Source of the DNA: Proteromonas lacertae
Taxonomy: Eukaryota; Sar; Bigyra; Opalinata; Proteromonadidae
Length of the DNA stretch: 64,000 nucleotides
Direction: 5' to 3'
Assembly: GCA_002245135.1 (NCBI GenBank)
Contig: NGBS01000295.1
Location: forward strand, 248,001 to 312,000
Within the stretch, counting starts at the first letter, position 1, and every line of letters starts with the position of its first letter. The notes beneath the pieces are model-generated. The model ran no database searches. It had not been told where the DNA came from and saw only the letters and a program-made list of their open reading frames with translations. This document shows, in pieces, positions 1-64,000 of the stretch. The translations under genes and the position numbers were made by a program.

Positions 1-293
1 AGCGTGAGATGATGTACTCATTCCACATTTTTGGAATCGATTGAAATATCAACTGTAAAAAGTAGATATTCTTGTAATATACACCTAATATGATTTTTTG
101 AAATATTTAACTGAATATCGGAGATTGTAACGAAAAGGATGTATTTTCATCTTCTTAAAATTAAACTCTTTGAATGTAATTATTATGCAATGAATTAAAA
201 TATTATTTAAATATTAGCTGATTATTATGGCTGAATAATCATTTTCTATTTCTAAAAATATACTCGTTTTGTTGTTTCATTTTTAATTAAAAA

Positions 294-1361
294 ATGGCTC
301 AAATTTACGAACAGCAAATAGATACAATTGTTGAGTCTATCAAAAATGCATTCCCTGAGATGCCTAAAATCAGTGTAATGACGAATGAACCGTTATCTTT
401 AATGGAACATATGATTCAAGAATCAAAAATATTGAAGTATATAAACATGAAATTATTATTATTAGATACAAAGATATTAATGGTTTACCAGTAGTAGACT
501 GTATTTTATCATATATTATCTGATTTAGGTGAAACTGCTAGTGTCCAATGTGGTACTTATTTTAATGTTCCAATCCTACTGTTTAATCATTTCTTATCAA
601 CATACGAAGGTTATTCTCCTTCAGAATCAGCATTACTAATTTATTCCTTGAAGAAACTTGGTGTAGAAGTATATTTGTTTTTCATGTATTATAAACTCAT
701 ATAGTACATAATATTTATCTCAGAATCATGGACTGTAGACAGTAATGTCAATTTATGTGATATAATGATTCATGATTCAATCATCAATTTAGCAGGAATG
801 TATGGCAAAAACCCTCTAGTAGGTGAAAATAATAAAAATTTAGGATGTAGATTCCCTCCAATGCAAGATTTCGTAAGTTATGAATTACATAATATTGCTA
901 TTGACACAATTGTTGGTTTACATTTTGATAATATAGTTAGAAAAGGATGTTATGTATATGCGGCAGGTCCAAACAGTTTTACTGCAGCAGAAAATAAAAT
1001 GTTTAATACAATGGGAGGTAAATGTGTAGGAATTACACTTGGTAATGAAATAACAGCAGCTGTTCATTGTGGAATGAAAATTTTACCCATAACAATTGTT
1101 GGAACAAATGATTATCTTGGTTCAGAAGAATTACAGAATGGTTTGGATAAGAATTCTGATTTAATAAAGTCTTTGTTTTTAGGACCATTAGTTGGTCATA
1201 TAGTTGTAAAAGCGAATGGGAAAGATTATAAAAATGAGAAAAGTTATAAACCACTTCCTGAAGAACTTGAAGATATTGGATTTACGTATTTCCTTATAGC
1301 TTTTATAGCTGCAGCAATTTTGATAATTGCTTTTGTAGTTTATGTAAGTTATTATAAATAA
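294..1361 (+). CDS. Purine nucleoside phosphorylase-like protein with C-terminal membrane anchor
   Basis: Four exons with introns at 437-465, 501-528 and about 669-704 give 324 aa in one continuous frame. The body follows the trimeric PNP fold order: an N-terminal helix, a YEGY block near residue 90, RFPPM before the helical region, then AAGPNSFTAAE and VGITLGNE followed by AVHCGMK, which match the family's purine-site segments. The residues expected at the phosphate loop (GSGLG in the family) read as NEPL, and the purine-binding Glu of GPSFET appears replaced by Phe, so catalysis is doubtful. The last 30 residues contain one strongly hydrophobic helix (FLIAFIAAAILIIAFVVYV) and a short YYK tail, an unusual addition for a cytosolic enzyme family. 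Seen: motifs, exon phase, TM helix. Known: PNP family layout. Inferred: membrane-tethered, possibly non-catalytic PNP homologue. Confidence 0.75.
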
Positions 1362-1451
1362 ATAAATATTTTGATATATTAATGAATTTTCTTTTTAATT
1401 TTTAAAAAATAAACAAAAATGAGAAAAAATAAAACCAAATAATAATATCTT

Positions 1452-4224
1452 TTAATCTGAAACAGTAAATTGTGTTGTAAATGGAACATTATTAACAGTA
1501 TAACTAATTTTCATTTTCAATACAGTTTTCTTTTTGCCATTACTATTATTTATCACTTTCAATTTCTGTTCTATTGGCACATTTGCATAACAAACATCAC
1601 TAGTTGCTGGTAATAACTTGGCTTCTTCATATTTTGGTGTTGCAACTAATAATACTACACCTGGTAACATTGGTAAAGGTGTAAAGAAATGAAGAATCAT
1701 TTTAGTCTCATTAGAACCTTCAACCACTTGTTTATCAATAGTTAAAGCAATATTATTATCTTGATAAGCTGTAAATGTTGTAACATTTGCATTTTGTTGT
1801 TGGGGTTGTTGTTGGGGTGTGGAACTTGTGCCAAAAAGATCATCCAATAAATCACCTCCACTTGTAGTAGTAGCAGATGGTGCTGAAGGTACTGAACCAA
1901 ATAAATCATCTAAATCATCATGTTGTGGTTGTTGTTGTTGTTGTAATGTATTTGCATTTGTATTAGCTGTATTTGAACCAAATAAATCATCCAAATCATC
2001 AGTGGTTTTATTATTAGTTGGTTGAGAAGGTGTAGAGAATAAATCATCTAAATCATCATTATTGCCATCTTCATCTTCATCTTTACTCTTTTTTTCTTTC
2101 TTCTTTGATTTCTTCTCCTCTTTATTATTATTATCAGTTGCAAATAAATCATCAAGGTCACTATCTTCATCATCTTCTTCTTCCTCATCTTCATCTTTAC
2201 TCTTCTTTTCCTTCTTCTTCTTCTTATTTTTCTTATCACTATCATCATCATCATTATCTGCAAATAGATTCTCATCACTATCACTCTCATTATCTTCATC
2301 ATCTTCGTCCTCTTCTTCTTCTTCAGATTTTGCTGTATCTGTCTCATCACTAGTTGATTTGGGTAATGTAATTTTAGGCGTAGGAATAGCAGCTAATATA
2401 TTTTGTAATACCATATCATCACCTTCTAATAGATGGATATATTCACAAGCTCTTTGTTGTATTTCTATATCAGTTGAAGTTGTATACATTCCCAACATTG
2501 TCTTTATATGATCTAATGATTCAGATGGAGTTCTTACACTTAATTTAATCAGTGCATTTAATAATAAACAGATTATATCAACGTTATCTTTATATTCTCT
2601 AGATATATTCTCTAATAACAACAACACGTCATTCTCACTAATTGCTTTAAAGTTCTCACATTCAGCACAATCTTCTAGTAATAAATGACCATATTCACCA
2701 ATGCACCAAACTGATAGATAGATATGGCTTGGATGAATTCTAACACTATTAATACTACGGTATAATTTATGAACTATATAACTGTAATAATCAGGGTGAT
2801 TTTGTATGATTTGTATAAAGTGATCTGCTACATGATCAGTTATATTGTTTCCTTTGATTTCTATTAATGTCACCATTGTGTCATACATCCATTTAACTGA
2901 GGAGTTGAAAACGATCAAATAATGAGGAGATTTTGGTGCAGATTTCAGTACAATCATCTTCTAATAGTGACTATATATATTTATATAATAATAATAATTA
3001 TAATATATATAAATATACTAAACTATTAATCATTTCAATAATCATCACCTTATAATTCTCTTTATTCACAATAGCATATCCTAAATCCAATGCAGTCTTC
3101 TGTATAGATACATCACTATCACCCATACTTGTTATAATCACACTTTGTAACGGTAATACTAAGGATATATCAATATCAGTCACTTCTAATAGTGTATTTA
3201 ATGCAACATATTTTGCATTATTATTACCTATTAATAAGAAATTACCTAACACATTGATAGCGTTAGTTTTCAACTGTTTTGAACTAGGAATTGCCATAAT
3301 GGTCCTTACTGCTTCATATAATACAGCTTCGGCTGTACTATTGTTACTTTTACTTAAGAATACAATATATTCGTTCAAAGTATCATTTAATCGACTACTA
3401 GCTTCTTTATTACCTTTAGCTAAGACTCTGAAGAAATTTAATATTTGTACTTGTAAGAATGGATTACATATTCCATTAACATCATAATGATAGGAGAATG
3501 GAGCACTCATTAATCTCTTCAAATGTTTACATAGCTTTGGAATGCATTTTTCTCGATATCTCTCTAACATATTTGGAGCTAATTCCACGATGGATAGTAA
3601 CATATTAATACCAGACATTAATACACTATCGTGAGTATCATTTAACACCTTGTAATAATAATTGACTTGATCATCTTCCAGTAATTCTGGTGCTTTGACG
3701 AATAATCGTATGGCAACTAATGCTGCTCTTTTACGAAGATATGCGTTACTACTATTGAGGAGTTTCAAGATATCATTGCTTAAATCGTGAGACATATCTT
3801 CTGTACCGATGTTACCAATACAACAAAGAGCTAATCCTGCAATATATTGATTTTTATTGTTAATATCATTCTTTAATGAGTTGGTGACTAACATGAGCAG
3901 TTCTTGGCTTTCATCCATTAGTAACATTAAAGCTAAATATCCAATTCTTTTGTCAGAATATTTTGGCGATGCAATCAACTTGATACACTCCATTTCACCA
4001 AAATGAGCAGGATAACCCATCATATGGATAAATAATAGCTTTGCTATGTTTTTATGAATATGTGCAGTATTTTCTGATTTAAATGATGTTCTTATAAATG
4101 CACATTCTTTTGTAATTACATCTTTTTCTTGTCCTGATGTCTTTGTTGCTCTAACTCTCTTTATGAATTCTTTCAAGGTCGCTCCACCTGTGATTGCATT
4201 TTTAGTATTTCTTATTGTGTCCAT
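1452..4224 (-). CDS. AP1G1: AP-1 complex gamma-adaptin
   Basis: Two exons (4224-3019 and 2960-1452; 58-nt intron) encode about 904 aa. The protein is the large gamma subunit of the AP-1 clathrin adaptor, acting at trans-Golgi and endosomal membranes. The N-terminal trunk is a clear adaptin solenoid with TKECAFIRTSF, LLFIHMMGYPAHFGEMEC, SPKYSDKRIGYLALMLL and LRKRAALVAIRLF, as in gamma-adaptins. The hinge, roughly residues 600-790, is extremely acidic and lysine-rich and carries at least five DLDDLF-type repeats. The last about 110 residues are a beta-rich gamma-ear appendage (NIALTIDKQVVEG ... KMILHFFTPLP). Slightly longer than the roughly 820 aa usual for animal gamma-adaptin because of the hinge. 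It is transcribed away from the TAD2 gene across a short shared promoter. The intron acceptor just before 2960 is inferred from phase, since an earlier AG would leave a stop. Confidence 0.93.
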
Positions 4225-4353
4225 TGCCTTTAAATCTGTGAGGATGAATCTTTTCTTCTTTCTTTGGCTTGGCTTGGCTTGATCATTTTGATTTTTGATT
4301 TTTTTTTTATTTTCATGTTTAGAAGGTAATTTTGTTTTGATAAATTCAAATAT

Positions 4354-5020
<667 letters not shown>

Positions 5021-5187
5021 TATTTATATCCAATCTGTTATGTATAAAGTATTGTTTATTTGATATAGTTATTATCAGGAAAGAATATTCAAAATAAAAA
5101 AATCATTTGCCAAGCCTCCTGTAAAATAGCTTGACATAATAATATTTGCTTATTGTAGTCATTTCGACATAATACATTAAGTAGTTG

Positions 5188-7104
5188 ATGGAATCGTTCA
5201 TAAATTGGTTAGACATGAAAAAATATGAAGTATAGTTTTCTTTTTTAAAATGATATTTAGATTTTGAGTGAAGGCTTATATAAAGACAAAATATTAGTAA
5301 TAAGACATATAAAAAATCTTTCGTGTAAGGTATTAAAGGTGAATGATTTAACTGAGTTAGATAAAAAAGAAGTAAATAATGTTATAACAACTATGAAAAG
5401 AGTGAATAATCTAAATATATGTGGTTTAATGGAATACAAAACAATCGAAAATGATGAAAATTGTTTATATCGAATAATGGGAGAATATAAAAATAGTTTA
5501 GATAATATGAATCCTTTTAAAAATTTCGACTTACTTCAACAGATTAAAATCATTACTTGGGATTGCATCTGTATTAAAGAGTTTAGAGGAAACTGAAGCA
5601 TTTCATGGTGATTTAAAGCCTTCAAATGTCTTTCTAACGGATGATAATGAAGTACTGATAAATGATTATTGTAACAATTTGTTATATAAGGGAAGAGAAG
5701 GAAGTAAACCTGAAAGAAAAAGAAATGATTTATGTTTTGTTTCTATAGATGAATTATTGGGAAAAGAAGTAGATATATCAAGTGATATATGGAATTTTGG
5801 GTTGATGTTTTATTATATAATGAATGGTGAATATCCTTTTATTGGAATGAACATGTTAGAAATTCTGGACAACATTAGAGAAATAAAATACACTCCATTT
5901 GATTCTGAAAGTAAAAAAGAATACAATATATTTTTAAATAAAATACTTATTAAAAACAAGAAAGAACGATTAGATTTGGAACAGATTATAACTGAATTGA
6001 ATAGTATGTAATTTAGTTTCTATTTGTGTAATGAAATAGAATTAAATATATCAGGATCTCCAATAATTCCATTTAATTATGAAAAAAAGAAAGACATTCA
6101 AGAATTAAGTATAGATATATTTTATATCTATAAAAAAATAGGAAAGAAAATCAACTATGAAATTGATATATGTATAAAAAATAATGGAAGTAAATTGAGG
6201 TATGGATGCTGTATGAAAATATTTCAATTAAATATATTAAATAGTTATGATGAAAGATGAAGGAGCTGATTATTTGTGTTCTAAACTTAAGAAAATGAAT
6301 AAAATTGCTGCTATTAATATGAATTGTATAATATAATATTACATATATATATTCTAATAGCTAATGAATTAACTTCTGTTGGAATTGATATCTTTTCAGG
6401 TAGTTTAGATTGTTTTCCAAATCTAAAAGAATTGAATTTAAGTAATAATCCAATTGGTAATATAAGTATAAAAATATTTGCATACAATCTTCATTCCGTT
6501 CCTAAATTGACGAAATTGAATTTCGAAAGTATTTTCTTGATATTTATATTATTTAGGTTGTAAATTAGGAAGATCTAGTATGGAATCTTTTGGTTTAAAC
6601 TTTAAATTCATATCTAACTTAGAATGGTTGAACTTATCCAGTATTTATAAATGTATTTTATAATGAATAGAAAATAATATTGGTGATATAGGTGTGAAAT
6701 ATTTGTTCAATAGTATGAAAGATTTACCGGAATTAAAAATACTATATTTGAATAATAATAAAATCAGTGATGAAGGAGTGAAATATTTATATGATAATCA
6801 GCTTAATATACCAGATCTTTATAACTTAATATGCAAAAATGATGGAAAAAAGATCAATGAAAAGGAATATGTAGAATTATATACAGATGAAATATTTAAT
6901 AAAATGAATAATATGAGAGAATTACATCTTGATAACAACGTAATTACTGATATTGGTGTGGAAATACTTATACACTATGTTAAAGAATGTAAAAATATGC
7001 AAGAATTGCATGTAAAACAGAACAAAATACAAAAAAGGTCTGAGTATGCCTTACAGAAGAAATTTAATGATCTTCATTTTAAGGTTTATTATTTTGATGA
7101 TTGA
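5188..7104 (+). CDS. Kinase-like domain fused to leucine-rich repeats, with one frameshift
   Basis: First exon 5188-5229, then a kinase-like domain to about 6000 and, after a 36-nt intron that removes the apparent stop, an LRR region to 7104. Further introns at 6211-6244, 6326-6360, 6529-6556 and 6641-6670 keep one frame. The kinase half reads HGDLKPSNVFL where HRDxxxxN is expected, so the catalytic Asp is kept, NDY instead of DFG, and DISSDIWNFG of helix F. The glycine loop is not recognisable. The LRR half has ribonuclease-inhibitor-like repeats such as LNLSNNPIGN, LNLSKNNIGDIGVKYL and LHLDNNVITDIGVEIL. One single-base frameshift near 5535-5545 is not repaired by any GT..AG intron I can find, so this copy is either damaged or carries an assembly error. 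Function unknown; probably a receptor-like or scaffold signalling protein in the local pseudokinase family. Confidence 0.7.
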
Positions 7105-7242
7105 TATACAATATTTGTTTCTTGAGTATATAAGTTATAATTACACATCATAAGATACATATAGTATGTAAATATTAAACCACACAAATAAAGTTTGAGT
7201 AAATTCGAGCCAAAATTACATTTTGAATTTTCTCAAGAAGAC

Positions 7243-10200
7243 ATGAGTAATAACGATGTTGACTCTGCTCAGCAACTATTGAATACAGGTAGCCTAATAT
7301 CTCAAGTATGAAACAATGATATAATGCTGTTTATAGACAATCTCTAGAGATCAGAAGAGTTTAGATTTAGAAGACATGATAGACGATACCAGATACCACA
7401 AAAACTATTTTATTGATCCTTATTTAAGTGAAGAAGGTAATGGTTGGCTTCCTCAAGTATTTTGCATATGTTTATATATTATAGCTGAAATGCGGAATAG
7501 ATATACCTGTTCCAGAAATAATAAAGCAAATTCCTGCAAATAGGACTTCTTTTATGGGATTTTTAAAAGCTATTCATCGTTGTTGGATTACAATAGACAA
7601 TAAACTCTATATATGGGATTATTTAAACAATAATGACATAGCTTGTTTTGATGGATTAGAGAATCTAATTGTAAGTGTTGGATTAGTAATTCCAAAGAAG
7701 GATATCTTCCGTGATGACATATTATATTTATTAGTAGTAACTACACCAGTAGAAATCGTAGTATTAGGTTTAAGTTTTGAAGATAAGAATATAAATAAAG
7801 AAATGTATTTACATAATTCTCCATTTGCTGTTCAAACTAATAACGTTTCAATGATATCAATTGATGGTAATAAAACAGGTAGAATCTTCTTAGGAGGTAA
7901 TGATGGTAATATATATGAATTAATATATGAAAATCAAGAAAATCTTACTAGTTATTTTGGACTTTCTAAAAAATGTGAATTGATCAATTTAACATATTCT
8001 TATTTTACACTTTTACCTCCATTTTTATCATTTTACCATAAGAATGATAGTATTAATAAGATCGTAGTAGATAAAGATAGAAATCTATTATATTGTTTAA
8101 CTGTTAAAAGTGTTATATCACTCTATGATTTAGGTGAAAATAATGATCAATTCCATTATATAGGTCAATGTGTTGATATTAATAAAGATTCATATAATTT
8201 ATGTAAAAGAAAAGAATCAATAAAATCATTTCCAAAGAAAGATACATTCAATAATAATATAAAAGAAAAGAATAATGTATAAATATATTAATTATTATTA
8301 TTTTATGATTAATAGATTCTTATTACATCAATATCCTGTATTAAGTCCAAGACATAGTAAAGGAATGCATTTAATAGCAACTAGTAGACAAGGAATAAGG
8401 TTTTACTTTAGAGTTGGGACTTTTGAAAGTGGTAAAAGAAAAGTGTTGGAGTTACATTTAAGTGATATTAGAATGCCTCCAGCTACTGTTAAATATGATA
8501 AATCACATATTCCTGAATGTATATATATATATATATAAGCACTAAATCATTATTATATATGAATAGATGTTGCAATAGCTGAAGGTACTCCAGACAAATT
8601 GGAATTACAAAATATAAGGAAATGTTATGTGAATAATGATGTATGTATCTTAATCAATGGAAGTGCAATTGAAAGAGATAATATAATATGTTTAAGTAGA
8701 GACTTTATAATTAATCGATTTGAAGATAAGAACCAACCAATCTACTACTCTGAGAGTATGAATATATCTGAAAATGTGGAGAAAGTGTATGATATAATTG
8801 AAGTAAGTAATGATTCATTATATCCATCAAAATTAACAAATAATGAAATGATCAATGAATATTTAGATACAAAACAGAAGTATTTATTATTAACAAGAAA
8901 TGGAATAAAAATATATGAAAGAGTATTTCCAATTAATCAATTACTTAATGTATATTATTATTATTATTAATATCATTATTATTTAATTAGATTTGTTCTA
9001 TTAATAACAATACCAATACTAACAATGAAGAAGAAACAATCAACAATTTCTTCAATTACTATGGTGAAGATGAAGCTTGTACAATGTGTATTAGATTAAT
9101 ATGTCAATATAATAATATTATCAATTCCCAGATTAAATCTAGAATTATTGACTATTTTATATCTCATGGTGGTAATGCTTGTTATATTAATACAAACCCA
9201 ATTCAAATCAATGAAAAGACAGTGATTGGTCCAAATTTGGTTCATAGTAATAAATATAATGGATTATTAAAGTATAGTTATTGATTATGTATGTATAGTT
9301 ATTTTTCAAGAATAATTTCTCCATTTTGGTCGAATTCTCTCTTTGATTCAAAGAATAAATCATTCAAGTACAATTATAAAGAATTAAGTTATATTGAATA
9401 ATGTGTTAATTGAATTATTGCATTTCTTCGAATATTGTGATACTACAAATGGTAATTATGATTTGATTAATTATGCATATTTGGCTGATCAAGACACTAA
9501 ACTCTTTGATGCTGCAAGTAATGAAAATAGAGATATATTCAACTTGAAATCAATAGCTACAAGAACTCAACAGTTTATTAAACAACTTATAATCGTATAT
9601 ATATATATATATATTATGTTATTATTTAAATAGTATAATTATAAAGACAATATATTGAACGAAATCTTCTCAAAGATAAATCCAAAGATTCAAAATGATT
9701 TAGTCACACTTCCATTAGAACGAATTATCTGTACAAATGAAGGAAAGAGACTATCAAAGTCATTAATTGAAGGATATTTGGATTATTTAAAGATTAATAA
9801 TGATCAAAGTATATATATATATATATATATATTATTGTTTATAAATAGATAAATTACAATATATTTCCAATGAATTAAGAGATGAATGTGATTTCTATTA
9901 TAGAGAAGAAGATATATCACTAACCAAAGGATTAGAATTATTATCATTCGCTGAACAAGTTACTGGTAACGAAAGACTTAACTATTTTAATGTATTTTAA
10001 TATTATATAATATATTATTATATTAGCAAGCTTATGAATATTTCAAAGATTCTGCTTCTAAATGGAATTATTCTCAAAGTTTGAGTTTGTTAGAGAAAAT
10101 ATGTTATGAAATGAATCAAGTTGGTTTTTATGATGGAGTTTTATCTTTTACATTAGTTGTTGCTTCATTTATAGCAAATGGAAATGTATAGTTTATATAT

Positions 10201-11576
10201 ATATATATATATTGTATTTATAGATTGAAGTATTACCATCAGAATCAGAAGCTAATTCAGAAGCAACCAATAATCGATTGAAATGTTATAACTTATTAAT
10301 TCAATTCTTCGACAGTTTAATAAAGAATAATGATACTATAAAAATATGTGAAAATCTTATAGCAAAGAGTGTTAATTCAAGAGATAAGTTATATCATAAT
10401 TACTTATACTCATGGTTAATGAATAACCATAGAGATATGTTGATTAAAGTATATATATATATATATATAATTGTTATTTATATATATTTCTGTATAGTTA
10501 AATAACAGTTGTTATATATCTGAATACTTAGAAAAAACAAATAAAGAACTACTATACAACTATTACATTCAATCCAAACTATATGACAAAGCTGCAATGA
10601 TAATGTTAGAATTATCTCATCAAGAAGATATTACATTCACTGAAAGATTAACTCGATTATCAAATGCACTAAGAGATGCTAAAATCTCATTAACAACTCA
10701 AAATAACTCTGAATTTAATGAAGAAAAAGTGAATGAATTGAACGATTTATTAGATATTGCTCATTTACAATATGAATTGATTTTAACATTTAAGAATATT
10801 ATCCCCAAATTATCCAATAGAAATCAAGATACGTTAAACCATTATAACAGAATAATCAGTGAATTAGAGAAGAAGATTTTACCTGTTTCTGATTTATATA
10901 ATAATTACGCATGTAAATATAAATACCATGATATTTGTTTATTAATATTACAATCGTGTAATATGAATGATAGTGTATTAATTGAAGCACATTGGCATAA
11001 ATATTTGAATTTACCAACTCAACCATCTTTAGAGTATATATATTCTATTATATTATGAATAGATGTTTAAATACATTAAAAATGAAGATCACCAACTTGG
11101 GCAAAAGATTATATAAAGAAGATACTATCTACTTCCCATTAGAATATATTTGTCGTATTTTAGAACAGTTTTGTTTGTCATTATTTAATCAACCAAATTA
11201 CTGTAAAACATGGATTATTGATATGTTATTAAGTATTGGAGTTAGTTATAATAATATATATTATACTTATTCAACACTTTTACATTTGAATAATACAATG
11301 GTTTGGTCAGTACAAATTATTACTTTGATTTCTATGTATATATATATATATTGATGTTATTTCTATTTTAGAATCTTAAAGAAATGGAATAGTTATATAA
11401 GAAGTAATGTTTGTAATGAAATGGAAAAGAAGGTTTATATACAACAACAGAATTATATATCGAATCAAGTCAATGAATTTCAAACAATACTGACTGCTAA
11501 TGTTGATAGATCTATTAATTGTGGAAATATAATAAAGGAGTTGGAAGATTTGAAAAGATCAGTTTTATCACTTTAA
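7243..11576 (+). CDS. NUP155: Nucleoporin Nup155/Nup170 family
   Basis: A gene with about a dozen short introns encodes roughly 1,300 aa, matching the size of Nup155. It is an inner-ring nuclear pore scaffold. The N-terminal beta-propeller region is diagnostic: IPVPEIIKQIPANRTSF, FLKAIHRCWITIDNKLYIWDY, CFDGLENLIVSVGLV, TTPVEIVVLGL and TGRIFLGGNDGNIYELIYE align in order with Nup155. After about residue 450 the sequence becomes a long alpha-helical solenoid with weaker conservation. The start ATG gives MSNNDVDSAQQLL and is followed by two introns (7306-7336 and one ending near 7487) that join cleanly into the conserved block. Several introns consist almost only of TA repeats (for example near 9598, 9810, 10200 and 10450). 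The C-terminus LKRSVLSL ends just before a long T tract. Confidence 0.9.
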
Positions 11577-11595
11577 AAAGAAACAATTAATTCTA

Positions 11596-11614
11596 TTTTT
11601 TTTTTTTTTTTTTT
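11596..11614 (+). repeat. T19 homopolymer in convergent intergenic region
   Basis: Nineteen consecutive T bases lie between the convergent Nup155 and CDC50 genes. The rest of 11577-11870 is AT-rich without a credible gene. The tract may lie in the Nup155 3' untranslated region. Confidence 0.9.
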
Positions 11615-11870
11615 GTCGTGTTTATTCACTTTTAAACATAGTTTCCCCTTACAAGCCAAATTCTTCTTAAGATAGGCAAAATCATGTTAAAAGATTTATT
11701 GAAGTGGATAATAATTGATGCATATATATAACATTTGTCTTGAAAAACAATGAGGTGATATATATGATGTTATAGGAGTTAATTTTTGAATCTATGCAAT
11801 TTATTAATATATATGATGTTAAAACATATGACACAAACAAAACAATAAAATAAATACTAACCAATAATAT

Positions 11871-13066
11871 TTATTCTATCTTTTTTACTCCTACACTCAC
11901 ATCATCGGTTTTTAGCCAACTTAATTTACTAATATCACCAATTTTACGACCATACATACATACCTTCACAGTAAAGATTATTCCAACTACAATACTAATA
12001 ACACCAATTACAATATAGCAATAACCTAAGAATCCATTCTTACCACCAATCCAACTAGTAGTGGATAAAACTAAAAACTTCTTTCCATCAAAATGACTTA
12101 CTGGAAAATCTATAAAAATATAAATTTAGCATTAATTATACTGGCTTGTACAGTAAAAGTCAATTCAGTATCTTTGGGTATATCTTCAGTAATTCTTCCA
12201 TATAATTTCCTAAAGTTAGGTAAAGCGGCTGTTCTCATCCAAACTACGAAATGTTCATCTTGTACACCTCCTCCATAATAAGCAGAGGATGTTTCATCAT
12301 CACTCTTTTCCCACTGAATCATTGGATAAGTATCATTTCTAACAAAAACATAAATAATTGAATTAATATACAAATATTGATATCCTGGTCTTCTTTCACT
12401 CGGATTTTCATATTTTGAAGTTATATCATCCCTCCATGTTATATCATTCTCATATAATGTATAATCACTATTCTTTAGCTTGAATGTATCATTAAAAAAT
12501 GAATTAGCAATTAATCCACATGGATATAAGTATTTTCCATCTTTACCCTTATACATAGGATCACAGTCATTCTCTAATGTGCTGTTTTCTGGATATTTAC
12601 CTATCATTTGGTCATGATTAATAGATTGTTGATATCTTCTGTGATTTTGATAAAAGTTTTCTAGTCCATAAAATAAATATATTGGTTGTTTTAGATCTTC
12701 AGTAATTTTGAATGTTATCTATCATAAGAGAATAAAACTATGATTAAATACTTCGCATGTCTTAGTCTCCTGTTTGCCAATACTACAATCAGTTAAATCA
12801 GCTCCTTTTCCATCATATTGAACGGAAAACTCTTTAATCTATTAAGATAAAAATAAAAACAATATAAAAATACATCTTGAGATGCAACAGTAATTACAAT
12901 ACCTAATGTTAATAAAGCTACACCTAAAACATAAAAAGTCCCAAGAACCCAAGAAGGAGTGTATATCGGTTGCCAAGCTTTTAATTTTTGTTGAAAAAAT
13001 GCTTCAGCTATTCAAAATTCAATAAATAATGAATATACGCCTCGGCTTATTCAATAAGTCTTGCAT
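11871..13066 (-). CDS. CDC50: CDC50/LEM3 family flippase beta subunit (TMEM30-like)
   Basis: Five exons encode about 355 aa. CDC50 proteins pair with P4-ATPases and are needed for their ER exit and phospholipid flipping. Two membrane helices frame a large lumenal domain: one near the N-terminus (WVLGTFYVLGVALLTLGIVITVA) and one near the C-terminus (GYCYIVIGVISIVVGIIFTV). Hallmarks are YGLENFYQNHRRY, PCGLIANSFFNDTF, VVWMRTAALPNFRKLYGRI and the FDGKKFLVLSTTSWIGGKN block. Four lumenal cysteines expected for the two disulfides are present around residues 70-130. The first exon, MQDLLNKPR, is joined by an intron to PEAFFQQKLKAWQP, the usual cytosolic start. The last intron (GTATAATTAATGC..ATAG) is required because the unspliced frame stops immediately. 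Confidence 0.9.
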
Positions 13067-13191
13067 TTAAAGAAAAGAATAAAAAATTCACCGAAAAAAA
13101 TAACAATAATTTTGGATGACCAAAATGTTTAAATATTGTATTTCTACTCAATTACACCATTATAATAAATAAAATTAATATAAGTTATAAA

Positions 13192-16100
13192 CTAATTAGG
13201 AAGTGTAAATAAATGTCTCATTGTTGGCCTTCCATGTGGACAATTCCAAGGATGTTCTAATTCTGACAAATGTGAAACAATTTTCTTCATCCCCTTTTTA
13301 TTTAACGCTTGTCCAATCATTACACTACTTCTACAAGCTCTACTCGCAAACATATTCATAATTTTCGGAATTTTAGGATGAGAAGTAGGACAATCTAACA
13401 GCAACATACACAATTCAATGATATCTTGCTTATTAAACTCCAAATTCTTACTAAATGGTTTAGAAATTAACGACAATCTTCTACCAACAAGATTACTATC
13501 ATTCACTTCAAATCTAAAACCATTTTCTTCAAATATATCCAAGTGATTTAAAATAATATCTTCATTAGATAAACCAAGATCCAATGGTTCAGCACATATT
13601 AGATTCTGTTCATGTATTTGTGTTGTTTCTTGAAGCTTTTCAAAATTGTATTTTTCATCAGAAGCATGTTGATCAATTAGAAATATATCTCTTCCTAATT
13701 TGACTATTATAAATCCAAGATTAAATTGACCAATGATTTCCATTCTTTCAAAGTCTTCTTTTGTTATTAACCTTTCAAATTCTTTGTTGGCTGTTTCATT
13801 GTCTAATTTATAACCTGAGAAATGTTTTGAAGTGTTATTATTGTTAGAATTATCATCATTTTGATTGTCTGTTGAATCACTATTGTTATCACTATCGTTG
13901 TTGTTGTTTAATATATCATCAATAGTGATTTTAGAGAATAAAATATCAGGTGGTGAAACTAAAACTAAATCTTTATACTCTTGAGTGTGAGTATCTAATC
14001 TACATCCTTTTTCATCATCATCATCTTCTTCTTCTTCTATATTCTGATTTTGAATTATGTTTTGATCTTCTGGATTATTAACAACATCATTATTATAATT
14101 CATTTCATTCACATCAATGGGTGAACCTGGCTCAGTTGATACATCATCTTCAATATCATCGTTTTCTTTTTCTATTCTTTTATTATCATTATTACTGTCA
14201 TTCTTATTACTATTATTCTGAAATAAACTTCTTATATAACTCTATAAAAATATTATAAAATAGAATTATATACAGATGTATCAATTCTATTCTTTTTAGA
14301 TAATTTTTCTTCAAACGCTTCATCTTCTACATATTCACTTCTTCTATCTCTATCATTCATATCCAATTTAGGAATTTCCCATTTTTCGCTATTCTCTTTT
14401 TTTGATGGTTTATCATATTTCTTCTTTGTTCTTCTTTCTCTTTCTTCTGAAGTTATTTCTTTTATTTTTCTCTTTATTACTGGAGAAGTTGATCTACTTC
14501 TACTTCTACTTCTACTTCCACTATTGCTGTTTCTATTATTATTATTTCTCTTTTGATTTGTATTAGGTGTTAATTCTTTATCTAAATCACACATCATTAC
14601 ATCAGATATGTTTGAATGATTGGATGATTGAGATGTTTTATGATTTTGAGATTGTGATGATAATAAATTGTTATTACTATTACCACTAACATCATCATCT
14701 ATTAGTTGAATATTCAATTTTGACTTTTTAGATGATTTTTTTTCTTTTTCTTCTTCTACTATAGTCTCTACTTTTTCTACAAAATCATTATTATTATCAT
14801 CATCATCATCAATATGATTATTATTATTATCACATTTTTGTGATTTATTAGTTGTTTGAGTTGGTAATTCAGAGAATACAAGCATATAATTATCATTATC
14901 ATCATTATTACTTTGAGATAATAAAGATGATTGACTTAGACTAATATGAGTTAGTGAATTAGAGATAATCTCATTATTATTTGCAGTATTCTGAGTTTCT
15001 AATTTAATATTATTATTATCATCATTATCCTCTGTAATATCTATTGGAACATTTATTCCACTACCATTATTTCCACTTACAATATCATCATCATCGCTGT
15101 ATAATATATCATCAGAACATTTCTGTGAATCTTGACTAGAAGAATTAGAATCAAATCTTATAGACTTTGGCTTCCATATAAACTGCAATTTATTAGTCAA
15201 TTGCTCTAATAATAAATTCTCATCTTTTATCATTACATCTCTCTTATCAGGAGAAAGATTAATATCATAATTACCAGGTAATAAATGAATATTCAATATT
15301 AAATTAGGATGATAGTTATACCCTTTACTTTTCCATGTTTGATTGAATATCTTAATTATTCGAGAATTATCAATCGGTCTTAAGTTTAGATATAATAACT
15401 GATGTTCGTTATTACTGATTGTTTTACCATCAGATATATATCCATAAATACATTCTTCATATTCTAAATCACCAATATCTTTCCAATAATTGTTGATCAT
15501 TTCATTAGTTAAACTGTTGTTGTTATTATTTGTTTGTGAGTTTTGCACTTGTGATGATGATGAAATGTTTTTATTGAATTTGAATATAAATGGCTGTAAT
15601 TGTTTAAAATAACCAATCGTCCAATGTTGAGTTATAATGTTCGATAATGTTGATTTTCCTTGTGTATTTATTACTATCTGTTTCTTTCCTTGTGAATTGA
15701 TATTTTCACAGTAAAATCTAATATCAGGTCGACATATTGAGTAACTTGTTAAATTGTCAATTAGTTTATAATAATGACTTTTTAAATTTTTCATAAAATC
15801 CACTCTTCTTACTGGCAAAGTCTTAAATAAATCTTCGATATGGATTGTTGTACCTGTCTTTGATGCTAATTTAGTCTATTTATTTATATATTATGGATAT
15901 AATATTACCTGTTTGGTTAATTCACCTTTTTGATTATATTCAAGTTTTGTTCCACATGGTTCTGACTGTGTTTTTGTTATTATATACAATAAAGAAGATA
16001 ACTGAGCAAGTGAATGAAGAGCTTCACCTCTAAATCCATATGAACTTACTCCATCTAAATCTGAGTAATCTTTTAATTTGGAAGTATAGTTCTTTAATGC

Positions 16101-16352
16101 TACATATGCTCTATCACCTGATTCTATTCCACTACCATTATCTTTCACTTCTATAGTTTCTGCTCCATTTTGTTTTAATTTAATTTCTATTGTTGTTGCT
16201 CCAGCATCCTAATTGATAACATTCAAAATATTGATAAAATATACTAATGCATTTTCGATTAACTCCTTTACTGAAGTTTTCAAGTCAACAATTACTTGGC
16301 CACTACATATACGGTTGACTGAAGTCTTATCCAGAGGTTTAATTTGACTCAT
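13192..16352 (-). CDS. PMS2: MutL homologue PMS2/PMS1-type mismatch repair endonuclease
   Basis: About 1,000 aa in several exons. The N-terminal GHKL ATPase shows [37 protein letters not shown] and a typical transducer segment ([12 protein letters not shown]). A roughly 350-residue linker rich in Asn, Asp and Ser, with an SRSRSRSRS run, follows. The C-terminal domain carries [11 protein letters not shown], the metal-binding endonuclease motif [21 protein letters not shown] and [11 protein letters not shown]. All are signatures of the endonuclease subunit of MutL-alpha, which nicks the new DNA strand after mismatch recognition by MutS. Length is near the usual 860-1,000 aa. Introns lie near 16210-16245, 15858-15892 and 14223-14250. 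It shares a short promoter with the divergent gene at 16431. Confidence 0.92.
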
Positions 16353-16430
16353 TTCAAATGGCGCCAAAAAAGAGATAAATATTCTTTTTCTAATTTCACA
16401 TTATTTCAATTTATATATAATCATTTTAAC

Positions 16431-17072
16431 ATGTCCAGAAGTATTAACTCATTTTTAATATATTACTAGAGCCAAATATTCCATCAATAAACCAAAATCA
16501 ACTTCAACATATTTATCATAATGATAATAATATAGTATCAAATCAACCAAATAACTACTCAGGTTATGAATTTCCTGTTAGTATTATCACAGTTTATATT
16601 TGTTATAAAGATCCTCTTGAAGGTAATTCTCATGAACCAGATTCACTCGATCCATTTTCTATGTCTCAGATGTTGAAGAAAATCCAAGAAGCAGCAGATG
16701 AAGTAAAACCTCCTTCAATTTCAACTCCTTCAATACCTAGTTCTGAAGATCAATTTTCTATAAACAATTCAAACATACCAATAGATATAGCAATACCATC
16801 TATTGATGTGTTGCCAATACCTTGTCTTAAAGATAGTTATAAAAATACTATAGATTCAGTTCAAGAGGTTTATAATGATTATATAAGGTCTCTAGACATT
16901 ATAGAGTCTTTAAAAGGAGAATTAGTTAGGTCAATTGATCATTTAAACGTATTTAATTATTACATTTGTAAATTAGTCTCTAGTTACTCAACTTGATCAT
17001 AAGAAAATTGCATTAGGAAAGGAATATGAGAGTGTGACACGTAAATTATCAAGTATGCAGAATTTAGAATAA
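16431..17072 (+). CDS. Unknown small protein with C-terminal coiled coil
   Basis: I do not recognise this family. A 10-nt first exon (MSR), a 29-nt intron (16441-16469), a long middle exon and a 28-nt intron near 16951-16978 give about 195 aa. The N-terminal half is Asn, Gln, Pro and Ser-rich and looks disordered (PSISTPSIPSSEDQF). The C-terminal third is predicted helical and coiled-coil (YNDYIRSLDIIESLKGELV ... THRKLSSMQNLE-like heptads), ending SSMQNLE. The segment 16579-16612 looks like an intron (GTTAG..AAAG), but removing it breaks the frame, so I keep it as coding. The start is tight against the PMS2 start. Confidence concerns existence of the gene, not its role. Confidence 0.55.
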
Positions 17073-17180
17073 ATGTAAGTATAATTTCTGTATTTAATGT
17101 AATTTAATTGTTTCTGATATTATTTTCATTTGCTAAATAACAACATAAAACATCTTCTAATAATAATTAATGTATTAATT

Positions 17181-17393
17181 TTAATATTCTGGCGGATGTT
17201 GCTTTACAGGTGCTGACTTAATCTGGCCACGTTTGATTCTATATAAATAGTAATTTTATGATAAATACAAATAGTCACCAATACAATATACAGCAAATAA
17301 ACCAACAGCATAAGGGAATCCTGGTAACATATTACCAATTCTTGGTTTAAGTACAGGCGTTTTTCTCCATTTATTATAGTTTCCAAAAACCAT
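17181..17393 (-). CDS. NDUFB3: NADH dehydrogenase complex I subunit NDUFB3/B12-like
   Basis: Two exons joined by a 30-nt intron encode about 60 aa. The sequence NYNKWRKTPVLKPRIGN, followed by MLPGFPYAVGLFAVYCIGDYL, matches the pattern of plant and protist B12 subunits: WRKHP-type motif, PG, one hydrophobic helix. The tail after the intron (IKRGQIKSAPVKQHPPEY) is basic and polar. B12 is a single-span accessory subunit of the mitochondrial complex I membrane arm. Its presence would mean this organism has a conventional aerobic respiratory chain. The protein is short, so the assignment rests on one motif and the TM position. It lies between an unknown gene and eIF3d and is divergent from eIF3d with only 75 nt between start codons. 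Confidence 0.6.
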
Positions 17394-17468
17394 CTAGATC
17401 TTACGAAAACAAAAAAAGAAACTTCAAAACTCTCAAGCTTTATAGGTTTGACTTTTTTGCATTAAAAA

Positions 17469-19587
17469 ATGTCATTATCTTTTTCAACGCCAAAAGTAAA
17501 CTATGATGCAAATTCATGGGGACCAACAACTATTCCAGACACATATCTTGGACTAGATTTTGTTTCAATACATAAAAGTGAAAAGTTGGGTAAGATTGCT
17601 GATTTTGTTGGTAAAAGAAGAAATGATGTATTGCCAGAAGGAGAGGAATCATTCACATTAGTTGATAATATTGCAACACAACGACCTAAACGTAATACTC
17701 TAATAAGTATAACATTATTTTGATTATTTTATCATAGGAAAGAAAGTTTATAGAACTAATTATAATTATGATAATAACAATAATAACTACAGAAGAAATG
17801 ATAATAAGAATTGGTATAGAAGAAGAGATTACCAAACATCTTTTGAACCATCAGTTAAAGCCAAAGCTGAATGGAAAGTTATTACACAATTCCAACTCTC
17901 AGATCTTACAAAACTATCAGCAGAAGTACCAGAAGTTGAGGATATGTATTTATATAAATATACAGTCTTATATATCTTTATAAACTTTCATAATTAAAAA
18001 ATATCACCATTAGGTCAGAATTTAGACTAATTATTATCTAAACTTTGTTACATTGGTGAAAAATCAATCATATAGTTTAATCGATTACTTGTTATAAGTA
18101 TTTGGTTTATACTATTCCATCATTTGAATTCAATGAGAGTAGAAAATACTAAAGAATTCATTTCTTTTCTATTTTTTGTTTTTACTTTCACCACGAAATG
18201 ATAATCATTTTATTATTTTTATTTTTATAGTGCAATGGCTGGTTCATTAAATTATTACAACGATCAATTAGATTCTCTAAGTACCAAGAAGCCCACAAAT
18301 CTTAATAAATATCCAGACAGAGTATTTTACTATCCAAACGCCTTTGATGATGATGTTATGGGAGAATTAGCCAAACAGAATACAGGACAAGTATATGCAA
18401 CAGATGATGTAGTAGCACAATTGGTATCATGTTCAAGATCAATCTATCCATGGGATATCTTAGTAAGAAAAGTAAATGGTAAATTATTCTTCTATAAACG
18501 AGATAATAAGATCAATTATAAGACTGTCAATGAAACAACCAGAGATCCACCAAATCCAGAAGAAAAGGAAACAGAATTATTGAGTAGTGAAGCAACTACA
18601 GTGAATCAATATTTTTCTCAACATATATTGAATTCAGGTGAAGTAAAGAAGTTTCAATATCCTGATCCATTCTTTGATGATGAAGATCCAGAAATGAAAG
18701 ATAAATCTGCTGCTCCAGTTGGTTATAGATATAGAAAGTTCCATCTAAGTGATGATTGTCTATTAATTATGCGAACTCAACTTGATGGAATTTGTAAAAA
18801 GAATAATAAAGAACAATATTATACAAGTTGTACTTTGAATGAATGGAAATTAGATGTTCCAAAACAAGATAGTTGGAGAACAAGATTAGATAATAATGTA
18901 TATATATATATATATATTATAAATGTCACTTTTAAAGTTATAATATTAGTTTTTTTAATGAACTTTTATTAGATCAAAAAGTGATATATGAAAGAATAAA
19001 ATTACTATAATCTTTAAAGAATCTTGTTCTAAGATTCTCATAGTATATTTTATTGTGATAATCTTTTTTATGAGTGAATTAATATTTCTTTATATATAAT
19101 ATAATATTAATTTTAGTAAAAAGACTTATATATTTATATATTTTATTAGAGAGTTGCTGTATTAGCTTTTGAAATGAAGCAGAATAGTTTCAGAGTTGCA
19201 AAATCAATCTGTCAAGCCATTTTCTCAGGATCAGAACAAATGAAGTTTGGTTTTGTATCTCGTAGAGCCAGCAGTGATCGATTAAATCATGTAATATTAG
19301 GTATTCAATCTGGTGCTACTAAAACATTTGCAGATCAAATGAATTTGAATTTATCTAATATGTGGGGAGTATTGAAAGGATTTATTCAGTTGTTTGATAA
19401 TGTGGAAGATGGTAAATATATAATAGTGAGAGATCCAAATAAACCTTTTGTTCGTATTTATTCAATACCATTAGATGAATTTGAAGAAGAAGAAGATGAT
19501 GATGATGATGATGAAGAAGATGGAGAGGAAGAAGATGATGAAGAAGAGGAGGAGGAAGAAGAAGAAGAAGATAATGGTGAAGAATAA
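17469..19587 (+). CDS. EIF3D: Translation initiation factor eIF3 subunit d
   Basis: Four exons (17469-17706, 17738-17945, 18231-18897, 19150-19587) total 516 aa, close to the human 548 aa. eIF3d is the cap-binding subunit of eIF3. Conserved blocks occur in order: NSWGPTTIPD at the N-terminus, KAKAEWKVITQFQLSDL, VYATDDVVAQLVSCSRSIYPWDI, KLFFYKRDN, FSQHILNSG, VGYRYRKFHLSDDC, CTLNEWKLD, RVAVLAFEMKQNSFRVAK, FGFVSRRASSDRLNHVILG and YIIVRDPNKPFVRIYSIP. The C-terminus ends in a long Asp/Glu run, typical for the family. The first intron is 31 nt, but the second and third are 285 and 252 nt, roughly eight times the local norm. The splice assignments restore phase exactly. Confidence 0.95.
17946..18230 (+). 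other. Unusually long intron 2 of eIF3d (285 nt)
   Basis: The flanking exons join as EVEDI-AMAGSLNYY, matching the family. The intron begins GTATTT and ends TTTTTATAG. It contains no long ORF. I see no complete C/D or H/ACA box pair, but its size is out of line with the 24-60 nt introns elsewhere in the window. Confidence 0.8.
18898..19149 (+). other. Unusually long intron 3 of eIF3d (252 nt), with hairpin
   Basis: The intron opens with a TA repeat and ends TTTTATTAG. It contains a perfect inverted repeat AGAATCTT / AAGATTCT with a 5-nt loop near 19018-19040. Splicing joins LDNN to RVAVLAFE, as expected for eIF3d. Confidence 0.8.
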
Positions 19588-19710
19588 TAATTTATTTCTA
19601 TATCTATATATTTGTTTTTTTCAATCATTTACATAAATTATTGAGTATATATTCTTTTTTATGTTAAATTAGAAAAGATATTATTTTATATTAGAAAATA
19701 GATATTACTA

Positions 19711-20171
19711 CAAAATCAATAAGTATATATCAATATAATGAATATAATATAGATAGAAGGAAATTAAGATAGTTAATTCATTGCTTTTAGTTCTTCTAAG
19801 TATGAAGTTATTTGTTCTACTGCTAAATCATTATCACTATCTTTAAAATATATCAAAGCATTTTCAAGATATTCTTTACTTCTATCTTTTTCATTCTATT
19901 AAAATAAACTAAAAGATTAAATACCTTCTTAAAGTGATATATTCCCTTTACCATATATAACTCAGCTTTAGCATCATTGTCACACTTTTCTTCTTCCACT
20001 TGATTTATATAATTGAAATATTCTTCTTCATTTCCTAACATTAAATAGCAATCTGCTATATTTCCCAATTCAAGGCTTATCTCACTATCTTTCTTAGCAT
20101 GTTCAAGTGAGTTTTGATGATATTTCAATCCTTCTTCATATTCTTTCTAATTATATAAACAAATAAACAAT
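19711..20171. repeat. Direct repeat, copy 1 left segment (3' end of pseudokinase-TPR gene)
   Basis: This segment is nearly identical to 42054-42514 in the same orientation (offset 22,343). It covers the 3' flank and last exons of the TPR gene. Confidence 0.9.
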
Positions 20172-21866
20172 ACAATATACCATGTAATAATAACATTTTC
20201 CCATATAATTATATATTGAATATAAATCATGATCTGTTGTGCAATACTCCAATACAGAGTTGAATAATGATATTGCTTGTTGTTGTTGTTTCTAATGAAT
20301 AAAATAGCAACATTAATACCTAATAATGATAACAGCATCCAAAATACATACTATTGAATAACTTATCTTCATCAGATGAAGAATATTCCAATGCTTCTGT
20401 ATAGAATGGAATTGCTTTTTTATAATCTTTCTATCAAAAATAATTGTTATAATAATACCAAATTAAAATAGCAATCTCCAATATATCCGTTATTCATTTC
20501 TTCATTTTTATCGGATGAAGAATATTCTAAAGCAATTTTAAAGTATGTTAAAGCTGTTTCATAATGATTCTATCAAAAATAATTATTATAATAATACCAA
20601 ATCAAAATAGCAATCTCCAATGTTTCTATTATTCATTTCTTTATCTTTATCTAATGAAGAAAGCATTAAAGCAATTCTAAAATAGTGAATTGCTTCTCTA
20701 TATTCTTTCTATTTTACAATATAATTAGTGTAGGTATACTATATTGTAATAACAATCGCCAATATGATTATTACAATATAATCTTTCTTCAGGCGATGAG
20801 GAATATTCTAATGATATTCTAAGATAAGTAATTGCTTCTTTCCATTCTTTCTAGATTAATATATATCATATTTCATTATACATTTTCATAATAATAGTCT
20901 CCTATCATCTTATTCATTTTGTAGTTTTCTTCAAGAGAGTTATTCTCTTTCATTTCATTTACTATTTCATTCACTTTTTCATTTTCATTTTTCTTTAATA
21001 GTTCTTTTATCTCATTCATCATTCTATCTAATTCAATTTCTATTATATCATACAAACTATATTATATACCTTTTATTGATTGGATTATTTCATCAATTGT
21101 TAAACGATTTTGTTTTTTTACTATCAACATTTTACTCAGTAAATCATTATATTTTTCAGATAATGAAGCATTTGGGTTATATTGGAAATCTATTAATGAT
21201 TTAATCAAATCATATTTTGATTCTGTTTTGAATGGTGTTTCTTTTGTTAATAATTTATAATACACTACTCCAATATTCCAAATATCACTATTTATTGTCG
21301 TTTCTTCATTTCTCAATACTTCTGGACTTGAATAGATTATTTCTTTTACATCAACTTCATTCTCTTTCTTCAATAAATACTCTAAGTTATCAACTATTGT
21401 TATTTCTCCATCATTATCTAATAACAAATTACTCAACTTTATATTGTTATAGATTATTCCATTTTCTTGTAATTTCTTTATTCTTTCTACTAATTTTAAC
21501 ATTATTTTGTTTATTTCACTCTCTTTTATCTCACCATTCTTTAATTTTTCTTCAACATTACTTTTATACTTTTTCATCACCAATATGAAGTATTTATCTT
21601 TCAATACGGTTTTATCATATGTCAAAATATTATTCAACTTTAATTCTTTCTCTTTTTCTACTAATTCAACAAATTTACAAATATTTCCCTCATTTATTTT
21701 TTCTTTGTAATACATCTTCACATATTTTAGTTCATCATTACTTTTCTCTTTTACTTCAAGCAAACAATACAATTCATTCTTCTTTAGGATTTCTATCAAC
21801 TATTTCATATTAAATAATAGTAATATATACATTATATTCATCACTTATCACTTTAAACTCTTCCAT
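19773..21866 (-). CDS. Pseudokinase fused to tetratricopeptide-like repeats
   Basis: The first exon encodes MEEFKVISDEYN; a 29-nt intron leads to a kinase-like domain (about residues 13-258) and then to a chain of short exons down to 19773. The kinase domain has YNNIKLSNLLL where HRDxxxxN is expected, so the catalytic Asp is replaced by Asn, and VDN where DFG is expected. SSPEVL and TINSDIWNIGVVYYKLL of the C-lobe remain. The C-terminal half is a series of about six repeats of the form EAIxYFxxALxxS...NxxIGDCY, one per exon, that resemble TPR/Sel1 repeats and end with ADCYLMLGNEEEYFNYIN. Introns sit at nearly the same place in each repeat, so the array probably grew by exon duplication. Function unknown; a scaffold or signalling adaptor is the natural guess. 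The 3' exons are repeated at 42.1 kb. Confidence 0.75.
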
Positions 21867-22859
21867 TGACAAAATATTTAGAAATATGTTAAAATGGTTT
21901 ATGTAAATAGTTTTTATGTAAAAACTTCAAATTTGATTTTTGTATGTAAAATATGCAAATCGCATAACAATATCATAAATATTGCTTAATATCACCACTT
22001 ATCCTCATTTCTACTCATACACTGAGTATTTCATACAAAATCCATAATTCAGTCAACTTCAATTATTCAACTCTTAAACTTCATAATATTTATATTCAAC
22101 TATTTCTGCATTAATTTTACATCATATATATGTTAAATTAGTATTATTCGCCTAGTCTAGTATTACATTAATAATATATAATCAGTTTTTGTTAAGAGCG
22201 ATATTGTTGAGTATAAATTTTCAACATTTGACCTGAGTCACAGAAAGACTAGCAAAGGACAATGATGGGAAGGGATATATATACCAAAGAACATCCTTTC
22301 TGTAAGTGTTGAAGAATTTAGTTACTTTCATAAATTCACTTAAATTATTGTCTATAATAATTATTCCAAATAAGCACATTTTTCAATCATTAAATTGGCT
22401 ATTTTATAATTAAAACTCTTTTCATTAAAGATTTATATAGGAATTGTATATACTATCAATTTTGTGTTTTTACAACTAATTATTATATAATATCTGCATA
22501 TATATACATCTTTGTATGAGCAATCATTTGTGAGGTGAGATTTGTAAATGTTAGTTTGTAATTTGTATATTTTATTTTGTCATGCAATTCATTCTCTCTA
22601 TTAGTCATTATATCTTTGTTGTAATAAGAGTAAATTTCATCATAACACTTTTTATTTGTATTTAAAAATGAAAAGCTTGAATAGAAATCAAGCTTGAATA
22701 TATTTTAAATCTAAAAATAACATGTTACAATATATAAATTAACTAACTATTAGATTACATTAAAAAAGAATGCAAGTTATGGATGTATGATATCTTTCTT
22801 CAATTATAATATTCATTCCTTTTTATTTAATTCACACTTTTTATCAAATAATAAATAAA
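21867..22859. other. Intergenic region about 1 kb, no gene seen
   Basis: Upstream flank of the pseudokinase-TPR gene. No convincing ORF, tRNA or spliceosomal RNA. 22024-22122 recurs at 42518-42616. A short, less AT-rich island at about 22230-22310 contains CTGAGTC and ATGATGGG but does not form a recognisable snoRNA or tRNA. Confidence 0.6.
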
Positions 22860-24342
22860 TTAATAACTAAAAACATATGCAAAACATTCTGATAATTCTT
22901 TTCCTATTCTATTCTTGTTATATTTTATTCTTATATTTGAATTTTCAAACACATAGTTTGTCTCTTTTTGTATAATATCTGATATTTCTTGTTGCAATAA
23001 GTTGTTATTATCACTATCATCATCGTCATTTTCATTTTTGTTATTATCTAATTGTTGCAATGGTGGTGGAGAAGGAGGATATTCACGATTTTGTTTTATG
23101 TTTATTAGTAACTGATAGAATTTTTCTCTTCTTTCTAAATCTTCTTCAATCTTCCTCAAATATTTTCTTATTTGATTAACCAGAAATTTGTCACTCGAAG
23201 ATTTTTTAATATCATCTAAACAGTTTGGATTTGCAAGTAATTCATTGTATTTCTCTATAATGGCATTTAATAAATTATCTGATATATTATCGATATTCAT
23301 TCCAGTTTCAACAGAAAAATCTAACTTTGTTTTAAGAATTTCATCTTGTTTTATCTTAGCTTCTTCTTCTTCTTCTTCTTTTCCTTCAAATGCCAAACAA
23401 CTTAGTCTTCTTCTATCTACATTCTTTTCATTTTCATCTTCTTGGAATATTGTATAATCTTCATATAATCTTTTCTTATTATTACCTAAAGAATATTTAT
23501 TATTTCTTTTACCAAAAGAAGTAGATGAATATCTTTCATTACTTCTAGCTGAGATTGATCTTCTATTATTATTATTATGATTATTCAGTTGATTGCAAGT
23601 AATATTTTCAATCTCATCGATAGATAAAGATGAAGAAACATCATTAAATACCATTGGATAATATTTCCTTAGATCATTTATATCGGATTTCGAAGAAAAA
23701 ATGTATGAAGAAGGTTTGTTTAAACAACTTTTTGATCTTTTTTCTATTTGTTGTTTTCTTCTTTGATTATGCTGTTTGGTTATATTAAATATATCTTCAT
23801 TATCCATATCATAATCTCTACATGTAGTTTTGTAGTATTGTCTTACTCTAGATATTGTTTCTATTACATTTTGTATAGTATTTAGGGAAGCAGAAATATT
23901 TCTATCATTCATATATTGATACTGATTCTGTGATATAAGTGATGATAATTTTATAAGCTTTTCATCTGATATTTCTTTTATTATTTTATCAATGTTATTC
24001 TCAAGGCATTTAAAAAAGTTTTCTGGTTTTTGTAAGGAAAAATCATCCTAAATATATATTGTAAATATAAATTATACAAATAGAACAGAAAATCTAGGAC
24101 AATGTCTTATTAGAAAGTATCTGAGTAAATTTATGTTATCTATATTGCTACTTCTGTCTTTCTATATATAAATAAAGTGATATTAACCTTACATTATTCA
24201 TATTCACAAAATATAACTGTCAAACCATATCAAGCTCTTCATATAAACTAAATAAACCAATCATAATATGCCGGTATATCATATCTAAGCGATTATTATA
24301 TGTTAATATTAGTTCTTTTAACCCCATCACATTCAAAAACAT
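22860..24342 (-). CDS. Unknown protein, Asn/Glu-rich with proline stretch
   Basis: I do not recognise this gene. Starting from the ATG at 24342 (an upstream in-frame ATG at 24456 would overlap the 3' end of the DNAJC17-like gene), exons join through a 64-nt intron ending near 24172 and a 39-nt intron ending near 24049. The result is about 460 aa. The N-terminal part is helical (MGLKELILTYNNRLDMIYRHIMIGLFSLYEELD). Residues in the middle are basic and serine-rich, with short Asn and Glu runs. A PPSPPPL stretch and an acidic Asp/Asn run precede the C-terminus. No membrane helix or enzyme motif is visible. Gene existence is supported by long open frames and consistent splice phase; the 5' boundary is uncertain. 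Confidence 0.6.
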
Positions 24343-24406
24343 GAAACATGAATTAAATATTATAAATAAAGGATAATTAGGAAAAATAGAATAAAGATAA
24401 GGAAAA

Positions 24407-25033
24407 CTAATTGCTGTTAACATGATTCTTAAGATTCTCAATAATTTTCTTCTCATATATCATGAAATCATCATCAGACATATAAATTTGTTGTTCATCA
24501 GACTTTACAACATCTATATATAAATACAATTAATCAATACTTTCAGATTTTGTCTTTGATTCTTTCTTCTCCTCATACAAAGAAGCTGCTATTTTGTTAT
24601 TTACCTCTCTAATACGCTGTATTTTTAGTTGTTGAATTTCTTTTGGAGTAAAATATGATTTCTTCTGTTGAAATGCTAAAAGTATATAAATAATGTATAA
24701 TACCTTCTGATTCTTTTCTTGATAAATCATTTTTCATCTTTTTTTGTGCATCAGTTCTCTTTCTATCTTCTTCTCTTCTTGCTAATTTCACTTTCATCTT
24801 TTGATCAACTTCACTTCTCAATGATGGATCAATAAGTATTCTATAAGCTTGTGCAATTTGATCAAATTTGTCTCCTATCCAATAAAACATTAAACAATAC
24901 CTGCTTTAGGATCATTTGGGTTTTTATCTGGATGTAGTTTCTTTGCCATATTTTTATAAGCCAATGTGATTTCTCTGGTAGATGCTCCTGGTTGTATATT
25001 CAGCAATTCATAATAATCAACAAAATCAGACAT
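24407..25033 (-). CDS. DNAJC17: DnaJ domain protein, DNAJC17/Cwf23-like, without RRM
   Basis: Four exons joined by introns of about 26-28 nt encode about 180 aa. The J domain occupies residues 1-70: [18 protein letters not shown], the HPD motif in [12 protein letters not shown], and [18 protein letters not shown] basic coiled-coil follows ([18 protein letters not shown]). The C-terminal [17 protein letters not shown] resembles the end of DNAJC17, a spliceosome-associated co-chaperone. The RRM found in animal DNAJC17 is not present, as in yeast Cwc23. The stop at 24409-24407 lies within the 5' region of the next gene's open frame, so the two genes may overlap at transcript level. Assignment to DNAJC17 rather than another J protein is an inference from the C-terminal block. 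Confidence 0.75.
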
Positions 25034-25255
25034 TAATAAAAACTATGGTGTTTGAAAATTATGATTAACCAAAATACATTTAATACAGAAACAGTTCCCG
25101 CCTTTTTCATACGTTTTATTCCCTATTTAAATAAAAAACGTTTTTTAGTTCTGTTACTTTTTATTAATTTTATAAATATTAGTATATATATAAACTTATT
25201 TGCTTTTAATCTTTACTTATAATAATTCGCTTATTATATTCTATAGGTAGAGAAA

Positions 25256-27520
25256 ATGACAACGCATTTAGGACTTGGTGGAACTAATATGACACTTTAT
25301 GGTATAAGTGCTAGAAATACTGGTGGTAAAGTATAATATATTACTAATCTAATGCACTAGAATGAAAACTTTGCTAAAACTAGTTACTTTCACATTATGA
25401 AAGATGGTTCTAGAATGGAACAAAAAGCTGGTAATAAAGTTATTGATGAACCAACAACTGCTGCAGAATTATTACAAACAACACAAATTAACGAGCCAGC
25501 TTACAGATCTTACCAACAAGCAGACCCAACAACCAAATATTTATATGGTGAAACAATGGACCGTCCAATTCCAGAGGATTTACCCGATTGGGTCAAATAC
25601 GACAGAATGGTATTAAGATATTACATGTGGTTTGAAGAAAGTATGCCAGAAAGTCGTTTCGAAACAAGAGTAATAAGAAAATGTATTTTATATTATTATT
25701 TATGTGATAAAACAATACACATTGGTGAACCTCATGAAATCAACTCTGGTATGCCTCAAGGTGTTATCCTCAGAAGATTCCGTTATACTCATCCAAACGG
25801 TCATCCCTTCGATTTAAATGACTTTATGATTGGTAAATCCTTCTGGTTATTAGGTCATGAATATCACATTGTTGATGTTGATGATCAAACTAGAAATTGG
25901 TATGAAGAAGTATTAAAGAATCCACAACCAGCTCCTGATTATTATCCAGATAGACCATACGCTGAAGAATTAGCCAGAAGTGGTAAACCACCAATTAAGT
26001 TACCAGTCGAAAGTATCTGTGGTCCAAGAAAGAAGGATACTTTAAGGCAATTTTTGGATTATGATAGAAAAGTATTGAGATTTACTGCTTGTTGGGATGA
26101 TAGAGATAAATTGAATGGTGATAAAAGAAACTTCATATTATTATATTATTTAGCTGATGATTGTATTGAAGTATTAGAAATTAAAGTAAGAAACAATGGT
26201 AGAGATCCATTCCCCAAGTTATTAAGAAAGATGAGATTATTAAAACCAGAAGTAATTGGTCAAGATAGAGAATATTATACTGATAAAGACTTAATAGTTG
26301 GTACAACCGTTTATGTTTTCAATAGACCAATGTTATTATTAGATTGTGATCCATTCACTAGAAAGTTCTTCCAAAAGACATTTAATATTGATCAACCAAC
26401 ATTAGAAACTGAAGAATCTCACTTCAAATGGCCTGAAGCTTCATTACCTCAATACACTGGTTTTGGTAGTGAAGAAGATTCATTAGCATCTCATTATAAT
26501 TTAATACCAAAAGTACCATGGAAGGATTATAAGAAGATGGTGGATGATGCAAAGAAACTATTAAGATATAGCGCAGTATTTGCTAATCCAAAGGTGGAAG
26601 ATAAAGATAGAAAATTCATTATAATTTATTACTTAGGAACTGATTTAGTGCAGATCTATGAACCACCAGTTCGTAATAGTGGTATAATAGGTGGTAAGTT
26701 CTTAGAAAGAGGTAGATATTATAATACAGAACCAGAAGAAGGTGGTCCTCCAAGACCATTCAAACCATCTGATTTTGATACAGGTAAAGAAGTATCATTT
26801 ACATTTTTACCTCAAACTGAGAAACAATCTATTCGATTTAGAATCACTGGTTGTGATAGATATACTGATAAATATTGGGATGGTGTTATATCTGATCGAC
26901 CATTGGATGAATCTGAAGAAATTCAATTGAAATTAATAATGAAAATACGTTATACACTTATACAAATACCAGAAGTATTCCGTGTTAATGATCCAAGATA
27001 TACACGTGTAATGACTGTTAGTCTATTTAAAGATATTATCTCCAGTTTGGGTGTAGAACCAGGTTTCTTAACTGATGAAGATGTTGATTTATTATTGAAT
27101 AAATATACAAGAGATGATGGATTAATTCATTATGATGATTTCTTCGATAGTATTGCCTGCAGTATTCCACCAGAAGATTCAAATCATTTGGATGGAAGAT
27201 TACAGACTATATGTCGTATATTATATGATAATAACATTCCAATTCGAAGATTAATGAGAGAATCTGGTAAAGATAATGGTGGTTTAATGAATAAAGCTGA
27301 CTTTATGGAATTTATGAATAAATTTGAATTAATTGAAAATATAGCTCCTGAAGACTTTGAACAATTATTATCTTTATATATGGATAATGGAAATGTTAAA
27401 TGGGAATTCTTCCTCGATGATGTTTATCACTTCCTTGATCGTCCTCCCAGAATCACAATGCCAGAATATAAACCAGTCAATACAGCCAAAACACGAAAAC
27501 CTCCAACAAAGAAATGGTAA
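25256..27520 (+). CDS. EFHC2: EF-hand domain family protein EFHC1/EFHC2 (three DM10 domains)
   Basis: Two exons (25256-25330 and 25361-27520; 30-nt intron) give 744 aa, close to the 749 aa of EFHC2. These are microtubule inner proteins of ciliary doublet protofilament ribbons. Three DM10 domains are visible: about residues 107-210 (VLRYYMWFEES ... FILY-type strand ... IVDVDDQTRNWY), 260-370 (VLRFTACWDDRD ... LLYYLADDCIEVLE) and 437-532 (LLRYSAVFANPK ... IIYYLGTDLVQIYEPP). The C-terminal about 160 residues resemble degenerate EF-hands (DLLLNKYTRDDGLIHYDDFF). MTTHLGLGGTNMTLYG at the N-terminus resembles the GLPFLPG-type start. Its presence indicates a motile cilium. Codon use looks slightly richer in C-ending codons than in neighbours, suggesting high expression. 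Confidence 0.9.
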
Positions 27521-27705
27521 TTTTATTATTATATATTTTCTATTAAAATAAATAAAATATTATTTTTGTATTTTTGTTTTGAAAACTATCATAAACAGAT
27601 AATAATAAGCAATATCTTATCAGAATATTGATTGAGTATAATGTAGAGAAGGTTAAAGAATGTAAAACAAAAAAGCTTGGCTTGAGAAAACAAAAATAAT
27701 TCTAA

Positions 27706-28775
27706 ATGTTTTCTAGACATATATCGCCTGGATCGTTTGTTCGTATCTTGAATAGGAAATCTGTATACATTATGTTTTTAAAAATTAGCAATGTTTGCCA
27801 AAATATGCACATCTACCCAATTTCAACACAATTTTTAACAATACACTACTACTAAGACAATTTTCTAGTTTTTCACACATACTGTTTGATGAAGATAAAC
27901 CTAATGAAACGCGTATGTATTTCAATTGTTATTTTTAGTTTCAAGACTGCTGAAGAAGATAAAAGAAGTAGAAAAAAATATCAACAATCAAGGAAATTCT
28001 AATCCAGATCCAAAAGAAGATCCTCCAGATAATAAAAAGCCAAAAGGAAGAAAAATCAACAAATCTAAAGACAAAGAAAAGTCATCAAAAAAAATACCAC
28101 CACAGAAAGATTCAGAGCATAAAGAAAAGGATCATCACGAAGAAAAAACAAAAGAAGAAGATAAAAAAGAAAATAATAATAACAATAACAATAAAGATGG
28201 AAATAATGATGGTGATTTAAACAGTCTATTACCAAATATTGATCCAAAATTATCATGGTATTTATTAGCAGCTATAGTATGTGGAGTAATTGCCTATGAT
28301 GCAGCTGGTAAAACAAATAGCAGAGAAATATCTTACAGAGAATTTATTGATAATTATGTATCATCAAATGATGTGAAAGAAATCATCATTCAAGATGGAA
28401 AAATGGTATATGTTATTTCAAAAACAACTGGAAGTATATATATATTATTATTATTATAATTTATTCAATTTTTAAATAGAAAATGCTATGTTTACAATTG
28501 GAGATGCAGGATCCTTCGAAAAGAAATTAGAATTAGATCAAATGTCATTAGGAAAAGAACCATCAGAGTTTATACCCATTAAATACAAATATAAAGGTAA
28601 CTCAATGCTTTTACCATTGTTATTTAATGTGGTATTACCTTTTGGTTTAATTTATGTATTATATCTGATGATGACTAAAGGTAAGAATGGAAGTGGAGGT
28701 GGTGCAAATATGTTTAAGAATATGATGGGAATTGGTGATGTTCCAATAGCAGAGAATCCTCCAGTAAAAGTCAAA

Positions 28776-28808
<33 letters not shown>

Positions 28809-30257
28809 ATGGAAATTATGGAATATGTTGATTTCTTAAAGAATAGTGAGAAATATTCAAAATTAGGTGCAAGAATACCAAAAGGTGCTATATTATCTGG
28901 TCCTCCTGGTACTGGTAAGACATTATTAGCAAAAGCTGCAGCTGGTGAAGCAAATGTCCCATTTTTATCAATGTCTGGTTCTGATTTTGTGGAAATGTAT
29001 GTTGGTTTAGGTGCTAGTAGAGTGCGAAGTTTGTTTGAAAAAGCAAGAAAGAAGTCACCTTGTATTGTATTTATTGATGAAATTGATGCAGTTGCTAGAG
29101 CAAGATCAAGTGTATGAATATATATATATATATATTATTATTATTATTATTATTATTGTATATAGAATAAAATGGGTTCTAATGATGAAAGAGAAAACAC
29201 ATTAAACGCATTATTAGTAGAAATGGATGGTTTTAAATCAACAGATTCAGTAGTTGTTTTAGCTGCAACTAATAGAGTTGATATATTAGATCCAGCATTA
29301 TTAAGACCAGGAAGATTTGATAGACAAATATATGTAGATAAACCAGATATAAAAGGAAGAGAAGCAATTGCAAAAGTTCATTTACAAGGTAAAATATTAA
29401 AAGAAAAACCAGAATCAATGGCAAGAAGAATAGCATCTTTAACACCAGGTTTAACAGGTGCAGAAATCTCCAATATATGTAATGAAGCAGCAATATTTGC
29501 AGCAAGAAGAGATAAAAATGAAATAGATTTTGATGATTTTGAATCTGCAATAGATCGAGTAGTTGGTGGTTTAGAAAAGAAGAATGCTATTATTACACCT
29601 CAAGAAAAGAAAACAGTCGCTTATCATGAAGCAGGGCATGCTACAGTAGCTTGGATGTTAGAATATGGAGATCCATTAGTAAAAGTAACAATTGTACCAA
29701 GAGGACCAGCTGCTCTAGGCTATGCTCAATATTTACCAAAAGAATTACATTTATATACAAAAGAACAATTGATGGATAAGTTATGTACTGCTTTAGGTGG
29801 AAGAGCATCTGAAGAGATATTAATTGGTCGATGTTCTAGTGGTGCTTCTAATGATTTAGAACAATGTACAAATATTGCATATCAAATGATTGCTAGTTTT
29901 GGAATGAGTGATAAGATTGGTTATGTGAATTATGGAAGTATGCAGAAAGATACATTTACTAAACCATACAGCGATATGACAGCTAGAGATATAGATTTAG
30001 AAGTAAAAGAGTTATTAAAAGAAGCTTATGAAAAGACAAAAACAATAGTGAAACAATATGAAAGTAAGATTAAAGAATTAGGAGAGTTGTTATTGGAGAA
30101 AGAGACAATCACTCAAGCTGATGCGAAGGAGATATTAGGTGAAAGAAAATGGGGTAATCCAAAGGAATATGAAGAATTTTTGGATTTGAGTTGGAGAGAA
30201 AAAGATAAGAAAGAGAAAGATGAGAAGAAAAAAGATGAAGATGTGAAGAAAGAATAA
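27706..30257 (+). CDS. AFG3L2: Mitochondrial m-AAA protease, AFG3L2/paraplegin (FtsH) family
   Basis: Five exons, with introns beginning at 27763 and ending before 29166, give about 800 aa, equal to AFG3L2. The enzyme is an ATP-dependent zinc metalloprotease of the inner membrane, degrading misfolded proteins on the matrix side. A 26-nt intron (27763-27788) joins [19 protein letters not shown] to an arginine-bearing continuation ending [10 protein letters not shown]: a convincing mitochondrial presequence. A charged, low-complexity segment, TM1 ([16 protein letters not shown]), the FtsH extracellular domain and TM2 ([19 protein letters not shown]) follow. The AAA module has GPPGTGKT (Walker A), CIVFIDEID (Walker B) and [11 protein letters not shown]. 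The protease has HEAGHA. The C-terminus is lysine-rich. All catalytic residues are intact. Confidence 0.95.
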
Positions 30258-30367
30258 TTTTTGATTTGTTATTGATAAATGTATTATTTTTTTTAAATAT
30301 ACTATTGTTTTTTAATATCTGACAGAATGGACAAACACATATAACAATGTTAATTACAAAATACTAT

Positions 30368-30685
30368 TTAATCTTGCTTTGGTTGATGTAACTTCATATG
30401 AATAGCTTGATGAGATGGTTCTCGTGTTGGAAGAGGCTTCATTTGCATGTGCCTTGTTTCTTTTTCAAGTATTTTCTTCGGTGTTTGAATGAAATCATTC
30501 TGGTGCATTCCAAACGATTTAATTAGTTCATTTTCATCATTCTTTTCCGTTATTTGATTATCTTTATCATCTGCTTTCTCATTTTGTTCATTTATTTCTT
30601 TCTTGTCTCTATTCTGAGGGATTGACACTCTTGCTTTACCTACTTTGACAGCAGGCTGAACATTATTAGGTATATTTTGTTCCAT
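30368..30685 (-). CDS. Small basic protein, death-associated-protein (DAP)-like
   Basis: One exon of 105 aa. PAVKVGKARVS near residues 11-21 resembles the conserved N-terminal motif of DAP1/DAPL1 (PAVKxGxxRI). The C-terminal TREPSHQAIHMKLHQPKQD is similar in place and character to the IQQPRK-type tail. The middle is lysine and glutamate-rich and probably disordered. DAP1 is a TOR-linked inhibitor of translation and autophagy in animals. With only two short motifs the call is tentative. The upstream frame stays open to 30769, but the ATG at 30685 gives the family-like start. It is convergent with the AFG3-like gene, 110 nt away. Confidence 0.5.
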   Translation of the reverse strand: MEQNIPNNVQPAVKVGKARVSIPQNRDKKEINEQNEKADDKDNQITEKNDENELIKSFGMHQNDFIQTPKKILEKETRHMQMKPLPTREPSHQAIHMKLHQPKQD

Positions 30686-30818
30686 CACTATTTTTATTAA
30701 TGATTTCGTGTTTTTATAAAAAGGATCTTTATAAGGATAAAAATGATATATAATAATTATGAAACACATATTTAAATCAACAAAATATTAATAAAAAATA
30801 TCATTTACAATTAAATAT

Positions 30819-32967
30819 TTAATTTTGATGAGTAACTGATAATAATTCTATTGAATTATTAAGCGGGTATATTGAGACATAAGGATATAATGGAGAAGGT
30901 AAATCTTTAACAAGTAAAACAGGAGATGAATCATTATGACTAATCCAAAATTCTCTTTTATTCATATCAACAATCACTTCATAAATTGAACCATCTCCAT
31001 GATTATTGAAATTTGGATTTGATGAAACAACTGTTCCAATACGACATCTTGAAGTAATATCTGCACTTCTACCACCATATGCAAAATAATTACATGTTGT
31101 TGATTGTTCATAAATACTATCACCAGAATATGTATTATCAGTTGATAATCCTAAGAATAAATTGTCACTACAATTGGAATTATTATTTCTTTTAATGAAT
31201 TTGTATTTGATATGATAAACTCCATTTTCCAGTTTTAAATTCAAATAACTATGAACAAAACGATTTCCACTTGTCTTTGTTATTAATTTTCCATTATTTG
31301 AGATTGATATTCCATCATTTTTGTTTAATTCTGTGAATTTACATGCAACAGATTCTAATGATATTTTGAATTTCTTTTCATTTAGCAATATTCTTACATG
31401 TTATTTCATATTCTCTCTTTTCTGATTTCTTTATTTACTTTTCCATGAATTATTCCACTTTCTTTATCAATCACTATTCCATCAGGTAAAAATGGATTTA
31501 TTGAAAATTCACATTTTATTCCATCAAATGAAGGAATTATTGAGATTTCTTCATCTAATATAAATGAATATTCTGATTGAGGATATGAAAAAGATGTAAT
31601 TTTCTTTACTAATATTCTTTCAATCATTTCTTTATCAGTGATTATGTCTGTTATATCGATTATCTTCTTCTTCATTTAAACCACTTTCATAGATATAATT
31701 AATTATAAGCTGAATTGATTCTTCACTTAAATGATAGTGGAAATTCAATATTTTGAATAGAGTGTCAATTCCACAAAGATCCTTCAATTATTGAATTATG
31801 CTTATTTTCATCTTAACAAACAAACATAAACATTTAACTGTTCTTTCATTCTCTTTTTCATTTAATAATCTCTTTAAAAATAAACTTTTCTTGTCTTTTT
31901 CAACTATTCAAATATATAATTATTTATATTCTATACTTTCATATTCTATTCCACTATCTATTATCATTAATAAACCAATTTCGATTCAATTTTATTTCAT
32001 CTTTGTTTAATAATATAGCAATTATTTCTTCTAAATTATTTTGGTTTAACATTTTCATATCTTCTACTTCGATTGTTGTTTTATCTTCTTCTATGATAGT
32101 ATTTATATATCATTTCTTGTATTTTATCATTCGAAATCTCTCTCAAATCTATTGATATATGATTAACTCTTTTGATTTCATCATATAAATTCAGTTCTTT
32201 TATTTCTGACATTGTTTTATTTGACATTTCTTCAATTTTTATCTTTTCTAAATGAATATATTTCTTTAATAATTGTTTAAAACTCTTCTTTTAATTCATT
32301 CACTTCATCTTCATTTTTATTCATATTCATCATTTCATTTTTCCATTTCAATAATTGATTCAACAACCAAGTTTCATTCTCAATTATCAGATTATTACAA
32401 CTTAATATAAATTCTAAATCTTCGATTGTTAGTTTGAATAATAATTCTTCATTTCTTAAATATTTATAACCATTTCTTTTGATATAATCTTCACACATAT
32501 CCTTTATATCACTTATACTTTTACTATTTATTTCATGCAGAGTATTAAATATTTCCATCATTCATTAAGTCATTTAAATGATTTTTAATATATTTCTTAC
32601 ACTTTTGTAATAAAAACATATCATCATAAATATAAACAAAATGATAACATTTTACATACATTATCATCTCTTAATTCCATTGTTCCACCACTGTAATACT
32701 TCTCTATCTCATAAATATAACTCAACATCACAACAATCATATAACTCTAACACACCATTGAATTGATCATCTTCTATTAACTTCTTGAACGTTTTATTAC
32801 CATGTATTAACAACGATTTTACACACAACACTTCTTCTCCTTTTATTATCACTTTCATATCACCATATCCTTCATTCACTAAATCTCTTCCCCAAACTAT
32901 TCAAATATATTATTCAATTAATTTCAATATACCCTCTTAAGCCAATATCTGAATTTATTAATTTCAT
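30819..32967 (-). pseudogene. Decayed BTB-BACK-PIG-SPRY gene
   Basis: This region is homologous throughout to the BTB genes at 47.6 and 54.1 kb: MKLINSDI start at 32967, a 36-nt intron, GDMKVIIKGEEVLC of the BTB domain, CEDYIKRNGYKYLRNEELL and ETWLLNQLLKWKNE of BACK, then NPFLPDGIVIDKESGIIHGKV of the putative-Ig (He_PIG) domain. Where the intact relatives carry a ubiquitin-like domain, this copy ends in a SPRY-like domain (NGVYHIKYKFIKR ... FWISHNDSSPVLLVKDLPSPLYPYV). At least five frameshifts or stops interrupt it (near 32878, 32725, 32630, 32560 and 31395-31410), including after a short intron-like segment. The SPRY part is still open over 570 nt. So it is a degenerating gene, or a gene with many indel errors, whose tail was exchanged relative to its paralogues. 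Confidence 0.8.
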
Positions 32968-33073
32968 TGAAATTTATTCGTTATGAAATGAAATTGGTTT
33001 ATCAAAACATATTTGAAATATCAAACTTTCACAGTTTATTTTTTTAAAAATCTTCCTCAATAAATAAAGTGAA

Positions 33074-33434
33074 ATGTCTGCTTCTATGCCAGCTGACAGT
33101 GTAGTATTAGAAGAAGAAGTAGATCCAGATTATGAGCCTTCCGAAGCTGAAATAATCGATTATGCCAAATGGTTAGGAATGGATCCTGTAGCTGATAAAG
33201 ATTTACTGTATTTAGCGAAAGAGGGTTTAAAAGTACAAATATTAGGTGTAAATGTAATAGGCTCCTTTACCTGCTGATTGGAAGCCTTGTCATACAACAG
33301 ATTCTAATGATATATATTATTTCAATTTTCGAACCGGTGAGAGTACTTGGGAACATCCCTGTGATGATTATTATCGAAAATTATTTGATGAAGCAAAAAA
33401 GAAATATCCACATCATCTACAAAATCCAAAATAA
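33074..33434 (+). CDS. Short WW-domain protein resembling the CEP164 N-terminus
   Basis: Two exons (33074-33232, 33261-33434; 28-nt intron) give 110 aa. The protein matches only the N-terminal part of CEP164: [29 protein letters not shown], then [20 protein letters not shown] and a WW domain with [21 protein letters not shown]. Both WW tryptophans and the DWKPC / HPCDxxYR flanks that characterise this subgroup are present. It stops right after the domain (HHLQNPK), whereas animal CEP164 continues for more than 1,300 residues. In animals the N-terminal WW region recruits TTBK2 to ciliary distal appendages. Given the cilium genes nearby, a minimal basal-body protein is plausible. It is convergent with PSMA1, with 41 nt between stop codons. 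Confidence 0.75.
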
Positions 33435-33475
33435 TAACAATAATAGAAAAATAATTATTATATTTCTTTTATTCT

Positions 33476-34344
33476 TTAATCTTCTTCTTCAATTGGAGCT
33501 GCATCATCAGCAGCACCAGCGTTATCATCACCACCTGGTTGATTAGCTGCTTGTGTTGATTGATATTCATCAATCCATCTCTGCAATTCTGACTCATCAA
33601 GCTCATGATAAGCAACACCATCTCCAACAACACTTACTGATATATTCTCACTATTAATAGTCTTATCAGCTTCTGTACAGTCACTTAATGCATAGATTGC
33701 ATGTTTTATTAAATCATCAAGAGAAGCATCAATGAATTCTGGTTCATCATTTTCATTAAATAATTTTCCTAAATATGTTCTTGCTGATTGAGATCTTGAA
33801 CCAATGGCAGTACTGTAATATTCAAAGGCTGTACCTGATGGAGAGGTTTCATATAAGTGAGATCCCATGTCATCATAACCTATTACTAATAATCCAACAC
33901 CATATGGTCTTCTGACATAGGTTTGGGTACAGTTTTGATATTTTGCTGCAATTTGACGGACTAACTTATAAACTGGCATTGATTCGTTGTATGTGAATTT
34001 ATAATTGACACATTCGTTTCTCATGTATTTGCCAAGACTTCTTGCATCAGCTGTGAGTCCAGCAATTGCAATGCCTATATTATCACTAATTTTAACTAAT
34101 TTTTGTTGATAACCTGCTAATTCTGATGGTTGTCTATAAAGAAGTAAAATAATCAATTGAAATACCTTCTGTATGCTGCAAGAACTGCATACTTGTTTGA
34201 TTTTAAACCGACGCAAGCACTACCTTGTTTTACAGCTTCCATTGCATATTCTACCTACAAAAATTAAATTAAACGGCATACTTGGAATAGACGACCTTGT
34301 GGACTCCACACGGTCACATCAGTATCATACATGTTCTTGAACAT
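33476..34344 (-). CDS. PSMA1: 20S proteasome subunit alpha-6 (PSMA1)
   Basis: Three exons give about 270 aa. The protein starts [37 protein letters not shown], the alpha-subunit signature of the alpha6/PSMA1 type ([17 protein letters not shown]). Later blocks [41 protein letters not shown] and [13 protein letters not shown] are specific to this subunit. The Asp/Glu/Ala-rich C-terminus ([19 protein letters not shown]) is typical. Alpha subunits gate the proteolytic chamber and have no catalytic Thr. Introns of 27 and 32 nt lie at the expected phase near 34280 and 34160. Confidence 0.95.
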
Positions 34345-34447
34345 CTTTTAAGAATAATTTAATGAATATTGAAAGAAAATTTTCGATTGAGGTGTTATAC
34401 CCCAAATTAAAGTTTGATTTAAGAAACGAATTTTATACTAAATTTTG

Positions 34448-35682
34448 ATGGATAGTGCATCATTAGCAGATCTTCCTGTTGATAACATCATTAATCAATT
34501 ATTAGGAACATGGGACAAACCGCCTGACACACAAGTATGAAATTGATAATATCGTGTAGGTCGATTTAGCTGAGAAAGATATTAAAAAAATATGTATGGT
34601 ATCTAGAGAAATATTTTTATCGCAACCCATGCTGCTAGAGATATGTTCTCCTGTGAATATTTGTGGTGATATTCACGGTCAATTTGCTGATCTACTACGG
34701 TATGTTTTAGTTATATATACTTTCCTAGAATGTTTGAAATAGGAGGACTACCACCAGTCTCGAATTATTTATTTTTAGGTGATTATGTTGATAGAGCTAA
34801 TCGTGGTATTGAAACAATAAGTCTATTATTATGTTTTAAAATTAAATATCCTGAAAACTTTTTTATATTAAGAGGTAATCATGAATGTAGTTCAATAAAT
34901 CGAATTTATGGTTTTTATGATGAATGTAAGAGAAGATATTCTATAAAGCTATGGAAAATATTTGGAGATGTATTTAACTGCCTTCCAATATCAGCAATAG
35001 TAGATGATAGCATTTTGTATAATAATTTCATTATTTTCTAATATAATATAGTTGTTTGCATGGTGGATTATCACCCTCATTGACTGATCTAGGTCAAATA
35101 GCCAATATTCAACGTCCAACAGATATACCAGATGAAGGATTGATTTGTGATTTGTTATGGGCAGATCCAGATCCTGATATCTATGGTTTTCGAGGCAATG
35201 ATAGAGGAGTATCTTATGTATTTGGAGCTGATGTTGTGGATACCTTTCTAAGGTCATTTGATTTAGATTTAATAGCTAGAGCACATCAAGTGGTTGAAGA
35301 TGGATATGAATTTTTTAATAATGTATTTATGATTGGTATTATGTTATAAAATCAATAGAGAACACTAGTAACAATATTTTCTGCGCCAAATTATTGTGGT
35401 GAGTTTGATAATGCTGGTGGTATGATGATAGTTAGAGAGGATTTAGTATGTTCTTTCAAAATATTACGTCCTGGTTTAGCAGAGGATTATGAGGAGGAAG
35501 TTGAAGGACAAGAAGGACAAGCGCCTGATGTAGATGCAGGAGCAGTGTCCAATGCTGGTGCTAATGTGAGTAGTAGTGAAGTGGGAGTTGGTGAGAAGTC
35601 TTTAACACCAGTTCCAGAAGAAGGATTGAAACCAGCTCCAAAGGATCCACCTCATAAGAGACTAATGTCACCAAGACCTTGA
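34448..35682 (+). CDS. PPP1C: Serine/threonine protein phosphatase PP1 catalytic subunit with C-terminal extension
   Basis: Five exons separated by short introns encode about 375 aa. Metal-binding and catalytic motifs are complete: [50 protein letters not shown] and [42 protein letters not shown] and [17 protein letters not shown] mark it as PP1 rather than PP2A. After FKILRPG the protein continues for about 75 residues rich in Gly, Ala, Val and Pro ([20 protein letters not shown]) ending KRLMSPRP, longer than the about 30-residue tail usual for PP1. The MSPRP tail resembles the TPPR-type CDK phosphorylation motif at the end of other PP1s. Start: [19 protein letters not shown]. Confidence 0.93.
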
Positions 35683-35824
35683 ATATAATGCTAAAATACT
35701 TTTTTATTAGTGTGTAATCTATATATTTACTTTTTTTCTTTTTTTAGAATTGGTGTATGAAAACTAATTCAAATTTTTCATAAACCATCTTTATATCTTT
35801 CTGTTGGTTAAAAAATAGTCATAA

Positions 35825-37307
35825 ATGGGTGGTGTAGCATCAAATCTAGCACATACATACATATCTGAGGATTATGAAGTATTTTTCTGGCTTATTTTAA
35901 TGTAGATTACCACAAATCTTGGTCCAAAGAACAGCTTTGAGGTATGCTCAGTTACAAACAAAAAGAATAACTCAAGAGAAAGACTGAAAGCTGTTTCATG
36001 CAAATGTTTCAATGACTCAAATATCTCGAATTATTTCAATTCCTTGTTACAAATCCAAAATTTGAAGGTTGCGAGTATTGTTCCAATGACTATGCTTAAG
36101 AAAACACCAGAATACGTAGTAGTAATCACTCCAGAATATAATCTCTCTCTTACTTCCATAAAACCAGTGGAATACTTTAGAGAAAAAAGATGTTTTGGAA
36201 TGTTAATGGAAATTAGCAGTGCGGTTCAAGTAATGCATGCAAATAACATCATAAATGGCTCAATTAAACCATCTAATGTATTAATCAGCAACGAAGGACA
36301 TTTTGCTTTATGCGACAATTGTCAATACTTATTATACGTAAATAGCGACAATTCAATCCCAATGAATAATAGAAATGTAAATTATATAGCTCCAGAATTA
36401 TTAGAGAATAAACAAGTTGATAAAAGTATTGATATTTGGAATATTGGAACATTATTTTACTATTGTTTAAGTGGTGAAAATCCATTTGAAGATACAACCT
36501 TTATAAACAAATGTAATAGAATCAGAAGAGGTGATTTTAAAGATATTAGTAACATTGATGAAAGAGCAATGAAACTATTAAATAAAATGTTACAAGTCAA
36601 AAGTCAATATCGATTAAAGATTGAAGAATTATTAATGGAATTGAAACAAATGAGTGGATTGAATTATGAACTAGCCAGTGGTAGTTCTAATAATAATAAT
36701 AATAATAATACAAGTTATGAGAAAGGAATAAGTAGTACAATTCCAGCTTGTCCAATATCAAGTAGTAGTTATGGAGGTGGTAGTAGTGGTGAATGTGAAT
36801 TTCTAGCTGAAGGAAAAGGTAAAGGATTGATAATAAGTGAAGATAAGAAGATATTAACACATATCAGTGATATAAGTAATGATACAAAGTGTTATTTGAA
36901 TGTGAAATTAGACAGTAGTAGTACTTGCTATCATATATTATTCCAAGTTAGAATAAGTGTTAAATATGGCAGTGGAAGTTTTGTTTTTGGTGCAACTACT
37001 AATAAAAATGCAAATCCTAAGCCATATATTGAAGATGAAAGTTCTTTTGCTATTAGAATAGTGCAATGGTGGTAGTTGTATGAGTGGAGCTAATGGTATA
37101 AGAGCTGTAGAAAGACCAAATATAAAAGCAATTAATGAAACAAGATATGAACTTATTTTTGATTTGAAAAAGAAGGAGTTTAGTATAAAACATGAAGATG
37201 AAGAACCTATATTGTTAGTTAAGAAGATTGGATATCCTCTTTATCCATATGTTGAGAATGTATTTCCAGATAATGTTGTTGAGATTATGAGATATTGGAA
37301 AGATTGA
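35825..37307 (+). CDS. Pseudokinase fused to a SPRY-like domain, with one frameshift
   Basis: First exon MGGVASNLAHTYISEDYE (35825-35878), 27-nt intron, then a kinase-like domain to about 36660. HRDxxxxN is replaced by NGSIKPSNVL and DFG by CDN, so the catalytic Asp is lost; the P-loop is also absent. C-lobe landmarks APELLENK and SIDIWNIGTLFYYCLSG remain. A Ser/Asn/Gly linker (SSNNNNNNNTSYEK) leads into a SPRY-like domain (CYLNVKLDSSSTCYHILFQVR ... KKEFSIKHEDEEPILLVKKIGYPLYPYV), homologous to the tail of the pseudogene at 31 kb. A single-base shift near 37060 separates ...SSFAIRI from CNGGSCMSG; excising an intron here would delete conserved SPRY sequence, so I treat it as a real lesion or a sequencing error. 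MGG at the N-terminus could permit N-myristoylation, unlike the other family members. Confidence 0.75.
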
Positions 37308-37448
37308 TTGATTTTTAGTTGTTGTTGTTGTTGTATTATTCAATAAACTTATATTAGTATATTTTCTATATATCTTATTTTTTTAATGTTAATTTCATAA
37401 TCACTCAAAATCTCATTATACAATCTCAAGAATATAACATCAATTAGT

Positions 37449-40400
37449 TCAAATACTTAAAAATGGACAAATGCCTTTCAAATCTTCAATATTTAATCCA
37501 CTAAATCTCTTTAATTCACCATCAGCTAAGAATAACACACCTTTACCCAAAAACTATTTAATAAATATATCATAACATATAAATATATATATATATACTC
37601 TTCTACCTGTTAATCTACTCAAAATGTCATTATAAAACAAATTATGCTGATAACACATCCAAAGATCAAATCCTTTGACAGGAGTTTCATAAATAGTAAA
37701 TCTTTCAAATTTGGGGATTTTTTCAAAGTCCACCTTACTACTAATCACTCTTTTCAATTTCACATCATCACATTTTGTTGGTAAAATTATCTTTATTTCA
37801 CATGGCACTTCATCTATATACACTAATGTCATTTCTCTATCTTTATACTCAACTCCATATTCTACACTTTCAAATAAGCTCTTCCATGTTACAAAATTCT
37901 CACTCTTTGGAAGTGTAATGGATAAATCTCTACTTCCATCATTACTGTCAAGTATATTATATTCAATCATATCATTTTCATCATCATCAATATCAACTTC
38001 ATGACTTAATACTCCTGATAATAATACTTCTTTTTCTTTACCTTCTTTATAAACAACACTAAATTGTCTTTGATTTTTACAGCTTATTTCAATGAATTTA
38101 CTCTTGATTTTATCATCAATGCCTATATCAATTTCTATTTCATAAGCTGTTTGTTCAAATGCATAAGTAGATCCTTTTCTTTCATCATCCAATATTTCAT
38201 GCTCTTCAGTCTTTTGAGGTTGATTATATCCTAATCCATATGTAGTAGTTACTCTATTAATAATATAAATAAATAAATAATATACGGTGTTACTTCATCA
38301 AATGTTCTTACATTCACTTGATTCTCAGGATCAGTTTTTAATACACAAGGCCACATTCCATGTTTTTCTTTGTTTATAATTATTTTGATTTTCTCATTTT
38401 CAATTTCAGTTAAGATACTTGATAGTTTATCATATAATACTCCTTGAATAATGACATTATTGTTTATTTGAATTAATATATTGGTATTATCATAATTCTC
38501 TACTTTTATATCTTCTAATTTGATATTTGGGTAAGAATCTATTGTTTGTAAGATTAATACTTTAAACGTTTGTTTTAGAATAGTGTATTTCTTTTCTTCA
38601 CTTTCTTCATTACTATCTTTTGGTTTGAATGGACTTGTCTTAGGAGTAATTATACCTAATTTTGTTTCTCCTTTATTCTCTGTAGAAGACATAGATGGTT
38701 GTTGTGATAAACCTTTATCATTTTGATTATCATCATTATTATCAGTTGATTTAACAAATTTCATTACTTTTTTATCATCCATTTTTATTTCAATTTTACC
38801 AATATGTTCATCTTCAAATGATGGAATCATTGTCAAATTGCTTCCATGAGGATATTTCATACATCTACATCCTTCTGGACAGAATCTTTCTCCTTTAGAA
38901 TTATAACCATTTGAATAATTATAAACATTCTTCAACTCATTCTCTTTTCTTAAATAGTAAAATGGCAAATCATCTGGATCATCACTACTTCTTAACAAAG
39001 TAGCTGTTATGAATTTATATAATACATCCAAGCTTGTCAAACCTTTACCTGTTGTATTTAATATTTCTGAAATATTATCAAGGAATACTGAAGCTAAAAT
39101 AACATCATAACAACTTGCAATTTTTGAAGCTACTCTTTGTCCAAACACTATATCTTCTTTGAAAATATTTGAATTATTAGTATTATTATTACTATTGCTA
39201 TCTCTTGCATATTTATCAAATCCACAATGAATTGAAGTTCCGTGAACAATCTGTAATCTATTGAAACAACCTTCTTGACAGCAATGCAATTGAACATTTG
39301 ATGATTCAGGATGATGTTGGTAAAAGTAATTTATAACTAAAAACTTCCTTACTGCTTTACCTAAAAACTCATATCTACTTCTATTCTGACTAGAAAGTCC
39401 TGTTTTTAATATATTAATATTCTTAAATTGATAATATTTCCATATTGCATCATAATAGTTTATATCTTTTTCTGTTGGTTCTTCAAAGGGGAAATATCTA
39501 TCGATTGTCTTTAAATCTGTATAAATTCCTGTCCAAATTGGTCCAATCACATCTCCATAAAACAAATTATGTATTAGTAAATCAAAAGTAGTTTTAATGT
39601 TGTAATTATAAAAAAGAAAAGTTAATAATGATTCAAACAAATCTGCAACTGTTAAATCTAAATTTTGACCACATATCAAGATATAATGTAGATTAATTCT
39701 TCTACCAGCTTCATTTAAAACATCATTTGTTTTAAACTGTCCAAAATGATCATCTGATAATTCTCTTCCACTCAATTGTCTGAAATGAATAAAACATAAA
39801 AATGATCCAAAGCATTCCAAGATTGAATCACCTACTTTTTCAAGTTGTTCAAAGTCAGATATAGGTGTATAAATACCTTCATAAGCATTAACAAATGATC
39901 TATGAGTTATTAATTGTTTAATCATAATGTTATTACAATTTTCAATTGATAATTTTGGATCTATTATTTCTAATATGTTGTTTAATTCATTATATCCATT
40001 TATAACTTCAGATATATAATCAGCTAATGGTCTGAAGAATTTTCTAATTATATCCAATGAAGTATTAATTTCTTCATTATAATGAGATATTTTACATAAA
40101 CTTGGAACTAATTTGGATTTTGAATTATCAGCCAATAAAATCGGTTGTTCTAAATCATCAATTTCAACATTATAAGTTGTTCTATAGTATTCACAAATTG
40201 TCTTCCCTATTGGTAATTGTTCTTGTGGATTTGATTTCCAATCAATTCCATTAATAGAATGAAAGACATATTCATTGAATATTGTTGATACATAATGCAT
40301 TGTTAAATCATTTTCAACACTCTTTCTTTTCTTTTCATCCCAATCTTTATAATCATTTCCATATTTCTCAAACACGGTTTGACCATCTTTTAACCAATCA

Positions 40401-41821
40401 GATAGTTGCCTTACTGTTAAAATGGCTTTATCTTTTGTTGGTAATAGTACAAAATCTTTGGAGAATGGTTCATAACACTTTAAAAAGAGAATATAAAATG
40501 TCTTTGAGATTGTTTTATGATAATTATTCCACTTATCTTCAGTAATATTCTCTTTCTTTATTAATTTGAATGTCAATAATGGATATACATCTAAAGATGG
40601 TGAAAATGTAGTAATTCTTATCTTCTTTCTTAGAATTAAAGTCAATCCATCAAATAGATCTTTACATGGTTCAAATATTTTATTATCTTTAAATGACAAT
40701 TCGTAAAAGTAAGCAACATTACCATTGCTATTATTGAACAAAATTAAATCATTATCATCTAATAATTTTATTGAGTTTTTATTTTCTTTATCCTTTATTT
40801 CTTCCTGATTATTTTGAATGGATTGATATTCTTTATTATATTCTTCCATATCGATTGATTTGTTTGATTCTTCTCTTAATGCATCTTCATAATTCATTAT
40901 TACTCTTTTTGTTGTTTTATCAGTTGATAATTTGGTTGAATTTGGTGATTGAATTTTGATATTTGTCTTTATATTCGCAAATCTTTCATAATTTTCTGGT
41001 GTTGAATTTGGTTTTTGTATTGCTGAATTAAAAGAATTATGTTGTTTATGAGGATATTGATAATATTGTCTATAAGGTTGTTGATTATTTTGTATCTCAG
41101 TTTGCTGGTCATATCGATTCTGTGGTGGTTTATAATATGGTTGTTGTTGTTGTTGTTGTTGTTGTACAAAATGAGGTTTTGGTTGTGGTTTTGGTTTCAT
41201 ATATTTTTCCCATCCTTTTGGTATTGTTGCTGTTGTCAAATCATTGATTTGCTTTTGCAGTGGCTTTCTATCATTATATACAACGTAATTGTAAAGTGTA
41301 ACGAATAATGCAAATCTTTTAAATGATTGATTTAATACATCATACAAGTGAGTAATTTTAAAATCAATTTCATGTCTATTATGATTAGATATATTAATAA
41401 ATATATATACTTTCTGTAGAAATGAACATAAATGTTAAATATATTCTTAAATAATGGAATAATCATCGATAAAACTACATATATTTCTTCTTTTTCAAGT
41501 AATTTCTTTAATTTAGTTTCAAACAACTCTTGAGAGGATTCCAATGTCTTTTGTATATATTGACAAGAAGATATTGCTGAATAAAAATGAGATTCTATAT
41601 CACAGTAAATATATGGATTATCATTTTCGTCTTTCATTATTGAACAACTCTTATCATTACAAAATGCAATTTTTTTACATAGATGAATTAAGTCATTGTG
41701 GAAATAAGGCACTATAAAGTGTAAATACTACAAAAATACAATTAATAGCTATCCACTTTATTTGATCAATATGGTGACTGTTTATAACTGATTCACGATA
41801 TTTGCCTCTATTAATAAGCAT
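37449..41821 (-). CDS. Dicer-like ribonuclease: PAZ region plus tandem RNase III, no helicase
   Basis: Five exons (introns at 41739-41712, about 41410-41376, 38284-38254 and 37599-37554) give about 1,410 aa. There is no DExD/H helicase. The central region has a Dicer-type PAZ: SKTFYILFLKCYEPFSKDFVLLP and GKTICEYYRTTYNVEIDDLEQPILLA. RNase IIIa follows with ITHRSFVN, FEQLEKVGDSIL and VADLFESLLTFL, which keep the acidic metal ligands (E, D, D, E). RNase IIIb reads RYEFLGKAVRKFLVI, with Lys in place of the GD aspartate, and YDVILASVFLD, so it looks catalytically impaired. The N-terminal about 350 residues include a Gln/Pro-rich stretch (about 41000-41160) and are otherwise unrecognised; about 450 residues follow RNase IIIb, also unrecognised. 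An upstream open segment at 41822-41950 is out of frame and left out. Giardia Dicer is a known helicase-less precedent, but shorter. Confidence 0.85.
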
Positions 41822-42053
41822 ATCTAAAATTACAATACTCTTTGATTAATTCATTTATTTTATCAACAACTTCTTTCACTTCATCTATTTCAGGTAGATT
41901 TAAATAATCACATTTTATCTGCATTATTATTGAAAATGTTGTCCAAAATGTTACAAAAATATATTCGTTTTATTCAATCACTAAACATTTTTGATATATA
42001 TAAATCAATGCTTGTTTAAAAACCATAAAGAGATGAATAAATATATATTACAA

Positions 42054-42514
42054 CAAAATCAATAAGTATATATCAATATAATGAATATAATATAGATAGA
42101 AGGAAATTAAGATAGTTAATTCATTGCTTTTAGTTCTTCTAAGTATGAAGTTATTACTTCTACTGCTAAATCATTAACACTATCTTTAAAATATATCAAA
42201 GCATTTTCAAGATATTCTTTACTTTTATCTTTTTCATTCTATTAAAATAAACTAAAAGATTAAATACCTTCTTAAAGTGATATATTCCCTTTACCATATA
42301 TAACTCAGCTTTAGCAATATTGCCACACTTTTCTTCTTCCACTTGATTTATATAATTGAAATATTCTTCTTCATTTCCTAACATTAAATAGCAATCTGCT
42401 ATATTTCCCAATTCAAGGCTTATCTCATTATCTTTCTTAGCATGTTCAAGTGATTTTTGATGATATTTCAATCCTTCTTCATATTCTTTCTAATTATAAA
42501 AACAAATAAACAAT
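42054..42514. repeat. Direct repeat, copy 2 left segment (truncated TPR locus)
   Basis: Near-identical, same orientation, to 19711-20171. It abuts sequence that in copy 1 lies 1.85 kb further on. Confidence 0.9.
42116..42478 (-). pseudogene. C-terminal TPR remnant of the pseudokinase-TPR gene
   Basis: Carries only the last two exons of the gene at 19.8 kb: KYHQKSLEHAKKDNEISLELGNIADCYLML and, after a short intron, a tail ending ELKAMN with the stop at 42118-42116. No start codon, kinase domain or upstream repeats remain. The reading frame is undamaged, with few amino-acid changes from the parent, so the truncation is recent. Immediately upstream (42515 on) the sequence jumps to the parent gene's 5' flank. 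Not expected to be expressed as a functional protein. Confidence 0.8.
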
Positions 42515-42517
42515 GCA

Positions 42518-42616
42518 GAGTATTTCATACAAAATCCACAATACAGTCAACTTCAATTATTCAGCTCTTAAACTTCATAATATTCATATTCAACTATTTC
42601 TGCATTAATTTTACAA
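42518..42616. repeat. Direct repeat, copy 2 right segment (5' flank of TPR locus)
   Basis: Matches 22024-22122 (offset 20,494) in the same orientation. The two offsets differ by 1,849 nt, so copy 2 equals copy 1 with a 1.85-kb internal deletion. Confidence 0.85.
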
Positions 42617-43209
42617 CACATTTGTAGATGTCTTCAATACCTATTTGATTTCACTAGTATTATGTTTATCATACATACTATTTGTTATTATGGGAAGTTC
42701 AACGTTAATATTCTACACATGATTGTTTTATCTTCAATTAAAGTTATTATAACCATATTTTGTTAAATGTTGTTTTTTCAAGTAAATTATGTCAACTACA
42801 ATGTAAGACTAAACCAGAGTTGTTTAATGTATAACAGATCAATTCATTTTAACACCTTCATTTCTATTTAAAGATGAATTTTTTATACTGTTGTTTCTAA
42901 ATCATATAAAACAGCGTAATTAAAACATTAGAAGGTATATTACATCTATATCATTCCATAAAGTCAACAATATGGTGAATTTAAATTTATTATGTTATAT
43001 TTTAATTGATTTCAGTATTAGCTACATAAAAACACTAATCAATCTCAAAAACATAATAAAACACTCAAATCAATCTCTTTTTTGCTTTACAAATATCATA
43101 TATTTTCATAAATGTGATATATAACCTCCACATCTTCAAAACCTTTTTTATGGCTTTTAAAAAAGTGACCGTTTTCTTTAATTCGTTATTCAAATTCTTT
43201 TTTTAAATC
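42617..43209. other. Intergenic region upstream of kinesin, no gene seen
   Basis: AT-rich with no long ORF, tRNA or clear repeat. The last 80 nt presumably hold the kinesin promoter and 5' untranslated region. Confidence 0.6.
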
Positions 43210-46200
43210 ATGACTGATGCTGTTAAAGTCGTAGTTAGAGCTCGTCCTATGAACTCAAAGGAAAAGCAGGATAATAGAAAAAACATTGTAGATATCAATA
43301 GCGCTACAGGACAAGTATCAATACATAATCCTTCAGAACCAGATAGAGAGCCTAAAACTTTCACATTTGATGCTTCATATGATGATAAAAGTACACAACG
43401 TCAGGTTTACGATGAAGTGGCTTATCCTCTTATAGAAAGTGTGATAAAAGGTTTCAATGGTACAATATTTGCTTATGGACAGACGGGTTGTGGTAAAACA
43501 CACACCATGGTTGGTAAACCTGATCCACCTGAACTGAGAGGTATTATTCCAAACTCATTTGTTCATATATTTCAAACAATAAAAGCTTCATCCAGTAATG
43601 TAGAATATTTAGTTAGAGGAGCATTTTTAGAAATTTATAACGAAGAAGTTCGTGATCTACTAGGAAAAGATTCTCATCAAAAATTAGATTTAAAAGAAGA
43701 TCCTAAAAAAGGAGTATTTGTGAAAGATTTGACCTGGGAAATCGTTCGAACAGAAGCAGAAATGGAAGTAATCATGGACCGAGGTAATAAGAATAGAACA
43801 GTAGGTTCTACTCTAATGAACGCTGAATCTTCTAGAAGTCACTCAATTTTTACCATTATAATAGAATGTCAAATCGAAGAAGATGGTCGATCACATATAA
43901 CAGCTGGTAAATTGAATTTAGTCGATTTAGCTGGTTCAGAAAGAGCAGATAAAACTGGTGCTCAAGGTGATAGATTAAAAGAAGGTTGTAAGATTAATTT
44001 ATCACTATCTGCATTAGGTAATGTTATTTCTGCTATTGTAGCTGGTAAAGGCCATATTCCTTATAGAGATAGTAAATTAACTCGATTATTACAAGATTCA
44101 TTGGGTGGAAATACAAAGACAATAATGTGTGCTGCTTTAGGTCCAGCTGATTATAATTATGAAGAAACTTTAAGTACGTTGAGATATGCAGATAGAGCAA
44201 AGAAGATTAAGAATAAGCCAACAATCAATGAAGATCCTAAAGATGCATTACTTAGACAATATAAAGAAGAAATAGAGAGATTGCAAAAGTTATTAGAAGC
44301 TCAAAATGGTGCTGGTGGTCCAGGAGGTGAACCTCAAGTAATCGTTAAAGAAGTAGTGAAAGAAGTAGTTAAAGAAGTTCCTGTAGTTAAAGAAGTAATT
44401 AAGGAAGTAATAAAAGAAGTTCCAAAAGAAGTAATTAAAGAAGTAGTGAAAGAAGTAAAAGTAGAAGTTCCTAAGGAGGTTGTAAAGATAAAGAAAGTTC
44501 AAGTAGTTAAAGAAGTGATTAAAGAAGTGCCAGCTAAAGGAGGAGAGAACAATAATGAAGTAATAGAAGGAGGAGGTGAAGAAGAAGAAGAAGGAGAAGT
44601 TAAAGCCAAACCAAAAGCTAAAAGTAAAGCTAAAAAAGACTCATTAGATAGTAATAATGGAGATGGTACTCCAATTGAATCTGTTGATGATAGTCCAGTA
44701 AGAGAAGTCAGTTCAACTGATAGTAATAAAGAAGGAGTAAAAACACCTCAAAATCAAGATCAAATCAAGCCAATTAAGAAAAAAACACCTCCACCAAAAC
44801 CAGTAAGAAAACCAGCTCCAGCTGATGCAGTGAAAGAAGTAAAAGAGATGTTGAAAGGTGCAAGTGTTGATATGGTTAAAGATTTAATAAAGAATGTACC
44901 AGCTAATGTAATGAGAGAAGTGATTAAAGTAATGCCTGTTAATATAGTTAAAGAGATTATTAAAGATACTCCAATTGAAGATGTAAGTGAAGTAGTTAGT
45001 GAAGTACCTAAAGATATAGTTAAAGAAGTAGTAAAAACTGCTCCAAGTCAAGTTATTAATGAAGTTATGAAGGAAATTCCTGAGGAAATAAAAAGTGAAG
45101 TTGTTAAAGAAATACCAAAAGAAATGGTTAAAGAATGTGTTAAGACTGCTTCTAGTGAAGTAGTTACTACAATAGTGAAGGAAGTTCCAAAAGAAATGGT
45201 TAAAAGAAATTGGTTAAAGAAGTTCCAAAAGAAGTCGTTAAAGAGATTGTTAAAGAAGTTCCAAAGGAAATAGTGAAAGAAGTCGTGAAGGAAGTGCCAA
45301 AAGAGATTATAAAGGAAGTGATTAAATATGTACCAAAAGAAGTAATAAAAGAGGTTGTTAAAGAAGTTCCTGTTGAAAAGATTGTATATAAAGAAGTGCC
45401 AAAAGAGGTAATAAAAGAAGTGGTTAAAGAAGTTCCCAAAGGAAGTTATAAAGGAAGTAATAAAGGAAGTTCCTGTAGAAAAGATCGTTTATAAAGAAGT
45501 TGAAAAAGAGGTGGAAAAGATAGTATATAGAGATAGAGATGTAGCAAAGGAAGGAGGAGAAGGTGATAAACAAACACCAAAAGAAGTAGTTAAAGAGGTA
45601 GTAAAGGAAGTTCCAAAGGAAGTTATAAAAGAGGTTGTTAAAGAAGTTCCAGTTGAAAAAATCGTATATAAAGAAGTGCCAAAAGAGGTAATAAAAGAAG
45701 TAGTTAAAGAAGTTCCAAAGGAAGTAGTGAAAGAAGTTGTTAGTCAAAAGCAATTGGAAGAGCAAAAGTTACTTCAACAATATAATGAAGCAATCACTCA
45801 ACAAAGAGATCAATTAGGAGAAGAACTAGCACAACAAAGAGAAGCAGCAGAAAAAGCAGCAGCTGATAAAATAGCATTAGCAAAACAATTAGAAGAATTA
45901 AAGAAGAAATTACAATCGAATGTTATATCAACTGTTGAAGAAGAAGATGAAGAAGTATTAAAGGCAAGAGAAGAAGTAGAAAAACGAAAGAAGGAACATG
46001 AAATGAAGAAAAAGAAGAAGAAGGAAGAAAAAGATAAAGCATTACAAGAAGAGAGTTTATCATTACAAAATGAAATTGAAGAAGTGAAATTCAAGAACAG
46101 TGATGAAGCTAAAGTCAAAATAAAGGAATTAAAGAGTGAATTGAAAACTACAAAGAAGTTATACAGAAGTGCAATAGAAGATATGGAAGATATGGAAAAA

Positions 46201-47187
46201 GAATTTGAAAATGAAAGACAAGATATGCTTGACACTTTAAGAGAACAGAATCAAGATATTCAACTATATTTACAAGTAATCTATAATTTTATTAATAAAA
46301 GTGAACTTAGTACTATTTATGAGAAGAGTCATTATGATGATTTGAATGATCGATGGGTTCTTCCTCAAATTAGAGCAAAAACTGAATGGAAAATGAATGC
46401 ACCATTACCATCCATTAATAATAATAATAATAATAATAATGACAATAGTGATGAGAATAATAATAACAATAATACAACAGAAAAGAAGAAGAAGAAGAAG
46501 AAGAATGATAGTGATAGTAATTGTAACACTGGAAGACCTGATAGTTCATTACCTCCAAAACGACCTGGTTCAGTAGAAATAGATAATAATAATAATAATA
46601 AAGCAAAGATAATACCAACTGAACAATTCCCTGATATAAATACTAGACCTCAATCTAGTACAAGTAGACCAAATAGTTCAAATAAACAATCATTTCCTCT
46701 GTTTGATCCTCCACAAAGTGCAAGTGATCCTTCATTCCGTAAAGAGAATAGGAACAGCGGTTTGTTTTATGATGGATATAATTCTGCAAATGAAATGCCA
46801 CCTCCACATCCAAATAAGAATAAGAAAGAAAAGAAAGATAAAAATAAAAATAAAGATCGTAATGTTAATGAAGATCAAACATTAGTAAGTTTAGGAGATT
46901 TAATGCCAAATATTGAAGAAACAAAGAAAAAAGATAAGAAGAAGAAGAAGAAACATCATAAGAAAGATAGAGATTACCAAGATAGTGGAAGAGATACTGA
47001 TTGCAATACTCCTAACACAGAATGTGATTATTATTATGATGATGTAATTACTCCATCACCTGCAACAATAGATTTAAATAACAGAAGACCTCAAACTCGT
47101 AATAAATCTAGTAGAAGGGAAGCTTCAGGAAATGATAATGTTGGTTATAATTTTGAAGTGACTGATTTTGATCTGTATGATTTTTAA
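43210..47187 (+). CDS. KIF3: Kinesin-2 family motor with long VPKEV/VKE repeat stalk
   Basis: An intronless gene encoding about 1,325 aa. The N-terminal motor (residues 1-350) has [15 protein letters not shown], the P-loop [11 protein letters not shown], switch [12 protein letters not shown] and switch [17 protein letters not shown]. The neck [38 protein letters not shown] is diagnostic of heterotrimeric/heterodimeric kinesin-2, the anterograde intraflagellar transport motor. Residues about 370-850 are dominated by repeats of the type [11 protein letters not shown], unlike any usual kinesin-2 stalk. A conventional coiled coil follows (about residues 850-1010), then [13 protein letters not shown] and an Asn/Lys/Ser-rich tail. 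Two frameshifts occur inside the repeats: +2 near 45200-45213 and +1 near 45435; together they restore the frame. The usual family length is about 700-800 aa. Confidence 0.9.
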
Positions 47188-47648
47188 CAAATTATAAAGA
47201 GTTAAAATTATATTTAGTGGAAATTAAAATTATTTAAATAGTAATTATTTCATGTTTATTTTTTTTTTTCTCTTTTTATTGGTGTGATTTGTTAAAATTT
47301 CAACTTCTTGATTGAATCACCTCTCATTTTTTCACAAATCACCAAATCTCTAATTGTATCAAATTTAAATTTCAGATTATTTATTAGTTTTAAAAACATG
47401 TTTATTAAATACCTTCGCAAATAAATTCTTCTTATGGGAAAAAGAATATTTTAATTATTACATTCACTTTAGTTCGATTTGAAATGTCTTTATTAATCGT
47501 TTGAATATACTAATATGTATAAATATTTAAGATGATAAATGTGAGTTATATCGAATAGCTTAATCAACAACAAACACTTTATATAGAAAATATGTATATG
47601 ATATGTGAAAATTAGAAGGTTATAATCATAATAATATTTTGTCATATT
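47188..47648. other. Convergent intergenic region between kinesin and the BTB gene
   Basis: AT-rich, with a T run near 47260. No gene seen. The outer edge of inverted repeat arm A falls at about 47575. Confidence 0.6.
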
Positions 47649-49413
47649 CTATCCTCTCAATCTTAACACTAAATACAATGCAGAGCCTTCATGAATGCCA
47701 TAATCAGATAGCTCTCTATCATCTTCTATATCTTTACCTTCATATGCCAATCTCTGATAACTAACTTTTATTCCTACTATTTTCTGTATTTTTTCTTTAA
47801 CATAATCAACAGTATAATGTTTACAAACTTTAAATGTATATGAATTGCCGATTAACTGTTTTACATAAATAGTAAAAACATCCTTAATATTAATATTATC
47901 AAATTCTAATGATATTTTAAACTTCTTTGAAGTATATACATCTTTACAAGTGATTTCATATTCTTTTTCTTCAAGTTTATTTAATACTTTTCCATGAATT
48001 ACTCCTGTATTTTTATCAATATTTAATTCTTCAGGTAATGAAGGATTTACAGAAAATTCACCTTCTGTATAACATGAAGGATAAATTATTATTTCTTTAT
48101 TTGTTTGTAATAAATAAAAAGACTGAGGATTTGAATTATTCCTATTTGATGATTTATCAAATATTATTTCAGGTAATATATTTTCATCTAAATAATAATG
48201 GTAACTCATTATTCTGCAGAACATTTCTTTTCCACATAGATTTTCTATAATATCAATACTTCTTCTATTATCTACATAAAAGCTTAAACATTTAATAATT
48301 CTATTACTTGGTTTTCTTTTATATTTACTCAGTAACTCTAATAATATTACATTCTTATCTTCATTTCTTACTATTAATAAAATCATACTATTCATAATAT
48401 ATACTTTTATATTCAATTTTACTATCCATTATCATTAATAATCCAATTTCTTTCATCTGTATTTCATCTTTATTTAACAATATAGATATGACATCTTGAA
48501 GATTATTTTGTTTTAAAATTTGTATATCATCTTCTTCTATTGTAGTTTTATCTTCTTCTACATAGTATTTAAATATAATTCTTTTGATTACATCATTTAC
48601 AATCTCTCTTAAATCTATTGATATATGATTTGTTCTATCTACTTTATTATATAAGTTCAATTCTTTCATTTTTGACACTGTTTCATTTGATAGTTCTTCA
48701 TCATTTATCTTCTCAAAATGAACAAACTTCTTTAACAACTTAACAAATTCTTCATTTAATTCATTTTCATTTTCATTTTTCCATTTCAATAATCTATTCA
48801 ACAACCAAGTTTCATTCTCAATTATCAGATTTTTACATCTTAATATTAATTCTAAATCTTCAATTGTTAGTTTGAATAATAATTCTTCATTTTTTAAATA
48901 TATATAACCATTTCTTTTGATATAATCTTCACACATATCCTTTATATCATTTATATTCTTGCAATTCACTTCATATAATGAATGAAATATTTCCATAGTC
49001 ATTGAATCATTTAAATGATTTTTAATATATTTCTTACATTTTTGTAATAAAATCATATCATCATAATAAATACAGAATAAAAGAATTTTACATACATTAT
49101 TTTCTTTCAATTCCATTGTTCCACCACTGTAATACTTCTCTATCTCTAAAAAACTATCAATATCACAACAATCATATAACTCTAACTCTCCATCAAATTT
49201 TTCATCATCAATTAACTTACGAAAGGTCCTATTTCCACGAATGAGTATGAATTTAACACATGACACTTTCTCTCCTTTTATTATCACTTTCATATCTCCA
49301 AACCCTTTATTCACTAAAGTTCTTCCTATACTATAATAATAGATATTTATAAATATGTCTGTTACATATATGTTATACCCTTTGGCTTTAATTTCAGAAT
49401 TTATTAATTTCAT
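47649..49413 (-). CDS. BTB-BACK protein with PIG and ubiquitin-like domains (arm A copy)
   Basis: Three exons (49413-49379, 49330-48405, 48370-47649) give exactly 560 aa. The BTB domain covers about residues 18-115 (GDMKVIIKGEKVSCVKFILI ... LQKCKKYIKNHL). BACK covers about 120-215 (CEDYIKRNGYIYLKNEELLF, ETWLLNRLLKWKNE). A helical segment ends LLMIMDSKIEYK at the second intron. A putative-Ig (He_PIG) strand (NPSLPEELNIDKNTGVIHGKV) follows. The last about 75 residues are a ubiquitin fold: IYVKQLIGNSYTFKV ... YQRLAYEGKDIEDDRELSDYGIHEGSALYLVLRLRG. It stops after a single Gly, so the usual GlyGly end is missing. BTB-BACK proteins commonly serve as Cul3 substrate adaptors; combining one with a C-terminal ubiquitin-like domain is unusual. 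Function otherwise unknown. Confidence 0.82.
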
Positions 49414-49744
49414 TCCAATTATTTGTGAAAATTCGATCGTTTTTAATTCGGGGATTTTTTTGGTAATTCTATTTTTTCATTTTATTGAAATATGTAACTA
49501 TAATAGTTATTTTTAAAATAATCATCAGTTTATAGAAAGCCAGGTTTGATTCAACAAATTATTTGATTAATTAAAGCAAGTAGTTAAAATATTTAATATA
49601 CATCTCCCTTATAGACAATTTCTTTCGTAATAAAGGAAAGAGTTAAAAAGGGATTGCAATAACAAAAAAATCAAAATTTTTATCAAGCTTCTACCAAGCC
49701 ATTTTGAAGATTTTTGCTTATTTTCTTGCTGACAAAGTGATAGA
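49414..49744. promoter_or_regulatory. Divergent promoter between BTB and pseudokinase genes (arm A)
   Basis: 331 nt separates the start codons of two divergent genes. No ORF. The identical spacing and nearly identical sequence recur at 53783-54113, so both arms carry the same putative bidirectional promoter. It includes runs of A or T of 6-7 nt and a CCAAG / CTTGG inverted element near 49690. No specific factor site is recognised. Confidence 0.55.
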
Positions 49745-52700
49745 ATGAGTGATAATTTATTTAATGATATTAACAAGAATGGATATAAGGTATATTGATA
49801 AATTTCTAAACTTTAGGTCGCCAATTGTGTGAATAGAGAAAGCAGTGTATTATATGAGATAAAAAATGTATATGACGATAAAATGTATTATTTAAAAGCC
49901 ATCTTCATAAAAGATAAGAATATGAGTAAAGCAAATGATTTCTGTGTTATATTAAACAGAATTAAGGCAATGAATTCTACTTATTTAGTTCAATATGTAT
50001 CATATTACTTAATGGAATATTGTGTTTACTACATATTACCAAAATTCGAAATATCTTTACAGACAATGCCTCATAATCTAAATAGTGAAAGTGGTGATGG
50101 AATATTTACATTAATTAAATGTTTATGTGAAGGTACGAAAGAATTACACGAAAATGGGATAATAAATGGAAATATAAAACCATCAAATATTTTCTTATGT
50201 AAAAACGAGAAAGGAGAATTAGAATTTAAGATAAGTGATTATTGCTATAATAAAAAATACTGGAAACATGATATGAGAGTTTGTGAGTGTAATATACAAT
50301 ATATAAGTCCTGAAGAACTAGAGAATAGAGAGTTAAATGAGAAAGTTGATGTTTGGAGTATTGGATCAATATTATATGAAGTAGTTAATGGATATTGTGG
50401 ATTTGGAAATGGAAGTTTATATGAGAAGATGAACAATCTAATAAATTGTAGATATTTACTATCAAATTGTGAATTTAAAGGAGTTTATGATAAAGAGATA
50501 TTTGGTATGATATTTGTGAAAAATGTGAATGAAAGAATTAGTGTTGATAATCTTTTATCAGTAATTAAAAGTATATATCATAATATAGTTTAATATAAAT
50601 AGAGTTGATTGAAACAACATATTTACCTGTAGAAAAAGTTGAAGAAGAAGGAAAGAAAATGATTTACAATAAAAATTGTCAACAACCACAACATCAATTA
50701 CAACCTCAACCATGTCAACATCAATATAAACAACAACCATTACAGCCAAATAAATTCATAAGTTTAATCAATGATATAAAAGGGAATTATAATAATTCAA
50801 ATATTAAACCACCATCACCACCTCCACTTCCACTACAGCAACAATATCCTCCACCAATTCCACAATATTCTAATTATTATCCTTCATATATAGATAATAA
50901 TCAAATGCCATTTTATTCTCCACAACCTCAAATCCCTATTCAGAATTATAATGTTAATCAAAACCAACAATTTAGTTATTATCAACCTCCTCCTCCACTT
51001 CCTCCTAATCAACAGAATTATCAATATTTACCACCTATTCCACCTCCACAAATCCAACAAAATCCTTATAAAATGAATTATTATCCACCAATACAACCAC
51101 AATCTGAAGAATATCTAGAAAGAAAACAGATGAAGAAAATGCCTTATTATAAAAGTAAAAGAAAGTATCTGTCTTCACCATCAGAATCATCTGAAGAAGA
51201 AGATATTGTTAAAGAAAATGGAAATATAAAGTATCTTAATCATTATAATATACAAAGACACTCATCATCAACTTCACCATCAACTTCACCATCATCCTCT
51301 TCTTCATCTTCTGAGGAAGAGATTGTTAATAGAAAAAAGAAAGATGAAGATGATAAAGTATTAATTAATATGATGAATTTATATTTTTTTAGATAATTGA
51401 ATTTTTCATGAATGATATTAAAGATATCTTTAAAAATCCAGACACAATCGGAATTAATAAATATGTCGAATATAGTAATGTATATAATCATATTTATAAT
51501 TATACATAGTTTATATTTCCTTGTTTTAATCAATTATCTCCATTATTCAACGAAAAAATCAAAAAGCAATTCATTACAAATAATGTGATAAGAAAATATT
51601 ATTATTCATTAATTGAATCATTAATATATATTTGCTCGTATATATAACAGTTTTATTGTTATGCTAATAGAAAAAGTGATAATTTAAAAAGAACAGCATC
51701 GATCCATTTATTAAATATAGCAATAAACAGTATGAAATATACATTCAATGATTCAAAATTGTTACTATCGTTAAATAAATTGCTTGAAAGTAATAATAAA
51801 TAATTAAATATACTAATAATAGATTGTCGAAACAACCAATTCAAAAAGAATAAAGAATTAGAAGAAATAAAAAAAGAAGTATCAAATAAGCAAATTAATG
51901 AAATTATTTATAAATATTATATAAAAGAAGATGAAAATGATATAAAAGAAGAAGATATAGAAATACTGAAAGAAAATAACATTAAAGAAATAATTTCCAT
52001 ATTATTAAATAAAGAAGAAGTAATATTTAATGAGATAGGTTTATTAATGATAATGGATAGTAAAATTGAATATAAAAGTATAAGTTTATATAGTGTGTAT
52101 TATAAATAGTTGGAGAAGATAAGAAAAATAGAATATTAAAAAAGTTGTTAGATAAATATGAGTGTAAGAGATTGCTTAAATGTTTATGTTTTTTTATTGA
52201 TGATAAAAAAAATATTGACACTATAAATAGTGTTTATGGGAAGAATATTATCATCAATTTATTATATATACACTCTTATTTAAATAAAGAATCCATCATA
52301 CTTTTAATCGAATATTTGAAAGAAAATGACTTAATTGATGAAGTAGAAAAATATAGGATTAGAATAGAACTTAGTAATTCTTTTATAAACGGTGAACTTT
52401 ATGATATATTTTATTATTACCATTACAAACCTATATATCAACTAAATGAAGAAGTATTAATAAAACCATCAATTGAAGGAGAAGGAGGAGTATTTACAGT
52501 TCATCCATCATTACCTGATGGTTTAATATTAGATAAAGAAAGAGGAATAATTCATGGAAGAGTAAATATAAAAACAGAGAAGAAAACATATGAAATAACA
52601 TGGAAAAATGATAAAAGAGAAAAAAAAGAAAGTATTGTAATAGAATTTGAGAATATAGATATGAGTGGTTCATTACAAATACTCATTAAATTATTAACAG

Positions 52701-52903
52701 GAAAGACTTTTACAGTAAACGCAAATCCAGATTGTAGTGTGTATTATCTAAAGAAAAAAATATGTTTAATTGAAGAAATACAACCTGATGAAATAAGATT
52801 GATACATAATGGCAAACAATTGGAAGATTGTAAAATACTGTCTGATTATGATATTCATGAAGGTTATATGTTGTATGTAGTGTTAAAATTGAAAGGAGGA
52901 TAA
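49745..52903 (+). CDS. Pseudokinase, proline-rich linker, helical and PIG modules, C-terminal ubiquitin-like domain ending GlyGly
   Basis: Eight exons (49745-49789, 49817-50570, 50603-51357, 51393-51479, 51510-51637, 51671-51789, 51823-52077, 52110-52903) total 2,937 nt, 978 aa, with all seven introns (27-35 nt) in phase. Residues 16-267 are a kinase fold with IINGNIKPSNIFL for HRD and SDY for DFG, so the catalytic Asp is lost. Residues about 290-430 are rich in Pro, Gln and Tyr (QPPPPLPPNQQNYQYLPP). A Ser/Glu stretch follows (SSPSESSEEED), then a helical block. From about residue 650 it is homologous to the BTB genes: LLNKEEVIFNEIGLLMIMDSKIEYK, a PIG strand (HPSLPDGLILDKERGIIHGRV) and a ubiquitin fold (LQILIKLLTGKTFTVNA ... 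LIHNGKQLEDCKILSDYDIHEGYML) ending KLKGG-stop. The apparent TAA at 51645 is removed by the 51638-51670 intron. Role unknown; it combines a signalling-type domain with a potentially conjugation-competent terminus. Confidence 0.78.
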
Positions 52904-52948
52904 ATAACTAGTTTAAAACAATTATACTACTGTTATATTTCTTATTCT

Positions 52949-53782
52949 TCATATTTTATATTCCATATATAAAAGATTATCAACACTAATTCTTTCATTC
53001 ACATTTTTCACAAATATCATACCAAATATCTCTTTATCATAAACTCCTTTAAATTCACAATTTGATAGTAAATATCTACAATTTATTAGATTGTTCATCT
53101 TCTCATATAAACTTCCATTTCCAAATCCACAATATCCATTAACTACTTCATATAATATTGATCCAATACTCCAAACATCAACTTTCTCATTTAACTCTCT
53201 ATTCTCTAGTTCTTCAGGACTTATATATTGTATATTACACTCACAAACTCTCATATCATGTTTCCAGTATTTTTTATTATAGCAATAATCACTTATCTTA
53301 AATTCTAATTCTCCTTTCTCGTTTTTACATAAGAAAATATTTGATGGTTTTATATTTCCATTTATTATCCCATTTTCGTGTAATTCTTTCGTACCTTCAC
53401 ATAAACATTTAATTAATGTAAATATTCCATCACCACTTTCACTATTTAGATTATGAGGCATTGTCTGTAAAGATATTTCGAATTTTGGTAATATGTAGTA
53501 AACACAATATTCCATTAAGTAATATGATACATATTGAACTAAATAAGTAGAATTCATTGCCTTAATTCTGTTTAATATAACACAGAAATCATTTGCTTTA
53601 CTCATATTCTTATCTTTTATGAAGATGGCTTTTAAATAATACATTTTATCGTCATATACATTTTTTATCTCATATAATACACTGCTTTCTCTATTCACAC
53701 AATTGGCGACCTAAAGTTTAGAAATTTATCAATATACCTTATATCCATTCTTGTTAATATCATTAAATAAATTATCACTCAT
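52949..53782 (-). CDS. Truncated pseudokinase copy (arm B)
   Basis: Two exons (53782-53738, 53710-52949) give 268 aa. The first about 260 residues are identical to the N-terminus of the gene at 49745, including NGNIKPSN and VDVWSIGSILYEV. At 52969 the repeat ends, and the frame continues for only a few non-homologous residues (MEYKI) before a stop. It therefore lacks the proline-rich, helical, PIG and ubiquitin-like modules. It could make a free-standing pseudokinase domain, or be a non-functional by-product of duplication. Its stop lies 46 nt from the stop of the full-length gene, to which it is convergent. Confidence 0.75.
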
Positions 53783-54113
53783 TCTATCACTTTGTCAGCA
53801 AGAAAATAAGCAAAAATCTTCAAAATGGCTTGGTAGAAGCTTGATAAAAATTTTGATTTTTTTGTTATTGCAATCCCTTTTTAACTCTTTCCTTTATTAC
53901 GAAAGAAATTGTCTATAAGGGAGATGTATATTAAATATTTTAACTACTTGCTTTAATTAATCAAATAATTTGTTGAATCAAACCTGGCTTTCTATAAACT
54001 GATGATTATTTTAAAAATAACTATTATAGTTACATATTTCAATAAAATGAAAAAATAGAATTACCAAAAAAATCCCCGAATTAAAAACGATCGAATTTTC
54101 ACAAATAATTGGA
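53783..54113. promoter_or_regulatory. Divergent promoter between truncated pseudokinase and BTB gene (arm B)
   Basis: Reverse-complement copy of 49414-49744, with the same 331-nt length. No ORF; probably drives both arm B genes. Confidence 0.55.
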
Positions 54114-55878
54114 ATGAAATTAATAAATTCTGAAATTAAAGCCAAAGGGTATAACATATATGTAACAGACATATTTATAAATATCTATTATTATAGTATA
54201 GGAAGAACTTTAGTGAATAAAGGGTTTGGAGATATGAAAGTGATAATAAAAGGAGAGAAAGTGTCATGTGTTAAATTCATACTCATTCGTGGAAATAGGA
54301 CCTTTCGTAAGTTAATTGATGATGAAAAATTTGATGGAGAGTTAGAGTTATATGATTGTTGTGATATTGATAGTTTTTTAGAGATAGAGAAGTATTACAG
54401 TGGTGGAACAATGGAATTGAAAGAAAATAATGTATGTAAAATTCTTTTATTCTGTATTTATTATGATGATATGTTTTTATTACAAAAATGTAAGAAATAT
54501 ATTAAAAATCATTTAAATGATTCAATGACTATGGAAATATTTCATTCATTATATGAAGTGAATTGCAAGAATATAAATGATATAAAGGGTATATGTGAAG
54601 ATTATATCAAAAGAAATGGTTATATATATTTAAAAAATGAAGAATTATTATTCAAACTAACAATCGAAGATTTAGAATTAATATTAAGATGTAAAAATCT
54701 GATAATTGAGAATGAAACTTGGTTGTTGAATAGATTATTGAAACGGAAAAATGAAAATGAAAATGAATTAAATGAAGAATTTGTTAAGTTGTTAAAGAAG
54801 TTTGTTCATTTTGAGAAGATAAATGATGAAGAACTATCAAATGAAACAGTGTCAAAAATGAAAGAATTGAACTTATATAATAAAGTAGATAGAACAAATC
54901 ATATATCAATAGATTTAAGAGAGATTGTAAATGATGTAATCAAAAGAATTATATTTAAATACTATGTAGAAGAAGATAAAACTACAATAGAAGAAGATGA
55001 TATACAAATTTTAAAACAAAATAATCTTCAAGATGTCATATCTATATTGTTAAATAAAGATGAAATACAGATGAAAGAAATTGGATTATTAATGATAATG
55101 GATAGTAAAATTGAATATAAAAGTATATATTATGAATAGTATGATTTTATTAATAGTAAGAAATGAAGATAAGAATGTAATATTATTAGAGTTACTGAGT
55201 AAATACAAAAGAAAACCAAGTAATAGAATTATTAAATGTTTAAGCTTTTATGTAGATAATAGAAGAAGTATTGATATTATAGAAAATCTATGTGGAAAAG
55301 AAATGTTATGCAGAATAATGAGTTACCATTATTATTTAGATGAAAATATATTACCTGAAATAATATTTGATAAATCATCAAATAGGAATAATTCAAATCC
55401 TCAGTCTTATTATTTATTACAAACAAATAAAGAAATAATAATTTATCCTTCATGTTATACAGAAGGTGAATTTTCTGCAAATCCTCCATTACCTGAAGGA
55501 TTAAATATTGATAAAAATACAGGAGTAATTCATGGAAAAGTATTAAATAAACTTGAAGAAAAAGAATATGAAATCACTTGTAAAGATGTATATACTTCAA
55601 AGAAGTTTAAAATATCATTAGAATTTGATAATATTAATATTAAGGATGTTTTTACTATTTATGTAAAACAGTTAATCGGCAATTCATATACATTTAAAGT
55701 TTGTAAACATTATACTGTTGATTATGTTAAAGAAAAAATACAGAAAATAGTAGGAATAAAAGTTAGTTATCAGAGATTGGCATATGAAGGTAAAGATATA
55801 GAAGATGATAGAGAGCTATATGATTATGGCATTCATGAAGGCTCTGCATTGTATTTAGTGTTAAGATTGAGAGGATAG
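54114..55878 (+). CDS. BTB-BACK protein with PIG and ubiquitin-like domains (arm B copy)
   Basis: Three exons (54114-54148, 54197-55122, 55157-55878) give 560 aa, the same structure as the arm A gene. Changes relative to arm A include Ile to Phe in the BTB (DDMFLLQKC), IKGICEDY for IKDMCEDY, LLKRKNE for LLKWKNE in BACK, NPPLPEGLN for NPSLPEELN in the PIG strand, and ELYDYGIH for ELSDYGIH in the ubiquitin fold. It also ends LRLRG with one Gly. No frameshift or stop has accumulated. The substitution of the BACK Trp and the Ser to Tyr change in a usually conserved ubiquitin-fold segment may indicate relaxed constraint, or simply allelic-level variation. Confidence 0.82.
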
Positions 55879-56253
55879 AATATGACAAAATATTATTATG
55901 ATTATAACCTTCTAATTATCACATATCATATACATATTTTCTATATATAGTATTTATTGGTGAAATAAAGAAATATAAATGAATTGCCTAATATGTTATA
56001 ATTTATAGCTAAATAACTATATCAGCTTAAGAAGTGATATATAAACACTAACATTTACTTATACAATAAGAAATGAAATAAAATTGAGAATTATTTCGAT
56101 TTTAAAAATGTAGATCATTAGTACCATATATATCATATACATTCATGATTTCATTACTTTCATATTCCTTTGCATTATAGAATAGAATATGTATTTGTGT
56201 TCCAGAATTTTTCGTTTAAATCCCCACATTTAAAAGATTAATTTTTGATTGAG
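55879..56253. other. Intergenic region, end of arm B to the GH27 gene
   Basis: Arm B homology ends at about 55952. The rest is AT-rich, with no gene seen; the GH27 promoter must lie here. Confidence 0.6.
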
Positions 56254-57619
56254 ATGAAATTCTTTTTAATTTGCTTGTTGGCTACAGCTTTTGCTCTAGA
56301 AAACGGTTTAGCTAGAACACCACCAATGGTATAAATGCATAATTTTATCTTTATAGGGTTGGATGTCATGGGAGAGGTTTGCTTAGGTTTTATTATATTT
56401 TATAGATTTATGTGTGAAGTAGACTGTGTGAAACACCCTGATGAATGCATTAACGAACGTTTAATTATTGAACAGATTGATAGAATTGCTGAGGATGGAT
56501 ACAGAGATGCTGGTTATAATGTATATTTGTATTTTATTTTTAATATTAGTATGTGAATATTGATGATTGCTGGGAATCCTACGAAAGAGATGAAAATGGA
56601 AAACTTCAAGCTAATAGCACCAGATTCCCACATGGAATGAAATGGTTAGCAGAGTATGCTGAAAAGAAAGGAGTTTTATTAGGAACTTACACAGATTTTG
56701 GTTATAGAACATGCGGAGGTTATCCAGGTACTTTGGGATATATTGATGTAGATATCCAAACATTCGCTGACTGGAAAATGAACAATCTTAAGGTAGATGG
56801 TTGTTGGGCAGAAACTGCAATCTTCAAGGATGGATATACCAACATCTCAAAAGCCTTTAAAAAAGCTGGAAGAGAAATGGTATATGCCTGCTCATGGCCA
56901 GCTTATGATAATACCGTCGATTTCAGATATTTAAGTGAAATCTGCAACTTATGGAGACCATATGCTGATATTTACCATAGTTGGCATAGTTTGAGTGATA
57001 TTATCAGACAATGGGGTGATCAACAAGCTAGGTATACATAATTATATTTTTAATAAATTCTAATTTACCTATTTATAGATATGCTCCAGCTAATGCTCCA
57101 GGTCATTGGGTAGATCCAGATATGTTAGTTACAGGAAATGCTGGTGAAGGCCTAGGATATGAAGAATACAAAACACAAATGTCATTATGGGCAATATTCG
57201 CTGCTCCCTTATATATGGGAAATGATTTAAGAAATATTACCAATGAAGAGAAGGAAATCATCCTTAATCGTGATATAATTGAAGTAGATCAAGATCCTTT
57301 TGGTGCAGCAGGAAGAATGTACTTCAGAAATGAAATTTACGAAGTATGGGCTAGACCATTAGATAATGGTGATTGGGCCGCTGCTATTTACAATAAAGAC
57401 AACAATAACCAAACTTTGACATTTGATCCTCACTACATTGGTTTAAGAATCCCAACCCAAATCACATTAAGAGATTTATGGTTGCATAAGGATGTAGTTT
57501 CATTAAAACAAGGAGAAATATGGGAAGCTGGAACTTGTATATATATATTTTTGTTTTAAATTATTATTTTTATAGTCAAACCACATGAAACCAAGATTTG
57601 GAGAATCAGATTTGAATGA
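56254..57619 (+). CDS. GH27 alpha-galactosidase / alpha-N-acetylgalactosaminidase, secreted
   Basis: Several exons, with introns near 56332-56356, 56372-56409, 56520-56552, 57030-57079 and 57536-57575, give about 400 aa. A clear signal peptide (MKFFLICLLATAFA) precedes LENGLARTPPMGWMSWERF. GH27 signatures are the YVNIDDCW block, LKVDGCW with the nucleophile Asp, RPYADIYHSW with the acid/base Asp, GHWVDPDMLVTGN and AAPLYMGNDLR. The substrate-recognition loop reads CSWPAYDN, the Ser/Ala form typical of alpha-N-acetylgalactosaminidase; alpha-galactosidase A has CEWPLY with Glu/Leu. So terminal alpha-GalNAc is the likelier substrate. It probably works in a lysosome or food vacuole. Cysteines in MCEVDCVKHPDEC match the family's N-terminal disulfide region. 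Confidence 0.9.
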
Positions 57620-57746
57620 GCAATATTAATGTGATGATTCACTAATCTATTGTTGTTTTTGGGGTGTTAATAAAAGAAAATGAAATAATGAAACGAATAA
57701 ATATTTTTGAACATTTTTTATCATTCTTGCTTTTTATATCCAATAG

Positions 57747-58056
57747 ATGGTAAATTACGATAGTTGGGATCAATTTGTAGATGATTCAAAGAGATTATAC
57801 CTTCAAAATCCATTCAAAGTATTATTATTCTCTTCCTTTACTGATTTAGTTTCGTTCAACTCTAAAGTTTCGACGTGATAAAGCAGTTGTTGTAATGAAA
57901 TGCACAGATGATAATCAAGTATTTATTTTGCATTATAAATCATAGTGTTTGAAATTTACCACAGATCAACAGGAACAGTATCGTATAATGGTTGGTTTTA
58001 ATCAATGGCTAATGGAACAAATGGCAGAAGCTCCAGACACTACGTCAGAAGAATAA
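57747..58056 (+). CDS. SRP9: Signal recognition particle 9 kDa protein
   Basis: Three exons (57747-57818, 57850-57918, 57946-58056; introns 31 and 27 nt) give 83 aa, close to the 86 aa of animal SRP9. Conserved residues include YDSWDQFVDDSKRLYLQNPFK at the N-terminus, RSTLKFRRDKAVVVMKCTDDNQCLKFTTDQ and a C-terminal helix (MVGFNQWLMEQM). SRP9 pairs with SRP14 on the Alu domain of SRP RNA and causes elongation arrest. The start ATG opens the typical M-x-x-Y-x-x-W motif. It lies 127 nt downstream of the GH27 gene on the same strand. Confidence 0.9.
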
Positions 58057-58220
58057 ATAATCAATTTCTTTGTTTTTTCACATTTTTTAAATTATTAATT
58101 ATTGTAATAGTATCATTTTATGTAATATAAAACAAAACAACATAATAAACGTTCGTTTATTAAAAAAATATATTTATTAGAAATAAAATTTATTATTTAT
58201 TTTCAAAACAAATCTGTTTT

Positions 58221-59017
58221 TTATACATCATCAAATGGATTATCACTTGGTAAATTATTTCCATAAGCATGTTGTGTAACATAAGTACTGGATGGATTTA
58301 CTGGAGCACCACCAACAGCAAATGGATTGTCGCTTTGAACAGCTGCAGAAGGTGCCTATAAAGTATATACTAAAAATACGTCTACATTGTTAACGAGGGA
58401 AGCTTTACGCTCAGTAGATGCTGGAGCAGATTGTACATGAACTCCTGGTTTTTTGCCTGTAGCATCAGCTTTGTATAATTCACCTCCATATGAGAAGGCT
58501 GGATGGCTGTAAACTATCCAACAGTTGAATATTCCATTGACAAATGTGCAGATACCAATGATGATGGATAACCACTCGGTATTAGAAAAACAAAGTGATC
58601 CAAGGCTAAATGTATATTAAAAAGTGATAAATACAATATTAAAAATAAGACACGACCGATCCATGAGAATAAAAAGCCAAAATTCTCACGTATATATGTT
58701 GTAGCAAATCCACATTGTAATTCGAAGACTATTAACATCAATCCAAATACACTATGAATGTGTAAACATTATAATAAGCATACATGGCATAAACACAAAG
58801 CCAGAAAGATATAAAATTGAATTCACATATTTTAAAGGCAAATCCAATGGGGTATAACGCCATTAAAGCTATGCCATTAATTGTATTCACTATTCTCAAC
58901 AACCATAGCACAGTACTTGAGTTAAGGGACTTTATTCTATGAAATAAATATAATAATCACTTACTTATCACCAACTCCTTCTGAAGGAGGCATGGCTGGT
59001 TGAACTTCTTCCTGCAT
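58221..59017 (-). CDS. COPI-associated / TVP15-like four-helix membrane protein with NPF motifs
   Basis: Five exons encode about 220 aa. Four hydrophobic helices are visible: VLWLLRIVNTINGIALMALY, FISFWLCVYAIVFGLMLIVFE, FGFLFSWIGRVLFLIFLGSL and WLSIIIGICTFVNGIFNCWIVY. The block ENFGFLFSWIGR followed by a Gly-rich helix resembles the COPI-associated protein family (Golgi, includes TVP15). The cytosolic C-terminus has two NPF tripeptides (SDNPFAVGG and SDNPFDDV-stop), the ligand for EH domains, implying sorting in endocytic or Golgi traffic. SCAMPs also carry NPF and four helices, but their NPFs are N-terminal and their E-peptide is absent here. The short N-terminus MQEEVQPAMPPSEGVGDK precedes helix 1. 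Confidence 0.7.
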
Positions 59018-59184
59018 CTTCTTTGAACGAGATTAAAAATGAAAAGAAGAATCAGCAAATCAAGATCTTTGGTTTGACACAATCAAGCTTCAAAAATGTT
59101 TTTTGTGTTTTTTGTCAAAACAAAGAGTGAGATATGTTTTGTTTAACCCTCATAATAAAACACAAAGAATAAGTATTACAGTCA

Positions 59185-62100
59185 TTACTTCCTAGCTTGT
59201 TTCCTTCTAGATTGATAAGAATCATCTTCTTCATATTTTCTTTTAATGCTATCGTTACTATCAATTATAGAATCATTCGGACTATTCATTTTCATTATAT
59301 ATCTTTTGTCAGATAGATAATACAAGTAATGCCTAAATAAAATAGAATACACAACATCTATACCTCCAGGATCGATCTGTCTCAAGGTTTCTTCTATTTC
59401 CAACGATGATGAGAATATGTTTAGCTCTTGTCAAACAGACAATCATTCTATTCATCTCATTTAAGAATCCAACTCCATTATCAGTCCTTACACACGATAT
59501 AATTATAATATCTTTCTCTCTACCTTGAAAACCATCGATAGTTTTTACTTCTACATTCTTTATATGATTATCGTGTAAAGATTCACTTATTTTCTTCATT
59601 TGATCTCTATAGGGCGTAACAACTCCTATTTTATTTTCACAGTGAGGACACTTAGAGCAAAATTGTTGAATAATATTTGTAACTGCTTCTGATTCAATAC
59701 TATTTGAAAATGAGTGATCTTTTCCAAGACATTCTTTCTATTATAATATAAATATAAAATAAAAATATATACTCCATCAATATCACAAAATAATAACATT
59801 CTAAAATACTGATGATATTTTGAACTACAAGATGAAAGTAAATTGGATGTATGATAATGAGGATAGAATGTTTTCTTTATATAATGTGCTAATTCTTTAT
59901 GCATTCTATATTGCACACTTAATAACAATATATTCCTCTCATCAACATTTTTAATTAATCTTTCAAATAAACTTTGATTATAGCCAAAATCTCTACATTC
60001 TTGACTGAATATAGTTGGTGGTAATTGTTGTTCATCTCCTACTAGTACTAATCCTTTATGTTGACAAATTAAGGGAATTAAGGAAGAAGGCTCGACGGCT
60101 TGACTACACTCATCCATTATAATCAAGTCTAATGACTTCTTCTTTGTATATTCCTGTAATGGACTATAATAGGATGAACTTAGAGTTGTAAATATCTATG
60201 TAAAATATTAGAAATTATATATATATATATTTATATTTATATACTAATTCAGCTTTATTAAATATATCATCTATTTCATTTGTATTGAATCTTTTCATAC
60301 AATAAGACATATATGTATTAAGTTTCCTTTCATATTTGATTAAATCGTGTTTATTTGACTTTAATTTATCAGATATCTCTTTTCTTTCAGTTGGATCTGT
60401 GGAATTGTCATATTTTAGTTGATTTTCATCTCTACTATTCCTTAAACTCTATTTCATTATAATATATATATATATATATATATAATGTTTATTAAATACA
60501 GTAATCATATTATATATCTTAAGATATTCATTGTTAAGATCTGATCTACAATTTATCAATATTCTCTATGTATAATATAAATATAAATATTATTATTATA
60601 CAAATAACTCAAATTCCTTCTACACTTTCATCTGTTGTTCTCCCCAATCTAATCATAAACGGAGTATTCTTACTATTTCTAATACAAATACCATTCTTCT
60701 TTATTCTCAATAATATCTCATCTACAGCTAAATTTGAAGGTGCACAAATCATTATCTTCTTATTCGCATTAGTAAATCTATCTCTATCCTCAGTTACTGC
60801 ATTTAAAGCTGTTTGAATTATTCCTATTATTGTTCTTGTTTTACCTGTACCTGGTGGACCTTTAATTATTGAGATATTTGGTACTAATGGAGTGTTTATA
60901 CTGAAAACACCACTTCTGATGGCAAATAATTGACTTTCATCACTGTGAAATTCATCAGACATTTTCTATATTATAAGAATATACAGTTTATACTTTTTCA
61001 TATTCATAATTAACTAATGATTTAAATGGTAATATTTGTTCAGATTGAGTAACATCTAATAGAAAATAAATACAATTATATTATATAAATATATACATTG
61101 TCTTTTACGATCTTTTGGATTAATTAAAAATATTGATTCAGCAATATTGGTGAATGATTTAATAGCTTGAGTTTCTCTCAAATAAGTTGTAACATTTTCT
61201 ATTCTTTTCAAATTGTATTTCTTGGTAGTATTAAACATAGTTGGTGGATTTATACAATAAATTAATAATGGAACTTCATCAGTATCACTTATTTCATTAA
61301 TATATAAAGAGAAGGTTTCTAATTTTGTTTTACCACTATCATCACTAATTACAATCAATTCATTTCTCTTTAAATCTCTTGAAAAATGATTATAATCTTC
61401 AACTCTGAAGAATAAAAAGTATAAATTATCTTTTAAATCACATTTTGCATAACTAATAAATGATGACTTATAAATTGGTAAGTTATTGTTTCTATACTTC
61501 TGTCGAAGTATTTCTTTAAACTCTGTATTTGCTGTTGCTTGGAATATTTCTTGATATTGTATTGGATTGTCAAATGCTTCAGGGATTTTTTTAATTGAAT
61601 ATTTCTGTTGAATATTGGATATTTCACTAGATGTTTTTATATCATTTATTATCATCATTTTCATACCTAAAACCCTTATCTTTATATCAATTGATATATC
61701 ATCAAATGTTATTTCTTCAATGATTGATTTATTGTTATCTTTATTATCAAATACATGTTCTTTTACCATCTCAAACTCACGTTTGTCTTTAGATTGCTGT
61801 TGCTTATCCTCTTTCAAAAATGTCAATGCATTTAATAATCTGTTCTTAGATTTGTTTTCTGCACCAGTATCATAATCAATTGAATCTGTTTTTCTTAATG
61901 GAGAAGAAGTAGCTGTAGCTGTAGTTGTTGTTGGTTGAGAAAGTGGATGTTGATTGTTTTTCTTCCTCTTTCTCCTCTATTTGTCTATTCATTGTACGAT
62001 TTACTGGTGTTATATCTGTTTGTGTTGATGTTATTGTTGGTGATGTAATATTATTAACAGTTGTCGTCTTTAGTGGAGTTAGTTTTGAAGTGATTACTGG

Positions 62101-62789
62101 TGGTTGTGGTGGTGATAATGTCATTGCTGGTGATGGTTGGGTAGTGATTGGTGGTGGTGTTGATGTAGTAGCTGATGTTGATGTTGTTGCTACTGATGAT
62201 GATAATGATGGAAATACAACTGTTTGAGCTGCTGACTGTGTTGGAGTTGATAATGATGTTGTTGGTGGTGTAAGAGTTGTTCCAATATCCATTTCATTAT
62301 CACTCTCAATATTATTCAATTCTTCATCTTCAATTTCCATACTATTACTACTACTTAAAGCAGTATATTGAGTAGTAGTAATTGGTTTAACTGGTATAGT
62401 AGTTGATGAAGATTGTGTTTTATTCCGATTGATTGGTTGTTGTTGCTGTTGTTGTGGTTGTTGTTTTGGTGGCAGAGGAGGAGGTGGAAGATCTTCTGTT
62501 GACTTATTCACTTTAAATGTAAAACTAGCTTTACTATTGATATTATTATTATTATTATTAAGACTACTACTGCTATTATGTATTGAAAATGGACTTGGTA
62601 GTATAGTATTTAGATGAGATTGTTCATTGACATTATTATTCTTATAACTGTTAATTGCTTCAATATTTGTTAATGGTGATAATGTAGTTTTACTTACTGC
62701 TTTTGATAATAATTGTGGAGTTTTAATTACTCTTTTCTCACTTGATAATATTGGAGAACTGATTGTAGCAATCTCTTCACTTTTCATAC

Positions 62790-62833
<44 letters not shown>

Positions 62834-64000
62834 TACTAAGTTTTTAATAGATTAATTATAAACATCCAAATATCATTCATTCTCTTGTCTTTCTTATATA
62901 ACTCTTCATATGCCTTCAATTTTGTATATAATCCTAAAGCAGCTAATGGTTTGGATAAATATTTATAGTATATCTTGATCCAATTCTATTATAATATTAA
63001 TAGCAATTATACGAATAGCATATGTAAACAAATAAGACAATAGTTTACTATCTCATCATCTAATTCCTGATTTTGACAAACTTTAAAATATTTTTCACAA
63101 AATAAAAATAAAGAGTCCCAATAATATGATATATATTTCTATATAATAAAATAAATAAATAAATAAATACTGTTTTTTGTTTTGATAATTGTAACAATCC
63201 TTTGTCACTAATATGTGGTAATGAAATATCCACTAAATGTATTAGTTTAATTATCATATCTTTATTATTCAATATATTATTTCTAATATTCTCCAATTCA
63301 CTTTGAAATACTGTCATTACGTTATGAAAGAACTTCAATGGATCTATCATATCCTCTTTCTTTATACAATTGAAATAAATAAAATCATATTCTGGTCTTA
63401 CTGACAATAATAAAAAACACAATTGGATATTTACATCATCATAAATATCAACCGTTAATGGATTATTATTATCTATATAATTCATTACAATGGATAATAT
63501 TCTATCAAAGAAAGCATATTCCTTTTTCTTTTGATATACTGTTTCTAATAGTTTATCATTTAATATATCTGATATTGAGCTAGAAATTATAGTTAAAAAA
63601 TGTTTATTGATTGCTTTGGAAGATGAAAAATATGATTTTACTAAGTAATGAATATTGGATGAATATAATTCTATTTGAAAATAATAATATAATTATTTAT
63701 ATATATTTATACTTTTAGATTCATCAACTGTGTTATTATTATCTTTAAATATTTCATATATTATCTTTAGACCATCATTAATGAATAATGAAAACCTATT
63801 AATGCCACTATTCTTTAGTAATGAAGATAAAATAGAAATATTATTATTTTCAAGTTCATAAAACACTTCTTTACTCAAATACTTACATAATTCAGATATA
63901 ACTTGAGGTTGACATTTATATAATGATTTACTAATGATTGTAAGAATATTATCAAATATCATCTCAGGGTTTGATCCTTTTATTGACATTGATTTTACCA
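59185..64000 (-). CDS. SEN1: Sen1/senataxin-type SF1B RNA/DNA helicase, 5' end outside window
   Basis: A multi-exon gene whose start lies beyond 64000. The helicase core is nearly complete: [16 protein letters not shown] (Walker A), IMDECSQAVEPSSLIPLI (DExxQ-type motif II), LVLVGDEQQLPPT (III), LLSVQYRMHKELA (IV), TIDGFQGREKDIIIISCVR (V) and VCLTRAKHILIIVGN (VI). This arrangement, with FNQSLFERL, is that of Sen1/senataxin, which resolves R-loops and terminates transcription. The C-terminus is basic (RRKQARK). Upstream, 61880-62787 is Ser, Thr, Pro and Gln-rich, and 62880-63990 is alpha-helical, consistent with the N-terminal helical region of Sen1. A frame change near 61940, between ...EEKEEEKQ and ...QHPLSQPTTTT, is not explained by an intron and may be an indel. 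Confidence 0.85.
62790..62832. repeat. AAT trinucleotide microsatellite in a Sen1 intron
   Basis: About fourteen uninterrupted AAT units, lying within an intron on the coding strand (ATT repeats between GTAT and TTAG). Likely length-variable. Confidence 0.85.

Follow-up and report, generated by a model that had tools for sequence, protein, structure and literature searches.

A predicted pseudokinase gene of Proteromonas lacertae that ends in a ubiquitin-like domain, on a tail in common with a BTB/BACK-containing family

IKK and TBK1 are active kinases in which a ubiquitin-like domain (Ubl) directly follows the kinase domain and is itself followed by a helical dimerisation domain. Rad23, Dsk2 and parkin are embedded ubiquitin-domain proteins, and BTB-BACK adaptors of cullin-3 have a C-terminal beta domain. 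The Neks of Giardia form a large kinase expansion, most of whose members are missing a catalytic residue (PMC3218828).

The protein described here resembles IKK/TBK1 in having a kinase domain and a Ubl within one chain, but the HRD Asp is absent and the Ubl comes last, after a linker, a helical block and a PIG-like part; the layout of a Ubl placed right after an active kinase was not found. As in the Rad23/Dsk2/parkin type, the ubiquitin fold is permanent in a longer chain and may have a ubiquitin-like interaction face; here, however, the Ubl is C-terminal, nothing follows the domain's own Gly or Gly-Gly, and the attached part is a pseudokinase or BTB/BACK. A neighbouring gene and the family of its tail appear to have BTB/BACK and then a C-terminal module, like the cullin-3 adaptors, but a helical-PIG body intervenes, and the module, without a PDB match in the tail family, is replaced by the Ubl at this locus. 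With the Giardia Neks the likeness is a large lineage-specific kinase family losing catalytic residues, whereas many Neks bear ankyrin repeats and no Ubl is mentioned in the accessible part of that source (PMC3218828). We file the protein as an embedded ubiquitin-domain protein with a domain order not found in our searches, not as a new conjugation system. In our reading it is a pseudokinase scaffold that arose when domains were swapped within lineage-specific families, and we hold with moderate confidence that its C-terminal Ubl provides a non-covalent docking site, like the Ubl of embedded (type II) ubiquitin-domain proteins.

The DNA analysed is a stretch of 64,000 nucleotides (the window), part of contig C1111 in a genome of 50.2 Mb and 1181 contigs; it is AT-rich, with a GC content of 22–32% in 2-kb steps, and Rfam (gathering threshold) and ARAGORN gave no match in it. 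A reading made earlier from the sequence alone had proposed a gene of eight in-phase exons and 978 aa, and our spliced frame reproduced it exactly, from the ATG at 49745 to the stop at 52901-52903 (+). The seven introns (49790-49816, 50571-50602, 51358-51392, 51480-51509, 51638-51670, 51790-51822 and 52078-52109) are 27–35 nt long; all have TAG at the 3′ end, and six start with GTAT and one with GTAA at the 5′ end. A second version of the gene lies on C664. The gene comprises the following features, in which P0001 and P0002 are protein relatives of the kinase exon and L055, L057 and L059 are paralogs in the same genome.

49745-49789 (+): exon 1 (aa 1-15) of the spliced frame, kept in the C664 version
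49817-50570 (+): exon 2, pseudokinase domain (Pkinase match aa 24-227, Pfam 8.9e-20; P0001/P0002 61–63% identical)
50165-50173 (+): HRD position, reading NGN with Asp replaced by Asn (aa 132-134); NGN also in P0001 and P0002
50571-50602 (+): intron 2 (32 nt), the kinase/tail joint, in phase; the spliced reading resembles L055, L057 and L059, which lack the intron
50603-51357 (+): exon 3, linker, Gln/Pro-rich and then Ser-rich; contains the four in-frame indels of the C664 version
51393-51479, 51510-51637, 51671-51789, 51823-52077 (+): exons 4-7, helical block with introns 4-6 between (spliced frame; tail family)
52110-52903 (+): exon 8, end of the helical block, PIG-like strands, Ubl and stop (spliced frame, Pfam, predicted model)
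52484-52600 (+): weak He_PIG match (aa 840-878; Pfam 0.0064, 17.4 bits, under the cut-off of 24)
52673-52900 (+): Ubl (aa 903-978), gapless against ubiquitin 1-76, with 37 of 76 residues identical to the genome's own ubiquitin
52886-52888 (+): codon of ubiquitin position 72, Lys for Arg (alignment to ubiquitin)
52895-52903 (+): Gly-Gly codons and stop; with the 3′ flank, one occurrence in the genome at up to three mismatches

The C664 version is about 98% identical; none of the seven introns is missing from it, and two single bases differ within them. Its linker indels of 48, 66, 12 and 3 nt are all multiples of three and leave an open frame of 944 aa. Where the versions cease to match, at the extreme 3′ end, the alignment has, in addition, a gap of 3 nt and an insertion of 1 nt at the stop codon. 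Because this version keeps the splice sites and an open frame, the model fares better than a chance chain of frames, and the pseudokinase-Ubl gene is real as a predicted gene model. The proposed domain order of kinase, proline-rich linker, helical block, PIG and ubiquitin held in the spliced frame and Pfam matches, with more than 600 aa between kinase and Ubl. By eye, the last intron matches the intron of the neighbouring BTB/BACK gene in position and phase.

Support for joining the kinase to the tail comes from L055, L057 and L059, since these paralogs without intron 2 read straight across it: they have ..KYLPEVVEMKEEEE or a near variant opposite ..TYLPVEKVEEE of the spliced window, or, in a shorter comparison, ..YLPEVVEMKEEEE or a near variant against ..YLPVEKVEEE. 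The same place could instead separate two genes, a stand-alone kinase stopping at 50591-50593 and a downstream linker-helical-PIG-Ubl gene, as an unspliced intron 2 gives a kinase-sized frame and 10 of 26 paralogous frames (versions of this gene excluded) stop within about 25 residues of it. Intron 2 is, however, like the other six in length and ends, the three paralogs without it continue as the spliced window does, and in the other paralogs the residues that precede the stop point, as inferred by eye, to a GTAT donor at the same place. We consider two genes very improbable.

The kinase domain scored 71.6 bits against Pkinase over aa 24-227 (cut-off 31.7). The earlier description of a kinase fold without the HRD Asp was borne out: the beta-3 Lys and the DFG Asp (as DYC) are kept, and Asn replaces the HRD Asp. 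Judged by these residues, the domain is a pseudokinase that has lost the HRD catalytic residue. Among 33 kinase-like sequences, a set biased toward close relatives that comprised 30 loci of the best genome matches (three being versions of this gene) and three others in the window, the HRD Asp position was Asn in 24, Asp in six, Gly in two and Ser in one. A protein search with the kinase exon returned two unnamed relatives from another sample, P0001 and P0002 (61 and 63% identical), both with NGN. IKK chains were among the PDB matches of the kinase domain.

At the other end, aa 905-975 matched PF00240 (1.8e-16, 60.1 bits, cut-off 25.4). Structure prediction, a check named with the original proposal, placed a ubiquitin fold at the end of the last-exon model with TM 0.94 to 1ubq (normalised by 1ubq) and rmsd 1.1, in a model that is weak as a whole (mean pLDDT 64.9, alignment of three rows); the proposed ubiquitin fold ending in KLKGG-stop was thereby upheld. 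The PIG strand claimed upstream of it fared less clearly, its match being present but below the He_PIG cut-off. Relative to the genome's own ubiquitin, the Ubl keeps Leu8, Arg42, Ile44, Lys48 and Val70, residues with known roles in ubiquitin, and Arg54, Arg72 and Arg74 are changed to Lys. The window copy has Leu8, Ile44 and Val70; the hydrophobic patch is itself variable, since the C664 version has Phe8 and the BTB Ubl has Ala44. In the predicted protein the Ubl closes a 978-aa chain and is not a small free-standing protein.

Related Ubls occur in genes that lie, together with part of the pseudokinase gene, in an inverted repeat.

47564-50558 (no strand): left arm of the inverted repeat, 99% identical to the right arm (17 differences over 2995 nt)
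52969-55963 (no strand): right arm, containing the second BTB/BACK-Ubl gene and most of a truncated kinase copy
47649-49413 (-): neighbouring 576-aa gene with BTB/BACK, related tail and Ubl, ending LRLRG-stop; intron 48371-48404 (spliced frame, Pfam)
54114-55878 (+): second copy of the BTB/BACK-Ubl gene, in the right arm, ending LRLRG-stop (reading frame)
53710 down to 52949 (-): frame of the truncated kinase copy, ending ..LLYMEYKI-stop

In the neighbouring gene BACK scored 22.6 bits (cut-off 20.9) and BTB 17.0 bits, under its cut-off of 20.5; its tail is 42% identical to that of the pseudokinase gene over the last exon. The Ubl ends in KLKGG-stop in the pseudokinase gene and in RLRG-stop in its C664 version and both BTB genes of the window. 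In the BTB gene of C664 the RLRG is followed by 12 residues, PNMTKYYNDYNC-stop (read by eye); this end may never be made, because an in-frame TAA precedes the Ubl. Gly-Gly is thus present in one of five ends at the locus and on C664 (one of four if unbroken frames are counted), and a free terminal Gly in four of five. Gly-Gly is not conserved among the copies, and the C664 version of the pseudokinase gene itself ends in a single Gly. The sequence-only reading had overlooked this C664 end, the inverted repeat, and the BTB/BACK neighbour with its related tail and single terminal Gly.

These ends bear on the idea of the sequence-only reading that the diglycine could let an E1 activate the whole protein, or else that the Ubl could be a decoy. 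Clones selected with the ubiquitin E1 all had Arg72, selection with the NEDD8 E1 gave no Arg, Lys or His at position 72, and the Arg72 pocket of yeast Uba1 is formed by Asn574, Gln576, Tyr586 and Asp591, according to the accessible part of PMC3731359. A Uba1-like E1 on C502 keeps the pocket as Asn/Gln/Tyr/Asp (GNTQ...SY....D); a second, divergent ubiquitin-E1-like gene on C132, L071, has it changed, with CNVV for GNTQ. Lys72 fits neither of the rules reported there, Arg for the ubiquitin E1 and an uncharged residue for the NEDD8 E1 (PMC3731359). Conjugation of the pseudokinase-Ubl protein appears unlikely because the window copy has Gly-Gly but Lys72, and the other Ubl copies have Arg72 but no final Gly76.

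Activation of the free Gly-Gly by E1, with conjugation of the whole 978-aa protein to targets, is very improbable indeed in our estimate. It would draw on a Gly-Gly-stop with nothing following in the window copy, on the recombination analysis below, by which this may be the gene's original end, and on L071, whose changed pocket could in principle take another residue. It conflicts with Lys72 beside a Uba1-like E1 that keeps the Arg72 pocket, with selections in which the ubiquitin E1 kept Arg72 alone and the NEDD8 E1 took no Lys (accessible part of PMC3731359), and with the presence of Gly-Gly in one of five ends and its loss from the C664 version, which has a single Gly. A still bolder form, barely credible to us, would have the E1 encoded by L071 activate the Lys72 Ubl, making the 978-aa pseudokinase a giant modifier and the single-Gly version a non-conjugating allele. 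With Lys72 and one Gly-Gly in five ends, we prefer a Ubl that acts non-covalently or as a decoy.

The best alternative to a docking Ubl, and a serious one that we nevertheless rate as unlikely, takes the terminal Gly as a C-degron: a Kelch-type cullin receptor would bind the flexible Gly end and turn the protein over, so that the Ubl controls stability. KLHDC-type receptors are known from animals, which counts against it, and the fifth Ubl end continues past the Gly. The other four are free Gly ends (one ..KGG, three ..LRG), cullins are present in the genome, and a complex of KLHDC3 with G75Q ubiquitin (9d1z) was among the fold matches; ligases of the KLHDC family bind C-terminal glycines, and ubiquitin itself has been assayed as a substrate, as described in the accessible part of PMC11568203.

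Both arms of the repeat align to a single stretch of C664, so the inverted copy is absent there. Up to about ubiquitin position 69 the Ubl of the C664 kinase gene resembles that of the window kinase gene; position 72 and the sequence after it resemble the right-arm BTB gene with its flank. A deletion by recombination between two Ubl ends would be the simplest account and is the likelier direction; the KLKGG end of the window, including Lys72, would then be the older one, which weakens the argument that Gly-Gly was simply gained. Between the window and C664 versions there are 18 non-synonymous and five synonymous changes over 935 codons (dN/dS about 0.8), with three and none in the Ubl (73 codons) and three and none in the kinase part. 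The two BTB copies of the window differ by ten non-synonymous and two synonymous changes (dN/dS about 1.1). Given these two ratios, recent constraint on the pseudokinase-Ubl gene is at best weakly supported.

Such observations would also suit a decaying or chimeric locus without function, in which an unselected fusion was created, and is now being undone, by the inverted duplication and by recombination at Ubl ends. The 3-kb inverted repeat with its truncated kinase copy, the switch of the C664 end from kinase-gene to BTB-gene Ubl sequence, the in-frame TAA before the Ubl of the C664 BTB gene, and the ratios of about 0.8 (23 changes) and about 1.1 (12 changes) all point that way. We regard decay as quite unlikely, however: the 978 and 944 codons of the two versions contain no frameshift or internal stop, and the kinase relatives in another sample are 61–63% identical.

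We therefore return to the scaffold with a docking Ubl. What the sequence and the predicted model show directly is the exon structure, a kinase domain without the HRD Asp, a ubiquitin fold, and a tail in common with a BTB/BACK-containing family. In the proposed mechanism the dead kinase domain would bind a substrate or other partner, the linker together with the helical-PIG part would space and present the Ubl, and the Leu8/Ile44/Val70 face would recruit ubiquitin-binding proteins, such as parts of the proteasome, shuttles, ligases or deubiquitinases; the Gly-Gly end is probably incidental to this role. A docking function is favoured by a Ubl that ends a 978-aa chain and also stands on a related tail in the 576-aa BTB/BACK neighbour, by the five kept ubiquitin residues, by the rarity of Gly-Gly (one of five ends) together with Lys72 against a Uba1-like E1 with an Arg72 pocket, and by the NGN common to both kinase relatives with Asn in 24 of 33 sequences. 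A ubiquitin-ligase system is likely present, since the genome has cullins and many (at least 120) BTB matches. Against docking stand the variable patch (Phe8, Ala44), the dN/dS values of about 0.8 for the versions and about 1.1 for the BTB copies, and the possibility that Gly-Gly with Lys72 is the older state, the C664 end having probably been acquired by recombination.

The tail (aa 519-978) represents a large family within this genome. With the best candidates scored and haplotype copies and exons taken separately, the genome gave at least 94 tail, 140 kinase, 26 ubiquitin, 120 BTB and 150 He_PIG matches. Among the matches listed, the helical-PIG tail is joined to ubiquitin or kinase only at this locus; comparison of the tables by eye placed a Ubl on the tail in the pseudokinase gene, the BTB/BACK gene, their C664 versions and the right-arm BTB copy. 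No ubiquitin match outside C1111 and C664 was seen near a tail match, and no other kinase match within about 4 kb of one (both by eye, among the matches listed); the nearest other kinase-tail pair, on C1088, lies about 4.7 kb apart on opposite strands. Because both joints occur at this locus alone among the matches listed, the pseudokinase-tail-Ubl order has the appearance of a fusion that took place locally, within two expanded families. A single acquisition of the Ubl was considered: the shared-exon tree places the kinase tail beside the BTB-Ubl tail, but both are long branches, as flagged by the tree program, and we do not claim it.

The view that no described family has this order was sustained as far as limited literature searches and the tail protein searches (E <= 0.001) extended. 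Neither a kinase or pseudokinase with a terminal Ubl nor the tail family was found in limited open-access full-text searches. Protein database searches, which require shared five-residue words, gave no relative at E <= 0.001 for tail residues 520-978 (best 7998 candidates by shared words) or for last-exon residues 1-190 (1026 candidates), leaving the tail family untraced outside this genome. The protist may build new signalling proteins by end-swapping on one tail: the front part would be BTB/BACK or a dead kinase, and the rear part either ubiquitin or a C-terminal domain particular to the family. Among the copies the Ubl C-terminus is Gly-Gly, a single Gly or extended, a variation that apparently arose through recombination. 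These ends offer a modest natural series in which to study how conjugated modifiers differ from embedded ubiquitin domains, and the Uba1 pocket together with Lys72 makes the conjugation idea directly testable.

Where this locus has the Ubl, several other members of the BTB/BACK-containing tail family have a different C-terminal domain. Thirteen tail loci were read, one being the right-arm BTB gene of the window; by eye, a beta-rich domain of about 130 aa follows the PIG-like stretch in seven of the other 12 (L023, L024, L027, L028, L030, L034 and L035), and the remaining five stop or are interrupted ahead of this domain or inside it. The domain had no PDB match at E <= 1 and weak, scattered Pfam matches; judged by eye only, it may be SPRY-like. 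A tail paralog within the window, at 30822-31400 (-), also bears the beta-rich C-terminal domain.

At the locus of the 978-aa pseudokinase-Ubl gene lie two 3-kb arms of a near-perfect inverted repeat, separated by 2410 nt:

47564-50558, one arm of the inverted repeat
52969-55963, the other arm

The inverted copy is absent from C664, the contig of the same genome (G000) that holds a second version of the locus. In the C664 version of the neighbouring BTB/BACK-Ubl gene (C664:8858-9607), the last exon is interrupted by an in-frame TAA, and the frame continues beyond the Gly end.

G000 has a large kinase family, and in many of the sequences read from it Asn takes the place of the HRD Asp. HGD, YNN and NGS were found at the HRD position in the members within the window:

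5511-6008, kinase-family member
21065-21799, kinase-family member
35906-37072, kinase-family member

Several members of the tail family, defined by the helical-PIG tail (e.g. L023, L024, L030 and L034), end C-terminally in a conserved beta-rich domain, as does one paralog in the window:

30822-31400, minus strand, tail-family paralog with the beta-rich end

This domain had no match in a PDB search and only weak matches to Pfam; judged by eye, it is perhaps SPRY-like. He_PIG matches numbered at least 150 in G000, and an open frame of 6929 aa with many of them was observed on another contig (C352, about 23445-36767).

The genome also encodes a second ubiquitin-E1-like gene (L071, C132:45100-46500), whose Arg72-reading pocket has CNVV where Uba1 has GNTQ. 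Elsewhere in the window, a gene that appears kinesin-like by eye (44310-45740) contains a long coding repeat of the VKEV/PKEV type in 12-nt steps.
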